Part shown: positions 1 to 64,000 of the stretch, piece after piece
Layout: every line of letters starts with the position of its first letter
Numbering within the stretch: position 1 is the first letter of the stretch
NCBI RefSeq assembly: GCF_964355755.1
Contig: NC_092671.1
Location: 3,669,001 to 3,733,000 of the forward strand
From: Antedon mediterranea
Lineage: Eukaryota; Echinodermata; Crinoidea; Comatulida; Antedonidae
DNA length: 64,000 nucleotides
Direction: 5' to 3'
Notes under the pieces: generated by a model
Told to the model about the DNA's origin: nothing
The model's input: only the letters and a program-made list of their open reading frames with translations
Databases searched by the model: none
Position numbers and translations under genes: made by a program

Positions 1-907
1 TATTGGTCATAGGGAGTTGATTTTTAGCCCAAAATGTTCAGAACATAAACATTCCTATTTACTCTAATGAAGTATTTTTGAAAAAAATGACCGGAAGTAC
101 CAGTTTTAACCTTTGACCCATATTTTAAGGAATTGCCATATCTCAGTACATAGTTGTCACAGACAGTTTATTTAAGTGTCAAATTGTTCAGAATATATAT
201 GTTACTATTTAGTTTAATGAAACATTTTATCCAAAAATGACCGGAAGTACTCAGTTTTGCCTTTGACCGTTACGATGTAATTACCAACCTTGTTACGGTT
301 AATATATTTTGATATCCATAAAACTACTTGTCATAGAGAGTTAATGTTGGTGTCAAAATGTTCAGAACATAAACATTTCTATTTACTATAATAAAGTTTT
401 TTCTCAAATAATGACCAGAAATACCATATTTGACCTTTGACCTGTTTTTTCAGGCAAATTGCTATATCTCATTATTGGGTTGGCGTGGAAAGTTCATTTT
501 GGTGTCAGATTGTTCAGAATATATATGTTACTATTATGTTTAATAGAAGATTTTTCCAAAAAATGTCAGGAAGTACAGTTGACCTGTTACATACATAAAA
601 TTATAAATTTGTTCAAGTTAACTGTATATTTATATTATTTTGCAATCCACTTTTGAGCACTTGTCGAAGATGGCTACTTGCATGTGCAATTGAACGAAGT
701 ATACTGAATGAAGTTGAATAGATTGTCCTATTTGTAGTGAGTCTAGAGTAACGCAAATGAGAGAAAATTGTATAGACAAAAAATACCCAATCTCATTCTC
801 ATCTAATCGAGTACTTAAATGAAGTCTTCTACACATTTAGCAATAATGTTTACTGATGAAATCTATTCAAGTTTTGTTTTGGAAAGTTAGTGTTTCCATC
901 ACTTGTG
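1..907 (+). repeat. Left inverted arm with four ~155-bp tandem units
   Basis: Each unit carries the same order of landmarks: TGTTCAGAA, an AT-rich stretch, TGACCGGAAGTAC (or close variants), then CCTTTGACC. Units begin near 1, 160, 320 and 470, and the fourth is most diverged. After about 600 the arm becomes unique sequence and ends at TCACTTGTG. Confidence 0.85.
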
Positions 908-1995
908 TTTGTTTGGTTGTTACATTCAGGGTAATTGTCCTATATTGCATTGCTTCGCTGAGTATCTTTCTTTAAAGGGCCTTCAAACTGGGGTATAACC
1001 TACTAATTAAAAGGATGGACATTTTCGGGATGCACAATATAAAAACTAGACTACTGTTGCCATATCACGAACCACAACTGAAATATATATTTTTTTCCAC
1101 CAGACCTAAAGTAATCCTTGGTCCGCCAAACTTGGCAGAATTCTCGAATTTTAATTTTTTTAAATTTGGCCATCATCTGGACACGATTTGGGTATTACAG
1201 TTTTGTTACTTATGACATTACGCCTTAGTATCATCTTTTTCATTAAGCCTTTTTACTTGATTTTTGGTTGATTAGTAAATGTTAAATTGTTGTTATATTG
1301 GAATTGGTAACAACTCTTGGCTTGTGTAACATAATGTATTGATGAGCTGTTTTAACCTCATTAACAGATTTACTTTTATTACTTTCATTTCTTTTTTTTA
1401 CATTTTCAAAGTATTGAATGATGTGTCCTTTCTCATATCGAGTATTTGGAAAATAATGGCTTATTCAAACTTCTTTAGCAATCCTTGAACAGTCTGGTTG
1501 GTTCAGTCACCATAAGCACATGTATGGTAATTGTAATATTTTCAGTGTTCTCGTAAAGACGAAATGCCCCATCATGTTCTGAGCTTGAGTATGATATTGT
1601 TTCTTAGAAATGAGGCTAAACCTTTTTGTTGATTTTTGCACAACATTTCCATTCATAAAATTTGCATTGTTCACATAGTCAAGGACATGCAATACAGAGT
1701 TCATTTTAAGTTTGAAAAAAGGGCAATATATGAAAAAGAGGATACTAGAGCGTAACATGTCATTAGTAACAAAACTGTTCCTATTCATCCAATCTCTTCT
1801 AGATGATTACTGTATATGGTCGGTTTCTTTTTTTTTTTTATTTGAAAATCGTTGAGAACCACCAAGCTGGACGGTCCTTGGATGACTTAGGTCTGGAGGA
1901 CAGAAATCTTCGGTGTCTTTTCCCCATTCAGTGGTTGTTCGTGTTATGGCAACAAAGAGAAATGTAGCAACATGAAATTGTTATGCAACAGCAAG

Positions 1996-2926
1996 CACAA
2001 GTGACGGAAACACTAACTTTCCAAAACAAAACTTTTTCTGGATTTCATCAGTAGGCCTACACATTATTGCTAAATATGTGGAAGACTTCATTTAAGTACT
2101 CGATTAGATGATATTGGGTATTTTTTGTATATACAATTTTCTCATTTCTCATTTACATTACTCTAGACTCACTACAAATAGGACAATCTATTCAATTTTG
2201 TTCAGTATACTTTGTTCAATTGCACATGCAAGCAGCCATCTTCGACAAGTGCTCAAAAGTGGGTTGCAAAATAATATCATAAATATACAGTTAACTATAC
2301 AATTAACTGAACAAATTTATAAATTTTATGTATTTAACAAGTCAATAACTATACTTCCTGAAATATTTTTGAAAAATCTTCTATTAAGCAGAATAGCAAC
2401 ATATATATTCTGAACAATTTGACACCAAAATGAACTTTCCACTCCAACCCAATAATGAGATATGGCAATTTGCCTGAAAAAACAGGTCAAAGGTCAAATA
2501 TGGTATTTCTGGTCATTATTTGAGAAAAAACTTTATTATAGTAAATAGAAATGTTTATGTTCTGAACATTTTGACACCAAAATTAATTCTCTATGACAAG
2601 TAGTTTTATGGATATCAAAATGTATTAACCGTAACAAGGTTGGTAATTACACCGTAACGGTCAAAGGCAAAACTGAGTACTTCCGGTCATTTTTGGATAA
2701 AATGTTTCATTAAATTAAATAGTAACATATATATTCTGAACAATTTGACACTTAAATAAACTGTCTGTGACAACTATTTACTGAGATATGGCAATGCCTT
2801 AAAATATGGGTCAAAGGTTAAAACTGTTACTTCCGGTCATTTTTTTCAAAAATACTTCATTAGAGTAAATAGGAATGTTTATGTTCTGAACATTTTGGGC
2901 TAAAAATCAACTCCCTATGACCAATA
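1996..2926 (-). repeat. Right inverted arm of the foldback element
   Basis: Reverse complement of 1-907 with the same internal tandem units. The inner end is CACAAGTGACGG at 1996. The outer end, CCAATA at 2926, mirrors TATTGG at base 1. Confidence 0.85.
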
Positions 2927-3110
2927 TTTTTAGAGATATAGACTGTTTAAGCGAAAATGTCCGCCATTTTAAATTATGCAAATTAGGTGACCCAAGGGGT
3001 CATTTTGCTTGGCGCCCATCAAAAATTGAATTTGTATAGGGTGGGCAACCTGTATACCAAATTTGGTGCTTTTGGAAGAAACTGAACCAAACACCCTTAT
3101 TTCAGCCCTA

Positions 3111-6030
3111 ACAGACTCCACTATATGCTTACTTTCTGTATCCGTCACTGATACAAGACTGTTATATTGTGGATCATTGTTCCATTTATCTTAATACAAG
3201 ACATTTTATTTCCTTAATATTCTTCAATTAACCAGCCCTGAATTAATTAATTAATTAATTACTTTACTAAATCTGCTCCATAATTTATTGTATAGTCTAC
3301 CTTTCTATTATAATTTTAAATTAGACAATATTTGACGATATATAATTTTTGAATTGCCATAGAATAGATAAATTGTGTGTGTAAAATAAGAACCGTTGGT
3401 GAACCCACATTGTTTTTGTCTATTTGCATTGCTGTCAATATCGTCTACTTTTTCGTATTGTTGTGGTTAGGTACTGGTGTTATCACACCAAGATAAACTA
3501 ATAAATACTTACCGATATTAGTTTATTAATTATTAAAACCAGCTAAAATTACTGATCACAGATAAGATAAATAACAAGGAGCACACTTCTGATAACTTGG
3601 TCAGCCCCTTCGGCCATTTTTAAAAGTCCAGTCAGTCTAAGTGATACCCTGCGAGAAATAAAAACTTTACGCAGGTGTTACCCATCTGTCCCGCTGGACG
3701 TAGTGTAGTGGAATAAACTGGACGTGTTGTACTGACCACTGGCTATTGGTGTTGGAATGCCGATGTCCAACTGTTTACCGCTTTTGTGGACTTAGTTATA
3801 GTAAATCGTGTCTACTTTCAAATAACAATAATGATAATATTAGATAAGTGGATGGGACTGAATAGTTATTGAAACATACAGCGAATGCTATTTGCATGCT
3901 GATTGGCCAAAGTTATCAGTAAGTTGTCTGATAGAATATAGTACGTTAAGGAGACATCTTCGGAATCCAACAAAACTGTCATTTAAAAATGGTTTCCTTT
4001 AAATGCGGCTCTTTTTCTTGGAAAATAAGGACTATAAACTATAATAAAGGTTCTGTGTACACAGAATGCTAGTACATCTTTCAATGGGTTATCTTGGTGT
4101 ACTAGTTTATAAACAGCCATTACTAATGTAGTCCTTCTAGTAGAACTCCTAATTATAACCAATACCTTGAAGATAATGCTATGGGTTGGAAGTGTGAGGC
4201 AACAGGTAAGGATCGGAGCAAAGTCTGAAATTAAGCTGTATTATAATTTGTTCTATGTATTGTTTTCTCCTGAAATTTAGATGTTTCTGGTTGCCCGTAT
4301 AGTTGGCATGGGTTAGACGTCTGAAATAAGGCTGGTCCGCGTCGATTAATCATCGTCATACGCATACTGGCAGATGTATAAATACGTTTACTCTGTTTAT
4401 CATAAGTCTCTGCATTGTCGTTCCAACTCAAACGCGGTCGAATTTCGGTCTCTCACACTGTGATATGTATCGTTAGGGATTCTCTCGCAACGTTTTCTGA
4501 ACAAACATTACATGTATGGGTCATTATGTCATTGTAAGGGTCAGAGGTCAAGTTTGGTGAGGACGAATTGAATCCGATCTAAGACTTTGCTTCTTGTTTT
4601 GTTTAAATACAAATTGCTGTTATAATACTCTGATAAAAGTATACCAAAATTGTGACCATACTGAATTTCTACGAAAGAGAAATAGGCCATGGTTTTTTGT
4701 TTCCGTTAGTTAAAAGCATAGGCCTAAGTATTCATAAAAAAAAGTAAATGATTCAAAATGTTGTTCTCTTTTAACTTTTGTTTCTTTCTTAATTATGTAG
4801 CCACTTGCAATTTGGAAATAGTTATTTTAAGCTATCCTGGTCAAAATCTATACGTCTATTGTTTACTGGCTTTTTAAAACATTGTTTTAACAATAAAAAT
4901 AGCTGTAACTATTATCTGTTAATCTTTGGTCTCGTATCTTCTGCTTTTCATTAAGTTTTTTATTATTTCAACTCCCATTTCAAGTATATTACTTGAAATC
5001 TTGTTCTTGTACAGTTTTCCTTGTAAATGTTATTTAGTTGTTATTGAAAGTGATTTTTACCAAATAAATGAATAAATGAAACAAGTGAGACACAAAATTC
5101 TCCAATAATTACATGTTATAGGCCCTATATATATTTATAATTTGTATCATATTGTTGTATAATAATAATTACTGGAATATGGAATGAGTGCATAATCTGT
5201 TTGTTAATTAGCCTATTCTCACTCATTTCAATATCAGTGCCACATTATGTTCAACATTTGTAGGTCACTTAATGTTTGTTGTAATGTTAACCTAACACAT
5301 TCAGTAGAATCAGTCGGAATCAGTTCGAAACATTCAACTTGCACAGATTTTCCCTCCTCCTGATGGCTTATCTAGGCCGCTAACCTCCTTTCATATCTCA
5401 CGAACAGAATAATGTTAAATAGGGTAAAGAAATACTCAGGTCTAAAAAACACAAATTCTAAATACAGACCTAGACAAGACACAACCAACCGACACAGGAG
5501 CCGTGTGTGTTTTGTTATATAATTTATTTAATTAAAGGGCTACATAAACACAATGTAGTGATTGGCGTAGTGTTTTATTGGGAACGTCCGGACGCTTTAT
5601 AAATCAGCGGGAAGATGTTGGTCACAGAATTCATTTTATGCAATAATATTATTTCGCTCAGTGTCAAACGTGACTTCAACGCGATGATCTAAATATCTAG
5701 AAATATAACATATTTCCCCGCATTGTATGTACATCGCTCGTGCTGGCATCGAATGTAGGCTAGGCCTAGTTCAGCTGGCTTAGGAATAGTTTCTGTAATT
5801 TTATTTTAGTTGGTTTAGACAATGGTAGACAACATCAAAGCTGTCAGAAAATCAAGGAGGTCTATCTATAGGTATTTAGGTCAGTGTTAACGGAACATAA
5901 AAAACACAATAAATATAGGAAATGTGATGTCGAATGTTTGATTGACTCTGCCACATGTAAAGTCTTACGTGTGCATCAACGCCAGCTAAGTTGACTCTTC
6001 AAAACGCACACGACTTGGTGAAAAAAAATA
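3111..6030. other. Non-coding stretch, no gene seen
   Basis: AT-rich sequence with frequent stops in all frames. It holds a (TTAA)n-like tract near 3240, a SINE fragment at 4020-4110, and a stretch ending near 5090 in AATAAATGAATAAATGAA that looks like a LINE 3' tail. Nothing else is recognisable. Confidence 0.6.
4020..4110 (+). mobile_element. Fragment of the tRNA-derived SINE body
   Basis: The ordered blocks AAGGACTATAAAC, GTGTACAC, CTAGTACATCTTTC and GGTGTACTAGT match the body of the fuller SINE copies at 33391-33784 and 48073-48381. The tRNA-like head is missing. Confidence 0.6.
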
Positions 6031-6038
6031 CCTAAGAG

Positions 6039-6158
6039 AGAAAAAAATGGATCATCATTGTAATCGTAATCTTCATCATTATCATCAACATTATCATTAT
6101 CAACATTAACATCAAAATCAGCATCATCATTATCATCATCATCATCATCATCATCATT

Positions 6159-6226
<68 letters not shown>

Positions 6227-6460
6227 TATTATTATCATTATTATCATCATCATTATCAACATCAATATAAACATCAACATCATCGTCAACATTATCATCG
6301 ACATCATCCTCATCATCATTATCATCATTATCATCATCATCATCATTATTATTATCATAATTATCATCAACATCAATATAATATCATCATCATCATTATC
6401 ATCGTCATCATTATCATCGTCATCATCATCATCACCATCATCATCAGTATCATCATTTTT
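6039..6460. repeat. (ATC)n trinucleotide microsatellite, ~420 bp
   Basis: Nearly uninterrupted ATC/TCA repeats with occasional ATT or AAC interruptions. The minus-strand frame translating to poly-methionine is an artefact of the repeat. The tract directly adjoins a LINE 3' tail at 6461, so it may have been seeded by that tail. Confidence 0.95.
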
Positions 6461-6800
6461 ATTTATTTATTTTTTTATTTATTCATTTAGCATCCATTCA
6501 ACAATACATCTAAAATACATAACAAAGAAAAAATACAAACAATTCATGGAATATTAAAATTTAATTAAACCAAAGTGAATGGATTCAAGGACGACCTTTT
6601 GGCTAAAATCGTCAATTTATTTCCAATGGGGTCCATTGCAAGAGAAATCGGAGATGTGAAAGTGAACAAGGAATTATAAGAAGGACATATGGAAATGTGA
6701 AAGACATATAAAAAACACATGTTAAAAGGGTATTATAAAAAACTATTAAAAAAAAGGGAAGAGCAACAATATCATCATCAGTAACATTATGATTTTCTAT
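6461..6800 (-). mobile_element. LINE 3' end (3' UTR and A/T-rich tail), minus orientation
   Basis: Read on the minus strand, the segment contains GCAATGGACCCCATTGG, then AAATAAATTG, then a block with GGTCGTCCTTGAATCC, and finishes in AAATGAATAAATAAAA repeats. This layout is typical of CR1/L2-type LINE 3' UTRs. No coding part of the element remains. The assignment rests on this layout only. Confidence 0.5.
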
Positions 6801-8519
6801 CATTTATCGGAATCACCATCTTCGCCTTTATCATCACAAAATGGATTTTATTTTGCCGTGTAATATGTCTGTATTTTAACTTGAACAAACGACTAAGGGA
6901 AAAGAAAACACGTTTACCAGCAAATGTTCCGTATAAAATGTAAAGCAAAACAACTGACAGTTTACCGGGATAGTAACAAAATAGAAAAAAAAAGAGTTAA
7001 ATATAGTTAAGTAAAACGGTATATTTTGCATACAGCATAAAACACATTCACTTTATTTTATTTAACTCATTAAAGAAAAACTTATTTCAATTGTGGTCAT
7101 CGTTTTCCTGTTCCTGTTTTTTTTTATTCAGGGTTTTTTTTCATTTGCCAGTATCTTGTTTGTCTGAAATGTGCTAATAAGAATTTTTAAAAGGAAGAAT
7201 AAATATAGACACTTCCGTTCATGCTATAATTACCGGTGACAATGATCGTGTTAGATGATCAATTATAAATTCATAATTTAAGACCAGTGTCGCCGGACGC
7301 GTATCATTTTTCCAAATGATGCAACTATAAAGATATTTCCACGGCGGCAAACACCCCGTAGGTCTTACAGCTATTCATACGAGTTAAAGTTTCCGGTTAG
7401 TGCGTGCAACTGAGCGCGTTTAAAACACGTTTGATATCGACGCGTGCCAATCGGTGTAGTATTCAAGACCACTTGTAGTGTTATTTAACTTGGACATAGC
7501 TGACCATAATGTTACTAATGAGTGTAAACTCTTGACCAATTCGGTGTCCTCTTAGGTAACTCTCATTTATTTATAAATTTGGTCAAAACTAAATTTCAAC
7601 TGCAGTATGCCTACATATACAAAAAAGAGCTTCATACAAACAATAGAATGAGAGTTAAAATGGTATAAAATCATTTCAATAAAAATAAACATGAAAACCA
7701 GAAAATACCAGAAATTTAAGATTTATATAAAAACATCTTCTGTTTATTACAGTCCCTTCAAAAGTCTAGTCTTAAAATTATATTAATTAGAGTCGAGCGC
7801 AGTGTTTCTCATATAATTGCCCATCATTATTTTCACATGAAAATGTCTTCTGAATTAATAGGGTTGGTTTTGTGAATGAGGATTATAGCAAGAAAAAAAA
7901 ACTCTATAGAAATAAACTCATTGTGTAAGATATGGAAATAAAGCTTTAGTATCTAAACATAAATAAATAAAAAAATTATAGGAAGTTCGATTGTCTCCCA
8001 AAGCCATTTCGTTTAACTTTACATTTCAGAAACTTCGCCATTATATTAATTCACTACATTCGTCCACAAATTAAGAATTACAATTTGGTGGCGCAATTCA
8101 TGAATAGGATCGATTGTATTTTCACGTTTGGCAATTGTTTCTAGGTAATACGTGCCGTATCAATATTAGATTGGAATACATTTCATACCTCCTACCTCGC
8201 TAATTGTTCACTCTGTGTGTTTCGAAGCCATCGGCAATCCTCGTGAAACGCGTTCCAAACGAATTTATTCTTAGATTTGAAACGAGTTTCAGCTGCGATT
8301 TTATTTTCGCTAAAGTACGCTCAACTCTAATCGCAAAGTATCAATGATTAGGCCTACAGTATAAATAATACTATTTTATTATTAAAGGTTTTATTGAAAT
8401 TAAAATTATTCTTTAGGCCATGGTACTACATTTACAACACAAATTCTAAATACTAACCGACGAACTAAAGGAGGCGTTCTTACTCGCCAAAAGAGTGTAC
8501 GATATATTTTATAGGCTAA
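6801..8519. other. Non-coding stretch, no gene seen
   Basis: AT-rich with no sustained reading frame. A CpG-richer patch at about 7260-7460 stands out by composition only. Confidence 0.5.
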
Positions 8520-8855
8520 ACAATTTTCTTGTTTTTAAAATATTTCACTAAAAAATTAAATTAATTATAGTTTTATTAAATATGTGTTGGCATATTCTAA
8601 AGAATAATTTCTTGTTAATTTATCATGGCGTATATTTAATTTTATTGATAAAGCAATATTATTAAAAAGTTCGTTAACTGAAATGTTTATTTTTTAAATA
8701 TTCCAATAAAAAATTTAACTAATTATAGTTGTATTAAATATGTGTAGGCATCTCCTACAGAATGATTAAAGATATTTTTTCAGGAGAAAAATATAATGTA
8801 TCTTTAATATTATTGATAAATCAATATTAAATAAAAAAAGTTCGTTAATTGAAAT
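8520..8855 (+). repeat. Tandem duplication, two ~165-bp units
   Basis: Unit 1 (about 8520-8682) and unit 2 (about 8683-8855) share the order AATTATAGTT, TATTAAATATGTGT, GGCAT, TATTGATAAA and AAGTTCGTTAA, with roughly 80 percent similarity by eye. Confidence 0.75.
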
Positions 8856-10020
8856 TTCGTTCTGAATACTCTATGCAGAGATCACTCTCTCTGTTTCGTG
8901 ATAAATGTGTCAGTGACAAACAGCAAACCTGACAACCTTATAACTTTTCAGGTTTTTTTCATCAGTTCTTTTATTTCATAATATGTCATTATTTTGTTTG
9001 CCCATCGCGGTTCCCAAACGGATATCAATTTTCCTAACAAAATAACACTTTCTATCCCAGATGTTTGAGAATTGATGCCAGAAATGGAATGAATTCGTTT
9101 TGCCCTATTCTTGATAGGCTTACGAGTAAGAAAGAAAGACATACCGCGGCGATGTAGCAAGCAATATGTCAGCTAGTAACTAGATATTTCTATAGGTCGA
9201 GTGGTTCGATATATACCCAGTGGGCCTTCAGTTTAATCAATGTTACCAATGCAATTTTAAACAAGGGAGGTCCAGCGTATTACTGTCATTGAGTTTGAAA
9301 AATAAGTACACGAACTTTTATTAGCTCAGTAAAGTACTTTAAACTATTATAATATACATTTTGTTTAATTTATAAAATATTATTATATTTTGTATATGTT
9401 ATTAACATGAATTTGCTGGCAATTATTAGCTAAGTTCGAATTATTCGTTGATTTGTGAATGGCGTATTAAATTCGCTTATTCAAATGATATTACAAATTA
9501 TTGGATTGGAAGTACCTGTCATAAAACAAAATAGAATAGGCCTAAAAATAATTAATCATAGATAAATTGATTGTTAAAATGAAATATATTCAATTTGGTA
9601 AGATATCTTTAATAATATAATTAATAAGAACTAGGAAAATTACAATAGAATACGAAGAATGAAATAAAAATATATGGTATTAGGAATTAACGAATAATGT
9701 ACCGGAGGCCAATAATGATTTCTAACACTACGACTGACCCTTATTGGGCCCCCTTAAAATTGGCTTTATGTATTATAATGTTTGCTCCTCAAACAAAGTC
9801 GTGCGTGCGTTTCTAGTTCAAGTTCAATAAAGTCACGCTTCAAGTCGATTAGATCACATCTGAACACACACGGTATGTTCGAGTGTGAACAAATTAGTTA
9901 GGCCCATAATTTACGAAAGCTTATTACACACCAGATGTGTTAAGATTCTCAAAGATGGACACAAATAGTGGTAATTAATGTTCTTCGTTTATTTTAAAGC
10001 GTCACCATATTCCTCACCTG
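8856..10020. other. Non-coding stretch with one unassigned short open frame
   Basis: The only sizeable frame is a 70-codon minus-strand one at 8948-9160, Lys/Ile-rich at its end and with no recognised motif. It could be chance. No RNA gene or repeat seen. Confidence 0.4.
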
Positions 10021-10023
10021 TAT

Positions 10024-10253
10024 TAGACATCAATACAAGACGGGAAATTAGATCGAAATTGAAGGTCAGAATAGATCGGAGCTATCTCTGCATGCTCGGG
10101 GTTTGCAAGACCGGGATCTTTTCTCCCACTTAGAATCCGTTTGTGGAACCCTGACCTTAGCGGCTTGCCTCCATTGAAGCTGTTACCAACCCAAGGGTCG
10201 ATGCCTCGTTCAAAATTTCCCCAGCAACGACCTACTCCGGCGTAAATTTTCTT
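10024..10253 (-). other. Unrecognised ~75-codon open frame in a GC-richer patch
   Basis: On the minus strand one frame stays open for about 225 bases, opening just after an in-frame TGA and closing with TAA near 10024. It has no useful ATG at its start. Composition is richer in Gly, Trp and Cys than the surroundings (for example GRCWGNFERG and DPWVGNSFNGG). It could be an internal exon of an unseen gene, a decayed exon, or chance in a GC-rich patch. No convincing splice pair was found and I cannot assign a family. Confidence 0.25.
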
Positions 10254-12850
10254 TCAATTACGCGACGCATCTGTTTATGTATTGGTGCAGTTGTTGCATC
10301 GATATTAGCCGTTTTATAAGTATAACAATTAATTGCCAATACATGTGCAAAGCTAGTTTGTAACATTCTAATACCAGTTCTTTTCAGAAGCTTAGTCATA
10401 TATTGCACTTTGAATAACTAGGCCTGCTGAGTATCAGGTGCCAATGTGAATGTCGCGGGTGCGAGCCTATTTGTCCCGCGTAAGACATGTCGTGCTGACG
10501 TGACTAAATGGCCTTGTCAACCCTAAAATATGAAATTTAATCAGATCTAAAATAACACAATTGGTCCCGTATGTTAATATAAAATAGTAATGCATGTTCG
10601 TTACTTTACATTTAGGTTTGCCCTACGATGTGCATTTTTGCAAACCCGTTAGAACGACCCAAATTATATTACAAATAAATCAGCTTGCAGTTATAACGAA
10701 TTAAACAAATACAAATGTTTATACGACTACTTAATTATTTCACCAGCATGATAAATATATATTTAATAATGTCATTCAATTTATTTTACATTTGTTAACA
10801 GTATTGTTTATAATTCGTTAACGTTGCGTAGAATGATATGACTGTATTTTCCGTCTTTTTTTTGTTTTCATTTTGTTTCGGTCTAGGTTGATTGAGGATG
10901 ATTTTTTAGTGTGCTAATGTATACATTTTTGCTCATTTTAAATCTTTCTTTATTTTGTTCATTCAATTATTTTTGCTGAACGTTTTCCCTTTTTGTCTAA
11001 TTAAATAGTTATTGTACTATAAGAATTGGTCATGCGGAAATATACCTAAACTCAATGTATGTGTTTGTACATTGTACATTAAAGTTCGTAAAATCTTTAC
11101 TTTAACTAACATGAATGACCATAATATATTTTACAAAATTGCACTTAAAATCTATACGAATAATAGTAAATTAAGTAAAATTGGAATATTAACACACAAA
11201 AAAACGAATTACCAATCTTTATGTTTTTATAACTTATTCGACAAAAAAAGTGTTTTAATTTTGAATTTAATTTAAATACTATTAGTAGGCCTATATGCAT
11301 TTATTGAAAGAAAACTCCGATTAATCAACATTAATAAATGAAACCAGCTCTAGATCGAAGGTGTGGGGCCATGAAAGCACATACAATCAGTTAGCGGGGT
11401 ACCGATACCACTGGAACCAACACCTCCTCAAATAACGCAACACGGTCGTCGTAATATAATTTGGCCTGGAAACACAAGGATAGAATATTTTCAAAAATCG
11501 TTAGTAGCTTAGTTAGGAAGGATTCACAGAAGTTTAAGTCTACCAATGGGTGTTTTGATAATAACTATTTTCAGATAACAATTAGCGTATTCGATTGTTA
11601 ACGGACAATAGGCTTATTCTATTAAATAATTGGGATAATCAGCGTTAATTAACGAAACTTGTTCATCACGGGAACTTTCTTAAATTTAAAAAATAGTAAA
11701 TTGTATATTTTTAGTAGGAAACTTTGCCTTGTATTGTATTTCTTGTTATACTTTTGATAAATTTAGTTTTGTTTTGTGTAGTTGGCTATGGTCTACTTTC
11801 TAAATGTTTCCTGTTGTTGATTATACAGCTACTATTTTACGAAACTAGATAATTGACTCCTACAACATAAAAATGTATAATAAAACTTAAGTTTGAAATA
11901 TGGAATACTATTTTATTTTATAGCTACATTTCTGATAAATTCGTTAATTTTAATTAAGCCTCAATATTACCTAATACATAGGCCTACAAGGACGCACGTG
12001 CTTTAAATAATTTTAAAACAACGAAATTAGGAAAACAATAATCAAATGCGGTAATGATTGACTGAAATACTAATTGGTTACCCCCATGTAACATTCTTAG
12101 GTTAGATAAATAATATTAGTGTGATCAAATAAAATATGCCTAAACGTGCTAGGCCACGATTGTTGGTAATAATCGTAGCCGCGTGAAGAGGAAGCGATGC
12201 TTGTTTGGTGTATAGTAAAATACCTACGACACGCGATCACCTTGGGCTGGCTACAGTATGGTGCCTGAGCAACGATTATTAAAGTTAAACACACACGTTT
12301 TACTTTATTACAATGATAATATAGGCCTATTGTTTGTTTTTTCGTTAATTGTTTGTTAGATAAATCAGTTGAACCGAATGCATGACTTCTATACCCACTA
12401 ACGCGGATACGATTAATGTTTTGGCCTAATATTTGTTTGCGTTCGAAGAAACGTAATGTAGCCTTATTGTGTAAATTAATTAGTGTAAATTGGTTAAATT
12501 CCTCGATTGAGGACAGTACTACTATAATAGACGAGAAAGATAACTGATGTTCTAATTTTTCTTTTTCCTATTTTTCTTTTTATGTTTACGCTTTTTGTAG
12601 TATACGCCACTTTTATTAAACTCATATCTAATATATTCTGTAAACATACATATTTTCTATCTTTTAAATCATCATTACGCCGAACATATTATTTACCGTT
12701 AATATTATTTAAACCGTACATATTTGAACCTGTTTTGTCTACATCTTATCTTTATTTTCTGCTAAGCCATGGTCATTATTATACTATTGAACTTGATGAC
12801 TTCATGTATCTTTGGGCGCTTCTTTTAATAATCAAATAATAATTTGTTGA
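10254..12850. other. Non-coding stretch, no gene seen
   Basis: AT-rich. The short open frames here (such as 11012-11275 and 12582-12839) are low-complexity and show no domain or signal peptide. Confidence 0.5.
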
Positions 12851-13004
12851 TGGATTCAAACATGTACTACAAATGGAGAGAGGCATTATATACCAATAGA
12901 TAAAAGTTTTGGTCCTCTCTCCTTCATCTTTTTTTTTGTAATGTATTATACCATATGGAAAATTGTCTGAAATAAAAGTTGAATTGAATTGAATTGAATT
13001 GAAT
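12851..13004 (+). mobile_element. LINE 3' end with (GAATT)n tail
   Basis: The segment finishes AAATAAAAGTT followed by five copies of GAATT (12981-13004). The LINE at 46406-47509 ends the same way, AAATAAATGTTGCTT plus (GAATT)n. The shared tail places this severely 5'-truncated copy in the same or a sister LINE family. Confidence 0.6.
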
Positions 13005-16000
13005 AATCTACCCATTGATATTCATGCATGATATGTAGGCCTACTGCGAAAACCAAATAAACAAATTATTGAAATGTGTTAATATAAGGTCTATACGTTT
13101 TTTTCTTTATCCCAGGTTCATCCATAATACGACCAGTGACGACGTGCTGTATAAGAAAACACATCGAAATGGAAAAGTGGCATTTGAACAAAATACCAGT
13201 AGGCCTAGAACTATAGGCCCTACAGAGTTTTGTTTTATGAATTTAAAATAATAATAAACACGTTTACTTAACATAAGTTAGTGACATATCATTATGATAT
13301 TGTAATATTTCAATAAGATAAAAGAGAATTCTATATATACATTTGTTATTCTATTATTAAATTATCAATTATGTACGATCATTTTTTGATTAACTCAAAA
13401 TAGGATAATAATAAAAATATCAACAATTCTGTTTTATTTTGCGAGTATTCGTTACAATGATATTGCATGAGTTTTGTAATTAAAGAACCATGCGAATAGT
13501 GGATACCAACTCACACGATGGACAGCGTAGTGACATTCATAGCAAGATATATTATATAATATTATGTTACATTGCAGGACACCCGTTATATATGGGTTAA
13601 TAGGTCAGTAATTCTAAAGTAGACTTACTGTGAAGCCAGTTGGATCGTATTCTAAAGACACTCAGATCCATTTGGTTATTTTCATTATCCGTGCGAATAT
13701 GAAACGGTAGCCAGGTCAAATCGTTGTGTGTATAATAATTCTAGGCCGCTAACATACGAATATATTCAAACTGTATTTTTGTTTGGTCTATACTTATAGG
13801 CCTAATAGCCTACAGATATATATGTTATTTAGCCTTAGATATATCATTGGTAATAATACAAATCGTCACGGCTATAAATGATTGTTTACCGTATTCCATG
13901 GATATCGTTATCGATAGCTTGAAATTTCCATGGATTAAATTTAAATATTTGGTCTATTAATAAGAACATTTCCAATTATTGAAATTTATTTTAGCTTTAT
14001 ATATTCGTATAAAACGAAAATATCACGGCTATAATTTAATCTTAATCAGGGAGAGTGAAATGTTACGCTTCTCTCTGTGGTTTAGACAGTATTTAAATCT
14101 GGTGTACAAACCATTTAAAATAATCATTTTTATTATTTATAGTTTTATTTATGACGTGTTTGGTGATAACACAACATTGTCGATTGTCACACTGTTGTAT
14201 CGTTGTAATAATCTTCTTAACTGGTTTATTTAAACCTTGTATACGATTTAATTTGATAATTTCAAAACAATATTGTAAATGTTCATATTTTAGTACTGTT
14301 TGGTAAGCAAAATAATATTAGTAGAGAGGCTTTGCTTTGCGCCTACAAAATGTGAAATGTAATACTATCGTCTTTTTTAAGCACACGCGTGTTTTTCTGA
14401 AAAGATAATGACATAATTTCTATTTTTGAAATTCTCTGCCATATGAAATTCATAGTGATACATATTAAATAAGAATAATAAATATTAATGTGAAAATTAT
14501 GATATAAAGGTAACCGTATCTAGGATTCAAATTACGAAATCAGGACAAATATTTCATCTTTATGTCTTTGTATCCATCTCAGGTTTTTGTATTAAGTTTT
14601 AGAAACGAATTCTCATTTTACTTTCAAAGAGAAAGTAAGATTACCATTGCCTGCTCTAAATGAAGTTTAGTCTTCAAATAATAATTACAAATTGTGTCCC
14701 TTGCGCTACATTTTTATTCGGTTATAACTTACGGAACTCGACTTACGCATCTATTAAAGCGCACTCCCGCAACCTATGTTATAATATCAAGTAATATAAG
14801 TTGTAGGCATAATGTCGGATTATAATTTTTATGTACATATTATATTGGAATAGTTTCATATTTTTTTTGTAAATAGGTATAAAATAAATCAAATGGACAA
14901 CGTGTGTTTGGAGTAATCCTAATTACGCAGGCCATATTAATTAGTTTGTCACTTGTAAATATTTAAAATAAATAAACGTTATGATAATGGTTACATATTT
15001 CAATAATATAGCTATAGATTCCTGGTATGAATGGTATATTTGTTATTTTCTTTTAAAATATGACGTTATAAATATTAAAATGTTTAGTACTTTTTTTCTA
15101 TAGTAGCCTATATGGAAAAGTTGGCTCACGAACTTAGTGAAGTTGCTCCACTGCATTTGATAATTTGCTTGATATTATTACGAAATGTTACGAATAAATC
15201 TCTTTAGTACAATCTATTTTGTTTACTAAACTATTTTTGTTAATATCAATTGACTAGTTTTTTTAAATATTTTCACAATATTACATGTCACTGTTATTGT
15301 CATATTGTTATTGTTATCAACATAACCGACTATATTATATTAGGCTATACTAAATTATGTAAGTTATAGATTCTTTATATCCTACAGTAAATTGTAATAA
15401 AAACTTTATATGAAAATATATATACGTTTTGAGAATTCGTTGATAATGCTTTTCTATTAAATAATAATCGTACAATTTTGGAAGGATATACGACAAATAG
15501 CAATTTCAATAAAAAAATTATATCAGATTATCGAAATAAAGCATCCATTGTACCGCCGGTTGTCCCCAATTATTATGTAAATGTCAAAGGTTATGGGGCC
15601 GATTGATGAGCAGATGAAACATGAGAAAACAAGGGCTCATCACATATACCTCTAAAAATATCACATGATCCCGCTCTAAGTTACAGAAAATTAACCTAGT
15701 TACATGCATTATGACATCTCAAATCAAAGGGGAGTAAAAGCGGTAGGGTCAACATTTGACCCGATTTCTATATGTGTATGTTGTAATAGACTTTAATAAG
15801 TTTGTAGGGGTCCAAATGGAGTCAAACATACCACAGAACTTTTAGTTAATTTAAAAGACATACATTCCAATGTTATAAACCAGAGGTAGATAGCGTTTCA
15901 ATGAAGACTGTTAGGATGATTTAAAGTATACGCTTCTATTACCATTTCACCGAATCTGGGACGATAACGCAGACACTTTTCTATCGAAGTAAACTTTTAA

Positions 16001-16241
16001 AACAATGCGAAAGTTACCAAAAATGTGTACGTAAGGTGTGTATGTATTATGTTAATGAGCTACGCTTCGATTGCATTCCAGACACATTTGCATATGAATT
16101 AACCACGTAAACACGGTTACGTATTCTTAGCCATAGTGGACTTAACATGCCGGTGATTTAATTGTTACGTTTTAATTGGAATATGTTTACGGGTTTTATC
16201 TGATTTTCAAGTGTGAAGTATTCTAATGTTGATTGTTTAAA
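13005..16241. other. Non-coding stretch upstream of the ASCL gene
   Basis: AT-rich sequence without a sustained frame. No clear TATA box was found. The last 700 bases before the start codon are less AT-rich and contain an octamer/E-box composite at 16086. Confidence 0.5.
16086..16096. promoter_or_regulatory. Overlapping POU octamer and E-box
   Basis: ATTTGCAT (reverse of the octamer ATGCAAAT) overlaps the E-box CATATG, about 150 bases upstream of the bHLH start codon. Short motifs are common by chance in AT-rich DNA, so this is only a candidate proximal element. Confidence 0.3.
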
Positions 16242-17310
16242 ATGCATTCCATGGGCTGGCAACATCAGCCGGTGAATGGAACGTTTACACACGGTACAAC
16301 CGAATCACATACTCAGGGAAATTTTAACATAGGTGTAGGCCCAGCTGATTTTTATTGTCGAACAGCTAGTTATGCTGACCCAACATCGTACACAGGTGAC
16401 GTTTACGAAAACTTCTGGGAATCAATTCGACAACATTACCCTACAAATAGTGGATTGTATAGTATCAATGAACATGTTAGTACAAACGAAGCGAGTACTA
16501 GTACTTTGGGCAATCAACAACACTGTGCTGTAGATAGCAATTATAGTAGACCGTATAACGGATGTGGGAAATCACGACCTGTGATACGAGACCCACCGCC
16601 TGTGTCTCGTAATATACCTAGGCTGCCGTTTTCCTCTGCCTCTAAAGATTACAGTCCGGTTGTTTTACCTACGATAGCAAACACAGACGTACATCCACCG
16701 GTATCCGTTCGACCTATATCTCATGTGAACTTAGCACCAGCTCAGTATCAACCACCTATAACAATCCCCACATACCCCCAACCAAACGTGTTTACTATGC
16801 CGAGTGTGGTTCCAGCCCCCACGTTCGCAGGGCCTAGACAATTTGTACCCGTTGGTCTTCCAACAACCTCCCTATTCAAACCCCAACCACCCGTGGAAAA
16901 CATTCAGATTTACAGGCCTCAACATCAGAGGGTTGTACCTCGTTCGTATCATAGTACTAGCGTGAGAGATTTACTTAAAGCCAAAGCCAGGTTCTCTAAC
17001 AGTTACCGCTTCTCACCACTAAGGTGCACCAAACGAGTTAAATCAATCCGAGCAAGGGCTGCCCAGGCGGCAAACTCTGAACTAAGCAAGTCGAATTCAG
17101 AAAAAAGAAGGGTGGCTAACGCCAGGGAGAGAGAACGTGTTAGCAACTTAAATTCGGGGTTTGAAAATCTTCGGAAGCATCTGCCAGGCATCGAAAGATC
17201 CAAGAGTCGAAGGTGTAGCAAGGTGGATACCCTGCGTTTTGCGATTGATTATATACATCAATTGGAACAGACGTTATGGGAGGACGACATGAACCAAAAT
17301 CGATCCACAG
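16242..17310 (+). CDS. ASCL: ASCL exon 1 (start codon to bHLH)
   Basis: Open for 356 codons plus one base (phase 1). The donor CACAG|GTTAGT keeps the whole bHLH in this exon. The intron's first codons include TAG, which would end an unspliced product. Confidence 0.8.
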
Positions 17311-17764
17311 GTTAGTAAATACTCTGTTACCATGGCAACGTAAACACACGGGTTACAAAAAAAGTGTGGTCATTTTTGTCCGGCGTTAAATATTACGGTA
17401 CTATAAATCACTAGTCCCTCCAGTATTCTAATTCCGGACAAATAGACACATTGCATATGATTGTTTTGATTAGGTACTTTTGTCGCTTACAAAAGTCAAA
17501 TAAGGGTTGAGATAAAAACATCATTTCATAAACAAATTGTTTTATTTCAATTTTATTTTTATTTTATATCAATAAGATGACAACATGATATATGGAAAAA
17601 CAAATGAATTTTTCCAGGCCTACGTAAATTATTTACATTTTTAAAACTGTGCTGTTCATTCAGGTATTAACCGAGATGTAAATATATGGCACGTTGTTCC
17701 GGTAAACCCCGTAGAAGATCAAGTGGCTGGGTACAAAGCTTATCAGGTAATACAAGGTAAGTAG
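16242..17764 (+). CDS. ASCL: Achaete-scute-type bHLH transcription factor (two exons)
   Basis: Predicted nuclear, E-box-binding bHLH regulator of cell fate. Proposed CDS join(16242-17310, 17664-17764), 389 residues. The start ATG has A at -3 and an in-frame TGA twelve bases upstream. Residues 1-280 are Pro/Ser/Tyr-rich with no known domain. The bHLH occupies about residues 289-347: basic ANARERERV, helix 1 NLNSGFENLRKHLP, loop with a Ser/Arg cluster, helix 2 SKVDTLRFAIDYIHQLEQ. NARER-RV, GF--LR-H-P and SKVDTLR are achaete-scute hallmarks, and the diverged helix points to the ASCL3/4/5 side of the family. An unspliced reading stops three bases into the intron (357 residues), so both termini are possible. 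TMEM9 is the next gene, as at human ASCL loci. The subgroup is an inference. Confidence 0.85.
17664..17764 (+). CDS. ASCL: ASCL candidate exon 2 (C-terminal 33 codons)
   Basis: The acceptor TTCATTCAG|GT restores phase and opens a frame starting GINRDVNIWHVVPVNP. It runs to TAG at 17762-17764. That stop overlaps a consensus donor, CAAG|GTAAGT at 17757, so the exon could instead end at 17756 in phase 1 and splice onward. No further exon was identified. Confidence 0.5.
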
Positions 17765-18676
17765 ACGCTATGGACCAGGAGGGTGTGGCGAACCGTCTTG
17801 ATTAGTTGTGAGGGTTAGGAATTTGATTGATTGTGTTTGATATTATGAATGTTGTATTTATAATTTACAAAGCGATAATTGCAAGTGAATGTTATGTTAG
17901 GTCATCACACTTTTCTTATACTTATTATTGTATAATAAGAAACAAATTACCCCGAAGTCACACAATATCTCAAATTAATTTATAGACAGGAAGTAAACGA
18001 AACATGAACGGTTAGAACGAATTTAATGAAGAAACAATAATGCATTTATTTGTTGAATTATTTAGAATAATATATGATGGGTAATTGGCGGCCAGGCGGT
18101 AATGTAAAAGACGGTTGTTTTGCCTTAAAGCAGATACCATTGCTACGAAGCGCCGTTAACCACGGGCTTGATACAACGCACCTGCGCATTGCACCCCCAT
18201 GCGAATACTTACTATCATTCAAATAATCGTTCTAAAGATTATACTATAATGTTCGTTTGTGTTAAGCGCAGCTCTTTTCATTTTATGTAGTTCACAAACT
18301 CGTTAATTTTAGTAATATTTTGAATTAATACAATAATTTGTAACGAGGAGTGATAATACATTACTAATATTTGCGACTCGTCACTGTAATAATCGGTTAA
18401 ATATATACAATAATGCACACTTGTGTTTAGCGCAGCAAGTACATTTGCTCTAATGCTGAGAATAATTATTATGCAATACATTTCGTTTACAATTATTTGT
18501 ATATTTTATGTTTATTTTTAAATATTGTAATATACCCCATTATTGCATTATGAACAGCATAATACACAACTTTTGATAATAAATAACAAACAGTATCATT
18601 ACTAAAAATTATTATGTAGGCCTAACGTTTGTTCATGTTACCTAAATGGAACACCAGCCGCCATGTTTCAATCGCA

Positions 18677-18812
18677 CAGCTGTGCCGTCTGCCTACCGCA
18701 GATGGTCATATTAACGAATACATACCACAAGTAACCTCTATCTAAAGACGCGACCGAAAAAAACGGAACCCAAAATTAATAAAAGAGGAATAGGTCAGAA
18801 AGACGACAGATG
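18677..18812. promoter_or_regulatory. E-box cluster downstream of ASCL
   Basis: CAGCTG at 18677 (within CACAGCTGTGC) and CAGATG at 18699 and 18807 fall inside a CpG-containing patch about 1 kb downstream of the bHLH gene. CAGCTG is the preferred site of ASCL/E-protein dimers, so an autoregulatory enhancer is conceivable. This is inference from motifs alone. Confidence 0.25.
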
Positions 18813-20744
18813 TGCAAAATAGGTTCCGCAGGCTTGCCGCGAGTCATTTTATGTTTTTATAAAAACACAAATTGATCGAAATTGATGAAAAAATTACCCG
18901 TAAACAATCGCGGCGCTCTTTTTCCAGATGCGTTAAGTTGTAAGTCAATATGTTACGATTTGATTGGACAGTTCTGAATTAGTAAAATTAACGAATTTTT
19001 CATTTTTCGTCCTCGGATTATCTTTTAAGGTACGGGACGCCATTGGGTGTGGTCTTGCTTTGATGAAATATGACAGTTTGTTTCAAAATTTCAAAAAATA
19101 ATCGAGTCTTTATTGAGCATGAGTTTCATGGACTTACCCGGGTAAATAACGGTACTAAGCCTGAACGGCACACCCATAAACATTCGATTTAAAAAGATAA
19201 ACCGAAACAATGAAAACAAAATAATTATAACTATAACAACTTCAATATAGAGAGAAAATTACAATTACAATCTTCGATAAATAATTTATTAATATTGAGA
19301 TTTCTTAGCTTAATCAACATATGAAATACAATTTTAAAAAGAATAATTTTTCATTATTTAAAATATATTATTATATTTTAGGTATAGGCAACAAATGATA
19401 TGTATTTGAGGCTACGTTCGATGTTTTATTCTACATTCCGTTAAAGATTTATTGTCCCCCACAAAAAATAATTCTTAAAAATTGTATTTTACAAAAAAAC
19501 TGTAATTTAAAGCAAGAAATAGTCAAATTGGCTGCCATCCAATGGGTTTTTGTTTGAATTTAACCATTTATTCTGTCATTTTACAAGTGGAAACATTTTT
19601 TTTTTCTACGGAAGTGATTAACTTTAGGCCTATCAAAACTACAAAATAATATATTCAAAGTCTGATTTTATTAAACTTTATTCTTCATGTTTTTGGGGAC
19701 AATTCAAGTTAATAAATCATGTACGGTTCCGTAGCAGCAGTAATTAATTCGATATAATCTTTGAGATGGGAAAATGGTGGGGGTAACCGTAGGCCAACGA
19801 ATACTGGTTATTTATAAATAGCTAGTAATTATTAGACGTAATGAAAACAATCTAGGCCTATGATTTAAAATATAAATAAATAAGCATTTAAAAAGTATAA
19901 TATTTTTAGCTTATATAGCATCGTAAAATATTTAGAGTTCACGTTTTGTCACCGAAGTTGTTTCTGCAACTATTTTAGCCCACTTTGAAAACAGTAGGAC
20001 TATGTTGCTTCAGCATTTTGACGCGGTGTTTCGAATTGTATGCGTTAGAACCCCGGTGATTTGCTAGGCCACAAAGTTAGGCCGTTAAGCTTTCGACGGA
20101 AACTTAAGCGATGTCCACACCTGTCTCCCGGAGCAGCCTGCCCCGCGTGACAGGTTTAACACTCATCCGCCCTGCTGAGATTAGAGGCAGTGTAATTGCA
20201 ACTAATTTGCAAGAATTTGTCGACCATAGATAGCTGTTGCCATTTCATCTCCATTGAATTCATAAATAAAAGAAAAATAATATTTTTTAAGCCAAAAATC
20301 ACATTTAGCTTGTATATTTTGTATAACATTTGAGGGTAGAAACTGATAAATACCCAGGTGTAAATAAATTCAACGTCACATGACAAACTTACCAATATTC
20401 AAAACAAATTATTGACTATACTTTCGTGTAAAACACATAATACTCGCATAGGCTTAAAACGTAAACGCCAGATTTATTACATTATGAGTGTTGTTACTTC
20501 ATGATTGCATCAACGAAGTCTTCAAAATCTTCGAAAAATTCGAATTATTATCATTAGTTTTCGTTTAATAATATAATGAAATTAATATATTAATAATATA
20601 AAACGTGAAAGCCAATATATTTAAAACAATGTTTAATGTTCTAATATTAAATATAAATTCTTGCTAATGCATTGAGGGCGCTCTGTATGAAAGTAAGATT
20701 TTGTTACTACCCAGATAGCCACAGCGTTGTTGTATATGAAATGA

Positions 20745-20760
20745 GCATGCGTACGCATGC
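20745..20760. repeat. Perfect 16-bp palindrome GCATGCGTACGCATGC
   Basis: Self-complementary over 16 bases in an AT-rich context. It resembles back-to-back NRF1-like GCATGCG half sites. No associated gene start is visible. Confidence 0.5.
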
Positions 20761-21929
20761 GTATTTCAATTTTTCAAAGTAGTCTGCCTTTTATGAGCAC
20801 GTAGTGATGAGGACATCTTGGCAACTGACGCGGTGTTTCTGAGGCGTAAGTTCGAATATTTTGCGGTGTTAGCCTAATTCATACATCGTAAATCTCTGGG
20901 CGCCAGCGTTCCTTATTAACCTTTAAATCTCAATCATTAACATGAAATTAAAAGTAAATCAGTATTCGATATAGGCTAGTGAATTATCCGACAAGATAAT
21001 TGTGATACGTCTACACAATTAATAAATTACCTGTAAAAATACACAACTCGTGTTACCTCATGGAGTCTTATTCTGGATAAACAAGGAAATTTATACGAAA
21101 GAAATTTCGTTTATTGGCGCCGTGAAGCTGAAAAATAATTGAGGCGTAAGCTTCTATTTATAACGTATTACGTTTATAAACAAAGAAGAAAAAATTTTTC
21201 CTTTTTTGGTAGTTGCATCTATCCATGCCTTTATCATAATATTGCATGCATGCATTCTGCTTAGGACATTCAAAACATCGCGATGGTTTTGTTTTATAAA
21301 GATAAGTTTAAGTGGCTAGTTTGATAACTGTATTACTGTTAAAACTAATAGTCACTAATGTTACTATGTTGTATTGTTTTATTGGTAAATGTTTTTTTTT
21401 TAAGCGATGTGTAGCTTATCAATGCATCAAAAGTTGAAAGTTGAAGAAAAAGAATCATAAATGAAGATTGATATGAAAAGCAGAAAAGACAAGAAATATA
21501 AAATTATTATAAAAAAAAGTTATATTTAAAAAAAAGAGTAAAATGGTTTTTAATCTGAAAATTGTACGCTATAAGAAACAAAACAAAAGTTCGGTACAGT
21601 AATCTTGGTTTGTGTAGATTAGATTAGGTTAAATGAGTTTTCCATCACCGGCAACTTACTGTGGTTATTTTTTTCAATTAACGTTTGAAACGCGTATCAA
21701 TGTTGGACTAAAATTTCGAAAGAACATGAAACTGTGCTTTTGACTTTTACATTGTTGTGCCATTGATAAGCCTAACTTAATATGAAATGACAAATGCATG
21801 GAGGTCGATACAGAATTAATCCAACCAGTACTTATGAATACCAATTCAACAAGTTCCACATGCCAAAAACGAAAGTAAAGCTATTTCTACTCTTATCTCA
21901 GACCGCCAACGTTGAATAAAGAAAAGACA

Positions 21930-22275
21930 ATTGGAAGCTGACCTAGGGCAAGACTACCCTGTCCACAGCCTAGACACTAGGCCTCCCCCGACACAGGCAC
22001 GCGACAGCTCCCCGTCAGACCTTGCCCAAGACGTTGGCATCTCCCTTCGGATGGCGCCTCCGGGCCTAAAGTGCTACATCTACCATGCATCTTTACCGCA
22101 AATTCGTCGCGTGTTCCTTGCCTACAGTGGTCAGAATACAATGTAAATTCCTTGTGCCAAACATGTCCAATTGTGTACATGACGCACCTGTGGACTGTAC
22201 CTCTTAATTGGACTCGGGGTAACTTTGTTAAACTTAAATCAATTGGGCGGAGACAGCAAATTCTGGAAAACAAAC
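21930..22275. other. GC-rich patch of unknown origin
   Basis: About 340 bases with clearly higher GC than the flanks, holding overlapping open frames on both strands (71 codons + at 21931-22146, 98 codons - at 21977-22273). No start context, domain or splice structure supports either frame. A fragment of a GC-rich repeat or decayed coding sequence is possible. Confidence 0.3.
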
Positions 22276-23326
22276 AAAGTCGTCAACTTAAATTTCAAAT
22301 TGTCATAAAGAATTAATCAAAGTATAAATTTAATTTATTTCATACTTAAATTGATTTTTTTCTTTTAATAACATATTTATATACCCATTACATTGATATG
22401 CGTGTTACAATTTTCTTAGAAACAAAAAGAGTAGCAGTATTTATATAGCATTGCCAAGATTAGTTGGCATATATAATAATATATCATTCCAAAGGCCCCT
22501 ATTAGTATTTTATGCTGTCTTTATTTCCAAGTTTGTTTTTAACGAACAAACTTTAGAAAATAAAAGCCATTTTATTGGGCTACATATATTTCTCAATAAA
22601 GGTTTTTATATTTAAATTTTACCTTTTTGATGTCGTTTTGATGTCGTTTTAACGTAAAGTATTGCAATTTTATTGTAAGAAATTCAGCAATTCAGCCTTT
22701 GGCTGCAAATTTATTTCAAAGTTTAGTTTTAACGTTTAAGTAACGTTTATCATTCGAATAAAACTAATAATATGTAAACAGATTTTCTGTTTTAGCACAA
22801 AGGGTTTCAAATAAAATATTGCCAAGTACAGCACGATGCATTTTTATAAAAGCATATTTTCTGGACAAAATACAGTGTAGGAGGCCTACATAGTTGAATT
22901 TTATTCGAATAAGCGCCTAAAATAAGGTTAACAATTTCTTCTCAAAAGTGTTTTTGTAATTTACGTAAACATGTAATTATTAACACTAACACAATGAAAC
23001 TGTATTCAATCACAATGTGCTGAATTGATTTCTAGGCCTAATTCACTCGGGTTAGACACAAAAACAATTGGCAGACAACCAGGTGGTATGAGAGCGTTGA
23101 CGCCGGTCAAAACTCTCGGCCTAACACGTTCGTTTATTCTTTCGATTTCCTAATTCGTGCAAATACAGGAGCCTATAAATTTAATATGTCTCCCCCCATT
23201 ATAAAGATGCATTGCGAAATATATAGGTAGGCCTATTCATACATATTATTATGTTTATTTTTAGATTTAAGTAGATTAGTATTGCTGACAAAAAAAAAAA
23301 CAAGGTTAATTTGAGTCCAGTTTCTT

Positions 23327-23762
23327 TTTTTTTTTGTCTTGTGTGGGGTCTTCCCACTTTTATTATAATTCTCAGATTTATATGTATATATATTATATAT
23401 AAAATAAAGGTACATTGTAGCAATTAATTATTTGTATGAATATTTCTATTTCTGTTGTATATTACTAAGATTGTTACAAGTTAACAAGTAGTTAAAAAGT
23501 AGGCATATTTACATAAAAAGATGATTAATTTCAATATAATAACCATGCTTTCATTTACAATTTTAAAAAGATGTTAATTAAAATATAAAGATAAAAGATG
23601 GTAATAAAAGTCTATGAACTGTCATTAAAAACGTACTTATAAAATCTTGTTCATGTTCTGGTAGAGAGGCTATAAACTCAGAGGAGGAATATAAAATATC
23701 CTCCCTTTTCACCAAGACAAAAAGGATGAGATGAAAAAAGAGGAATGCAAAAGTTTGAAAAC
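23327..23762 (-). mobile_element. 5'-truncated poly(A) retrocopy with target duplication
   Basis: The 436-bp insert matches 57481-57911 in reverse complement almost base for base. It is bounded by direct repeats TTGAGTCCAGTTTCTT at 23311-23326 and 23763-23778. On the minus strand it ends with AATAAA, about 23 bases, then poly(A), which appears as poly(T) just after 23327. These are marks of target-primed reverse transcription of a polyadenylated RNA. This copy contains only the 3' untranslated part. Confidence 0.9.
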
Positions 23763-23778
23763 TTGAGTCCAGTTTCTT

Positions 23779-24735
23779 GTAAAATGTAACGGGTTAGTGG
23801 ACCTTTACGGTTCTACCATAGTTCTAATTTACTCGAAGCTTCCTTTATTTGTAAATTTACACTAAAATACTCATAAGTATTATGATGAAATCTATGCACT
23901 TCCCGCTCACCATGCAAGAGTAAAACACCTTAAGGGGACAACACGTTCATTCGTATCAAGGGAAAATGTCCCTTTTAGGTGTCCCTTGAATATGATGTCC
24001 TACTGCCTGTATTGTATTCATTCCGTTTATTCTTCTTTGTAGATTTACGGATGAACTGTGAAAGGTGATGCACGTAAAGTAAGACTTCTACGAAGAAGGC
24101 ACGGGCATTGAGCATCGTAATGTGGTACCGCGAGATATACTATATTTGTACGATGAAGTACACAAGATGATGTAGGCAAGAAACGTTGTTTGAACGATTT
24201 GCATGAATACAGAATATTTTATTTTGAAGAATGGTAGCCCAACTGGAGCCACCGTAATGTAATACATGGCAAATTGTACGAGAAGCGTCAATTAAAAATG
24301 TTATTATATTATATATTATATTTTGTTGTATTTGTTTATCATTTAAAAGAATGAAAAGAAAATCATTATAATAATTACAAATTTAGCAACGAGAACAATA
24401 ATGTTGTTTTTAATTAGAATATTTTACGTTGATATAGAAATAAAATACTTACAACTAAACAAAAGAATATATCACGATTATAATAAAATAAGATTATGTT
24501 ATGATATAGTAAAGTTATAAAAATGCTGTAACAGGCCTGCTCTTTACAATAAAAAGATCACATACCGTATAGCTAAGTGCTGCGTTAATAACTGTTGTTT
24601 TTGTTAATTTTATTTCTATTTATTGTATCATTTGCATATAATTAAAACATACATAAACAAATTACCGCAATTACGTCACTAAATATTTGGAACATTGGAT
24701 AGGCAAAATTGACCATGATATCGACTTATTGACTG
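23779..24735. other. Non-coding stretch, no gene seen
   Basis: AT-rich. Bases 23930-24000 carry a GTCCCTT-rich motif also seen near 28800-28960 and 56470-56640, a possible dispersed repeat. Confidence 0.45.
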
Positions 24736-26450
24736 TAGCTTAAGGTAACATGCGCATAACAGATTATGCGATTCTGCGCATTTGAAATTTTCGAAAAATT
24801 GGCAAATTTTGACCTTTTTATTTTTTGGTATAACTAGTTACTATGGCTCTATAAGAAGTTGATGACACAATATATGTGCATATATTGCAATATTATCGCA
24901 TAATTATTGAATTTTAAAAAGTAGATAGCATAATAAACATGCGCAGAGTCGAATAATGGGTTCTGCGCATGTCAATTACGCTATAGTAACCAGCCCTTTT
25001 ATTTTTTGACATAAATGGTTACTACAGCATAATAAACATGCGCAGAGTCGAATAATGGGTTCTGCGCATGTCAATTATGCTATAGTAACCAGCCCTGTTA
25101 TTTTTTGACATAAATGGTTACTACTACAGCATAATAAACATGCGCAGAGTCGAATAATGGGTTCTGCGCATGTCAATTATGCTATAGTAACCAGCCCTTT
25201 TATTTTTTGACATAAATGGTTACTACAGCATAATAAACATGCGCAGAGTCGAATAATGGGTTCTGCGCATGTCAATTATGCTATAGTAACCAGCCCTTTT
25301 ATCTTTTGACATAAAAAGGTAGAAATTTGGCCATTTTCTGAAAAATCCCTGTACTATAGTACAGGAAAACTTTCGAAAAATGACCAATTTCCGACCCTTT
25401 TATATTTTTGACATAATTGGTAACTATAGCATAATAAACATGCGCAGAGTCGAATAATGGGTTCTGCGCATGTCAATTATGCTATAGTAACCAGCCCTTT
25501 TATCTTTTGACATAAAAAGGTAGAAATTTGGCCATTTTCTGAAAAATCCCTGTACTATAGTACAGGAAAACTTTCGAAAAATGACCAATTTTCGACCCTT
25601 TTATATTTTTGACATAATTGGTAACTATAGCATAATAAACATGCGCAGAGTCGAATAATGGGTTCTGCGCATGTCAATTATGCTATAGTAACCAGCCTTT
25701 TTATTTTTTACATAAATGGTTACTATAGCATAATAAACACGCACAGAGCCCATTATTCGACTCTGCGCATGTTTATTATGCTATAGTAACCAGCCCTTTT
25801 ATTTTTTGACATAAAAATCCCTGTACTATAGTACTGGCAAATTTTCGAAAAATGGCAAAATTTTGACCTTTTTATTTTTTTTATATAACTAGTTTAACTA
25901 GTTACTATGGCTCTATACGATCTTGATAACACAATATATCCGCATATATAGCAATATTATTGCATTATAATTGAAATTTAAAAAGTGGATATTTCGGCTA
26001 CTTTATGAAATAAAATTTCGAGAAATTTTGACCTTTTTCATTATTTGTTTATAACTAGTTACTATGGCTAGGCTCTATAAGATGTTTTTGAATTTTAAAA
26101 AGTGGATATTTTGGCTATTTTTTTCGAAAAAATCCCTGTACTATAGTACTGGAAATTTTCGAAAAATTGGCAAATTTTGACCTTTTAATTTTTTGATATA
26201 ACTAGTTACTATGGCTCTATAAGATGTTGATAACACAATATATGTGCATATATGGCAATATTATCGCATAATTATTGAATTTAAAAAAGTGGATATTTTT
26301 GCCATTTTTCGAAAAAGAGAAATTACAGAGAAATTTTCGAAAAATGGCAAAATTTCGCCTTTTTTATTTTTTGACATAACTAGTTTCTATGGCTCTATAA
26401 GAGGATGATAACACAATATTATCGCATACTTATGTACTCATGTATGCACA
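24736..26450. repeat. Palindromic satellite array (100-bp and 201-bp periods)
   Basis: CATGCGCAGAGTCG recurs at 24938, 25038, 25139, 25238, 25439 and 25640: four steps near 100 bp and then two of 201 bp. The longer period inserts a block with the palindrome CCTGTACTATAGTACAGG. Each monomer holds an inverted repeat CATGCGCAGA...TCTGCGCATG and a second one, CTATAGTAACCA...TGGTTACTATAG. At 25738 one unit is present with its centre inverted. The flanks (24765-24930 and 25840-26450) hold diverged ~160-bp units marked by ACTAGTTACTATGGCTCTATA. Confidence 0.9.
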
Positions 26451-27526
26451 AATTGAGTATATGGTCCAAACTTCGCCTAATTTACAAATGCAATATAAAT
26501 TTGTTTTTTTGAAATAAAATAAATTTATTGCTAAAAGATACTGAAATAGATGTGAAAACAATAGTTTTCAATTTATTGCACTGTCTAGAAGGAATTATAC
26601 TGAACTAATGAACAGTCAACATCTGGACTAATGAACAGTCAACATTAATCAACAATCAAATATTCTTAATCTTTTTACACTTGTTAAACTTCAGAAACTA
26701 TATATGTTATATGATGCTTTAATTTGTTACATGAAATAAATATTTTATAATATTTTGAATTTTGTATTATGGTATATTACTTTGCAATTTATTTGTTTTC
26801 AAATCTGTTTGCAATGTTGAATAGAAATTGTATTGAAAAAATGCACATGAAATGGATTTTGTGCTATTCCGAAGTTACAGAGCACCAATATTTAGGTCAT
26901 AACATAAGTAATTAATTACAAGGTACTACTATTTCTAAATCTTTGCTCCTCTTTTGTTTAAACTTCAAAAAGTTTCAACCTAGAGTATGTCAACTATTTT
27001 ACATATACGTGGAAATACACGTATAAAACTTTCATTATCATTAAATGTTCTGACTCAAAAGTTACCAAATCTAGGTTTTTGCAGAACATAACAGATAGAT
27101 AGTGTAGGTATCTAAGAAGAAGATCTGTACAAAAGTGTTTGTATTATACAGGCCTATCTTAGAATTAATCATAATTTTATATAGATTATGCAAAAAAAAA
27201 AATACATTAATATATCAAATATATACAAGTTATCTCTATCTTATATCAAGGTTCAATTAATACTACAGATTGATATTTTTTTGTGAAGATAATAATTTTA
27301 AATCTCTTGAGTCTTATAATATTGTTATTAATGTTCATACCAAAATATACAAATTATGTCGGACAAAACTATGCAGTCATATTAAAAATACAAATTAAAG
27401 TTAAAAAAAAGTTAAATAGTAAATTTATAATCATATATTATAGTGGTCGGTGATGTTAACCATTCAAGCCCAAAAACATATTCAGAAATAACAGTTAATT
27501 TTCATAATTTAAACAACCAAAATTAA
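26451..27526. other. Non-coding stretch, no gene seen
   Basis: Strongly AT-rich sequence downstream of TMEM9. No open frame of note and no recognised repeat. Confidence 0.5.
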
Positions 27527-27652
27527 GGGTGCATGTCACCTTTGAGCCTTACAACCTGAAGGCACATGTCAGCTTGGTCACTTTATGCTTTATAAAACTG
27601 AGGGCGCCTGTCATGTTTGAGTCTTATAAACTGAGGCTGCATGTCAGCTTAG
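27527..27652 (+). repeat. Degenerate ~40-bp tandem repeat
   Basis: Three to four units share GCATGTCA or GCCTGTCA, TTTGAG, CTTATAAA and CTGAGG in order. Confidence 0.55.
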
Positions 27653-27856
27653 TGCAAAAAATGTGTTTTTAAACCATTTATTTTGGAAAGGCTGTATTCC
27701 TATCACAATCACACATAGTTTATTGCTTGCCATTACTATTTATTAATCTATATTATTCTTCGAATGCATACTATTTTTAAATATCCTTTAACAAAAATAA
27801 AATGTTTGTGCTTTTGTTCAATTTAAATTATTCAGTATCAAATTTGACTGACTGCC

Positions 27857-27862
27857 TTTATT
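27857..27862 (-). promoter_or_regulatory. Candidate TMEM9 poly(A) signal AATAAA
   Basis: First canonical AATAAA on the minus strand about 90 bases past the TMEM9 stop codon. Chance occurrence is easy in this AT-rich sequence. Confidence 0.4.
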
Positions 27863-27952
27863 CAAAATCAATGAAATACTGTAAATAGGTACAGTATTAC
27901 TAAAGTATCATTTGACAAAGTTGATAAATAAATTACATATTATTCAAAACAA

Positions 27953-28078
27953 TTAACTTAGCAGTGTATGTCGTTGATAGATATTTTGGCGCTGTTCCTT
28001 CACTTGTCTTTTCCATCTTTTCTGCGCTGATTCCATTCTTTGCATATAACCTGCTGTTGATTCGTTTGTTCTTGCACC
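27953..28078 (-). CDS. TMEM9: TMEM9 exon 5 (cytosolic tail and stop)
   Basis: Acceptor TTGATAG|GGT in phase 0. Encodes 41 residues ending in RHTLLS and then TAA. Confidence 0.93.
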   Translation of the reverse strand, partial: GARTNESTAGYMQRMESAQKRWKRQVKEQRQNIYQRHTLLS

Positions 28079-30896
28079 CTATCAACAAAGATAAATCAAT
28101 ATTATCAGTAAATAAGAAAAATATTTTCAAAATGATGTATGGGGAAAGAAATATTTCTTTTATCAAAGACTTAATTAATTATTAAGTCTTGTAAATGATT
28201 ATGAATTCAATTAAGTATTATGCATAGTTCCTCAAATATTAAACAAAACTATTGTTTAAGCTCTTTTCACTAACTCTGTACAGTATTTACTTTTTAATTT
28301 GTCTTATTTATCAAACTTTTACAAAGGAAATACAGTTAATTACTGAAGATAAACATGTATGAAGATACAAATACAATTATCTGTACAAAAAATTAAAGTA
28401 CAAAGAGTTGAGAAATATTAGCAGAAAATAATTTATGGAAATCAAATTAATTGAATGTATGTATGTGCATTTTCTGTATTGTCATGTACATAATAATAAT
28501 ACTGGTAGCTTATGGACGAGAGGGTTGGTTTTTAATCAATGAATACAATATTAATATTAATATTAATGAATAAATAGCATTACAAATGGTAATAACAAGA
28601 CTACTGTACTGTACCTGATAGAGGTGGAATTGAGGCTGGTCTGGAGCTGATTTTAAAATACTAGGATCATTTATTATCAGAAATATCATGTAAATCAACA
28701 GTAATCCCAACAATGCAATGATGAACATTGTCACAATCTAGAGAGAAAAACAAAATATACAACTTAGTACAGTGTAGTTGATGTTGAATCAGTAGAACCT
28801 CTAATATTGGGACACCTTTGGGATCCAATAAAATGCCCCCTTAATACTGGTGTCCCCTTAATAGGGGCTGGCCGTAGTGTTGAAGCATATATTGCCCCAT
28901 GTTTGTTTCACAGGAAAATGTCCCCTTTTATATGTGTCAAAACTAGGGGAGGTACAGATCATTAGTAAATAAGTAACCTAGAGTACATATATTAAAATCA
29001 TAAATATACATATATTATAGACTAGTCAATCTTTTCGCAGATAAATTAGAGTACCCAAGACTAGTACAACAACATACAGTTTGATGTTGAGTTAGGCTAG
29101 TAAAAAAACTATAATATTGTTAACTAGTCCGGTGGGCCAACAAATCTTAATTTCTGCCGATGTCATTGTTATTTTATTTTTATATACAGTATTTTAATAT
29201 ATTGTATATTTCCTTTATAGTTTTAGCTGTTTTATAGTTGTTTAGTTATTTTAGGTCTTCAACCCTGTACAAGCTTTTAGCTTTTTGTTGTTGATCCTTT
29301 TCATCTTTTATGCATTTTATCTTTGACATATATTTTTTTGATGAATAAAATGAATGAAAAATATGCATACCTCTATTGTCATGGTATTTCTGCTTTCATG
29401 TTTACACTCACAGTTTGCACATTCCGTTAAATCTCTATTCATAATATTTAAACAGGTACTGTGTGAAGAAAAATTTAAAGTTAAGTACAGTATCACAATT
29501 GTTGGCAAAATTACTGTCAAGTGTCTCACTACTGTATGAGGCACATGGACACACGACAAAAGATCACTAACTGTGATTTTTAAATCCCCAGAAGTCTTTT
29601 TCAATATCCATCTTACTCTTCCTTAAGAATATTAAAATGTATATTTTAAAATGGAGGGGCGTTCACAACAAAATGTGTTATTCCATGAGGCCGTATGAAA
29701 GACTACACCTACAATATCATTACGCTCTCAAATGGCCATGTATACTTGTTTTTTATGTGTTATTTATGTTTTCTGGAAAATAATTGAAAATGACTATCCA
29801 ATAATGGTTTTAATAAAATTTTTATTTTAAATCCCTTTTAAAGATATATAAATGTTATTATTTTGTTTTATGTTCTGAGAGTCTCTCTATGATCAGCTTC
29901 AAATGACAAATGCAGGAAAAAAATAATTTTGTACAGAGCATACAGTGTACTATAATAAATAACAATTTGAATTGATGTACACTAGTGAGATAAAGTGAAA
30001 TTTTAGGTTAAAAGGCTATTTTAAGGCATTACGTTGAAACTATATAATAACATCATATCATAATTTACCAAAATTCAGCTTCCACATCAACAACTTTGAC
30101 GTCAATTGATTCATTAGCATTTTTCTTGGGCGGACAGACACATTTGCATCTTACATCTTCAAACTGAGCCTGAAAAACACATTTTAATTTTGTTTTTATT
30201 TATATTCCATATTACATTGAAATCATTCAATAAAAATCGTGAATATGCACCTACTACAATACAAATAAACACGCTGCAGTACACTGGGTTGTATCCATGT
30301 TAATTAATGTTAGTTTATCACAGGGAAGAGTGAAATTTATTTAATATCAATAAAATACAGTTTATTTTTATACTAGCCCAGTAAGCTAGGTAGGCCCTCT
30401 AGCCTAGGCCCTAGTAGTAGTACTGTAAATAATTTTATTAATTAGGCCTTAGCCTTAGGCCTACTAGGCTATAGTAGTACAGTATTTTATTTATATAAAA
30501 TGTTTGTACGGTATAAAATAAATAATAATAATAATATAGATAGGGACTAGGCTAGGCCCTAGCTAGATAGAGGAGATTTTAATAAACAAACTTGAAATTC
30601 GCTCATACTAGCACGGAAAGAAGGTTTCAATAGACCACAATTTCCTAGGCCCAGTCGTGGCTACTCCAGGTCACGATGATCCTTCCCACCCGGCCCACCA
30701 ACTGCACAGCCCAACAACAACACAGCCCACCACCATCATCATAAAAAGATTTTTGTTCGGCCTAGCTTTATTATATTTTACCAAGCCTAGTATTTTCACA
30801 TTTTTTAAACTGAAAATAGCTCCTTACCATTGCAGTATTTGATAATACAATTATACAAAATAAAAGAGACAATTTAAACCCGGTATAATTGTCCAT
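27953..30896 (-). CDS. TMEM9: TMEM9 family protein, complete, five exons
   Basis: Type I membrane protein of late endosomes/lysosomes; vertebrate TMEM9 regulates the V-ATPase and Wnt signalling. CDS complement join(27953-28078, 28615-28737, 29371-29458, 30069-30169, 30828-30896), 168 residues against 183 in human TMEM9. All junctions are GT-AG and keep frame. Residues 1-23 form a signal peptide (FKLSLLFCIIVLSNTAM). The Cys-rich luminal part carries RCKCVCPP, FCTCL and ECANCECKHESRNT, plus an N-E-S glycosylation sequon. One transmembrane segment follows (about residues 87-109) and ends IINDPS, like the family's DP motif. The charged cytosolic tail has SAQKRWKRQVKEQR and ends LLS*, as the family does. 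Every family landmark is in order, so the assignment is firm. TMEM9 and TMEM9B are not distinguished in invertebrates. Confidence 0.96.
28615..28737 (-). CDS. TMEM9: TMEM9 exon 4 (transmembrane segment)
   Basis: Acceptor TCTCTCTAG|ATT and donor CAG|GTACAG, both phase 0, 41 codons. Contains the hydrophobic run MFIIALLGLLLIYMIFLII. Confidence 0.93.
29371..29458 (-). CDS. TMEM9: TMEM9 exon 3 (second Cys cluster)
   Basis: Acceptor TTCTTCACACAG|T and donor GAG|GTATGC. One base completes the Cys codon begun in exon 2; ends in phase 0. Confidence 0.93.
30069..30169 (-). CDS. TMEM9: TMEM9 exon 2 (first Cys cluster)
   Basis: Acceptor TTTTTCAG|GCT in phase 0 and donor TTTTG|GTAAAT in phase 2. Encodes the family signature RCKCVCPP. 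Confidence 0.93.
30828..30896 (-). CDS. TMEM9: TMEM9 exon 1 (start codon and signal peptide)
   Basis: AAAGATGG start context with purines at -3 and +4. 23 codons, donor GCAATG|GTAAGG in phase 0. The signal peptide fits the family and the frame joins exon 2 exactly. Confidence 0.88.
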
Positions 30897-31365
30897 CTTT
30901 GTAAATGTTTTGATGAAATGAAATCACGAGATTGTATTATTTTTTTGTTGTCTTCCCATCATGCAAAAAAAGAACACCGCCCTCTATAATCCTTTCATTA
31001 CCAAAGATCTTTACAAGTACTCATATATTGATATACAGTATATTATTTAGATATTAGATATTTTATTTTTGATCTATAAACACGAACATTACTGTCAGGA
31101 TGTCCTAAAACAGATTTGTATGGTTAAACAAATAATACTTTCATTTTCTATGTATAAATTTTGAAATGTGCCGAAAACTAACATAGTGAGTTAGGCAGGT
31201 ATTCTTTGGTAATAAGAAATAAGAGAGTCAGAGATGAAATAATAAACACGATTCATAAAAATCATAGTCTATATAACGTACAAAAGTAGAGTAGTACAGA
31301 TCCTTATCAAGACATTCTCATCCCAGAATATCGAAACCAAGAACACATGTAAATCTTGAATAAAG
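30897..31365. other. TMEM9 upstream region
   Basis: AT-rich DNA just upstream of the TMEM9 start. No TATA box stands out. It has few CpGs and no open frame. Confidence 0.4.
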
Positions 31366-31815
31366 TTGTTCGAAAAGCTCATAGCATTTCTGAGAACCGA
31401 GCATTTAAGTGTGGAATATCACCACCATCAAATGAGATGAACGCAACCAATTATTTGTCTCATAAAATACTCATCATAGCGCCGCCTTGGTGAGACAACG
31501 AAAGCATAATTATATGGCGCATATTGCGAACCGAGCATTATAGTGTATGGCAACACATTCATGACATGCTTGGCGCGCACCAGTGATCGTGGAATATGAA
31601 GTAACACATTGTCTGTCTCGTAAAATACTCATCATAGCGCCGCCAATGAGACAATGATGCTTATATGGCGCATTTTGCGAACCGACCATTATCGTGTATG
31701 ACAATCAATTCATGACATGCTTGGCGCGCACCAGTGACCATGCAAGATGAAGTAACAAATTCGTCTGTCTCGTAATAATATGCCTAATACTCAGATCATC
31801 ATAGCGCCACCTCGA
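31366..31815 (+). repeat. ~155-bp tandem repeat, about three units
   Basis: The block TGTCTCRTAAAATACTCATC followed by ATAGCGCC recurs at 31456, 31614 and, with a small insertion, 31766. Between these blocks GCGAACCGA and GCTTGGCGCGCACCAGTGA are also shared. Confidence 0.85.
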
Positions 31816-31989
31816 TTGACCAGGGAAGCTTTGCATCAACCAACAGCAGCATTTTCCTTATGACACACATCCCTTAACCGTAAAGATATTAATGCAATAG
31901 AGATCTTTCTCGTCGTCGCGACGAATTCAATTTCAACAAGAAGTAATAATATTTCGAATCGATCATCATCAATTTTTATCTGTGTGTGT

Positions 31990-32136
31990 ACGCGCGGAAG
32001 CCGGTTTGCAAGGAGGGAAACCAAACTCTTCTCGACTTACTGTTGTTTTACTTACAATCAACGCGATTTGTTGATATTCTTTTCTTCTATCGTAACTTGC
32101 TGTTTGTTATATCATCGAAGTGAGAGAGCAACGCAG
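31990..32136 (+). other. Candidate non-coding first exon with strong donor
   Basis: A pyrimidine-rich, CpG-containing stretch ends in AACGCAG|GTAAGA, a near-perfect donor. No coding frame is evident. It lies on the same strand as the SYT12-like gene, which needs at least one exon upstream of 55008, so it might be that gene's 5' UTR. The start and the link are guesses. Confidence 0.2.
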
Positions 32137-33115
32137 GTAAGAGAATAATATTTAATTGTTTTTTTAACGCATCGACTATTGTAGACCTAATGCTAGATTA
32201 CAGAAAACCGCTTTGCGCAATGTATACAACAACTTGATGATGCGTTTGTGTTTGTGTAATATTTCTGTCAGTCACCTGCAATATACAGTGCAATAGTTTA
32301 ATGACAAACTTTAATTTGTTACTATATTAAACATTATATTTGATTGACTTTTATAACCCAAAGATCAATACTGCCAATTCTACAATTGTTTGAAATAAAA
32401 TGTCATAAAGTGTATTATATGAAAATTATTAAATAAAGAGTTCATATGTCACTGCGTTGACCGTAATCTTAGCATAAGACTTGGTTCCCACAAAACACAC
32501 AAAAAAGAGAGCACAGATGATTTTGACCAATCACAGGCCATGGATTATTTGAACTGTTGCTTGTGATTTGTCAACTCGAATGAAAAAAAGCACTTAACCT
32601 TAAAGATAATACACTAGATTCATAGTTATAACATGTGACGAATATGTGACGCTGTATAACATTAACACTGTGGATAATGGAGTGTAATACTTCTGTTACA
32701 ATCGTATTCTTATATAACTACCAGATTGGGCTACGATTAATCACGTTTTAGTACAAAGTATATATGGACTCACCTCGCTTCATCATCTCCATATTTCTCA
32801 ATTATTCTATCCAATATTTGGCGCATTACACTCTGTATATTGTCGTTAAAAGAATTATGTAAGATTTCTTAGAAAAGTAGTAACTATACTTTAGACTATT
32901 GCCCTAAAAATGACCCAAGTAAAATTACCATAAATGACATTTAAAATTTATTTTATAAATTCAACCAGAAAATCTATTTTGCTTGTCAAAACAAGACGTG
33001 GCCGGCTAGATGAACCTTTCGTTAAATGGTAACAATCACTAGTGTTTCAATGTGAACTCGTCGTGTGGACGAATGTCATTAACCCATCGAGTATTTTTAG
33101 TCTAGCAAGGAGTAT
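32137..33115. other. Non-coding stretch with a MITE relic
   Basis: No gene seen. Bases 32480-32590 carry TTGGTTCCCAC, GACCAATCACAGGC and CTTGTGATTTGTCAACTC, a decayed copy of the TGGTTCCCACTAG MITE family. Confidence 0.5.
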
Positions 33116-33250
33116 TAAAGCCTGTTTGCACTAGGCGAATTTATTCACGCGAATCGAAAGAGTTAACTAATGCGCATGCGTAATATTATTTTAAGCTTTT
33201 TTGTGACGTGAAAAAAATTGATACGCGAATATGTTCGCTAATGGATAGGA
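33116..33250. mobile_element. Relic related to the 35-kb TAAAGCC MITE
   Basis: TAAAGCCTG, then CACTAGGCGAATTTATTC and ACGCGAATC, resemble the terminal inverted repeat of the element at 35152-35531. The far end is only partly preserved. Confidence 0.5.
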
Positions 33251-33302
33251 TTTAGTTGGTGGTGTAAATGCCTGCAACATACTCAATACAATGAGTATAC
33301 TT

Positions 33303-33860
33303 CTTCTTAAGCTAGGTTCCCACGATACGTTACGTTCAAATGGGAACCAAACTTAAAGCGCAACGCAAGCACGTAAGCGCAACGTTTGAGTGTGGTGTGG
33401 CCGAGCGGTTAAGACAGTGGAACCGTAATCCATAGCCGGCAAGGGTTCGAGGCTCACTCGTTCCATGGTTCTGGTGGTAGAACAAGTCTTCTCGGATAAG
33501 AACTATAAACCAGGTCCAGTGTACATCTGGCTCATGTGCACTTCAAAGAACCTAGTACATCTTTCGAGACGAGTGGGGAGAGGGGGGTAACCCCAGTGTA
33601 ATAGTTCGTACACACACACACACTGTCGTGGAAAGACGTAATGGCGCCGTAGTTGGCTGCCGATGACACGATGTGACCTTAGGGCAGAAGAATGTTGTTG
33701 AAAAGTTCACAGCGCCTTTGAACACTTGTTGCTAGAATTCGCGCTTTACAAATTCGTATATATTATTATATATTATTATTATTTCAACCAATCACAAGCT
33801 GAGAAAGATTTTTTTTATTGAATCATCAATTGAATAGCATCTAATCTGTTTGGATTGCTG
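33303..33860. mobile_element. TGGTTCCCACTAG-family MITE split by a SINE
   Basis: The left part (GGTTCCCAC, then CGCAACGCAAGCACGTAAGC) and the right part (CAACCAATCACAAGC) are adjacent in intact family members such as 48524-48702. Here they are separated by the SINE at 33391-33784. The SINE is therefore younger than this MITE copy. Confidence 0.65.
33391..33784 (+). mobile_element. tRNA-derived SINE
   Basis: The head resembles a Leu/Ser-type tRNA: A box TGGCCGAGCGGTTAAG at 33398 and B box GGTTCGAGGC at 33444. A conserved body follows (CTTCTCGGATAAGAACTATAA, CTAGTACATCTTTCGAGACG) and an end with GCGCTTTACAAAT plus (ATT)n. The anticodon region does not fold as a real tRNA. The same body occurs at 48073-48381 (minus) and 4020-4110. 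Confidence 0.85.
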
Positions 33861-34102
33861 TGACTCATCTATCATGTATCGTTGTGACATGCGTAATGCA
33901 AGCTCGTGTTTCAACGTGATGAATTCGTCGCAATTACAAACATAACAGCATAAATAGCATTTAACGAGAAACAGTAGTTATTATGACTGTCTTTCAACCG
34001 AATGTTGAAAAGACGAATGCTTTTAAATATCTACACAATCAACAGTCTGGAAGGATAAATCTGAATTATTCTAAGACTAACTTAATAAATAAACCGAATT
34101 TG

Positions 34103-34328
34103 TCACCAGATCCTGCAGCTGTCACTAGGTAGATAATAACTGACTATTGACAGTCATTAACATATGATTCTAGTTGTACTTTTAGTACAATTGCTAACGT
34201 TTAATATTTTTATATGTACTGTATATAGATAAATCTGAAATAATAATACAAATACATGTTATCTCGTATTTAGATGACTGTCAATAGTAAGTTAGGATCT
34301 ACCTAGTGACAGCTGCAGAATCGGGTGA
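34103..34328. mobile_element. Palindromic MITE, 226 bp, TCACC...GGTGA ends
   Basis: The left end TCACCAGATCCTGCAGCTGT and right end with CAGCTGCAGAATCGGGTGA are inverted repeats of about 50 bp. They include CACTAGGTAGAT/ATCTACCTAGTG and GACTATTGACAGTC/GACTGTCAATAGT. A related element lies at 40259-40400. Confidence 0.75.
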
Positions 34329-35151
34329 GTTTGTATACGATTTCGGGTAGGACATCACTTAGTGTCGGGCTTCAATTGAACTGGTTTATTCAATATTATT
34401 ACATCAGTGACATCCCACAGACTCTTCAACTGGTTTATACAATATCAGTAGGCCTAACGTTTTCCCACAGACTCCTTATTACTACAATGAGTAGTAGTAG
34501 TAGGTCTGGCTACTGCATGTCGGTTATTTGTCATGATCTGTTTTCAGGATCTGGAACGTATTTTTAAATCTGTGTTCCCACGTATCTTTATTTTGTTTAT
34601 TCTTTCATCATATCTTCCCACTCTAGTACGAATTCCTTGTTTTTAAATTAATGAAAATAAAGGTTAAATTGGCTTAGCAATGATACATTGGTAATGATAA
34701 TATGACTTCATACTTTTAAAACATCAACATTCGAGAATGTACAAGAAAATTGATATCACATTTTATAATTGTGTTGGCGAATATCTTGATAGAATCGATC
34801 CGAACATTATTCCAAAATGTCACGCTGTCTGTTTGAACCACGTGATAAAATGCGACATAGATGGAATAATGAATTACTTCGGAGTAATCCATGTTTTTTA
34901 AATCAGACCCTTACTAAAATGCCAAGCACCATTCACGTAAAGGGATTTCAATCCCACTGTAATTATGGCGATACGACTGAACATAAACAACGACGACGTG
35001 TACATATTTTGTCAGCGTACAAACTCTGATGAAAATGTACGTCTGTGTACGCGCAACTTTGAATAACGATAACAAGTTTACCTGTTTGTACGCGCGCGTT
35101 AAAATTATGTTGAAAGAGTACCCATTTTGTACGTGCGAATTAAATAAGGTA
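34329..35151. other. Non-coding stretch, no gene seen
   Basis: Two short plus-strand frames (34325-34567 and 34817-35029) show no domain. The segment 35000-35110 is unusually rich in GTACG and CGCGC. Confidence 0.4.
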
Positions 35152-35531
35152 TAAAGCCGATTTTCCACTAGGCGAATTTGTTCGCGCGAATCAAACGTTT
35201 CGAAGAGAAAAAAATCGCCTATACTCTCTTTCCACTATGAGCGAATAGCTGCGACGTTCATGTTCCTCGCGTGGTTGCTGAGCATTTCGATTCGCATGAC
35301 TGCTCATGAAAGCGTCATAGCTCATTTCCTGAGCTGTGATTGGTTGCGCAATATTTCGCTTAGCAAAAAGTAGAAACAATTCGAACTAGTAAATTTCGCT
35401 GCAGCGAAAAATCAAGGAACTAGAATTCGTCGCAGAAGGGAGTATGACAGACAGAAACTCGAATACGCATGCGCAGAGCATGACGCTTTCGATTCGCGCG
35501 AACAAATTCGCCTAGTGGAAAATCGGCTTTA
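35152..35531. mobile_element. MITE, 380 bp, perfect 41-bp terminal inverted repeats
   Basis: Bases 35152-35192 and 35491-35531 are exact reverse complements, beginning TAAAGCCGATTTTCCACTAG. The flanks carry a 3-bp GTA duplication (35149-35151 and 35532-35534). Inside, further TTCGC/GCGAA inverted blocks continue the foldback. No coding capacity. A 3-bp duplication fits a PIF/Harbinger-like transposase, though GTA is not its usual TWA target. Confidence 0.9.
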
Positions 35532-36649
35532 GTACGATTTATATGCGCGTTCGAACTTTGATGAATATCGCACGCGCGGTAACTTGAAATGAATTCTGTT
35601 GGTATGCATGAAGATGAAGATCACATTTCTAATTTCCACACATCTTCGCACACATTAAATATTATCTTTAACCGTATCATTCTAATTATTATGATTTTAG
35701 CAATATCCACACATTACATGCTGAATTCTTTCAAATTTTATCAGAATAATAAATTATTCTAGTTCGCTACATCGCCCCCAAATCTATATCTAGAAACTTA
35801 ATCCTGATTAGGCTTCGCATTTCATTGACAATTTGATTAATAAGTCTTAGTGTAAACTATGAATATGTTATGATAAATTACTTTAAATTGCTTCCCTGCA
35901 GATACATGAAAAAAAGATATTGTTTTGTTAATGATGGTCGTACATTATCCGATACACGAGCAGTATCATGTCTCTAGCGACAGTACACATCCTGCAGTAT
36001 TGCATCTTCTGATCACATGTGATACTATATAGTATAGTGAGAGATTATTTAGAGGGTTAAATTCACTGTACTGTACTGTAACATTTAGTAGTTTAGTACT
36101 ATGGGCCTGTTGTCGTCAGCAGACTCGATACTACAGGATATGTATTGGCGCTAGACATGATACCGTCCGAGAACCGACTGCGTACATTTGTTTAAACAAA
36201 TAGAACAGAGTATATGTTGGCATGAAACGTAAATTTGTTAATTAATATAACACAAAATTCGTCTACACCGACAACGGACAATAGGTTTAGCATGGTATAT
36301 ATGCTAGATGACCACAACATCAATTATGTAATTAAGGGATCATTTGCCTAATTATATTGACCGACAATATTTGAGGGCTTGCTGTTTTCTGCCTCTCAAA
36401 AATAAACAAATGCTGCGACAAAACCAATATACATATTAATGACAACATGAGCGAGCGTGTAAAAATAGTGTCTCTGACTGTGTTATTGCGTCATTCGTGT
36501 AATTCGGATATAAACCGTCCTACTTACCTTGTTACTAAGGGATGAAACTATCTGTTACTCTGTTGGTGACAGAAATCCCTCATACTTTTAAAACCTCGGG
36601 AAAAAATTACTAAAAACAACGACTCTATCGCATACTAACATAACTTATG
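35532..36649. other. Non-coding stretch, no gene seen
   Basis: AT-rich, no repeat or sustained frame recognised. Confidence 0.45.
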
Positions 36650-37105
36650 AAAAAAATCATGTGTGTAGGCCTAATGTGGTTTGAAATCCTTTTGGGCACA
36701 TTGTTTTTGTTAAACATTGCTTTATAGTATGATACAACTATTAAAGAAGAGAACACAAACAAAGCTAGCTCTACATGACGGAGAGCCAAAGCGGACCACT
36801 TAGCGTATAGAAACAAAAAAAAAAAAATCATGGTGTGTAGGCCTAATGTGGTTTAAAATCCCTTTTGGCACATTGTTATTTTAAACAATGCTTTATAGTA
36901 TGATGCAACTATTAAGGAGGAGTACTGATATAGCTCTCCATGACGAAGAGCCAATGTGAACCACTATGGTTTAGAAACCGAACAAGAAAAAAACACGTGT
37001 ACTCCTACAGATGATACTGCAGGTTTCTAATCATTCCTCGATTCAATCCGTTTGGGCACGTATTTTTTTAACAGTGCTTTTATTGTATGATTCACCCATT
37101 AAGGT
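36650..37105 (+). repeat. Tandem triplication, ~170-bp units
   Basis: Units start near 36650, 36824 and 36985. The first two share GTGTAGGCCTAATGTGGTTT, GGCACATTGTT, TGCTTTATAGTATGAT and GAGAGCCAA or GAAGAGCCAA. The third is diverged but keeps GGGCACGTA, AGTGCTTTTATTGTATGAT and CCATTAAGG. Confidence 0.85.
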
Positions 37106-40100
37106 TACAATCATATATTTTCAGATATTTCTTTACTACTTTCCCTAACGTACAAAAGCTTTTCCAATACTGGATATCATATTATTCACAAGCGTAGTTG
37201 TTTTCGCTTGACTCGATCAATCAATCAATCAAAAATAGAAGGAGAACGAATACAACCAAAGGCGCATCTATAATGCAATTACCCATCCGTTACCATGACA
37301 ATAACTATCAAGTAATATTGCATTGTTGCGAAAATGCAAATTTTATACAAGCAGCGTAGATAAAGTCAATGACAAAAATATAACCGAGGGCGCTATTTAA
37401 TTTATATAGTTTACAGTGTAATTGGTTGCATTGTGTTCGTTCATAAAAACACAGATTGTATACTGCTTTCTGATTGCTTTTTGTCTAATTAAAATATTGA
37501 TCATGTTTTGTTATGAGGTTAAATATTGTTGGGTAAATTTTCTATAAACAAAATGGTAGGATGATACTTCAAATTGCTGTTAAATATATGTTCTTAATAT
37601 ACGATTTACAATACCCCATGCAGGTTGGCAAGGCGGGTGACGGAGGACTAGGTATCCACCCCACCGTACCCTCATCTAAATTGTTAAAATGACGATGCAA
37701 GCGATATATCATTGGGTCAAAATAATTCAGCACTTTATTTTACTATTTACCCGCTTTTCCCAGTTTCAAAGTTCGGGAACGGCCGTAGTAAATCGTACAA
37801 CCAATGCAATCTAACAACAGGACACTGAGCTCACCTTGCCAAGATATGAACTCGTAACAGTCCTTTGAATTTATGTCTGGCTGCGACAAATGCAAACAGT
37901 AGTGTACTTATGTACACATTCTCCGCGGTGTATGTTAAGAGGAGTGGAACTGTACGTGTCGCAGCCACAGATAAATTCTTTGATCTCCGTAGCTCAGAAT
38001 CCTGTTGCTGGATTGCCTTAGTACAACATACTATAATTTGCAGCCTTATTTTAATCTATATAACCATTTCGTTACAAATAATACTTTTTAAAAAAGTTTT
38101 TTAGCGTAGGCTTAAAACAGCAACATTAATAACAGGTATAACCACATTTAGCAAAAATTCGAACATGGATTGTAGACTGTAGGTTATGTTAATGCTATAT
38201 AAACTCACGTGTAATCCCACGCTTAGCTAAACAAGATATACCATACTTAGATGTTAATGTAAATTGATATGTGTACCGTATAAACAATGTGCTATATCAA
38301 TACATAGACTAACTTGCACAGACGTGCTTAAAGCATTCGTTCTAAAATTAATCGACTACGCACTTTAACCTATAGGCCTATAACTTCTCTTAACCCCCTT
38401 TCACATCGCCTTGACAATCTTCGGAGTATACATACATACAACACACCGGTGTATGTAAAAGTGTTGTGTTTCTTTGCGTGATGTTAAATGTTGTTTAAAT
38501 CATTAATTTGACTGTGCAAATTATATTGTAGTCTTTCAACTTACGTTTCACTTTGTGTTTAAATAAGATGTCAGGCAAGGAATTTGGCATATGAATGTAT
38601 TAAATGTATGTGGGGTAAGAAGAGTGATATTACCTTAGGCCTCCTTTCCTGGCCCTGGGTGTGATAATGATTGTGTATCATCTGATGGAAAGATAGATTA
38701 ACGTCCAAACATATAATAAGGTATCCAACTTCTAACGTGCATCCACCAGTTTGGCGAAAAATAAAATGCGTATCTGCCAGTGGCGTAGAATGCCATTATT
38801 CGACAATAGTACTAATAAGAATTGCGTCACAGCCTACAATTTTAACGAAAGCTTAAATTACACAATTCAATTTCTGCACTTTAAGCTGTTTACTCAATAA
38901 TATACAGAAACCAATCCAGTATAATTTTCCCATTAGTTTTTGTGTATGACGACAATATGCAAATGAAGCCAGCAGAAGTGAATTAACATATTACCAGGGC
39001 ACGGTATAAACACGTCTAATACAATATGACCATCGGCCAGCTTTATTTGTCAGCTTTCTCGACAATATTTATCCACGAGAAAGCAAATGGAAGGAACTTG
39101 TTGAAATCAGATCGTTGTTCAAACCATTAAAAATGAATTAACCTTATATGGGCATGAAATCTCGATATCTACATAGATATTGACTACAGTCATGATAAGC
39201 ACATCAATTAGCTATTCTCTTTAAATAATAATTCGTGAGAGGAATAACGATAGGGTACGCCTCCAATTACTCTTTTATTTTTGTGTTTAATAATAATTGA
39301 TTTATTTCTTTTTTGTTTTATCTTGGTCTAAATATAGTCTCTTGTAGAGATAGAATGGCTCTATGTTCAAATACACAGACAGACAGTATGCATATATTTT
39401 AAACGGCTGGCCGTTTTCAGCATTACTTTTTAAAATGTCATCAGACTACACAAACTGTCATCAGACTACACAAACTGTCAAACAGATTTTTCCAGGGGCA
39501 CATAGGGGCGTGACAACCAATAGGATATGACGTCACTGTAAATTCCAAATCTGAAAAAAAAAAACAACATATAAAATGTCTTGCAACATTATCGAATGGA
39601 TTTTATCGCAAGTAATGTATTCTCAAATGTTATCTCATAAAGAAAAGAGAAAAATGATAATGTACTTTAAATGTTGTCTGATTTTCAGACTGGCGGAATG
39701 ATATTAACCAGTCGACACTGTTATCATACTCGATGTATATCAATTTTTAATATTGTTTGACGGCATTTAATAACGATTGAGTATTCCATGCAATTACAAT
39801 AGCTACCCACAAGGGAATTGAACGACTCTCGTTCCTTCAGATGAAATTACAATGTGTCTTTGGCATTGTAAACGAATGGGTATAACACAGCTTATGGCTT
39901 ATATCATAGACGTAGTTTATTAATTAACCAGAGAGCATTTTAATCCCAGTAACAAATTATTATTTTATTTATAAAGTAGGCCTAGCATTCATATGATGAG
40001 TCACGATGGATTGGTTTTTATACTAGCCACAGAATGATATGCTAATATCAATTTATAACAATACTGAGATATTAAGCGTGATGCGGTGGATTAGATCGAG

Positions 40101-40258
40101 AAATAATGGACATGTACGTCTTTTGATAGTAAGATTATATATTCTATTGAAAGAAAAACAAATCTCAAGGGTTTGAAAGCCTTTTAAGCACAACAATTCA
40201 TTGCATTATAGTAGTGGTGGACTTTGACCTCGCATAACATTACATATTTTGTAGCATA
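37106..40258. other. Non-coding stretch, no gene seen
   Basis: Longest frame is 79 codons at 37865-38104 (+), with no motif and a hydrophobic end; probably chance. A 20-bp direct repeat, GTCATCAGACTACACAAACT, occurs twice in tandem at about 39437-39478. Confidence 0.45.
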
Positions 40259-40400
40259 TCACCCGATTCTGCTAGGACTAACTTAGTGACAGGGATAACA
40301 TGTACAAAAAGTACTAAATACACCTAGACTTGTATCTATATGACTGTCAATAGTCAGTGAACATCTATCTAGGGACAGACCACGGCAGATAATCGGGTGA
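40259..40400. mobile_element. Palindromic MITE relative, 142 bp
   Basis: Ends TCACCCGATTCTGC and GCAGATAATCGGGTGA are inverted repeats, with internal GACTGTCAATAGTC as in the 34103-34328 element. Shorter and more diverged than that copy. Confidence 0.65.
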
Positions 40401-43400
40401 GCAAATTGCTGAATCATAATATCTAAAAGTACTCTTATATATTGCTTTAAAAAAAAACAGAATGTATATATATTATTACTACTGTACATTATGTGAATCA
40501 CGAGGATAAAAGTGTCACTTAAAATATCGTTGCATTATTATAGTCATTATCTATCGTTCCACTGTTAACATTACATAGAAGGTCTCTGGGGATGAGTTAA
40601 TGTTAGTTGAGCGGCAACTTTTGCATGGTCGGGCACCAACATCCTGACAGCAGACGATAAAAGGGACTAAATATACGCCATTAAGACTGCTTTTTATTTA
40701 CACGGACTACCAGCAGTGGACGCATATAAGACGAATAATATACTATATAGAATGTCTTTATTTGTAAGTAGAATCTTACTTTTTGTTTTGTTTTGAGGAT
40801 TTGATACATTTTGGCCTCTTAGGGACTACCACTCATATGACATCTCTGTATTAAAGGTCCAGTGTGTTGTCACAGGAGCCAGTAAATCAAATGATTGTTA
40901 TTAAGTATATCGGTAAGGATCATGTAAGTGACATCCGTTAGGTAAATGGTTGAATTTGGAGGAAAGATAATTCACCAGAATTATACTAGCCTTTAATGCT
41001 TTATTATTTAAGCTCCAATTTCAGTGAATTGCTATTAATTATCATTATTTATCATATAATATAGATTCAATTACAATATCTAAAATATCTATTCTTATAA
41101 CATTATTAAACATGTTTATAATTCTAAAAACCTCTATTGTGTATATTTCTAGTTATTATAGCTAACATTTCCTTCAGGAAAATAATCAATGTTATAATAT
41201 GATGTTTATTCAATATTGTTCTTGTTACGATTGTCACCATAATCATAATTATCACAATGTATATATATATATAATTTGGACGTTAAGTTTTCACAATCAG
41301 CACTTTTACAAATCAAGCTCAAATTTTGCGCCTAAGGTCTAAGTGAATAAAGTATAAGGCCTAGAGTGAAGAAATGTAACGACAAGTGCAGACGTGCTAA
41401 CGAGAAGACAAATTAGTATAATTCAATGAAATAAAATGTTGAAATGAAGATATATTAACAAAATGGGCTGTTAATTGAAAGTGACACGTTTACCGTTCTC
41501 TAACGATCAACAATCTAATCAATCTAAAGATAACAACAGGTTAATTGCAAAAGGCGTCGACATCGAATAACCCCACTTTTTCAACATGAATATAATAATT
41601 ATATCCGGCCCTAAAAGTGGGACGAAATTATTTGCAGGAGAAATGGAAGGGTCTATTATTTAGATTAAAAAAACTTTATTTTAAAATTTCAAACCTAGTC
41701 CGCATTTATTTACAACATATCTGGCTTGTTAGGACTCCCTTATTTGCAGTAAACCACGAATACAACTTTTTATGCCCGTTTATGCATTACGCCATTCATT
41801 AATTAATCGTGCATAACGGATTTTAACTAGCGCCATCGCGATTACATGATTAAGCACAAAGTATCGGTAAACAACAGAATGTGAATTCATGTAAATATTA
41901 AAACATACATTGATAGTGATCCTGGAAACTAGTACACAGGCATCTCATCCCAGTTATTTTCTATTCTCCGTTGTTTATATTTCACGCTGCCCTTCATAAT
42001 ATTATGTATTATTCATATTATTTTCTGATATTATTCGATACTCTCTATACTGCAAAGGTATCGTACCTGACTGTATTAACACAGAAGAAAATCTTTGTAA
42101 AATATGCCATCGTTTAATTGTTGGGTGTGGATCGGGTGGTTGTGATTGTCTAATGTTAGAGAAGATTATGTATGAGATATATATATATTTCTATACTTGC
42201 ATTGATTATTGCATGTGACGAAGTACAGTGTAGATGTTTTTACTATAGAAGACATTTTATTATTTCCCCATTGACACTTACGATTAAGCCGGTCGGCCAA
42301 GGACCTAATCGTAAATGCATGGGAGTAAGCTTACTCAATAGTAAATGAGCTATAGGCAAATGGTATTTGTAGGCCTATCAAAGAAATCTCTTAAATACAG
42401 GGAACATTATGACATTCTTTTTACACTGATGTAATTCAATTGAGTTGTATCACGTGAACACGTAAGCTTCCCTTCCGATAGACAAAGAACGAACGTAAAA
42501 TTGACTATAAATATACAGTTCTGAATGAACGAAACGCGTAAGAAGGGCTTATATACGCATGTGCATATCTCCGAATTCACCTCGAATAGAACTCGCTTAA
42601 TCAATCACAATCCGTCCTAAACAAATCATAACTTCTGACAACACATTTACGATAATCTTTTAAATACGAAATGTGAAACATTTACTTTTCTTGTTTAAAA
42701 AACCCCCCAAAAACAGGTTATCGACCTGATACATTATGAATGTCAACCTGCCCATGTTATGTTACTTTGAGTCCCATTATCTTCTCTTGTTTGTACTATC
42801 TATTCACCGATGCAAATTGAGCACTTACGTAATTACCATCAATTTGTCGCTAAGTCTTACTGATTAATGTTTTAGCTATCCCACCGCACACGCTTCGATG
42901 GTTTTCATCATGTCCTTTTAACGATTATACAAAAGACATGTAACAAGGGGAATTTGTAATTACAACAAAGTGTAAATTTCACTTACGCCAGGAAAGATGT
43001 CGGTTAAAGGAATGACGTCATATAACATTCGTCGAGATCTTTCAACTTGAAAACAACAAAAAACGTATTGAGTAGGCATTATGATTGTGTAAACTTGCCC
43101 CATGTAATATCTGCGTTTCCATGTATGTCTTCTGAAAACTGTGTTTTCGAGCTAAAGTATTTTACGTGTGAAACGCCATATATGCCAAAACCTTTATCTT
43201 GTTACTAATAATTAAGTCGAAACACAGTTTAGAACGAGACTACTGAATGTAAGGATTTCTCTAATACCCTGTTGGAAGCAAAAACTGAGCGCATAAAAAT
43301 ATACCGTATCTACTATTATTTCAGCTTTTCTATTGCTTTATAGGGTAGGATTAAGAATATCGAAATATTTTATATCTTATTTACACGGCTTAAAAATATG

Positions 43401-46104
43401 CCGTATATTTTGTATATAAGTTTCGTAAGAGTGTACTGGTGGTGACAACTTTACTATTGAATTGAGAATCACACAATATTTATTTTAAATTCTAAATACG
43501 AAACGTTAGTGTTTTTATTCGTAATGTTTTCGTTTTATACTTTTTGGGTCTGTGCTTGATGACTACTGCGCAGTAACTTAACGATTCAATTTGCTTAGGG
43601 CTATAGTTGCAATGTAAACAGAAGTTGCTACTATTCCCGAAGGCGACATTAAATTGCGCGTAATTAGGGGTAATGGAAATGCAATATTAAAATATTGAAT
43701 AAAATGTCAGCACATTCGATCCAGATTAAATTGCCTTTATTTTATATAAAAGTGTCTTGCTTTTTTCAATATTAGGACGCTGTTGCGAAAATGAAAAACG
43801 CGTGTATTATTAAATAATTATAATTTTAACAGTTTTAAATTCCATCATGTTGTACCAATGTAATCTAACGACGATTGCCTTGGTTGTACTACAGTATATG
43901 TTTTTTATTAGGCCTCTGTGCCTACATCATAAACGGGTGTGAATATAATGTACTGGTTGCGTAATGAAGAAAATGTATGGGGCGCAATTAGCAGCAAAAG
44001 TTTATTTTGTATTTTAACAATCCTATGTTTGAAGAAATACACTATAATTTAATGATTGATTTTAGCATGCAACTTTTGCTGCGTATGGCGCCCCGTAGAC
44101 ATGAACCTAAAATTAATGAGATAACGTGGGAAAGTACGCACATTTTTCTTAATATAAAACGTATAGGTGAATTTCAATTAAAATGTTTCATTATCGCAAC
44201 ACGTTTCATCAAGGTCAGTGTTAACTGTGGCTTATCCAATTAATTGAATTGATAAAGTACTTTATTTTTAAATAATAATCAATAAACTATTTATTCGCCG
44301 TTTCAGGTATACCCGATTCAGTGCTGTATCTCCACATACGATAATATTTTCCAAGTATCATAGGACAATTCGGTAATACAGCATCTCATGTGAATCACAT
44401 GTGGCCTGTATTATAAGCTTAGAATAATTGTCTATGATACTGGCGACATGTGAAAAATGATGTTTTACGTAATTTTCCTAAGATCTGGAAAATTCTCGAT
44501 ACAGTACCGGTACCTATAATCGATGAAACAATTAATGTTCAATGTCCATCAGATTTTTTGACAATTAATCCACGGTAACCAGCCATCAACATTTAACTGA
44601 GGTTTTCCACGGGTGGACTGCATTGAGTTATCATGCGATCGACATGATCGCTGCAAATTCCTCTTTCTCGACAAATTACTTAATCGCGTTTGCTTATTCT
44701 CACGTTTAAAAGAGTTCCATTAGGAAAATAATCTGAAGAGAGAGACTAAAATATTCTAGAAGAATTGATACGATATATGAAAATGATATTAATAGCCAAA
44801 TACTTGAAAGATATAGTTCTATCAATCTATCTTCACAATGGATACGATACCAGCGAAGCGGAACCGATGGAATTAGAAAACGGAGTGATCATGTTTCCTC
44901 TAAAATGCAACAGATCAAAAATAAGCGACAATTATTCTATGATGACGTCGTATTTGAGAAGCTGAAATGGAAAATAAATAATATACTGTATGGCTAGTAC
45001 TAATTGGCCCTAAAAGCCGCCCATAGTCACATACCTACTAGATCAATATTATGGTAAAAGAAATTGGTTTAAGTTAATATTTCATGATATTTCTGAGAAT
45101 TCTTCTTGTAAAATTTATCTTCGTATATTTCTTAATAATTATGTATAGCAATATATCTTTATTGTCTCATGTTTTGACTTATCAACCCATCATTCGAGTG
45201 ATAAATTAGAACAACTCATTTAGTAAAATATCGTATATTGATATTGAAAGTACCTTACAAAATGATAAATCCTGAACCCATCGAAAGAGATGGGTGCGGG
45301 ATAGATAATTATTATTAAATGTAATGATCATGATAGTTCATATTTATTTCCTAATCTTACTCTTCCGGGCAAAAATGACACAAGATCAAGGCCACAGCGA
45401 GAGGTTAAAAGCAGACGAGGCAAAGATGGTTTAAATTGAATTATTAATATAAAATAGGACGATCTGTTGTGGGGCAATTGGGGTGGGTGATGAAAATTTC
45501 AGACGAGGCGAGCTCCTCGTCTGCCTCATGGTGGCTACGGTCCTGAAGATGTGTACAAGCATAAAGGTAATGTTGGTGTCATAATAGGTAATATACAGCA
45601 TTTTATTCAGAGACTTTTCTTTTTTATTTACCATAAACTGCGATCGCCAACGTAATAACTTTTAATGTATCTGAGATATATATACATAATATATACAGCC
45701 CGCCTTTTCAATTAAACTTGAAATCTGTATAGGATCTGTAGGATCACTCGCATTGACGATGATGAATGTCTGTCTATTTCAAACGTATTTTGTATCAATA
45801 TATTATAATTGAAGGTTCAATATAAGAAATCAAAAACATTCTGATAGACTTGCCTGTGGATACATGTTATTGCAATACCACTTGACCTATGAACCTGGTT
45901 TATGTTCTCTGTACCTAATCTGCTACTTACCGTAGTCTTTAGAAAATTGAAAACATTTTGACATTTGGCAGCATGCAGCACATGGTAATGTTTATAAAAA
46001 CACTTCCATTTTTAAATGCCTTCCTACCTGGGACCAACGCAACTATAATGTATGTATATATAAGTATGAGTTAAGCTACACTCTGTCATCACTATTTATG
46101 TGAC
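40401..46104. other. Large non-coding stretch, no gene seen
   Basis: AT-rich. Short frames at 41617-41802, 44007-44243 and 44765-44965 lack domains, and no splice-linked exons were found. A small hairpin, CAGACGAGG...CCTCGTCTG, lies near 45500. Confidence 0.45.
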
Positions 46105-46405
46105 AGAAAAATGTGATGTGTCTATGGACATGATGATGTCATATCACTACCATCTTTGGGCATATCACTACCATATTTAAGCACTTTGTATACTAGTTTG
46201 AGTGTAGACAAAACTTTAGATTTATACATCATTTCGTTTGTTCAATTTAATATTGAAGTGGATTAACTTTATGTGATAACAAAATGTGATGTGTCTATAT
46301 ATGGACATGATGATGCCATATCACTACCATATTTGGGCATATCACTACCGTATTTGGGCATATCACTGCCATATTTAGGCACCATATTACACTTTTTTTG
46401 TCCAA

Positions 46406-47509
46406 TTCTTAATTTTTTTCTATATGCTGACGACACCACTGTTTATTACTCTGACCCTGATATTCAAACCTTATTTAATACTGTTAATACCAATCTGACC
46501 CTTATGTCTCAATACTTTTCAGCATAACAAACTTTCTCTTAACCACAAAAAATGTAACTTCATCCTGTTTGGGACCCCTCAGAAAATTAAAAACATTGAT
46601 ACTGCAAACTATAACATTTCTATTAACAATCATGATATTCCCTCAGTCCAATCTGCTACATTTTTAGGAGTTCATCTTGACAGTCGACTTTCATGGAAAA
46701 ATCACATCAATTTTGTTGAGAATAAAATTTCAAAAAGTCTTGGCATCATCACTAGACTTTCTTCTTTTTCACCCCCTAACATTCTTCGTATCCTGTACTG
46801 CTCCCTCATCCTGCCTTATCTTAACTATTGCAATATTGTCTGGTGCAACTCTTATCCTTCCCGTATTAAAAAACTTCAAACTCTTCAAAAAAAGGCCATC
46901 AGGGTTATATCTGGCGCCCCACCCCTGTCTCATTCATCTCAACTTTTTTCAAAGCTTAATCTTCTCAAAGTCTCCGATATCAATCTAACCCAACAAGGCT
47001 CGTTCATCTTTTCTTCTATTAATTCCAACCTTCCCAAACATCTCTGCTTCATGTTCACTCCAAATTCTTCAATTCATTATCATAATACCCGTATTTGTTC
47101 AAAAATACATATTCCAACCCATAAAACCAACCACTTTCAACACAACATTAGGTATTCCGGACCCACTTTTTGGAACGATCTGCCACTCCCCATCTTAAAC
47201 TCTGTTTCTAGTAAATCATTTTTATCTAAACTTAAAAGTCACCTTATTGCCAAATATTAACTTTTCCTCGGTTAATTTTTTTTTTTTTTTTATTAATTTT
47301 TTTTTTTTATTTTATATATTTTTTTTTATTTTATAAATTTTCATTGTCTGTGTCTGTAATAGGTACGTCCTCCACAAGATGTGTTTTTCATCTTTCTGGG
47401 CGTGTACCTTCTTCTTTCGAATTTTTGTTTACATATTTATTGATCACTGAAATCTATTTTGTATATGAAAGGAGAAAATAAATGTTGCTTTGAATTGAAT
47501 TGAATTGAA
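46406..47509 (+). mobile_element. 5'-truncated CR1/L2-like LINE
   Basis: Comparison with the uninterrupted repeat copy near 47820 places the insertion exactly after GTCCAA and before CTAGTTTGATAG. The element begins inside the reverse transcriptase, ends with a T-rich 3' UTR and finishes AATAAATGTTGCTT plus (GAATT)n. No target duplication is discernible, as is common for CR1/L2-type LINEs. Confidence 0.9.
46408..47260 (+). pseudogene. LINE reverse transcriptase C-terminal part, one frameshift
   Basis: Starts at the RT active-site motif (NFFLYADDTTVYYSD). It continues through NKLSLNHKKCNF, ATFLGVHLDSRLSWKNHI, LRILYCSLILPYLNYCN and LQKKAIRVISG to YSGPTFWNDLP and a stop at 47258-47260. These are standard RT thumb and C-terminal landmarks of the Jockey/CR1/L2 group. 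A single extra base near 46525 breaks the frame; otherwise about 245 codons are open. The N-terminal RT and endonuclease are missing, so the copy cannot be autonomous. One lesion suggests a fairly recent insertion. Confidence 0.92.
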
Positions 47510-48072
47510 CTAGTTTGATAGTGTAGAAAAAACTTTAGACTTTCACATCGTTTCGGTCGTTCAATTTTAATATTGAAGTGGGTAAACGTAGCTTCATTAT
47601 ACAAAATGTAATATTAATTATTTTGTTACATTCCAATAATCGATCATTCCAATGATATCAGTGTGATAACTACCGCCTTCATACATTGTCCCAAACCTAA
47701 AGTTCTGTTTACACGGTTGACAACAACATGTGATGTAGTAATATGGACATATTTAGCCATATAACTACCGTATTTGGGCATATCACTGTCATATTTAGGC
47801 ACATTACACCTTTTTTGTCCAACTAGTTTTATCAGGGAAGAGTTAAATTTGATAGTGTAAACAAAACTTTAGACATAATTTTGATATTGAAGTGGGTAAA
47901 CGTAGCTTAATAATAAAAAATATAATTCATTCTATTCTTTTGTAACATTCCAATAATATTCATTCATATAAATTGGAAACACACTATGTTGTCTGTGGTA
48001 AACTACCTCCTTCATACATCGTCCCAAACCTAACGTTCTGTCTACACTGTTGACAACAATACGTGATGTAGT

Positions 48073-48381
48073 TGAAATTGAAATTGAAATATATATTTAT
48101 ACTGGGTAACCTCTTCAGTCAAAGACTGGTCTCCCAGTTGGTGATCAGTGGCTGTGATGTACTAGTACACCGGGATAACCCCCTACTCGTCTCGAAAGAT
48201 GTACTAGGTTCTTTAAAGTGCACACGAGCTAGATGTACACTGGACCTACGGTTTATAGTCCTTATCCGAGAAGACTCGTTCTACCACCAGAACCATGGAG
48301 TGAGTGAGCCTCGAACCCCTGCCGATGTTATGGCTACGTAATTACGGTTCCACTGTCTTAACCGCTCGGTCACTCACTCAC
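48073..48381 (-). mobile_element. tRNA-derived SINE, minus orientation
   Basis: On the minus strand: A box TGACCGAGCGGTTAAG, B box GGGGTTCGAGGC, then the body shared with 33391-33784 and a (TTTCAA)n tail at 48073-48095. It splits the fourth ~350-bp repeat copy between GATGTAGT and AATAT. Confidence 0.88.
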
Positions 48382-48465
48382 TAAGTAATATGAATATATT
48401 TAGCCATATCACTACCAAATTTAGGTACATCACATTTTTTGTCAAACTGGTTTGATAGTGTAGGC

Positions 48466-48523
48466 TTGGTTCCCACCGAGACGCAATGCAAATACGTAAG
48501 CGCAACGTATGCAACAGAGCTTA
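48466..48523. mobile_element. Partial TGGTTCCCAC-family MITE end
   Basis: CTTGGTTCCCACCGAGACGC and CGTAAGCGCAACG match the left end of the adjacent full element, giving two head-to-tail starts. Confidence 0.6.
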
Positions 48524-48702
48524 AGCTTGGTTCCCACTAGAACGTAACGCAAGGACGTAAACGCAACGCAAGCGTTTTAACCAATGACAAGCGAAGTTAT
48601 AGACAGTTAGCAATCACAAGCGAATAAGCCATCGCTTGTGATTGGTCAATTCACTTGCGTTGCGTTACGTCCTTGCGTTGCGTCGCTAGTGGGAACCACG
48701 CT
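48524..48702. mobile_element. MITE, 179 bp, TTA target duplication
   Basis: Ends AGCTTGGTTCCCACTAG and CTAGTGGGAACCACGCT are inverted repeats, flanked by TTA at 48521-48523 and 48703-48705. The interior continues the inversion (ACGTAACGCAAGGACGT against ACGTCCTTGCGTTGCGT) and contains two paired CAATCACAAGCG/CGCTTGTGATTG blocks. An almost identical copy is at 61785-61963. The TTA duplication fits PIF/Harbinger-type mobilisation. Confidence 0.92.
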
Positions 48703-48705
48703 TTA

Positions 48706-50394
48706 GACGAATGCAGGAATGAGTGTTTGATACAAAATGAAAAACAAAATGAATAAATTTAATTTGCTTGCTTCATATGAACTTCACAATTATATATTAC
48801 ACAAAATTTAGAATACAATTTAGAAATGTAAATGATTCGGAGGATAGTAATGGTCAAGAGCTTTTTGATATACAGCATTACCGCGAGTAACCCATACGTT
48901 ATATCGTTGAAACGTATAGATTATGTTTGACATTTAGCAGGATCTCTCCGATCATAGGCAATAAGCCTTCTCAATGTAAGTCATTATTATGGGTGTTAAA
49001 CGCGCACAAAAGCTGTATATTATATATACAAAAAAAAGGAACTTTTTCATTTCAGGTTTCTAAAAAATATTTTATTCGTAACTATCTAAAGTTGTCTAGT
49101 ATCATATTAAAATACACCTGTATCATGGGACCTTCACCTAACATTCATGATACAGACAACACATTTTTATAATAACAACATTTATTCAACATTTAACAGT
49201 TTTATGGGTTAAGATACACAGAAGCCAAAGTGGCTTGTCTTGTAGTCTCAAGCATAAACATAAAACATAGACGGACGCATTACATAACAAAAAAATGACA
49301 TTTTGAGACAGAAAAAGAAAAAAAACCAAAGTGAGATTAAGCAAAATATTTAAAACTCTATTGTGCAGTAGCAATAGTAGCTAGCAATATGTTTCATACA
49401 ATACACATGCAATTGTGTGTTACGGAATTACCTTACAGGACAATGTCATATTTTTTTCTAAAACCTGAGGGCGTCCTATTTAGGGAGCACATTATGAATA
49501 TGCCTATGAAAACATAGTAACCATTCGACTTTTCGGCATGTCAGTTTTTTGGCTGAATGACATAGACTTGTTGACCAATGACAAGCTACAGTCCGAATAA
49601 TCCATCGATTGTGATTGGTCATATCCCTCGTTGCGTTGCGTCTCTAATGTCCCAAGTAGAATGTTATTGTTTTGGCCGTTACTGGATACCTCGTACACTG
49701 TATTGATATAACAAATTACCAACTAGAATATAAGATACATTTATACTGCATTATCAAATTAATCACCTGTGGTATATTTATTCATAATCTATAATCCATA
49801 ACAAAATAATGTATGATTACGAAGCTGATAAAAACGATGTTTAATGATTCATCTATTATTATTAGTCGATGTGTTTACTTAATTTTCTGCGTATACAACC
49901 CATCATGTAGTCGAAAGAAAGCTTGAGTTACGCAAATGTGAATAGACCAGTTGCCTCTAGCTACCATCGAATAATTATGCATTATTTATAGTGTACTGAA
50001 TTGATTAATAACTACTGAAATATGAAATAAGTAAGATAATAATACGTTATTCCTTACAGACTCGTTCGTCCGCGAGAACCTGTGTGTACACATGTGAAAT
50101 ATAATTATAAACAACCTATAGAAAAATATCGCATGTTATAGTACTGTACTGGCCGCATCCTATTTCCTTTTAATAGCTTTTAAAAATCACCAGATATTTT
50201 AAGTTATCATATTTGAAAGACAGTTAAACCATAAAATAGACTTACTATTGCTATTATAGACTTAATAACATAAATCATTTGAAACCAAATGATTCTTTTC
50301 GAGAAAATCGAAATTGAATTTAAAAGCGAAGAACGCAAACAAATAAAAATAAATTATCAACATATTATGCGAATTGTAGGTGGTTTATAAAATG
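48706..50394. other. Non-coding stretch with one MITE relic
   Basis: No gene. Bases 49560-49650 carry GACCAATGACAAGC, TCGATTGTGATTGGTC and GTTGCGTTGCGTCTC, a decayed TGGTTCCCACTAG-family MITE. The remainder is AT-rich. Confidence 0.5.
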
Positions 50395-50409
50395 ATGATG
50401 ATTATGATT

Positions 50410-50440
<31 letters not shown>
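50395..50440 (+). repeat. (ATG)n microsatellite
   Basis: GATGATGATTATGATTATG followed by about nine ATG repeats. Confidence 0.9.
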
Positions 50441-50624
50441 CTACATTTATTGTACAAGTGTCGAGTGGAGTAATCCAATTGATGTATAAATTCTAGGGCT
50501 CTTGCCTCTTTTTTTTTTTTTGCATAGAGAAACAATTTGATGGTTATTTTTAAACAAAAGTATATTAATTATTTATTTTCAATACTTTATTTTTGTCAAA
50601 TGTTTACGTTTTATTTGAAAGAAG

Positions 50625-50850
50625 AAATAAATATGATATATGATATTGATGACAATGATATTGATGCTGATGATATATGGGATTGATGGCAATGATCTAT
50701 GATATTGATGACAATGATGTATGATATTGATGACGATGATATATGATATTGATGACAATGATATATGATATTGATGACAATGATATATGATATTGATGAC
50801 AATGATATATGATATTGATGACGATGATATATGATACTGATGATAAGGAC
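50625..50850 (+). repeat. 22-bp minisatellite, ~9 units
   Basis: Unit GATATTGATGACAATGATAT plus AT. The last four units are nearly perfect; earlier ones vary in length. Confidence 0.9.
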
Positions 50851-51409
50851 AGTGACGTTATGTGGCGCTGTAACTACAACTGCTAATGTTATGGGATGGG
50901 TGATATAATACACGCATAACATGTGATATATTATGACATTGTATTAGAAAATTTGCCTATGGTATACTAGAAGAAATACAATACTGAGAATCTTGTACCG
51001 TACATGAAGGCAAATTTAGGAACAGAAGACATTCTATTATGATTAAGACAGTAACCTAACCGGTACACCATTATAATAAGGTTACTGGTACTAACCTTGG
51101 TGTCATTAAGGCTAATCATAATGATGAATTAATTCACTTGTTCAATGGCACATTATTAGTATTCTACTAATACGTAACATCTGAGATTAAAAAAACACTT
51201 TGTGCACTTTATTAGCTTGTTGTATCCATAGTAACCATGTTACCTTAATCAAACGCATTGTAGTCTGCCAAGTAATTATATTATTATTTTCTCACATTTT
51301 ATCAACAATTTCTTTTTATAACCTTTTTAGAAATAATGATCTTGGTAAAATTGTTGTTTACCTTTTTTATGTAAACAGTTTAACCTTGGAACAAATCCAT
51401 CTCTATTCT
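50851..51409. other. Non-coding stretch, no gene seen
   Basis: AT-rich. A 79-codon frame at 51200-51439 shows no motif. Confidence 0.4.
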
Positions 51410-51765
51410 TGCGTAAATCAATCAAATAATCTATCATAAATCTATCAATGCATCTACCAATAAATTTATCGATACATAAATTTACAATTAATAAAGGTAT
51501 GAATAAACAATAGACCTACAAATAAATGTATAACAAATCTACCAATAAATCTATCATTAAATATATCAATAAATCTACCAATACCAATACATCTACCAAT
51601 GTCTACCAATAAATTTACCAATATCAATAAATCTATATTAAATCTACCAATAAAAATATTAGTAAATCCCGATAAATATATCAATAATATAGGCCTACCA
51701 ATAAATCTACCAATAGATCTACCAATACATATATCAATAAATCTATCAATCAATCAGTCAAAATT
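51410..51765 (+). repeat. 12-bp degenerate minisatellite
   Basis: About 25 copies of AAATCTACCAAT-like units, with TATC and CCAG variants. The paired open frames on both strands here are products of the repeat. Confidence 0.9.
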
Positions 51766-51912
51766 ACATCATTTAAAACTGATATCTTAGATAATATTAA
51801 TCAATTTCAACGAGTATTTTCAATTTGGATTAAATGCAATTTTAAATCTTTTAATTCATATTACCTCGGGCAACTATATAAAAATCGTTATCAGTTTTAC
51901 TGAATAACAAGT

Positions 51913-52408
51913 TGTCACGAACTCCTCTCACGTATGTTTCCGAGCAGTTGAAAATACTTTAGGAACTCCCTTGTGACATAAAAAGTATACACACAAAATC
52001 CACAAAGTTGTAAAATAACTCAAAAACAAAGCTTTAATTTCAATCAACTTCAACTTTTAACAATCCAGTAAGCACTTTAAACAACAGCTTCACAATGACT
52101 TTACAATATAACATCCAACCTCTAATCCAACAACCTTCTTCAAAATAAATGCTTCAATCAAAATCCTTCTCCCCCTTACAATTGTCATACTTCCCCTTAT
52201 ATACAATATGTTCATAACCTTCTAGATCATTCCTTATAGGCCTACTTCTCATTATTACATGATTACAGTTTCTATTAATAGGACTTCTGGAATGTTCTTG
52301 ATTGTTCTTATTAATTATACATGGTTTCTTAAATCAAAACATCTAATTCTAGAATGTTCATGTAAATACTATGTTACTCTATATGTTAGGGAATGGTAAT
52401 TTATTACA
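51913..52408 (-). repeat. 3' LTR (left on + strand)
   Basis: 496 bp, begins TGTCACGAAC and ends TTATTACA on the plus strand. Appears identical to the other LTR. Confidence 0.96.
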
Positions 52409-52423
52409 CTCCCCCCTCTTTCT
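52409..52423 (-). other. Polypurine tract of the LTR element
   Basis: Minus strand AGAAAGAGGGGGGAG directly abuts the 3' LTR, the normal primer position for plus-strand DNA synthesis. Confidence 0.88.
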
Positions 52424-52481
52424 GAGCTCAAAACTCTTTCTTGGAGTTTTGAAGGGCAAGTATACACGAAAGTGGCAAAAG

Positions 52482-52982
52482 TTAACCCACTCCTATTCTA
52501 TAAAACTTAAATACGCCATAATAACATACAACATAATCATTAATAATTACTAATAATGAACAAACAATATTCATGTAAATTTGTCGGAATGGTTCACTAA
52601 CAATTACGGACATAGGAATCATAAAATCCTTAAATTTAGTTTTATACTTTGAGGCTTTACAATACTCTGTCAACGAAATATCATGTGAAAATTTCAAAAC
52701 ACTATTACTGCAATGATATAAAACCAGTAATTTCTCTATGGGTTCTGTCTGGTGTTTAGTAAAAACATGCCTAAATAAAATTCCGTCCTTACAGACCGTC
52801 ATATCTTCCCGACATAAACCTTCTTTCCTTTCAATATCTTCCCGATGTAAACGTTCTTGGTTATCCATCATCTGCTGCTTCAGAAGACTCTGTTGTTGTA
52901 TTTGTTGCTTCATTAACAACACCAAAAAGTCTGTACTGCTGTACACTTTACCGGATATTGTTGTTGATTGTTTATCAGCCAT
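52482..52982 (-). CDS. 166-residue protein of the LTR element, possible Gag remnant
   Basis: The only sizeable frame in the element, starting MADKQSTTISGK about 340 bases after the primer-binding site. Residues 25-60 are Gln/Glu/Arg-rich and could form a coiled coil (KQQIQQQSLLKQQMMDNQ). The C-terminal 40 residues are hydrophobic and aromatic. No zinc knuckle, protease or RT motif is visible. Position suggests a truncated gag, but the family is not recognised and the tail may be read-through. Confidence 0.5.
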   Translation of the reverse strand: MADKQSTTISGKVYSSTDFLVLLMKQQIQQQSLLKQQMMDNQERLHREDIERKEGLCREDMTVCKDGILFRHVFTKHQTEPIEKLLVLYHCSNSVLKFSHDISLTEYCKASKYKTKFKDFMIPMSVIVSEPFRQIYMNIVCSLLVIINDYVVCYYGVFKFYRIGVG

Positions 52983-53323
52983 ATTTTAAATCTGGATGAG
53001 GGTCTTGTTACTAGTTAATCGTAGTTACCGAGACGTTCACAAGTCTACTGTTCCAAATAAATAATGTACTGTTCTTAAAACAATGTTTGTGTTCTTACGA
53101 TTAAACAAAACGTAGCACCGCGGCTTCCGTAAAATATCACAGTATCGTAAGTACCGCTTTCACAAAATATCAATAAAGTACAGTTGATCCTAAAACAGCC
53201 ACCAATCTATGGCAAAATACAGTAGATCAAACTGCTACACCACAAAATATCACAACCGTAGATAAATACACAGTTAAGTCGAACAGTAGATCGAAATAAC
53301 CGCTGCCGCCAAATTAGGCTGAA

Positions 53324-53337
53324 CACCGCTGCCACCA
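53324..53337 (-). other. Primer-binding site, tRNA-Leu(AAG)
   Basis: Minus strand TGGTGGCAGCGGTG, five bases from the 5' LTR edge, complements the CACCGCTGCCACCA 3' end of eukaryotic tRNA-Leu(AAG). A second, imperfect copy lies at about 53300-53312. Confidence 0.85.
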
Positions 53338-53342
53338 AATTA

Positions 53343-53838
53343 TGTCACGAACTCCTCTCACGTATGTTTCCGAGCAGTTGAAAATACTTTAGGAACTCCC
53401 TTGTGACATAAAAAGTATACACACAAAATCCACAAAGTTGTAAAATAACTCAAAAACAAAGCTTTAATTTCAATCAACTTCAACTTTTAACAATCCAGTA
53501 AGCACTTTAAACAACAGCTTCACAATGACTTTACAATATAACATCCAACCTCTAATCCAACAACCTTCTTCAAAATAAATGCTTCAATCAAAATCCTTCT
53601 CCCCCTTACAATTGTCATACTTCCCCTTATATACAATATGTTCATAACCTTCTAGATCATTCCTTATAGGCCTACTTCTCATTATTACATGATTACAGTT
53701 TCTATTAATAGGACTTCTGGAATGTTCTTGATTGTTCTTATTAATTATACATGGTTTCTTAAATCAAAACATCTAATTCTAGAATGTTCATGTAAATACT
53801 ATGTTACTCTATATGTTAGGGAATGGTAATTTATTACA
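53343..53838 (-). repeat. 5' LTR (right on + strand)
   Basis: 496 bp. On the minus strand it carries a TATA-like GTATATAAGGGG (about 53626-53637) and a downstream ATTAAA that could be a poly(A) signal. Confidence 0.96.
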
Positions 53839-53843
53839 CAAGT

Positions 53844-54600
53844 ATAGTGTACTAAATACATGTCATCACCTTAAATACGCGATATAACTTTTTGTCGACA
53901 ATGTTGCATATGTTTTAAACGGCTTTATTCTTTTTTGTGTTTTATATTATTATAATTACTTGTTGACGACCTTGTTATGTAGTTGCTGTATGTACATGAA
54001 CAATTACGACCATTTGTATGTTTTGCTCAATGGATGTCAGACAATAATTTAAAAATCGTCTGATAATGATCAATCACTACACTATACTAGTGTGGTTTGT
54101 CGTCTGCGCTTCTAGCGATGCATTCACACTAGACACATTATGCAGTACTGAGCCCTGGGCCATACAATTACCTGTCTTTCAATTTGGTGTGAACCAACAC
54201 AAGACTCACATGACCGGCTCGAAAGTTTATCAATTAATTGGGAACTGGCCTTGTATAAGAATTAATCTATGTATTTTTATAGCGACAGAGAATTGGGTGT
54301 ATTTATCCGCTAAACATTTATTAGGACACACAATTACATATGTTTATGTCAGGCTTATAGCATCTACATCAAAATAAAGACTCCTGTGTATGTGTGTATA
54401 TAAAGTTGTTTACTTCTCTAAAGCTTCTTGATCGCTGCTGCAACGCCAGGTAATACGTCCAACGAAAGTAATGTGATCAACCATAAGAGACGGATTATCT
54501 GAACTGTCGCTAGTGATTGGTCAAATGAATTCTTACGCTGCAAAAGCTCTGGAAAAAATCCGTAAAAGCAGCAGGTGATATAAACTACTTAAAAAATGCT
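53844..54600. other. Non-coding stretch upstream of the SYT12-like gene
   Basis: A 103-codon plus-strand frame at 54066-54377 begins with a hydrophobic stretch like a signal peptide (ILVWFVVCASSDAF), but it has no domain, intron signal or relative I know. Bases 54420-54545 hold a decayed MITE half with CTGAACTGTCGCTAGTGATTGG. Confidence 0.35.
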
Positions 54601-54839
54601 TGGATTATCCTAACTGTCGTTTGTGATTGGTCAACTCACTTGCGTTGTACATACGTCGTTACGTTGCGTCTCTTGGTTCCCACTAGAGACGCAACGTGAA
54701 GACGTAAGTGTTTAGATAGATTATTTAAACGTTACGTCCTTACGTTTGCGTCTCTATAGGCAACCAAGAGACACAACGTAACGACGTTTGTACAACGCAA
54801 GTGAGTTGACCAATCACAAGCGACAGTTAGGATGATCCA
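54601..54839. mobile_element. 239-bp near-complete palindrome of the MITE family
   Basis: 54601-54680 and 54759-54839 are inverted copies (GGATTATCCTAACTGTCG against CGACAGTTAGGATGATCC; CAACTCACTTGCGTTGTAC against GTACAACGCAAGTGAGTTG). The interior also pairs (AGACGCAACGT...ACGTAAG against CTTACGTTTGCGTCT). It ends about 170 bases before the first SYT12-like coding exon. Confidence 0.85.
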
Positions 54840-55019
54840 CGCTTCATGATTTGTCGAATTTACGTGCGGTGCGCTTCTTCCTTTGGTTGCGTCACGTCCA
54901 AGTGGGAAGCAAGATCTATGCGCTACATTTCAAAGGAGCTAGGGAACAAGGCGGCACTACACCGTGAAAAATCTAGCCTGAATGTTTGCTTTGGTTTTTT
55001 TTTCTAGGTACGCTGTGTG

Positions 55020-55211
55020 ATGGGTGTACTTGTTGTTGCTGTGGTGCTATGTGCCATAACCGCAAGTGGGTTTGGCGCTGCGGCTGCCTGGAATCACTTC
55101 TGCGGGTCTGACCGCATGAAGAAATATCTTATGAGAATTACAAGTAAAATGGAGAACGAAGTTGTTAAAACAGAAGAGGGTACCACGTATGGAACAGCCG
55201 ATAAACCAATG
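55020..55211 (+). CDS. SYT12: SYT12-like exon with start and transmembrane segment
   Basis: Strong acceptor (TTTTTTTTTCTAG at 55007), then GTACGCTGTGTG before the ATG. The frame is open back to the acceptor, so coding could begin earlier. The 3' end is uncertain: ATG|GTTCGG at 55212 is the only donor found that gives phase 0, required by the next exon, but it is weak. Confidence 0.7.
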
Positions 55212-58200
55212 GTTCGGACACTTTTTTTATATTTACAATATAATTATCTTCTGCCATTAATTCGTGCATGACATACGAAGAAGTGAACAGATAATATGAA
55301 ACAGAAGAAGCGAAACAAGTTTGTTAAATTTATATCACTCTAAATACACGCGAGTATTCTGCGTGTGTTGTTAATGCTTTTAAAACTATCTTTTGAAATT
55401 CATTTTGTAAAATCAATTTATCCTATCCAAGTGGGACCACGATGAACCTATAGGACAATTTTGTAAAAGTCATTTTCCATAAATATCTTTTACCATTATT
55501 TCACTTTAATACGTGCGTATAACATGCATAACGTGACTATAGATAAAACAGGCAAAATAAAATATAAAATTGAATCTCGAATCTCGCTCGAATAACACGC
55601 GACTATATTTAGAATTGTGTAAAGTAATTTTTATAATTATCTAAAAATCCATCCAAAAAAAAATCACTTTAGCTTAGATTTTCCTTAATTTATATTTATA
55701 AGATGCGAAATGCTATTAATAGACCATCCTACGCTATATATATATAACAGCAATTATTTTCTGAAATGATTTTGGGTTAATGGTGCGTGGGGTTTCTCGA
55801 GTCCCTGGTTGTTGGGGTGATAACCTCGAGTTACCACGACTCTCTCTGTAATTATTAAATTTCTTTCACATTTCTATGCAATTAGTTTTCCATTTTATGT
55901 GTTTCCGTCAATCACAAGGTGTACGATATTATGTGTATTATTACTGAGGATATTATGATTAATGGATGAAGCTCTGTCTACACTATCAAACTAGTGACAA
56001 ACAACGTGTGATGTGCCCAAATAATGGTAGTGATACAACACTGATTGGTGTATATATTTTACCTCTCGTTTGTTTATTACGGGAAAGTTTCGTCTCAATA
56101 TGGGTGTTTCGTGAATTGGGGTGGGTGGAAGGGATGCACGGTATACCCTTTGAATGTTTATTAAACGCCTTAAATTATTATAAATACGTTGTTCTATCGT
56201 AACCGATGCATTGTGGGCGTAACTGACGGAATGAAGAAACTCGTACACCCACAATGCATCAAACTTCTAGAAAATTTCCAGAATGACACTGTTTGCTACA
56301 TTTGACAACATAGTCAAAACATTGTTCACTACGCGCCTCCTAAAATAGAGGGCGTTTATGCATTTCAAATCAAATCGATTTTTTTAAAACTAGACAACAA
56401 TGGTCAATTTACTAGTTCTATGGAAGCGTGGTATCATTTTTAAAGCAGTCTTTATAGAAAGAATTACAGTGGGAGTGTACTATTCAGGGGACGCCTCTAT
56501 TAAGGGCACACCTGTGAAACGAACGATAGTCATAGATTAACACTATACGGCAAATCCTTATTTGAAACACCCTTATAAGGCTGGGGACACTTTGGTCGGC
56601 CTCGAAAAGGTGGTATTCTCCTAATAGAGTCTGCTGTAATTAAGATTGGTTCCCACTAAGACGCAGCGCAAGGACGTAAGCGAACTGACCAATAAAAATC
56701 GATGGATTATTATAACTGTCGCTTGCGATTGGTCAATTCGCTTGAGTTGCAACACGAATAGTAATTCAATATTAGCAAATCAACAAATTAGCACTGTTTG
56801 TTCTGCAGTACATGTTGTACTTTCTGTTGAATTGTCGGCACATTTATGTTATGTCAATCATGATTATATTCTATTTGCTCACTAAACTTAGGTTTCTGAA
56901 GATACGAGTGTAGTACCTAATAATACTTCGGTAACACCTATCGAATCTGCAGCGCCGACTGGTAAAAGTAGCGAACCGCTGTATGAGGGCGATGAGATGA
57001 CATTTGCCCGTACACCCTTGGGACGATGCGGCTCTGCCGAATCTCTTGAATCCGTTGCTTCCGACTCATCAATATTTGAAGAAGGACAATCGAGTTCGTA
57101 AGTTTATTAATAATTTGTATGGATTCTGGATTCTTTTCACTGCTGAAGTTAAAAATCTAATAGAAAATGAACATATGTGTAACTTCATTAAGGCACAACG
57201 TAAATGGGGTGCAAAAAATGAAACTCTGTTACAATTGATAGCATGAATATAATCTGTATGAAGTGTTTTTTTCATGTTTTCTAAAATGCAATATGTTTTG
57301 TTTATTTCCCAATTACAAATTGTATACAGAAGTAGAAGTAGTATTATAATAAGATGTCATCGGGTATGAAGCGTCTCACATACACACAGAGCCAAAATGG
57401 CATCTTGGACTTGCACGGTGTATGGACTCTAACCTTACGGTTTTCATTTAAATATTTCATTCCACTCTATCATCCTTATCTAGTTTTCAAACTTTTGCAT
57501 TCCTCTTTTTTCATCTCATCCTTTTTGTCTTGGTGAAAAGGGAGGATATTTTATATTCCTCCTCTGAGTTTATAGCCTCTCTACCAGAACATGAACAAGA
57601 TTTTATAAGTACGTTTTTAATGACAGTTCATAGACTTTTATTACCATCTTTTATCTTTATATTTTAATTAACATCTTTTTAAAATTGTAAATGAAAGCAT
57701 GGTTATTATATTGAAATCAATCATCTTTTTATGTAAATATGCCTACTTTTTAACTACTTGTTAACTTGTAACAATCTTAGTAATATACAACAGAAATAGA
57801 AATATTCATACAAATAATTAATTGCTACAATGTACCTTTATTTTATATATAATATATATACATATAAATCTGAGAATTATAATAAAAGTGGGAAGACCCC
57901 ACACAAGACAAAAAAAAAAAATAATTTGTATGGTGCGCCAAGCTCTTATTTATTCGGAAATAAAGATAGGCCTATATTATAGATTAAAACTAAGAGAGCT
58001 GGCTAACTCTATTTAAAAAGTTGAGGGCGTATCGGTTTGATCTTTGTTGCGCGTGTTGTTGTTAATAACGAGAGTTGGGCGCAGCATATTTTCTTTTAGA
58101 TCTGAACCATATCAAATGACCTATTTAAATGTATTCATTGTAAAAACACGCCACATACAAATATTTCTAAGATTGGTTTGCAATAGTGTATTCTTTGTAA

Positions 58201-61200
58201 TATAATGACAGTTGGGCGCACCATACTTTCTTTTAGATCTGAACCATATCAAATGACCTATTTAAATTGTATTTATTGTAAAAACACATCACATACAAAT
58301 ATTTCTAAGATTTTTATGCAACAATGCATTTTTTGAAAAATAATAATAATATTGTTTTCTAACGCCAAGTTTAACTTGTTCGTTTTCATAGAACTGGACA
58401 ATTAGAGATAACTATTAATTATCTAGAGGACTCTGGTTGCTTATTACTAACTATTGTACAAGCACGTGACTTAAGGATGACCAATCAGCACAGACCATTG
58501 GACACTTTTGTAAAAATTTTCATCGAACCTGATGAAGAGTCAAAAGCACACACAAAGGCGAGTATTATACATCTTCGTTCCCATTGGACACAAAATCATT
58601 AACGTAAACACATCGCAAGTAAGTTGACCAATCACGACGCGATGGACTATTCGAACTGTCGCTTGTGATTTGTCAACTCAGAAGTTAAAACCAAGCTGTA
58701 AATAGAAACCCATTGATTGTCCACTTAATGTGTGTCCTGAATAGTAGCTCAAAATAATTTATTTAGCTCAAGTAAAATGCTATCTTTCCACATGTGAAGT
58801 CCTAACCGTCAATAGTAATTATCCGAAAACCACACTCTTAAATAATATTAAGATCCATTCTATCTTATATGACGAGGTCGAATGTATATGGATTAATAGA
58901 CATACTCGAATAATCCTCGCAAAATACTCGTAATAGTTTACGCGTACTACTCAGATGACGTCGATAAGTTTACTAAAAAGCTAAACAAAAATTGTTGTTA
59001 TCATAACCATTCGATAACTTCACCTACGCATATCAGCGGAATGACAGATGTAACGTTACACAAGAGAGAAGTTATATCGGAACGTTTTCTACACATTTGT
59101 TCTAGTCGCATACGAAATTGCAAAGGTGACAGAAATCGATAACAAACTTATCTGACATTTAAACTGAATGTTAACCGAACTGTATTTAGAATCTTCTTAT
59201 AGAATTTTCTATTTAACAACACAACAGTTAAGCGTTATATCTAATAGAAGTTTGTTATAAAATACAGAAAAGTAATTAGGCTGATGCATGTATTATATTA
59301 TTATTATTATTATGTATTATCTTAGAGCTCTAAGACTCTTTATTTTATATAGAAAATAATTATTGTTCAGGCCTAGCGTTACTTAAGTTACGCTACTACT
59401 ACACTGCCCACTATTAAATACTCTACATTTTTATAATAAGCCTACAACTTTCACAATTTAATGGCGGCATTATTAATTTATTAATAACACTATGTGAATT
59501 TCAATGTTTCTTCACTTTCCCTTTACATTTTGCATTCAAATTATATACATAAACATACAGCAAAAAAAAAATCGTGGGGTCTGGGAGAAGCGCCCGTGAA
59601 ATTAAAAAACAAATTAAAATACATTTTTGCGTGAGTTACACTAATTATTACTACCACTAACTTAAGCTTTAGTTCTAAAACGAAGTTCAACAATCCCATA
59701 TACGTAGCTGCAGTCGCGTGCGTAAATTTGAGTTAGTGTTTACCGACCGACCGACCAACCGACATAGTGAGCTGTAGTTTGCACGCGACTAAAAACAAGG
59801 TTGGTTCGGCGCACCAAGATAATATCTTATACCAATTAAGAACATTAATTGTGGGTTGAAGCACTCTGCATAATAAGGTTTACTTTTGTTAATGGGAACC
59901 AACATGAGAAAGAACTAGGCCATGTAATTACATCAACAGGAACATCGACGATTGAATTAATACTGATTCTTGGAAATGTCTTTATATTTTGTACTAAGAA
60001 GATACAAAATACAGGGTCATTCCAGTCATTCTGCCATGTGCATAATATCGCGTGCAACAGACAAACTTTCGTTTAACGAACAAACGTTCTCCTTTACAAA
60101 AAAGATACAAATATGACACTTTACAATTATCGAATATTAAACACAAAAAGACTTCAAAGAACTGTTGTAGTTTACACCTGATGGGTTGTTTACTTGATTT
60201 TATTTTTTAAAACACCTGTTTCAATTCTTTCAATGTGAATAGGGGTTTCAGACATCTTCAGACTGAAATGTTTTTAAAAATGAACATATGCGGTGGATTT
60301 GTCTAGTCTATTGTGTTGTACTTCTTAGAAATGGACTTATGATTATTTTGAAAGAAAGAATAACGCATCTAGTCAATAAAAGAGTTTAGAAATAATAGAA
60401 GAACTTGTAATAACAAAGTTCAACTTCAAGTTCTAAACGTACTCAATCACACATCACGACGGAGATTGAATTATTTAATATGATATATTACTTATTAGGC
60501 CTAGATAAACGCCTCTTTTGATATTAAGACAAGCTATCAATAATAAGTACAATAAACAAAAGGGGTTGGCCATTTATAAAGCATAATTCCTTTCGTTCGT
60601 TACGGGAAATAATTTCCATTGAAACGTCCTCTGATTTCATTCATTCATTCACAATGGTATATTTATTAAAATCATCTTCACAGAAAAACTGAATTGTGAC
60701 AATTTTTTATATTATTAAAAGGTACTTAAAATATTTAAAATGTTTTAAAAAGATAGCATAAAATAACATCAAAAATTGAGATCCACACAATACATCATAT
60801 AAAAACATTAAAATAAACGAGCACAACATCAAAACCAGTAAAAATCTAAATGACTAAATTACCTAACATGTTATATTTAATTCTTATTACTTCAAACATA
60901 TATTATACAGAGGGATAAAATTATTTTCAATACAGAAGTAAAATCAGTTGCGGTTCCGCTGCCTAATCATGTATGGAATGGAGCTGTTACCATATCTGAC
61001 AGTCCGGCAAACAGGGACAGTAAGTTTGTTTGCGCTTCGTATGTCTCTGCCATGAGACTCAAACCTACTGGGTGGAATACACTCACCTGGGCTAGAAATT
61101 AACGAGGCAAAAAATTTGCTACAAATTTCATTACGACGAACATTTAACTGTATTAGTTACACTGATCAAGAGCTAGATTATAGTGTGAAAACAGAGTTCC

Positions 61201-63270
61201 TAGAATAATTTTACATGCTCACTTTTGGATTCTCTCTAACATATTTGATTCAAGTTGGGTAAGACCAGAATGCCACACAGGAGCAGCGTATTCAGTTAAG
61301 GATCTGACATACCAAGTGTAAATAGTTAATAAGTCAACAATTGGCATTTTGAATCGCTTAAGTACTTTCAACATATATAATCTACCATTAGCTTTGCTTT
61401 GCTAAGCACTTTAGTGATATGAGAGCTCCATTTAAGATCAGAACTAATGTTAACTTAACGCCTAAGATTGTAGTATTGTTCACAATGTGCAACGGCTGTC
61501 CATCAATGTTGACAACATGATTAACATTTTCTCTACAGAAATTTACACTCATAACTAAACATTTGCTATAGGATTAAGTTTCATATTATTGTCCAAATGG
61601 GGTGTCCACATTAGTTAGTGAGCACGGCCGGGTGGATGGGTGGGTTGTGTGTGTGTGGGGAAGGGGGATGGAATCTAGTTATTATATATCTCCTATTTAC
61701 TGAGATTTTAAGTTTAACTGTTGTGTATTATGTATAATATTTATCAAATGGCAACTTTAGACAGGGAGTTATTTTACTCCCTTAAGCTTGGTTCCCACTA
61801 GAACGTAACGCAAGGACGTAAACGCAACGCAAGCGTTTTAACCAATGACAAGCGAAGTTATTGACAGTTAGCAATCACAAGCGAATAAGCCATCGCTTGT
61901 GATTGGTCAATTCACTTGCGTTGCGTTACGTCCTTGTGTTGCGTCGCTAGTGGGAACCACGCTTTAAGCATTTTCCTAATTAATTGAATTCTGTGTATTT
62001 TAGCAACTTTTCTAATAATATTATTTCAACTTTATTTAGATTGCAAATCGTTGCCTCAGTCCCATTTATAACGAGAAATTTCTTTTCAACATTCCAAAAG
62101 CTGAACTGGACTATCGTGCTCTTCGTTTAGTTGTCTTAAGCTGTGATCGATTTTCGCGAATAGGAATGCTAGGCGTTTGCAGACTTCGATTAAGCGACCT
62201 CAATCTCGTACCAAACCCATTCACCGCTTGGTTAGACCTAGCTGAAATGTCGGATGATGAGGTAAGCACTCTATAGGCCTACTTAATTAAGTCATGTTAC
62301 GATAATTGGCCTTATATTTGGCATTGCCATAAACGCGAAAGCGCAACACTAAGCTGGAATGGCCTACTTAATGTACATTAGTAGCCCACAGTACAATAAC
62401 CTCCACTAAAAGTACACATAACTATTCCGATACAATCATGTATAATGTAAATATCTTACTACGGCAATGCATTTCATTTTTTATTATTAATATAAACATT
62501 TCGCTACTGAGAAATATTGTAAACAGCGCCACCAATTAATTAAGTAATTCTTAACTATATAACAATGAGACATTTATCTGAAACTTGGAGGGATAATAAT
62601 AATAATAATAATAATTTATATAGCGCCCTTTTCATGAGTGATCATGCTCAAAGGTGGGACAAAATCAATGTCTTAACCATGGCAATACAAAATTAATAAA
62701 TTAAATAAATGTTTTTTTGACATTATTTGTCTCACTCCCTTTATTGGAAAGCAAATTGTTTTTTTTTTTCTTTCTAATCGAAAACTAGTTAGCTGATGAT
62801 TTTGGCAAATTACTGTTTTATTGCTTGCGAATAAACGATTTTTTTCACAGAAAAACACAAGAAGGCCGAGCTAAACTATTATTTTTTTCCCTACAAAATA
62901 ATATGCTTTATTAATAAAATTAGTTATTTTAATGCTATGTCTACACTCTCAAACTTTATATGACAAAAAAATGTGTCCAAATATTTTTTATAAATATAAC
63001 GTTTAGAATAAAGATAGAGCTGATATAAAGAACACAATCGTTACGGCTCGTAGGATATTTTTGGTATGCACTTCCAGGGTATAACATTTAATGTATTAAT
63101 TTAATTAGGCTAAGTATTATGATAACATTTAATTTAATTTATATCTTAGACTACCATGGACTTAGGAGATGTATTGATATCGCTGAGTTACCTACCGACG
63201 GCAGCCAGACTAATGGTAATAATAGTTAAGGCGAGAAACCTAAAATGGACAGACCAAAAAGAAACCGCAG
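55020..63270 (+). CDS. SYT12: Synaptotagmin-12-like protein, 5' part (five exons, continues right)
   Basis: Membrane-anchored tandem-C2 vesicle-trafficking protein. CDS join(55020-55211, 56892-57097, 58392-58557, 62040-62261, 63150-63270...), 302 residues in window. Residues 1-24 form a transmembrane segment (MGVLVVAVVLCAITASGF) followed by HFC, a possible palmitoylation site. The Ser-rich linker has GRCGSAESLESVASDSS, like SYT12's QSADSLNSISS. C2A spans about 134-258, C2B from about 267 (GDVLISLSYLPTAARL, KARNLKWTDQKETA). The last block closely matches vertebrate SYT12. In C2A the calcium-ligand positions are mostly lost: loop 1 keeps only LDTF, loop 3 reads SCDRFSRIG. C2A is therefore probably calcium-independent, as known for SYT12. 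An upstream exon is expected. The remainder of C2B lies beyond the window. Confidence 0.87.
55975..56045 (-). repeat. Inverted single copy of the ~350-bp repeat family
   Basis: GTCTACACTATCAAACTAGT and GATGTGCCCAAATAATGGTA are reverse complements of landmarks in the 46105-48465 array. Lies in the first SYT12-like intron seen. Confidence 0.7.
56205..56260. repeat. 16-bp inverted repeat with 24-bp loop
   Basis: GATGCATTGTGGGCGT and ACACCCACAATGCATC pair with one mismatch. Possible hairpin or paired protein-binding sites. Confidence 0.6.
56643..56760. mobile_element. TGGTTCCCACTAG-family MITE, partial
   Basis: TTGGTTCCCACTAAGACGC, then GCAAGGACGTAAGCG and CTGTCGCTTGCGATTGGTC. The right terminal repeat is missing. 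Confidence 0.7.
56892..57097 (+). CDS. SYT12: SYT12-like linker exon
   Basis: Acceptor AACTTAG|GTT, donor GAGTTC|GTAAGT (phase 2). The only open frame is Ser/Thr/Glu-rich, with repeated Ser-Asp/Glu phospho-type sites. Confidence 0.85.
57123..57920 (+). mobile_element. ~800-bp retrocopy with poly(A) and target duplication
   Basis: Flanked by AATAATTTGTATGG at 57109-57122 and 57920-57933. It begins within a coding sequence whose frame ends FIKAQRKWGAKNETLLQLIA and TGA near 57246. A 3' UTR follows, with AATAAA and about 23 bases before the poly(A) (57910-57920). Its last 430 bp are the parent type of the insertion at 23327-23762. It sits just inside a SYT12-like intron, in the sense orientation. 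The source is either a LINE with a poly(A) tail or a host mRNA; the short C-terminus is not recognised. Confidence 0.85.
58392..58557 (+). CDS. SYT12: SYT12-like exon, first half of C2A
   Basis: Acceptor TTTCATAG|A completes a Ser codon. Encodes GQLEITINYLED, LLLTIVQARDL, DTFVKIFIEPDEESKAHTK. The only phase-compatible donor is CAAAG|GCGAGT, a GC donor. Confidence 0.88.
58578..58700. mobile_element. Decayed TGGTTCCCACTAG-family MITE
   Basis: CTTCGTTCCCATTGGACAC, GTTGACCAATCACGACGCG and CTGTCGCTTGTGATTTGTCA recall the MITE interior. Lies just after the GC donor. Confidence 0.55.
60944..61600 (-). pseudogene. Decayed LINE reverse transcriptase C-terminus
   Basis: On the minus strand, fragments in two or three frames read NVNHVVNIDGQPLHIVNNTT, RLYMLKVLKRFKMPIVDLLT, LTEYAAPVWHSGLTQLESNM, ACKIILGTLF and, at the end, VCRTVRYGNSSIPYMIRQRN followed by TGA. 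This order is the usual RT thumb and C-terminal region of CR1/Jockey-type LINEs. Several stops and frameshifts show an old copy. Antisense within a SYT12-like intron. Confidence 0.85.
61785..61963. mobile_element. MITE, 179 bp, near-identical to 48524-48702
   Basis: Same ends and TTA flanks (61782-61784 and 61964-61966). By eye it differs from the 48-kb copy at only about two positions (an A/T and a C/T change). Inserted 76 bases upstream of the second C2A exon. Confidence 0.93.
62040..62261 (+). CDS. SYT12: SYT12-like exon, second half of C2A
   Basis: Acceptor CTTTATTTAG|ATT and donor GAG|GTAAGC, 74 codons in phase 0. Encodes CLSPIYNEKFLFNIP, ALRLVVLSCDRFSRIGMLG and PFTAWLDL, all standard C2 positions. 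Confidence 0.93.
62593..62665 (-). mobile_element. SINE-like 3' end
   Basis: Minus strand GAAAAGGGCGCTATATAAAT followed by (TATTAT)n is a frequent SINE terminal motif in marine invertebrates and fish. No tRNA-like head is nearby. Confidence 0.5.
63150..63270 (+). CDS. SYT12: SYT12-like exon, start of C2B
   Basis: Acceptor TATATCTTAG|ACT, donor CCGCAG|GTGAGT in phase 1. GDVLISLSYLPTAARL and KARNLKWTDQKETA define C2B. The missing next exon should begin with a DPF-like block. Confidence 0.93.
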
Positions 63271-63282
63271 GTGAGTGCTTTG

Positions 63283-63560
63283 ACTGAAAGTCCGGTTCGA
63301 ATCGTAAACCAACCTAATATTTACAACAACAAAAAACAAATTATCTCACGTTATGAGTGTTTTTTCTTGCTAATAAAGTTAGGGTTCGAATCCCAAACCA
63401 ACCTTATAATTACAAAATTAAAAGTGCCTTCACATGAGTGTTGTTCTTCTTACTAAAGTGTGGGTTCGAATCCCAAACCAACCTTATAATTACAAAACAA
63501 AAATTGATTTCACGAGAGTGTTGTTCTTCCTACTAAAGTTAGGATTCGAATACCAAATCA
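63283..63560 (+). repeat. ~80-bp tandem array carrying tRNA T-arm-like sequence
   Basis: GGTTCGAAT or a one-base variant recurs at 63294, 63383, 63463 and 63543. Two units hold the self-complementary GGGTTCGAATCCC, as in a tRNA T-arm/B box. Shared flanks are TACTAAAGTT, AAACCAACCTTATAATTAC and GAGTGTTGTTCTTC. Begins 13 bases after the last SYT12-like exon in the window. Confidence 0.85.
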
Positions 63561-63730
63561 ACTTAATATTGGGTCACTGGACCAGATACGAAACTCTATG
63601 ATAGTATAAGTATACGTTGTGAACGCTAATTCAGGCAAATTTCTCCATTGCGTAAAATTACTGGTGTTTAATAATTAATCGTATAATACCGTATGTTAGC
63701 ATTACAAAGCTTGTCTTCGACTAGACAACA

Positions 63731-63803
63731 GGTCCTGTGGCCCAATGGATAAGGCATCTGACTACGAATCAGGGGATTCCAGGTTCGAGTCCTGGCAGGA
63801 TCG
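63731..63803 (+). tRNA. tRNA-Arg (anticodon ACG)
   Basis: A 73-base cloverleaf. Acceptor GGTCCTG pairs with CAGGATC (one G-U) and the discriminator is G. The anticodon loop CTACGAA gives ACG, read as ICG for CGN arginine codons. T-arm CCAGGTTCGAGTCCTGG. The A box (TGGCCCAATGG) and B box (GGTTCGAGTCC) are intact, and a T6 run after the gene serves as Pol III terminator. Intronless, sense-oriented in a SYT12-like intron. Confidence 0.96.
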
Positions 63804-64000
63804 GATTTTTTAAATTATCTTACAAATATGAAATAAATAAATGAATTTTTAAAAAATGGAATTCGAATGATACAGTGGTTTTACCACTAAATTGTAACTG
63901 CTCGAAACCTACAGAAACCTACAGATCTAGAATACAATTTACCAAAATGGATAAATATGTTGAAATGCATTAGGCTATAATTTACTCTCATGATAAATAA
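63804..64000. other. Right edge, intron sequence
   Basis: AT-rich. Nothing recognised beyond the Pol III terminator at 63806-63811. Confidence 0.4.

Follow-up and report, generated by a model that had tools for sequence, protein, structure and literature searches.

A tandem, probably FIGLA-like bHLH gene next to TMEM9 in a crinoid cluster with achaete-scute genes

Does a basic helix-loop-helix (bHLH) gene beside TMEM9 in the crinoid Antedon mediterranea preserve a gene pair older than the vertebrate genome duplications? The window analysed here, 64,000 nucleotides of contig NC_092671.1 (positions 3,669,001 to 3,733,000), had been read in this way by a first-pass annotation, which named the bHLH gene an ASCL3/4/5-type achaete-scute gene and compared the locus with the human pairs ASCL3-TMEM9B and ASCL5-TMEM9. 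We take these pairs to lie on 11p15.4 and 1q32.1, respectively, both presumably co-oriented. The two crinoid genes are real and lie where they had been placed: the bHLH gene starts at 16242 on the forward strand and matches the Pfam HLH profile at 62.1 bits, and an intact five-exon TMEM9 runs on the reverse strand from its start at 30896 to its end at 27953 (Table 1). The spacing noted there, about 10 kb, was also confirmed, with 10,685 bases separating the HLH domain from the TMEM9 coding span; the two genes are convergent. Below, C2 denotes the contig carrying the window, on which window positions 17103..17267 are C2:3686103-3686267.

Table 1 Features of the window discussed in the text
Feature	Position in window	Strand	Basis
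bHLH gene of FIGLA/ASC class (probably FIGLA-like), first exon, including start codon	16242..17310	+	open frame, Pfam HLH, candidate donor
Helix-loop-helix domain of the bHLH gene	17103..17267	+	PF00010, 66 bits, at C2:3686103-3686267
bHLH gene, probable exon 2	17664..17756	+	splice-site reading and translation only
TMEM9 exon 1, start codon	30828..30896	-	PF05434, PDB 9dnx match, coordinate re-joining
TMEM9 exon 2	30069..30169	-	PF05434, PDB 9dnx match, coordinate re-joining
TMEM9 exon 3	29371..29458	-	PF05434, PDB 9dnx match, coordinate re-joining
TMEM9 exon 4, hydrophobic; judged by eye to be transmembrane	28615..28737	-	PF05434, PDB 9dnx match, coordinate re-joining
TMEM9 exon 5 with stop	27953..28078	-	PF05434, PDB 9dnx match, coordinate re-joining
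Open frame coding for a partial C2 domain, synaptotagmin-like gene (limits are those of the frame, not of an exon)	58375..58599	+	PF00168, 20.4 bits (cut-off 22)
Another open frame coding for a partial C2 domain, probably same gene	62040..62273	+	PF00168, 34.0 bits

The TMEM9 assignment is straightforward. Joined by coordinate, the exons give an unbroken frame encoding a Tmemb_9 domain that includes the conserved C-terminal motif (PF05434, 87.7 bits against a cut-off of 28.6), and the TMEM9 structure PDB 9dnx aligns over residues 10-168 (E 2.4e-25); in this alignment the linker before the C-terminal segment is shorter in the crinoid protein than in TMEM9/TMEM9B. One copy was detected in the genome, and the gene is apparently single copy. 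The bHLH gene is less complete. A candidate donor (GTTAGT) directly follows 17310, and the junction with the probable second exon is phase 1 and keeps the frame open. This exon may alternatively end at 17746, and splice-site reading of the window, which has a GC content of 0.327, found no exons beyond it. The gene has a paralog 24 kb upstream, at C2:3662292, which also has a candidate phase-1 donor shortly past the bHLH; a motif search for a second exon of the paralog gave nothing convincing.

The bHLH gene is misnamed as an ASCL3/4/5 gene. In a bHLH tree, a check proposed by the annotation, achaete-scute (ASC) genes form a clade (98/95) that excludes the window gene together with its paralog and FIGLA, and the window gene fell outside ASCL3/4/5 in all three trees, the outcome that the annotation had named as refuting its reading, although an approximately unbiased (AU) test did not reject forcing it into that group (p 0.123). 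A better relative lies elsewhere on the same chromosome, 10.7 Mb from TMEM9: the gene at C2:14424072 joins ASCL3/4/5 at 93/90 and is the best genomic match to a provisional human ASCL5 query (90.1 bits, 70%), whereas the window gene comes sixth among the 23 matches, at 40.0 bits. Within about 6 kb on each side of this ASCL3/4/5 gene, flanks read by eye for open frames of at least 70 or at least 55 amino acids held no recognisable gene except a bHLH at C2:14417k. The window gene also departs from the ASC family signature, defined here from the 10 ASC rows used as a basic-region R before N-E/A-R-E-R plus a helix-1 G: it has the G without the R.

What, then, is the window gene? It is probably FIGLA-like, judging from domain similarity and tree placement. 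When human FIGLA (a provisional 122-aa query from one species) was searched against the whole genome, the paralog came first among 31 matches (50.4 bits) and the window gene second (43.8 bits, 52%), the latter only 2.4 bits above the third. In the tree, built on 61 columns and with FIGLA as a long branch (1.03), the pair groups with FIGLA at 88/80 and this group adjoins ASC at 88/73; the FIGLA grouping falls to 61/0 when three long or odd rows are dropped. With FIGLA, the vertebrate oocyte factor also known as BHLHC8, the window gene shares the A-N-A-R/K-E-R-E-R basic region, N-L-N-x-G-F in helix 1 and S-K-V-D, at about 50% identity over the domain alone, and FIGLA-like genes here number two, in tandem. 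The helix-1 glycine is common to the pair, FIGLA and 9/10 ASC rows and occurs in none of the 37 other rows, and the second glutamate of ERER is found in the pair, FIGLA, one of 10 ASC rows and none of the 37 others. At one basic-region position the pair and FIGLA carry A where all 10 ASC rows carry R, but this alanine is not FIGLA-specific, because it is present in 27 of the 37 other rows. After the paralog, FIGLA ranks first for the window gene by identity, yet only fifth by BLOSUM score (paralog 208, a PTF1-type gene 147, Drosophila l'sc 145, PTF1A 145, FIGLA 138). Because of these scores and a shared S-K-V-D-T-L-R we also weighed a PTF1-type identity; the tree keeps PTF1 apart from the window gene, but the AU test does not formally reject it (p 0.215). 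Published classifications speak against a FIGLA-ASC grouping: FIGLA is classed as BHLHC and ASCL as BHLHA in one table (PMC8657788), and Ciona Figla-r is listed in bHLH group B in another (PMC7693978).

The strongest competitor holds that the pair are lineage-specific, fast-evolving tandem ASC duplicates, FIGLA-like by convergence, in an ordinary achaete-scute complex. Two true ASC genes are found at distances of 62-95 kb from the pair, and the window gene shares with the achaete-scute family (ASCL1-5, Drosophila AS-C) this cluster neighbourhood, the helix-1 glycine, a V after ERER and S-K-V. With FIGLA omitted from the tree, the pair remains a neighbour of ASC (92/82 for the two together); the AU test does not reject joining the pair to ASC with FIGLA left outside (p 0.286); and l'sc exceeds FIGLA in BLOSUM score for the window gene and in identity to the paralog (51% vs 48%). 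Against this stand the ASC clade that excludes the pair, the basic-region R missing from both genes and the candidate intron past the bHLH, since we know of no ASC gene with an intron in that place. On balance we regard convergent ASC duplicates as unlikely, while giving them more weight than any other competing account.

Looking beyond the two neighbours, the idea of an old ASCL-TMEM9 neighbourhood partly survives, because TMEM9 has two true ASC genes, one of them clearly of ASCL1/2 type, at 48-58 kb on the side away from the window bHLH gene; it stands at the level of a cluster, and the specific ASCL3/5-TMEM9 pair does not. The tandem pair, TMEM9 and the two ASC genes all fall within about 96 kb, with the synaptotagmin-like gene between TMEM9 and the ASC genes. 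Under uniform placement, the chance that TMEM9 would come to lie 48 kb or less from any of three real ASC genes is ~0.0006. This figure, and the presumed adjacency in the two human paralog pairs, make it improbable that the bHLH-TMEM9 adjacency is accidental or recent and devoid of ancestral meaning, a reading compatible with either identity of the bHLH gene. In its favour, the linkage is seen in one genome only, the ASCL3/4/5 gene is remote from TMEM9, and the resemblance to the human pairs is incomplete: some 10.7 kb does separate a helix-1-glycine bHLH from the single TMEM9 detected, but it is not of ASCL3/4/5 type and the orientation is convergent. Least credible by far is the original proposal of an ASCL3/4/5 ortholog beside TMEM9 as a pre-duplication pair, for which the 47% domain identity of the window gene to ASCL3 and ASCL4 and the lack of formal rejection are outweighed by the far better gene at 14.4 Mb and by a cost of 13.9 log-likelihood units for forcing the grouping.

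We therefore lean, by a modest measure, towards the window gene belonging to a tandem pair of probably FIGLA-like bHLH genes of group A in an old ASC/FIGLA-class cluster that encloses TMEM9, with the FIGLA-like pair on one side and the two true achaete-scute genes on the other. TMEM9 would most simply be a bystander membrane-protein gene. Vertebrate FIGLA pairs with E2A. By analogy, the window protein would most likely be an E-box-binding activator paired with an E-protein, for example the product of the gene at C2:36722k, which groups with TCF3 at 100/99; the printed table of one source gives E2A, TCF4 and TCF12 as FIGLA partners (PMC8657788).

More tentatively, and at somewhat less than an even chance, FIGLA and achaete-scute may be tandem siblings, descended from an ancestral deuterostome (or older) cluster with FIGLA-type, TMEM9, ASCL1/2-type and ASCL3/4/5-type genes of which vertebrates kept differing fragments. 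The ASCL3/4/5 gene is at 14.4 Mb here, and vertebrates would have retained the pieces in other combinations, TMEM9 staying next to ASCL3 or ASCL5 and FIGLA moving away; this egg factor would then be related to proneural genes by both descent and position. With the gene behind the ASCL-TMEM9 finding renamed, the unit of interest becomes a cluster instead of a gene pair, and a definite arrangement of ASCL, TMEM9 and the genes around them before duplication can be proposed. An old cluster would supply positional evidence on the origin of FIGLA that is independent of a 60-residue domain, and would connect an oocyte regulator with proneural genes in a way open to test. In a Ciona table of 46 bHLH rows, chromosome 2 has three Ascl genes and Figla-r and no others (PMC7693978). 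Tandem bHLH clusters have been reported in Nematostella, in a paper whose main text does not contain the word 'figla' (PMC1828162). Judged by title and abstract start, no paper on ASCL-TMEM9 synteny or on FIGLA in echinoderms was found; the text of PMC8446563 contains both 'figla' and 'echinoderm'.

Chromosome-scale tests were mixed. The ASCb gene, a MyoD-type pair and a hydroxylase cluster (19/19 matching rows) share C2 with the window, in partial support of the wider neighbourhood idea, and their human relatives are, we presume, on 11p, 12q and 1q. Both troponin rows and the single RIC3 row are on C7, and with human relatives that we take to be on 11p15 they speak against a simple chromosome match, a point that also favours an accidental bHLH-TMEM9 adjacency. 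Two of the five E2F-type rows are on C2, 8 kb apart, and may represent E2F7/8.

A bHLH gene and TMEM9 do lie side by side here, as the first-pass annotation had proposed: the TMEM9 gene is intact and the bHLH gene carries an HLH domain (62.1 bits). Spliced together, the TMEM9 exons encode a protein of 168 residues with matches to Pfam Tmemb_9 (87.7 bits; cut-off 28.6) and to the TMEM9 chain, which we take to be human, of PDB 9dnx (E 2.4e-25, residues 10-168). Three of nine rows in a search of the genome (354 Mb in 18 contigs) belong to this gene and the other six fall under the family cut-off; single TMEM9 exons are also weak, two of the gene's own three exon rows being under that cut-off. TMEM9 is likely single-copy. 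PDB labels its product a V-ATPase assembly regulator, and the simplest view makes the gene a bystander of the bHLH genes.

Features of the TMEM9 neighbourhood and related loci. C2 is contig NC_092671.1, except in "C2-domain" and "Pfam C2"; plain numbers count from the start of the window, which covers C2:3669001-3733000.
Feature	Position	Strand	Remarks
Paralog of window bHLH gene	C2 3662k (C2:3662292)	+	
Window bHLH gene	C2 3686k; starts 16242	+	exon 1: candidate phase-1 donor after 17310; probable exon 2 from 17664, frame remains open
Tandem array	24925-25815		891 bases; 99-base unit, 8.9 copies
TMEM9, five exons	C2 3697-3700k; 30828-30896, 30069-30169, 29371-29458, 28615-28737, 27953-28078	-	
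C2-domain, synaptotagmin-like gene	open frames C2 3727k, 3731k, 3734k	+	Pfam C2 20.4, 34.0, 33.7 bits (cut-off 22)
ASC gene	C2 3748k	-	
ASCL1/2-type gene	C2 3757k	+	
MyoD-type pair	C2:8437357, C2:8503555		8.44, 8.50 Mb; ~66 kb apart
Divergent bHLH gene	C2:14417591-14417752		~6 kb from ASCL3/4/5 gene
ASCL3/4/5 gene	C2:14424072		
E-protein gene	C2:36722k		
Biopterin_H rows	C2:40276292-40323637		40.28-40.32 Mb; 47 kb
Open frame	46499-47260		
Simple-repeat stretch	5976-6557		
TPR-rich open frames	C2:3815307-3840460	-	

Contrary to the first annotation, the bHLH gene is very probably not of ASCL3/4/5 type. Of 46 HLH matches in the genome, 25 entered a tree (six more were inspected but omitted, and the remaining 15 not included) with 22 reference domains and three from PDB output, for a total of 50 rows over 61 columns. 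An achaete-scute (ASC) clade (branch supports 98/95), made up of human ASCL1-5, Drosophila sc and l'sc and three genes of this genome, excludes the window gene; instead, this gene groups with its paralog and human FIGLA (88/80), adjoining ASC (88/73). The place of ASCL3/4/5 is held by another gene on the chromosome, which groups with human ASCL3, 4 and 5 (93/90). When the whole genome was searched with human ASCL5, that gene came first (90.1 bits, 70%). Next were the other two ASC genes (at 60.6 and 56.3 bits), then a PTF1-type gene (48.4) and the paralog (43.0); the window gene ranked only sixth among 23 matches (40.0). Of 31 genome matches to human FIGLA, the best is the paralog (50.4 bits), ahead of the window gene (43.8) and a third match (41.4).

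These results argue strongly against ASCL3/4/5 and give a fair to good case for the FIGLA/ASC class. Assignment to FIGLA proper is probable only, because AU tests reject none of three alternative placements of the pair (beside ASCL3/4/5 at a cost of 13.9 log units, p 0.123; beside PTF1, p 0.215; beside ASC with FIGLA excluded, p 0.286), because removing three long or odd rows drops FIGLA-plus-pair support to 61/0, and because FIGLA ranks fifth by BLOSUM score (paralog 208, PTF1-type gene of this genome 147, l'sc 145, PTF1A 145, FIGLA 138). FIGLA is a long branch and the HLH domain short. Without those three rows, FIGLA, the pair and ASC still group together (76/88), and with FIGLA removed the pair still sits beside ASC (joint group 92/82). 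On balance we favour a tandem pair of probably FIGLA-like genes within a presumably old ASC/FIGLA-class cluster of about 96 kb enclosing TMEM9. It is rather unlikely that the pair are fast-evolving tandem duplicates of an achaete-scute gene, FIGLA-like by convergence. Slightly in favour of such duplicates and against the FIGLA-like reading, l'sc outscores FIGLA by BLOSUM and the basic-region alanine also occurs in 27 of 37 other rows. By identity FIGLA comes first after the paralog (50%; l'sc 49%).

The proposal of an ASCL-TMEM9 pair older than the vertebrate duplications survives in part. The distances from TMEM9 to the two ASC genes are 48.5 and 57.8 kb (chance of such proximity to an ASC gene about 0.0006 under uniform placement), but to the ASCL3/4/5 gene it is 10.7 Mb. 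Under the same placement, the chance that any of 20 other group-A genes (an assumed number) would lie as near to the ASC pair as the window gene does is about 0.008. We conclude that TMEM9 probably already had ASC genes as neighbours before those duplications, but that its near partners here are two ASC genes (one ASCL1/2-type) and the FIGLA-like pair, not ASCL3/4/5. In human, ASCL3 presumably adjoins TMEM9B at 11p15.4 and ASCL5 TMEM9 at 1q32.1, with ASCL1 and ASCL4 at 12q23 and ASCL2 at 11p15.5. The same chromosome carries a MyoD-type pair (with MYOD1, 99/98) and all 19 hydroxylase (Biopterin_H) rows in one stretch, apparently three adjacent genes, one inverted; we take the human relatives of both to lie on 11p, 12q and (MYOG) 1q. 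Troponin and RIC3 matches, however, fall on contig C7, not C2, which counts against a simple chromosome match.

FIGLA and ASC may themselves be tandem siblings. The FIGLA-like pair lies 62-95 kb from the ASC genes. A helix-1 glycine occurs in the pair, in FIGLA and in 9/10 ASC rows, but in 0/37 others. In Ciona robusta, KY chromosome 2 accounts for four of the 46 rows of a printed bHLH table (counted by hand): Ascl.a (2314), Ascl.b (2022), Ascl.c (1484) and Figla-r (2108), the last the only one of 43 non-Ascl rows there, about 0.023 for a named gene (PMC7693978 Table 1). Together, the linkage in both animals and the glycine suggest sibling origin, the evidence comprising a single genome, a single published table and a domain of short length. 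Printed classifications separate FIGLA (BHLHC) from ASCL (BHLHA) (PMC8657788) and place Ciona Figla-r in group B (PMC7693978). The divergent bHLH gene near the ASCL3/4/5 gene, of uncertain family, has a helix-1 alanine instead.

From family knowledge, a FIGLA-like protein would dimerise with an E-protein, and the dimer would activate genes through E-boxes; one table lists E2A, TCF4 and TCF12 as FIGLA partners (PMC8657788), and this genome has an E-protein gene grouping with TCF3 (100/99). Between the window bHLH gene and TMEM9 lies a tandem array whose unit appears by eye to contain an inverted repeat. By eye, the open frame at 46499-47260 looks like the C-terminal portion of a reverse transcriptase from a retrotransposon, with no Pfam match at E 0.1. 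Several frames are open across the long simple-repeat stretch, with D/N-rich or I-rich translations; it is hardly a gene. Farther out are a VWC/VWD-type gene read by eye, a kinase frame (Pkinase 48.7 bits; CDK-like by eye) and several large TPR-rich frames that by eye resemble interferon-induced IFIT proteins.
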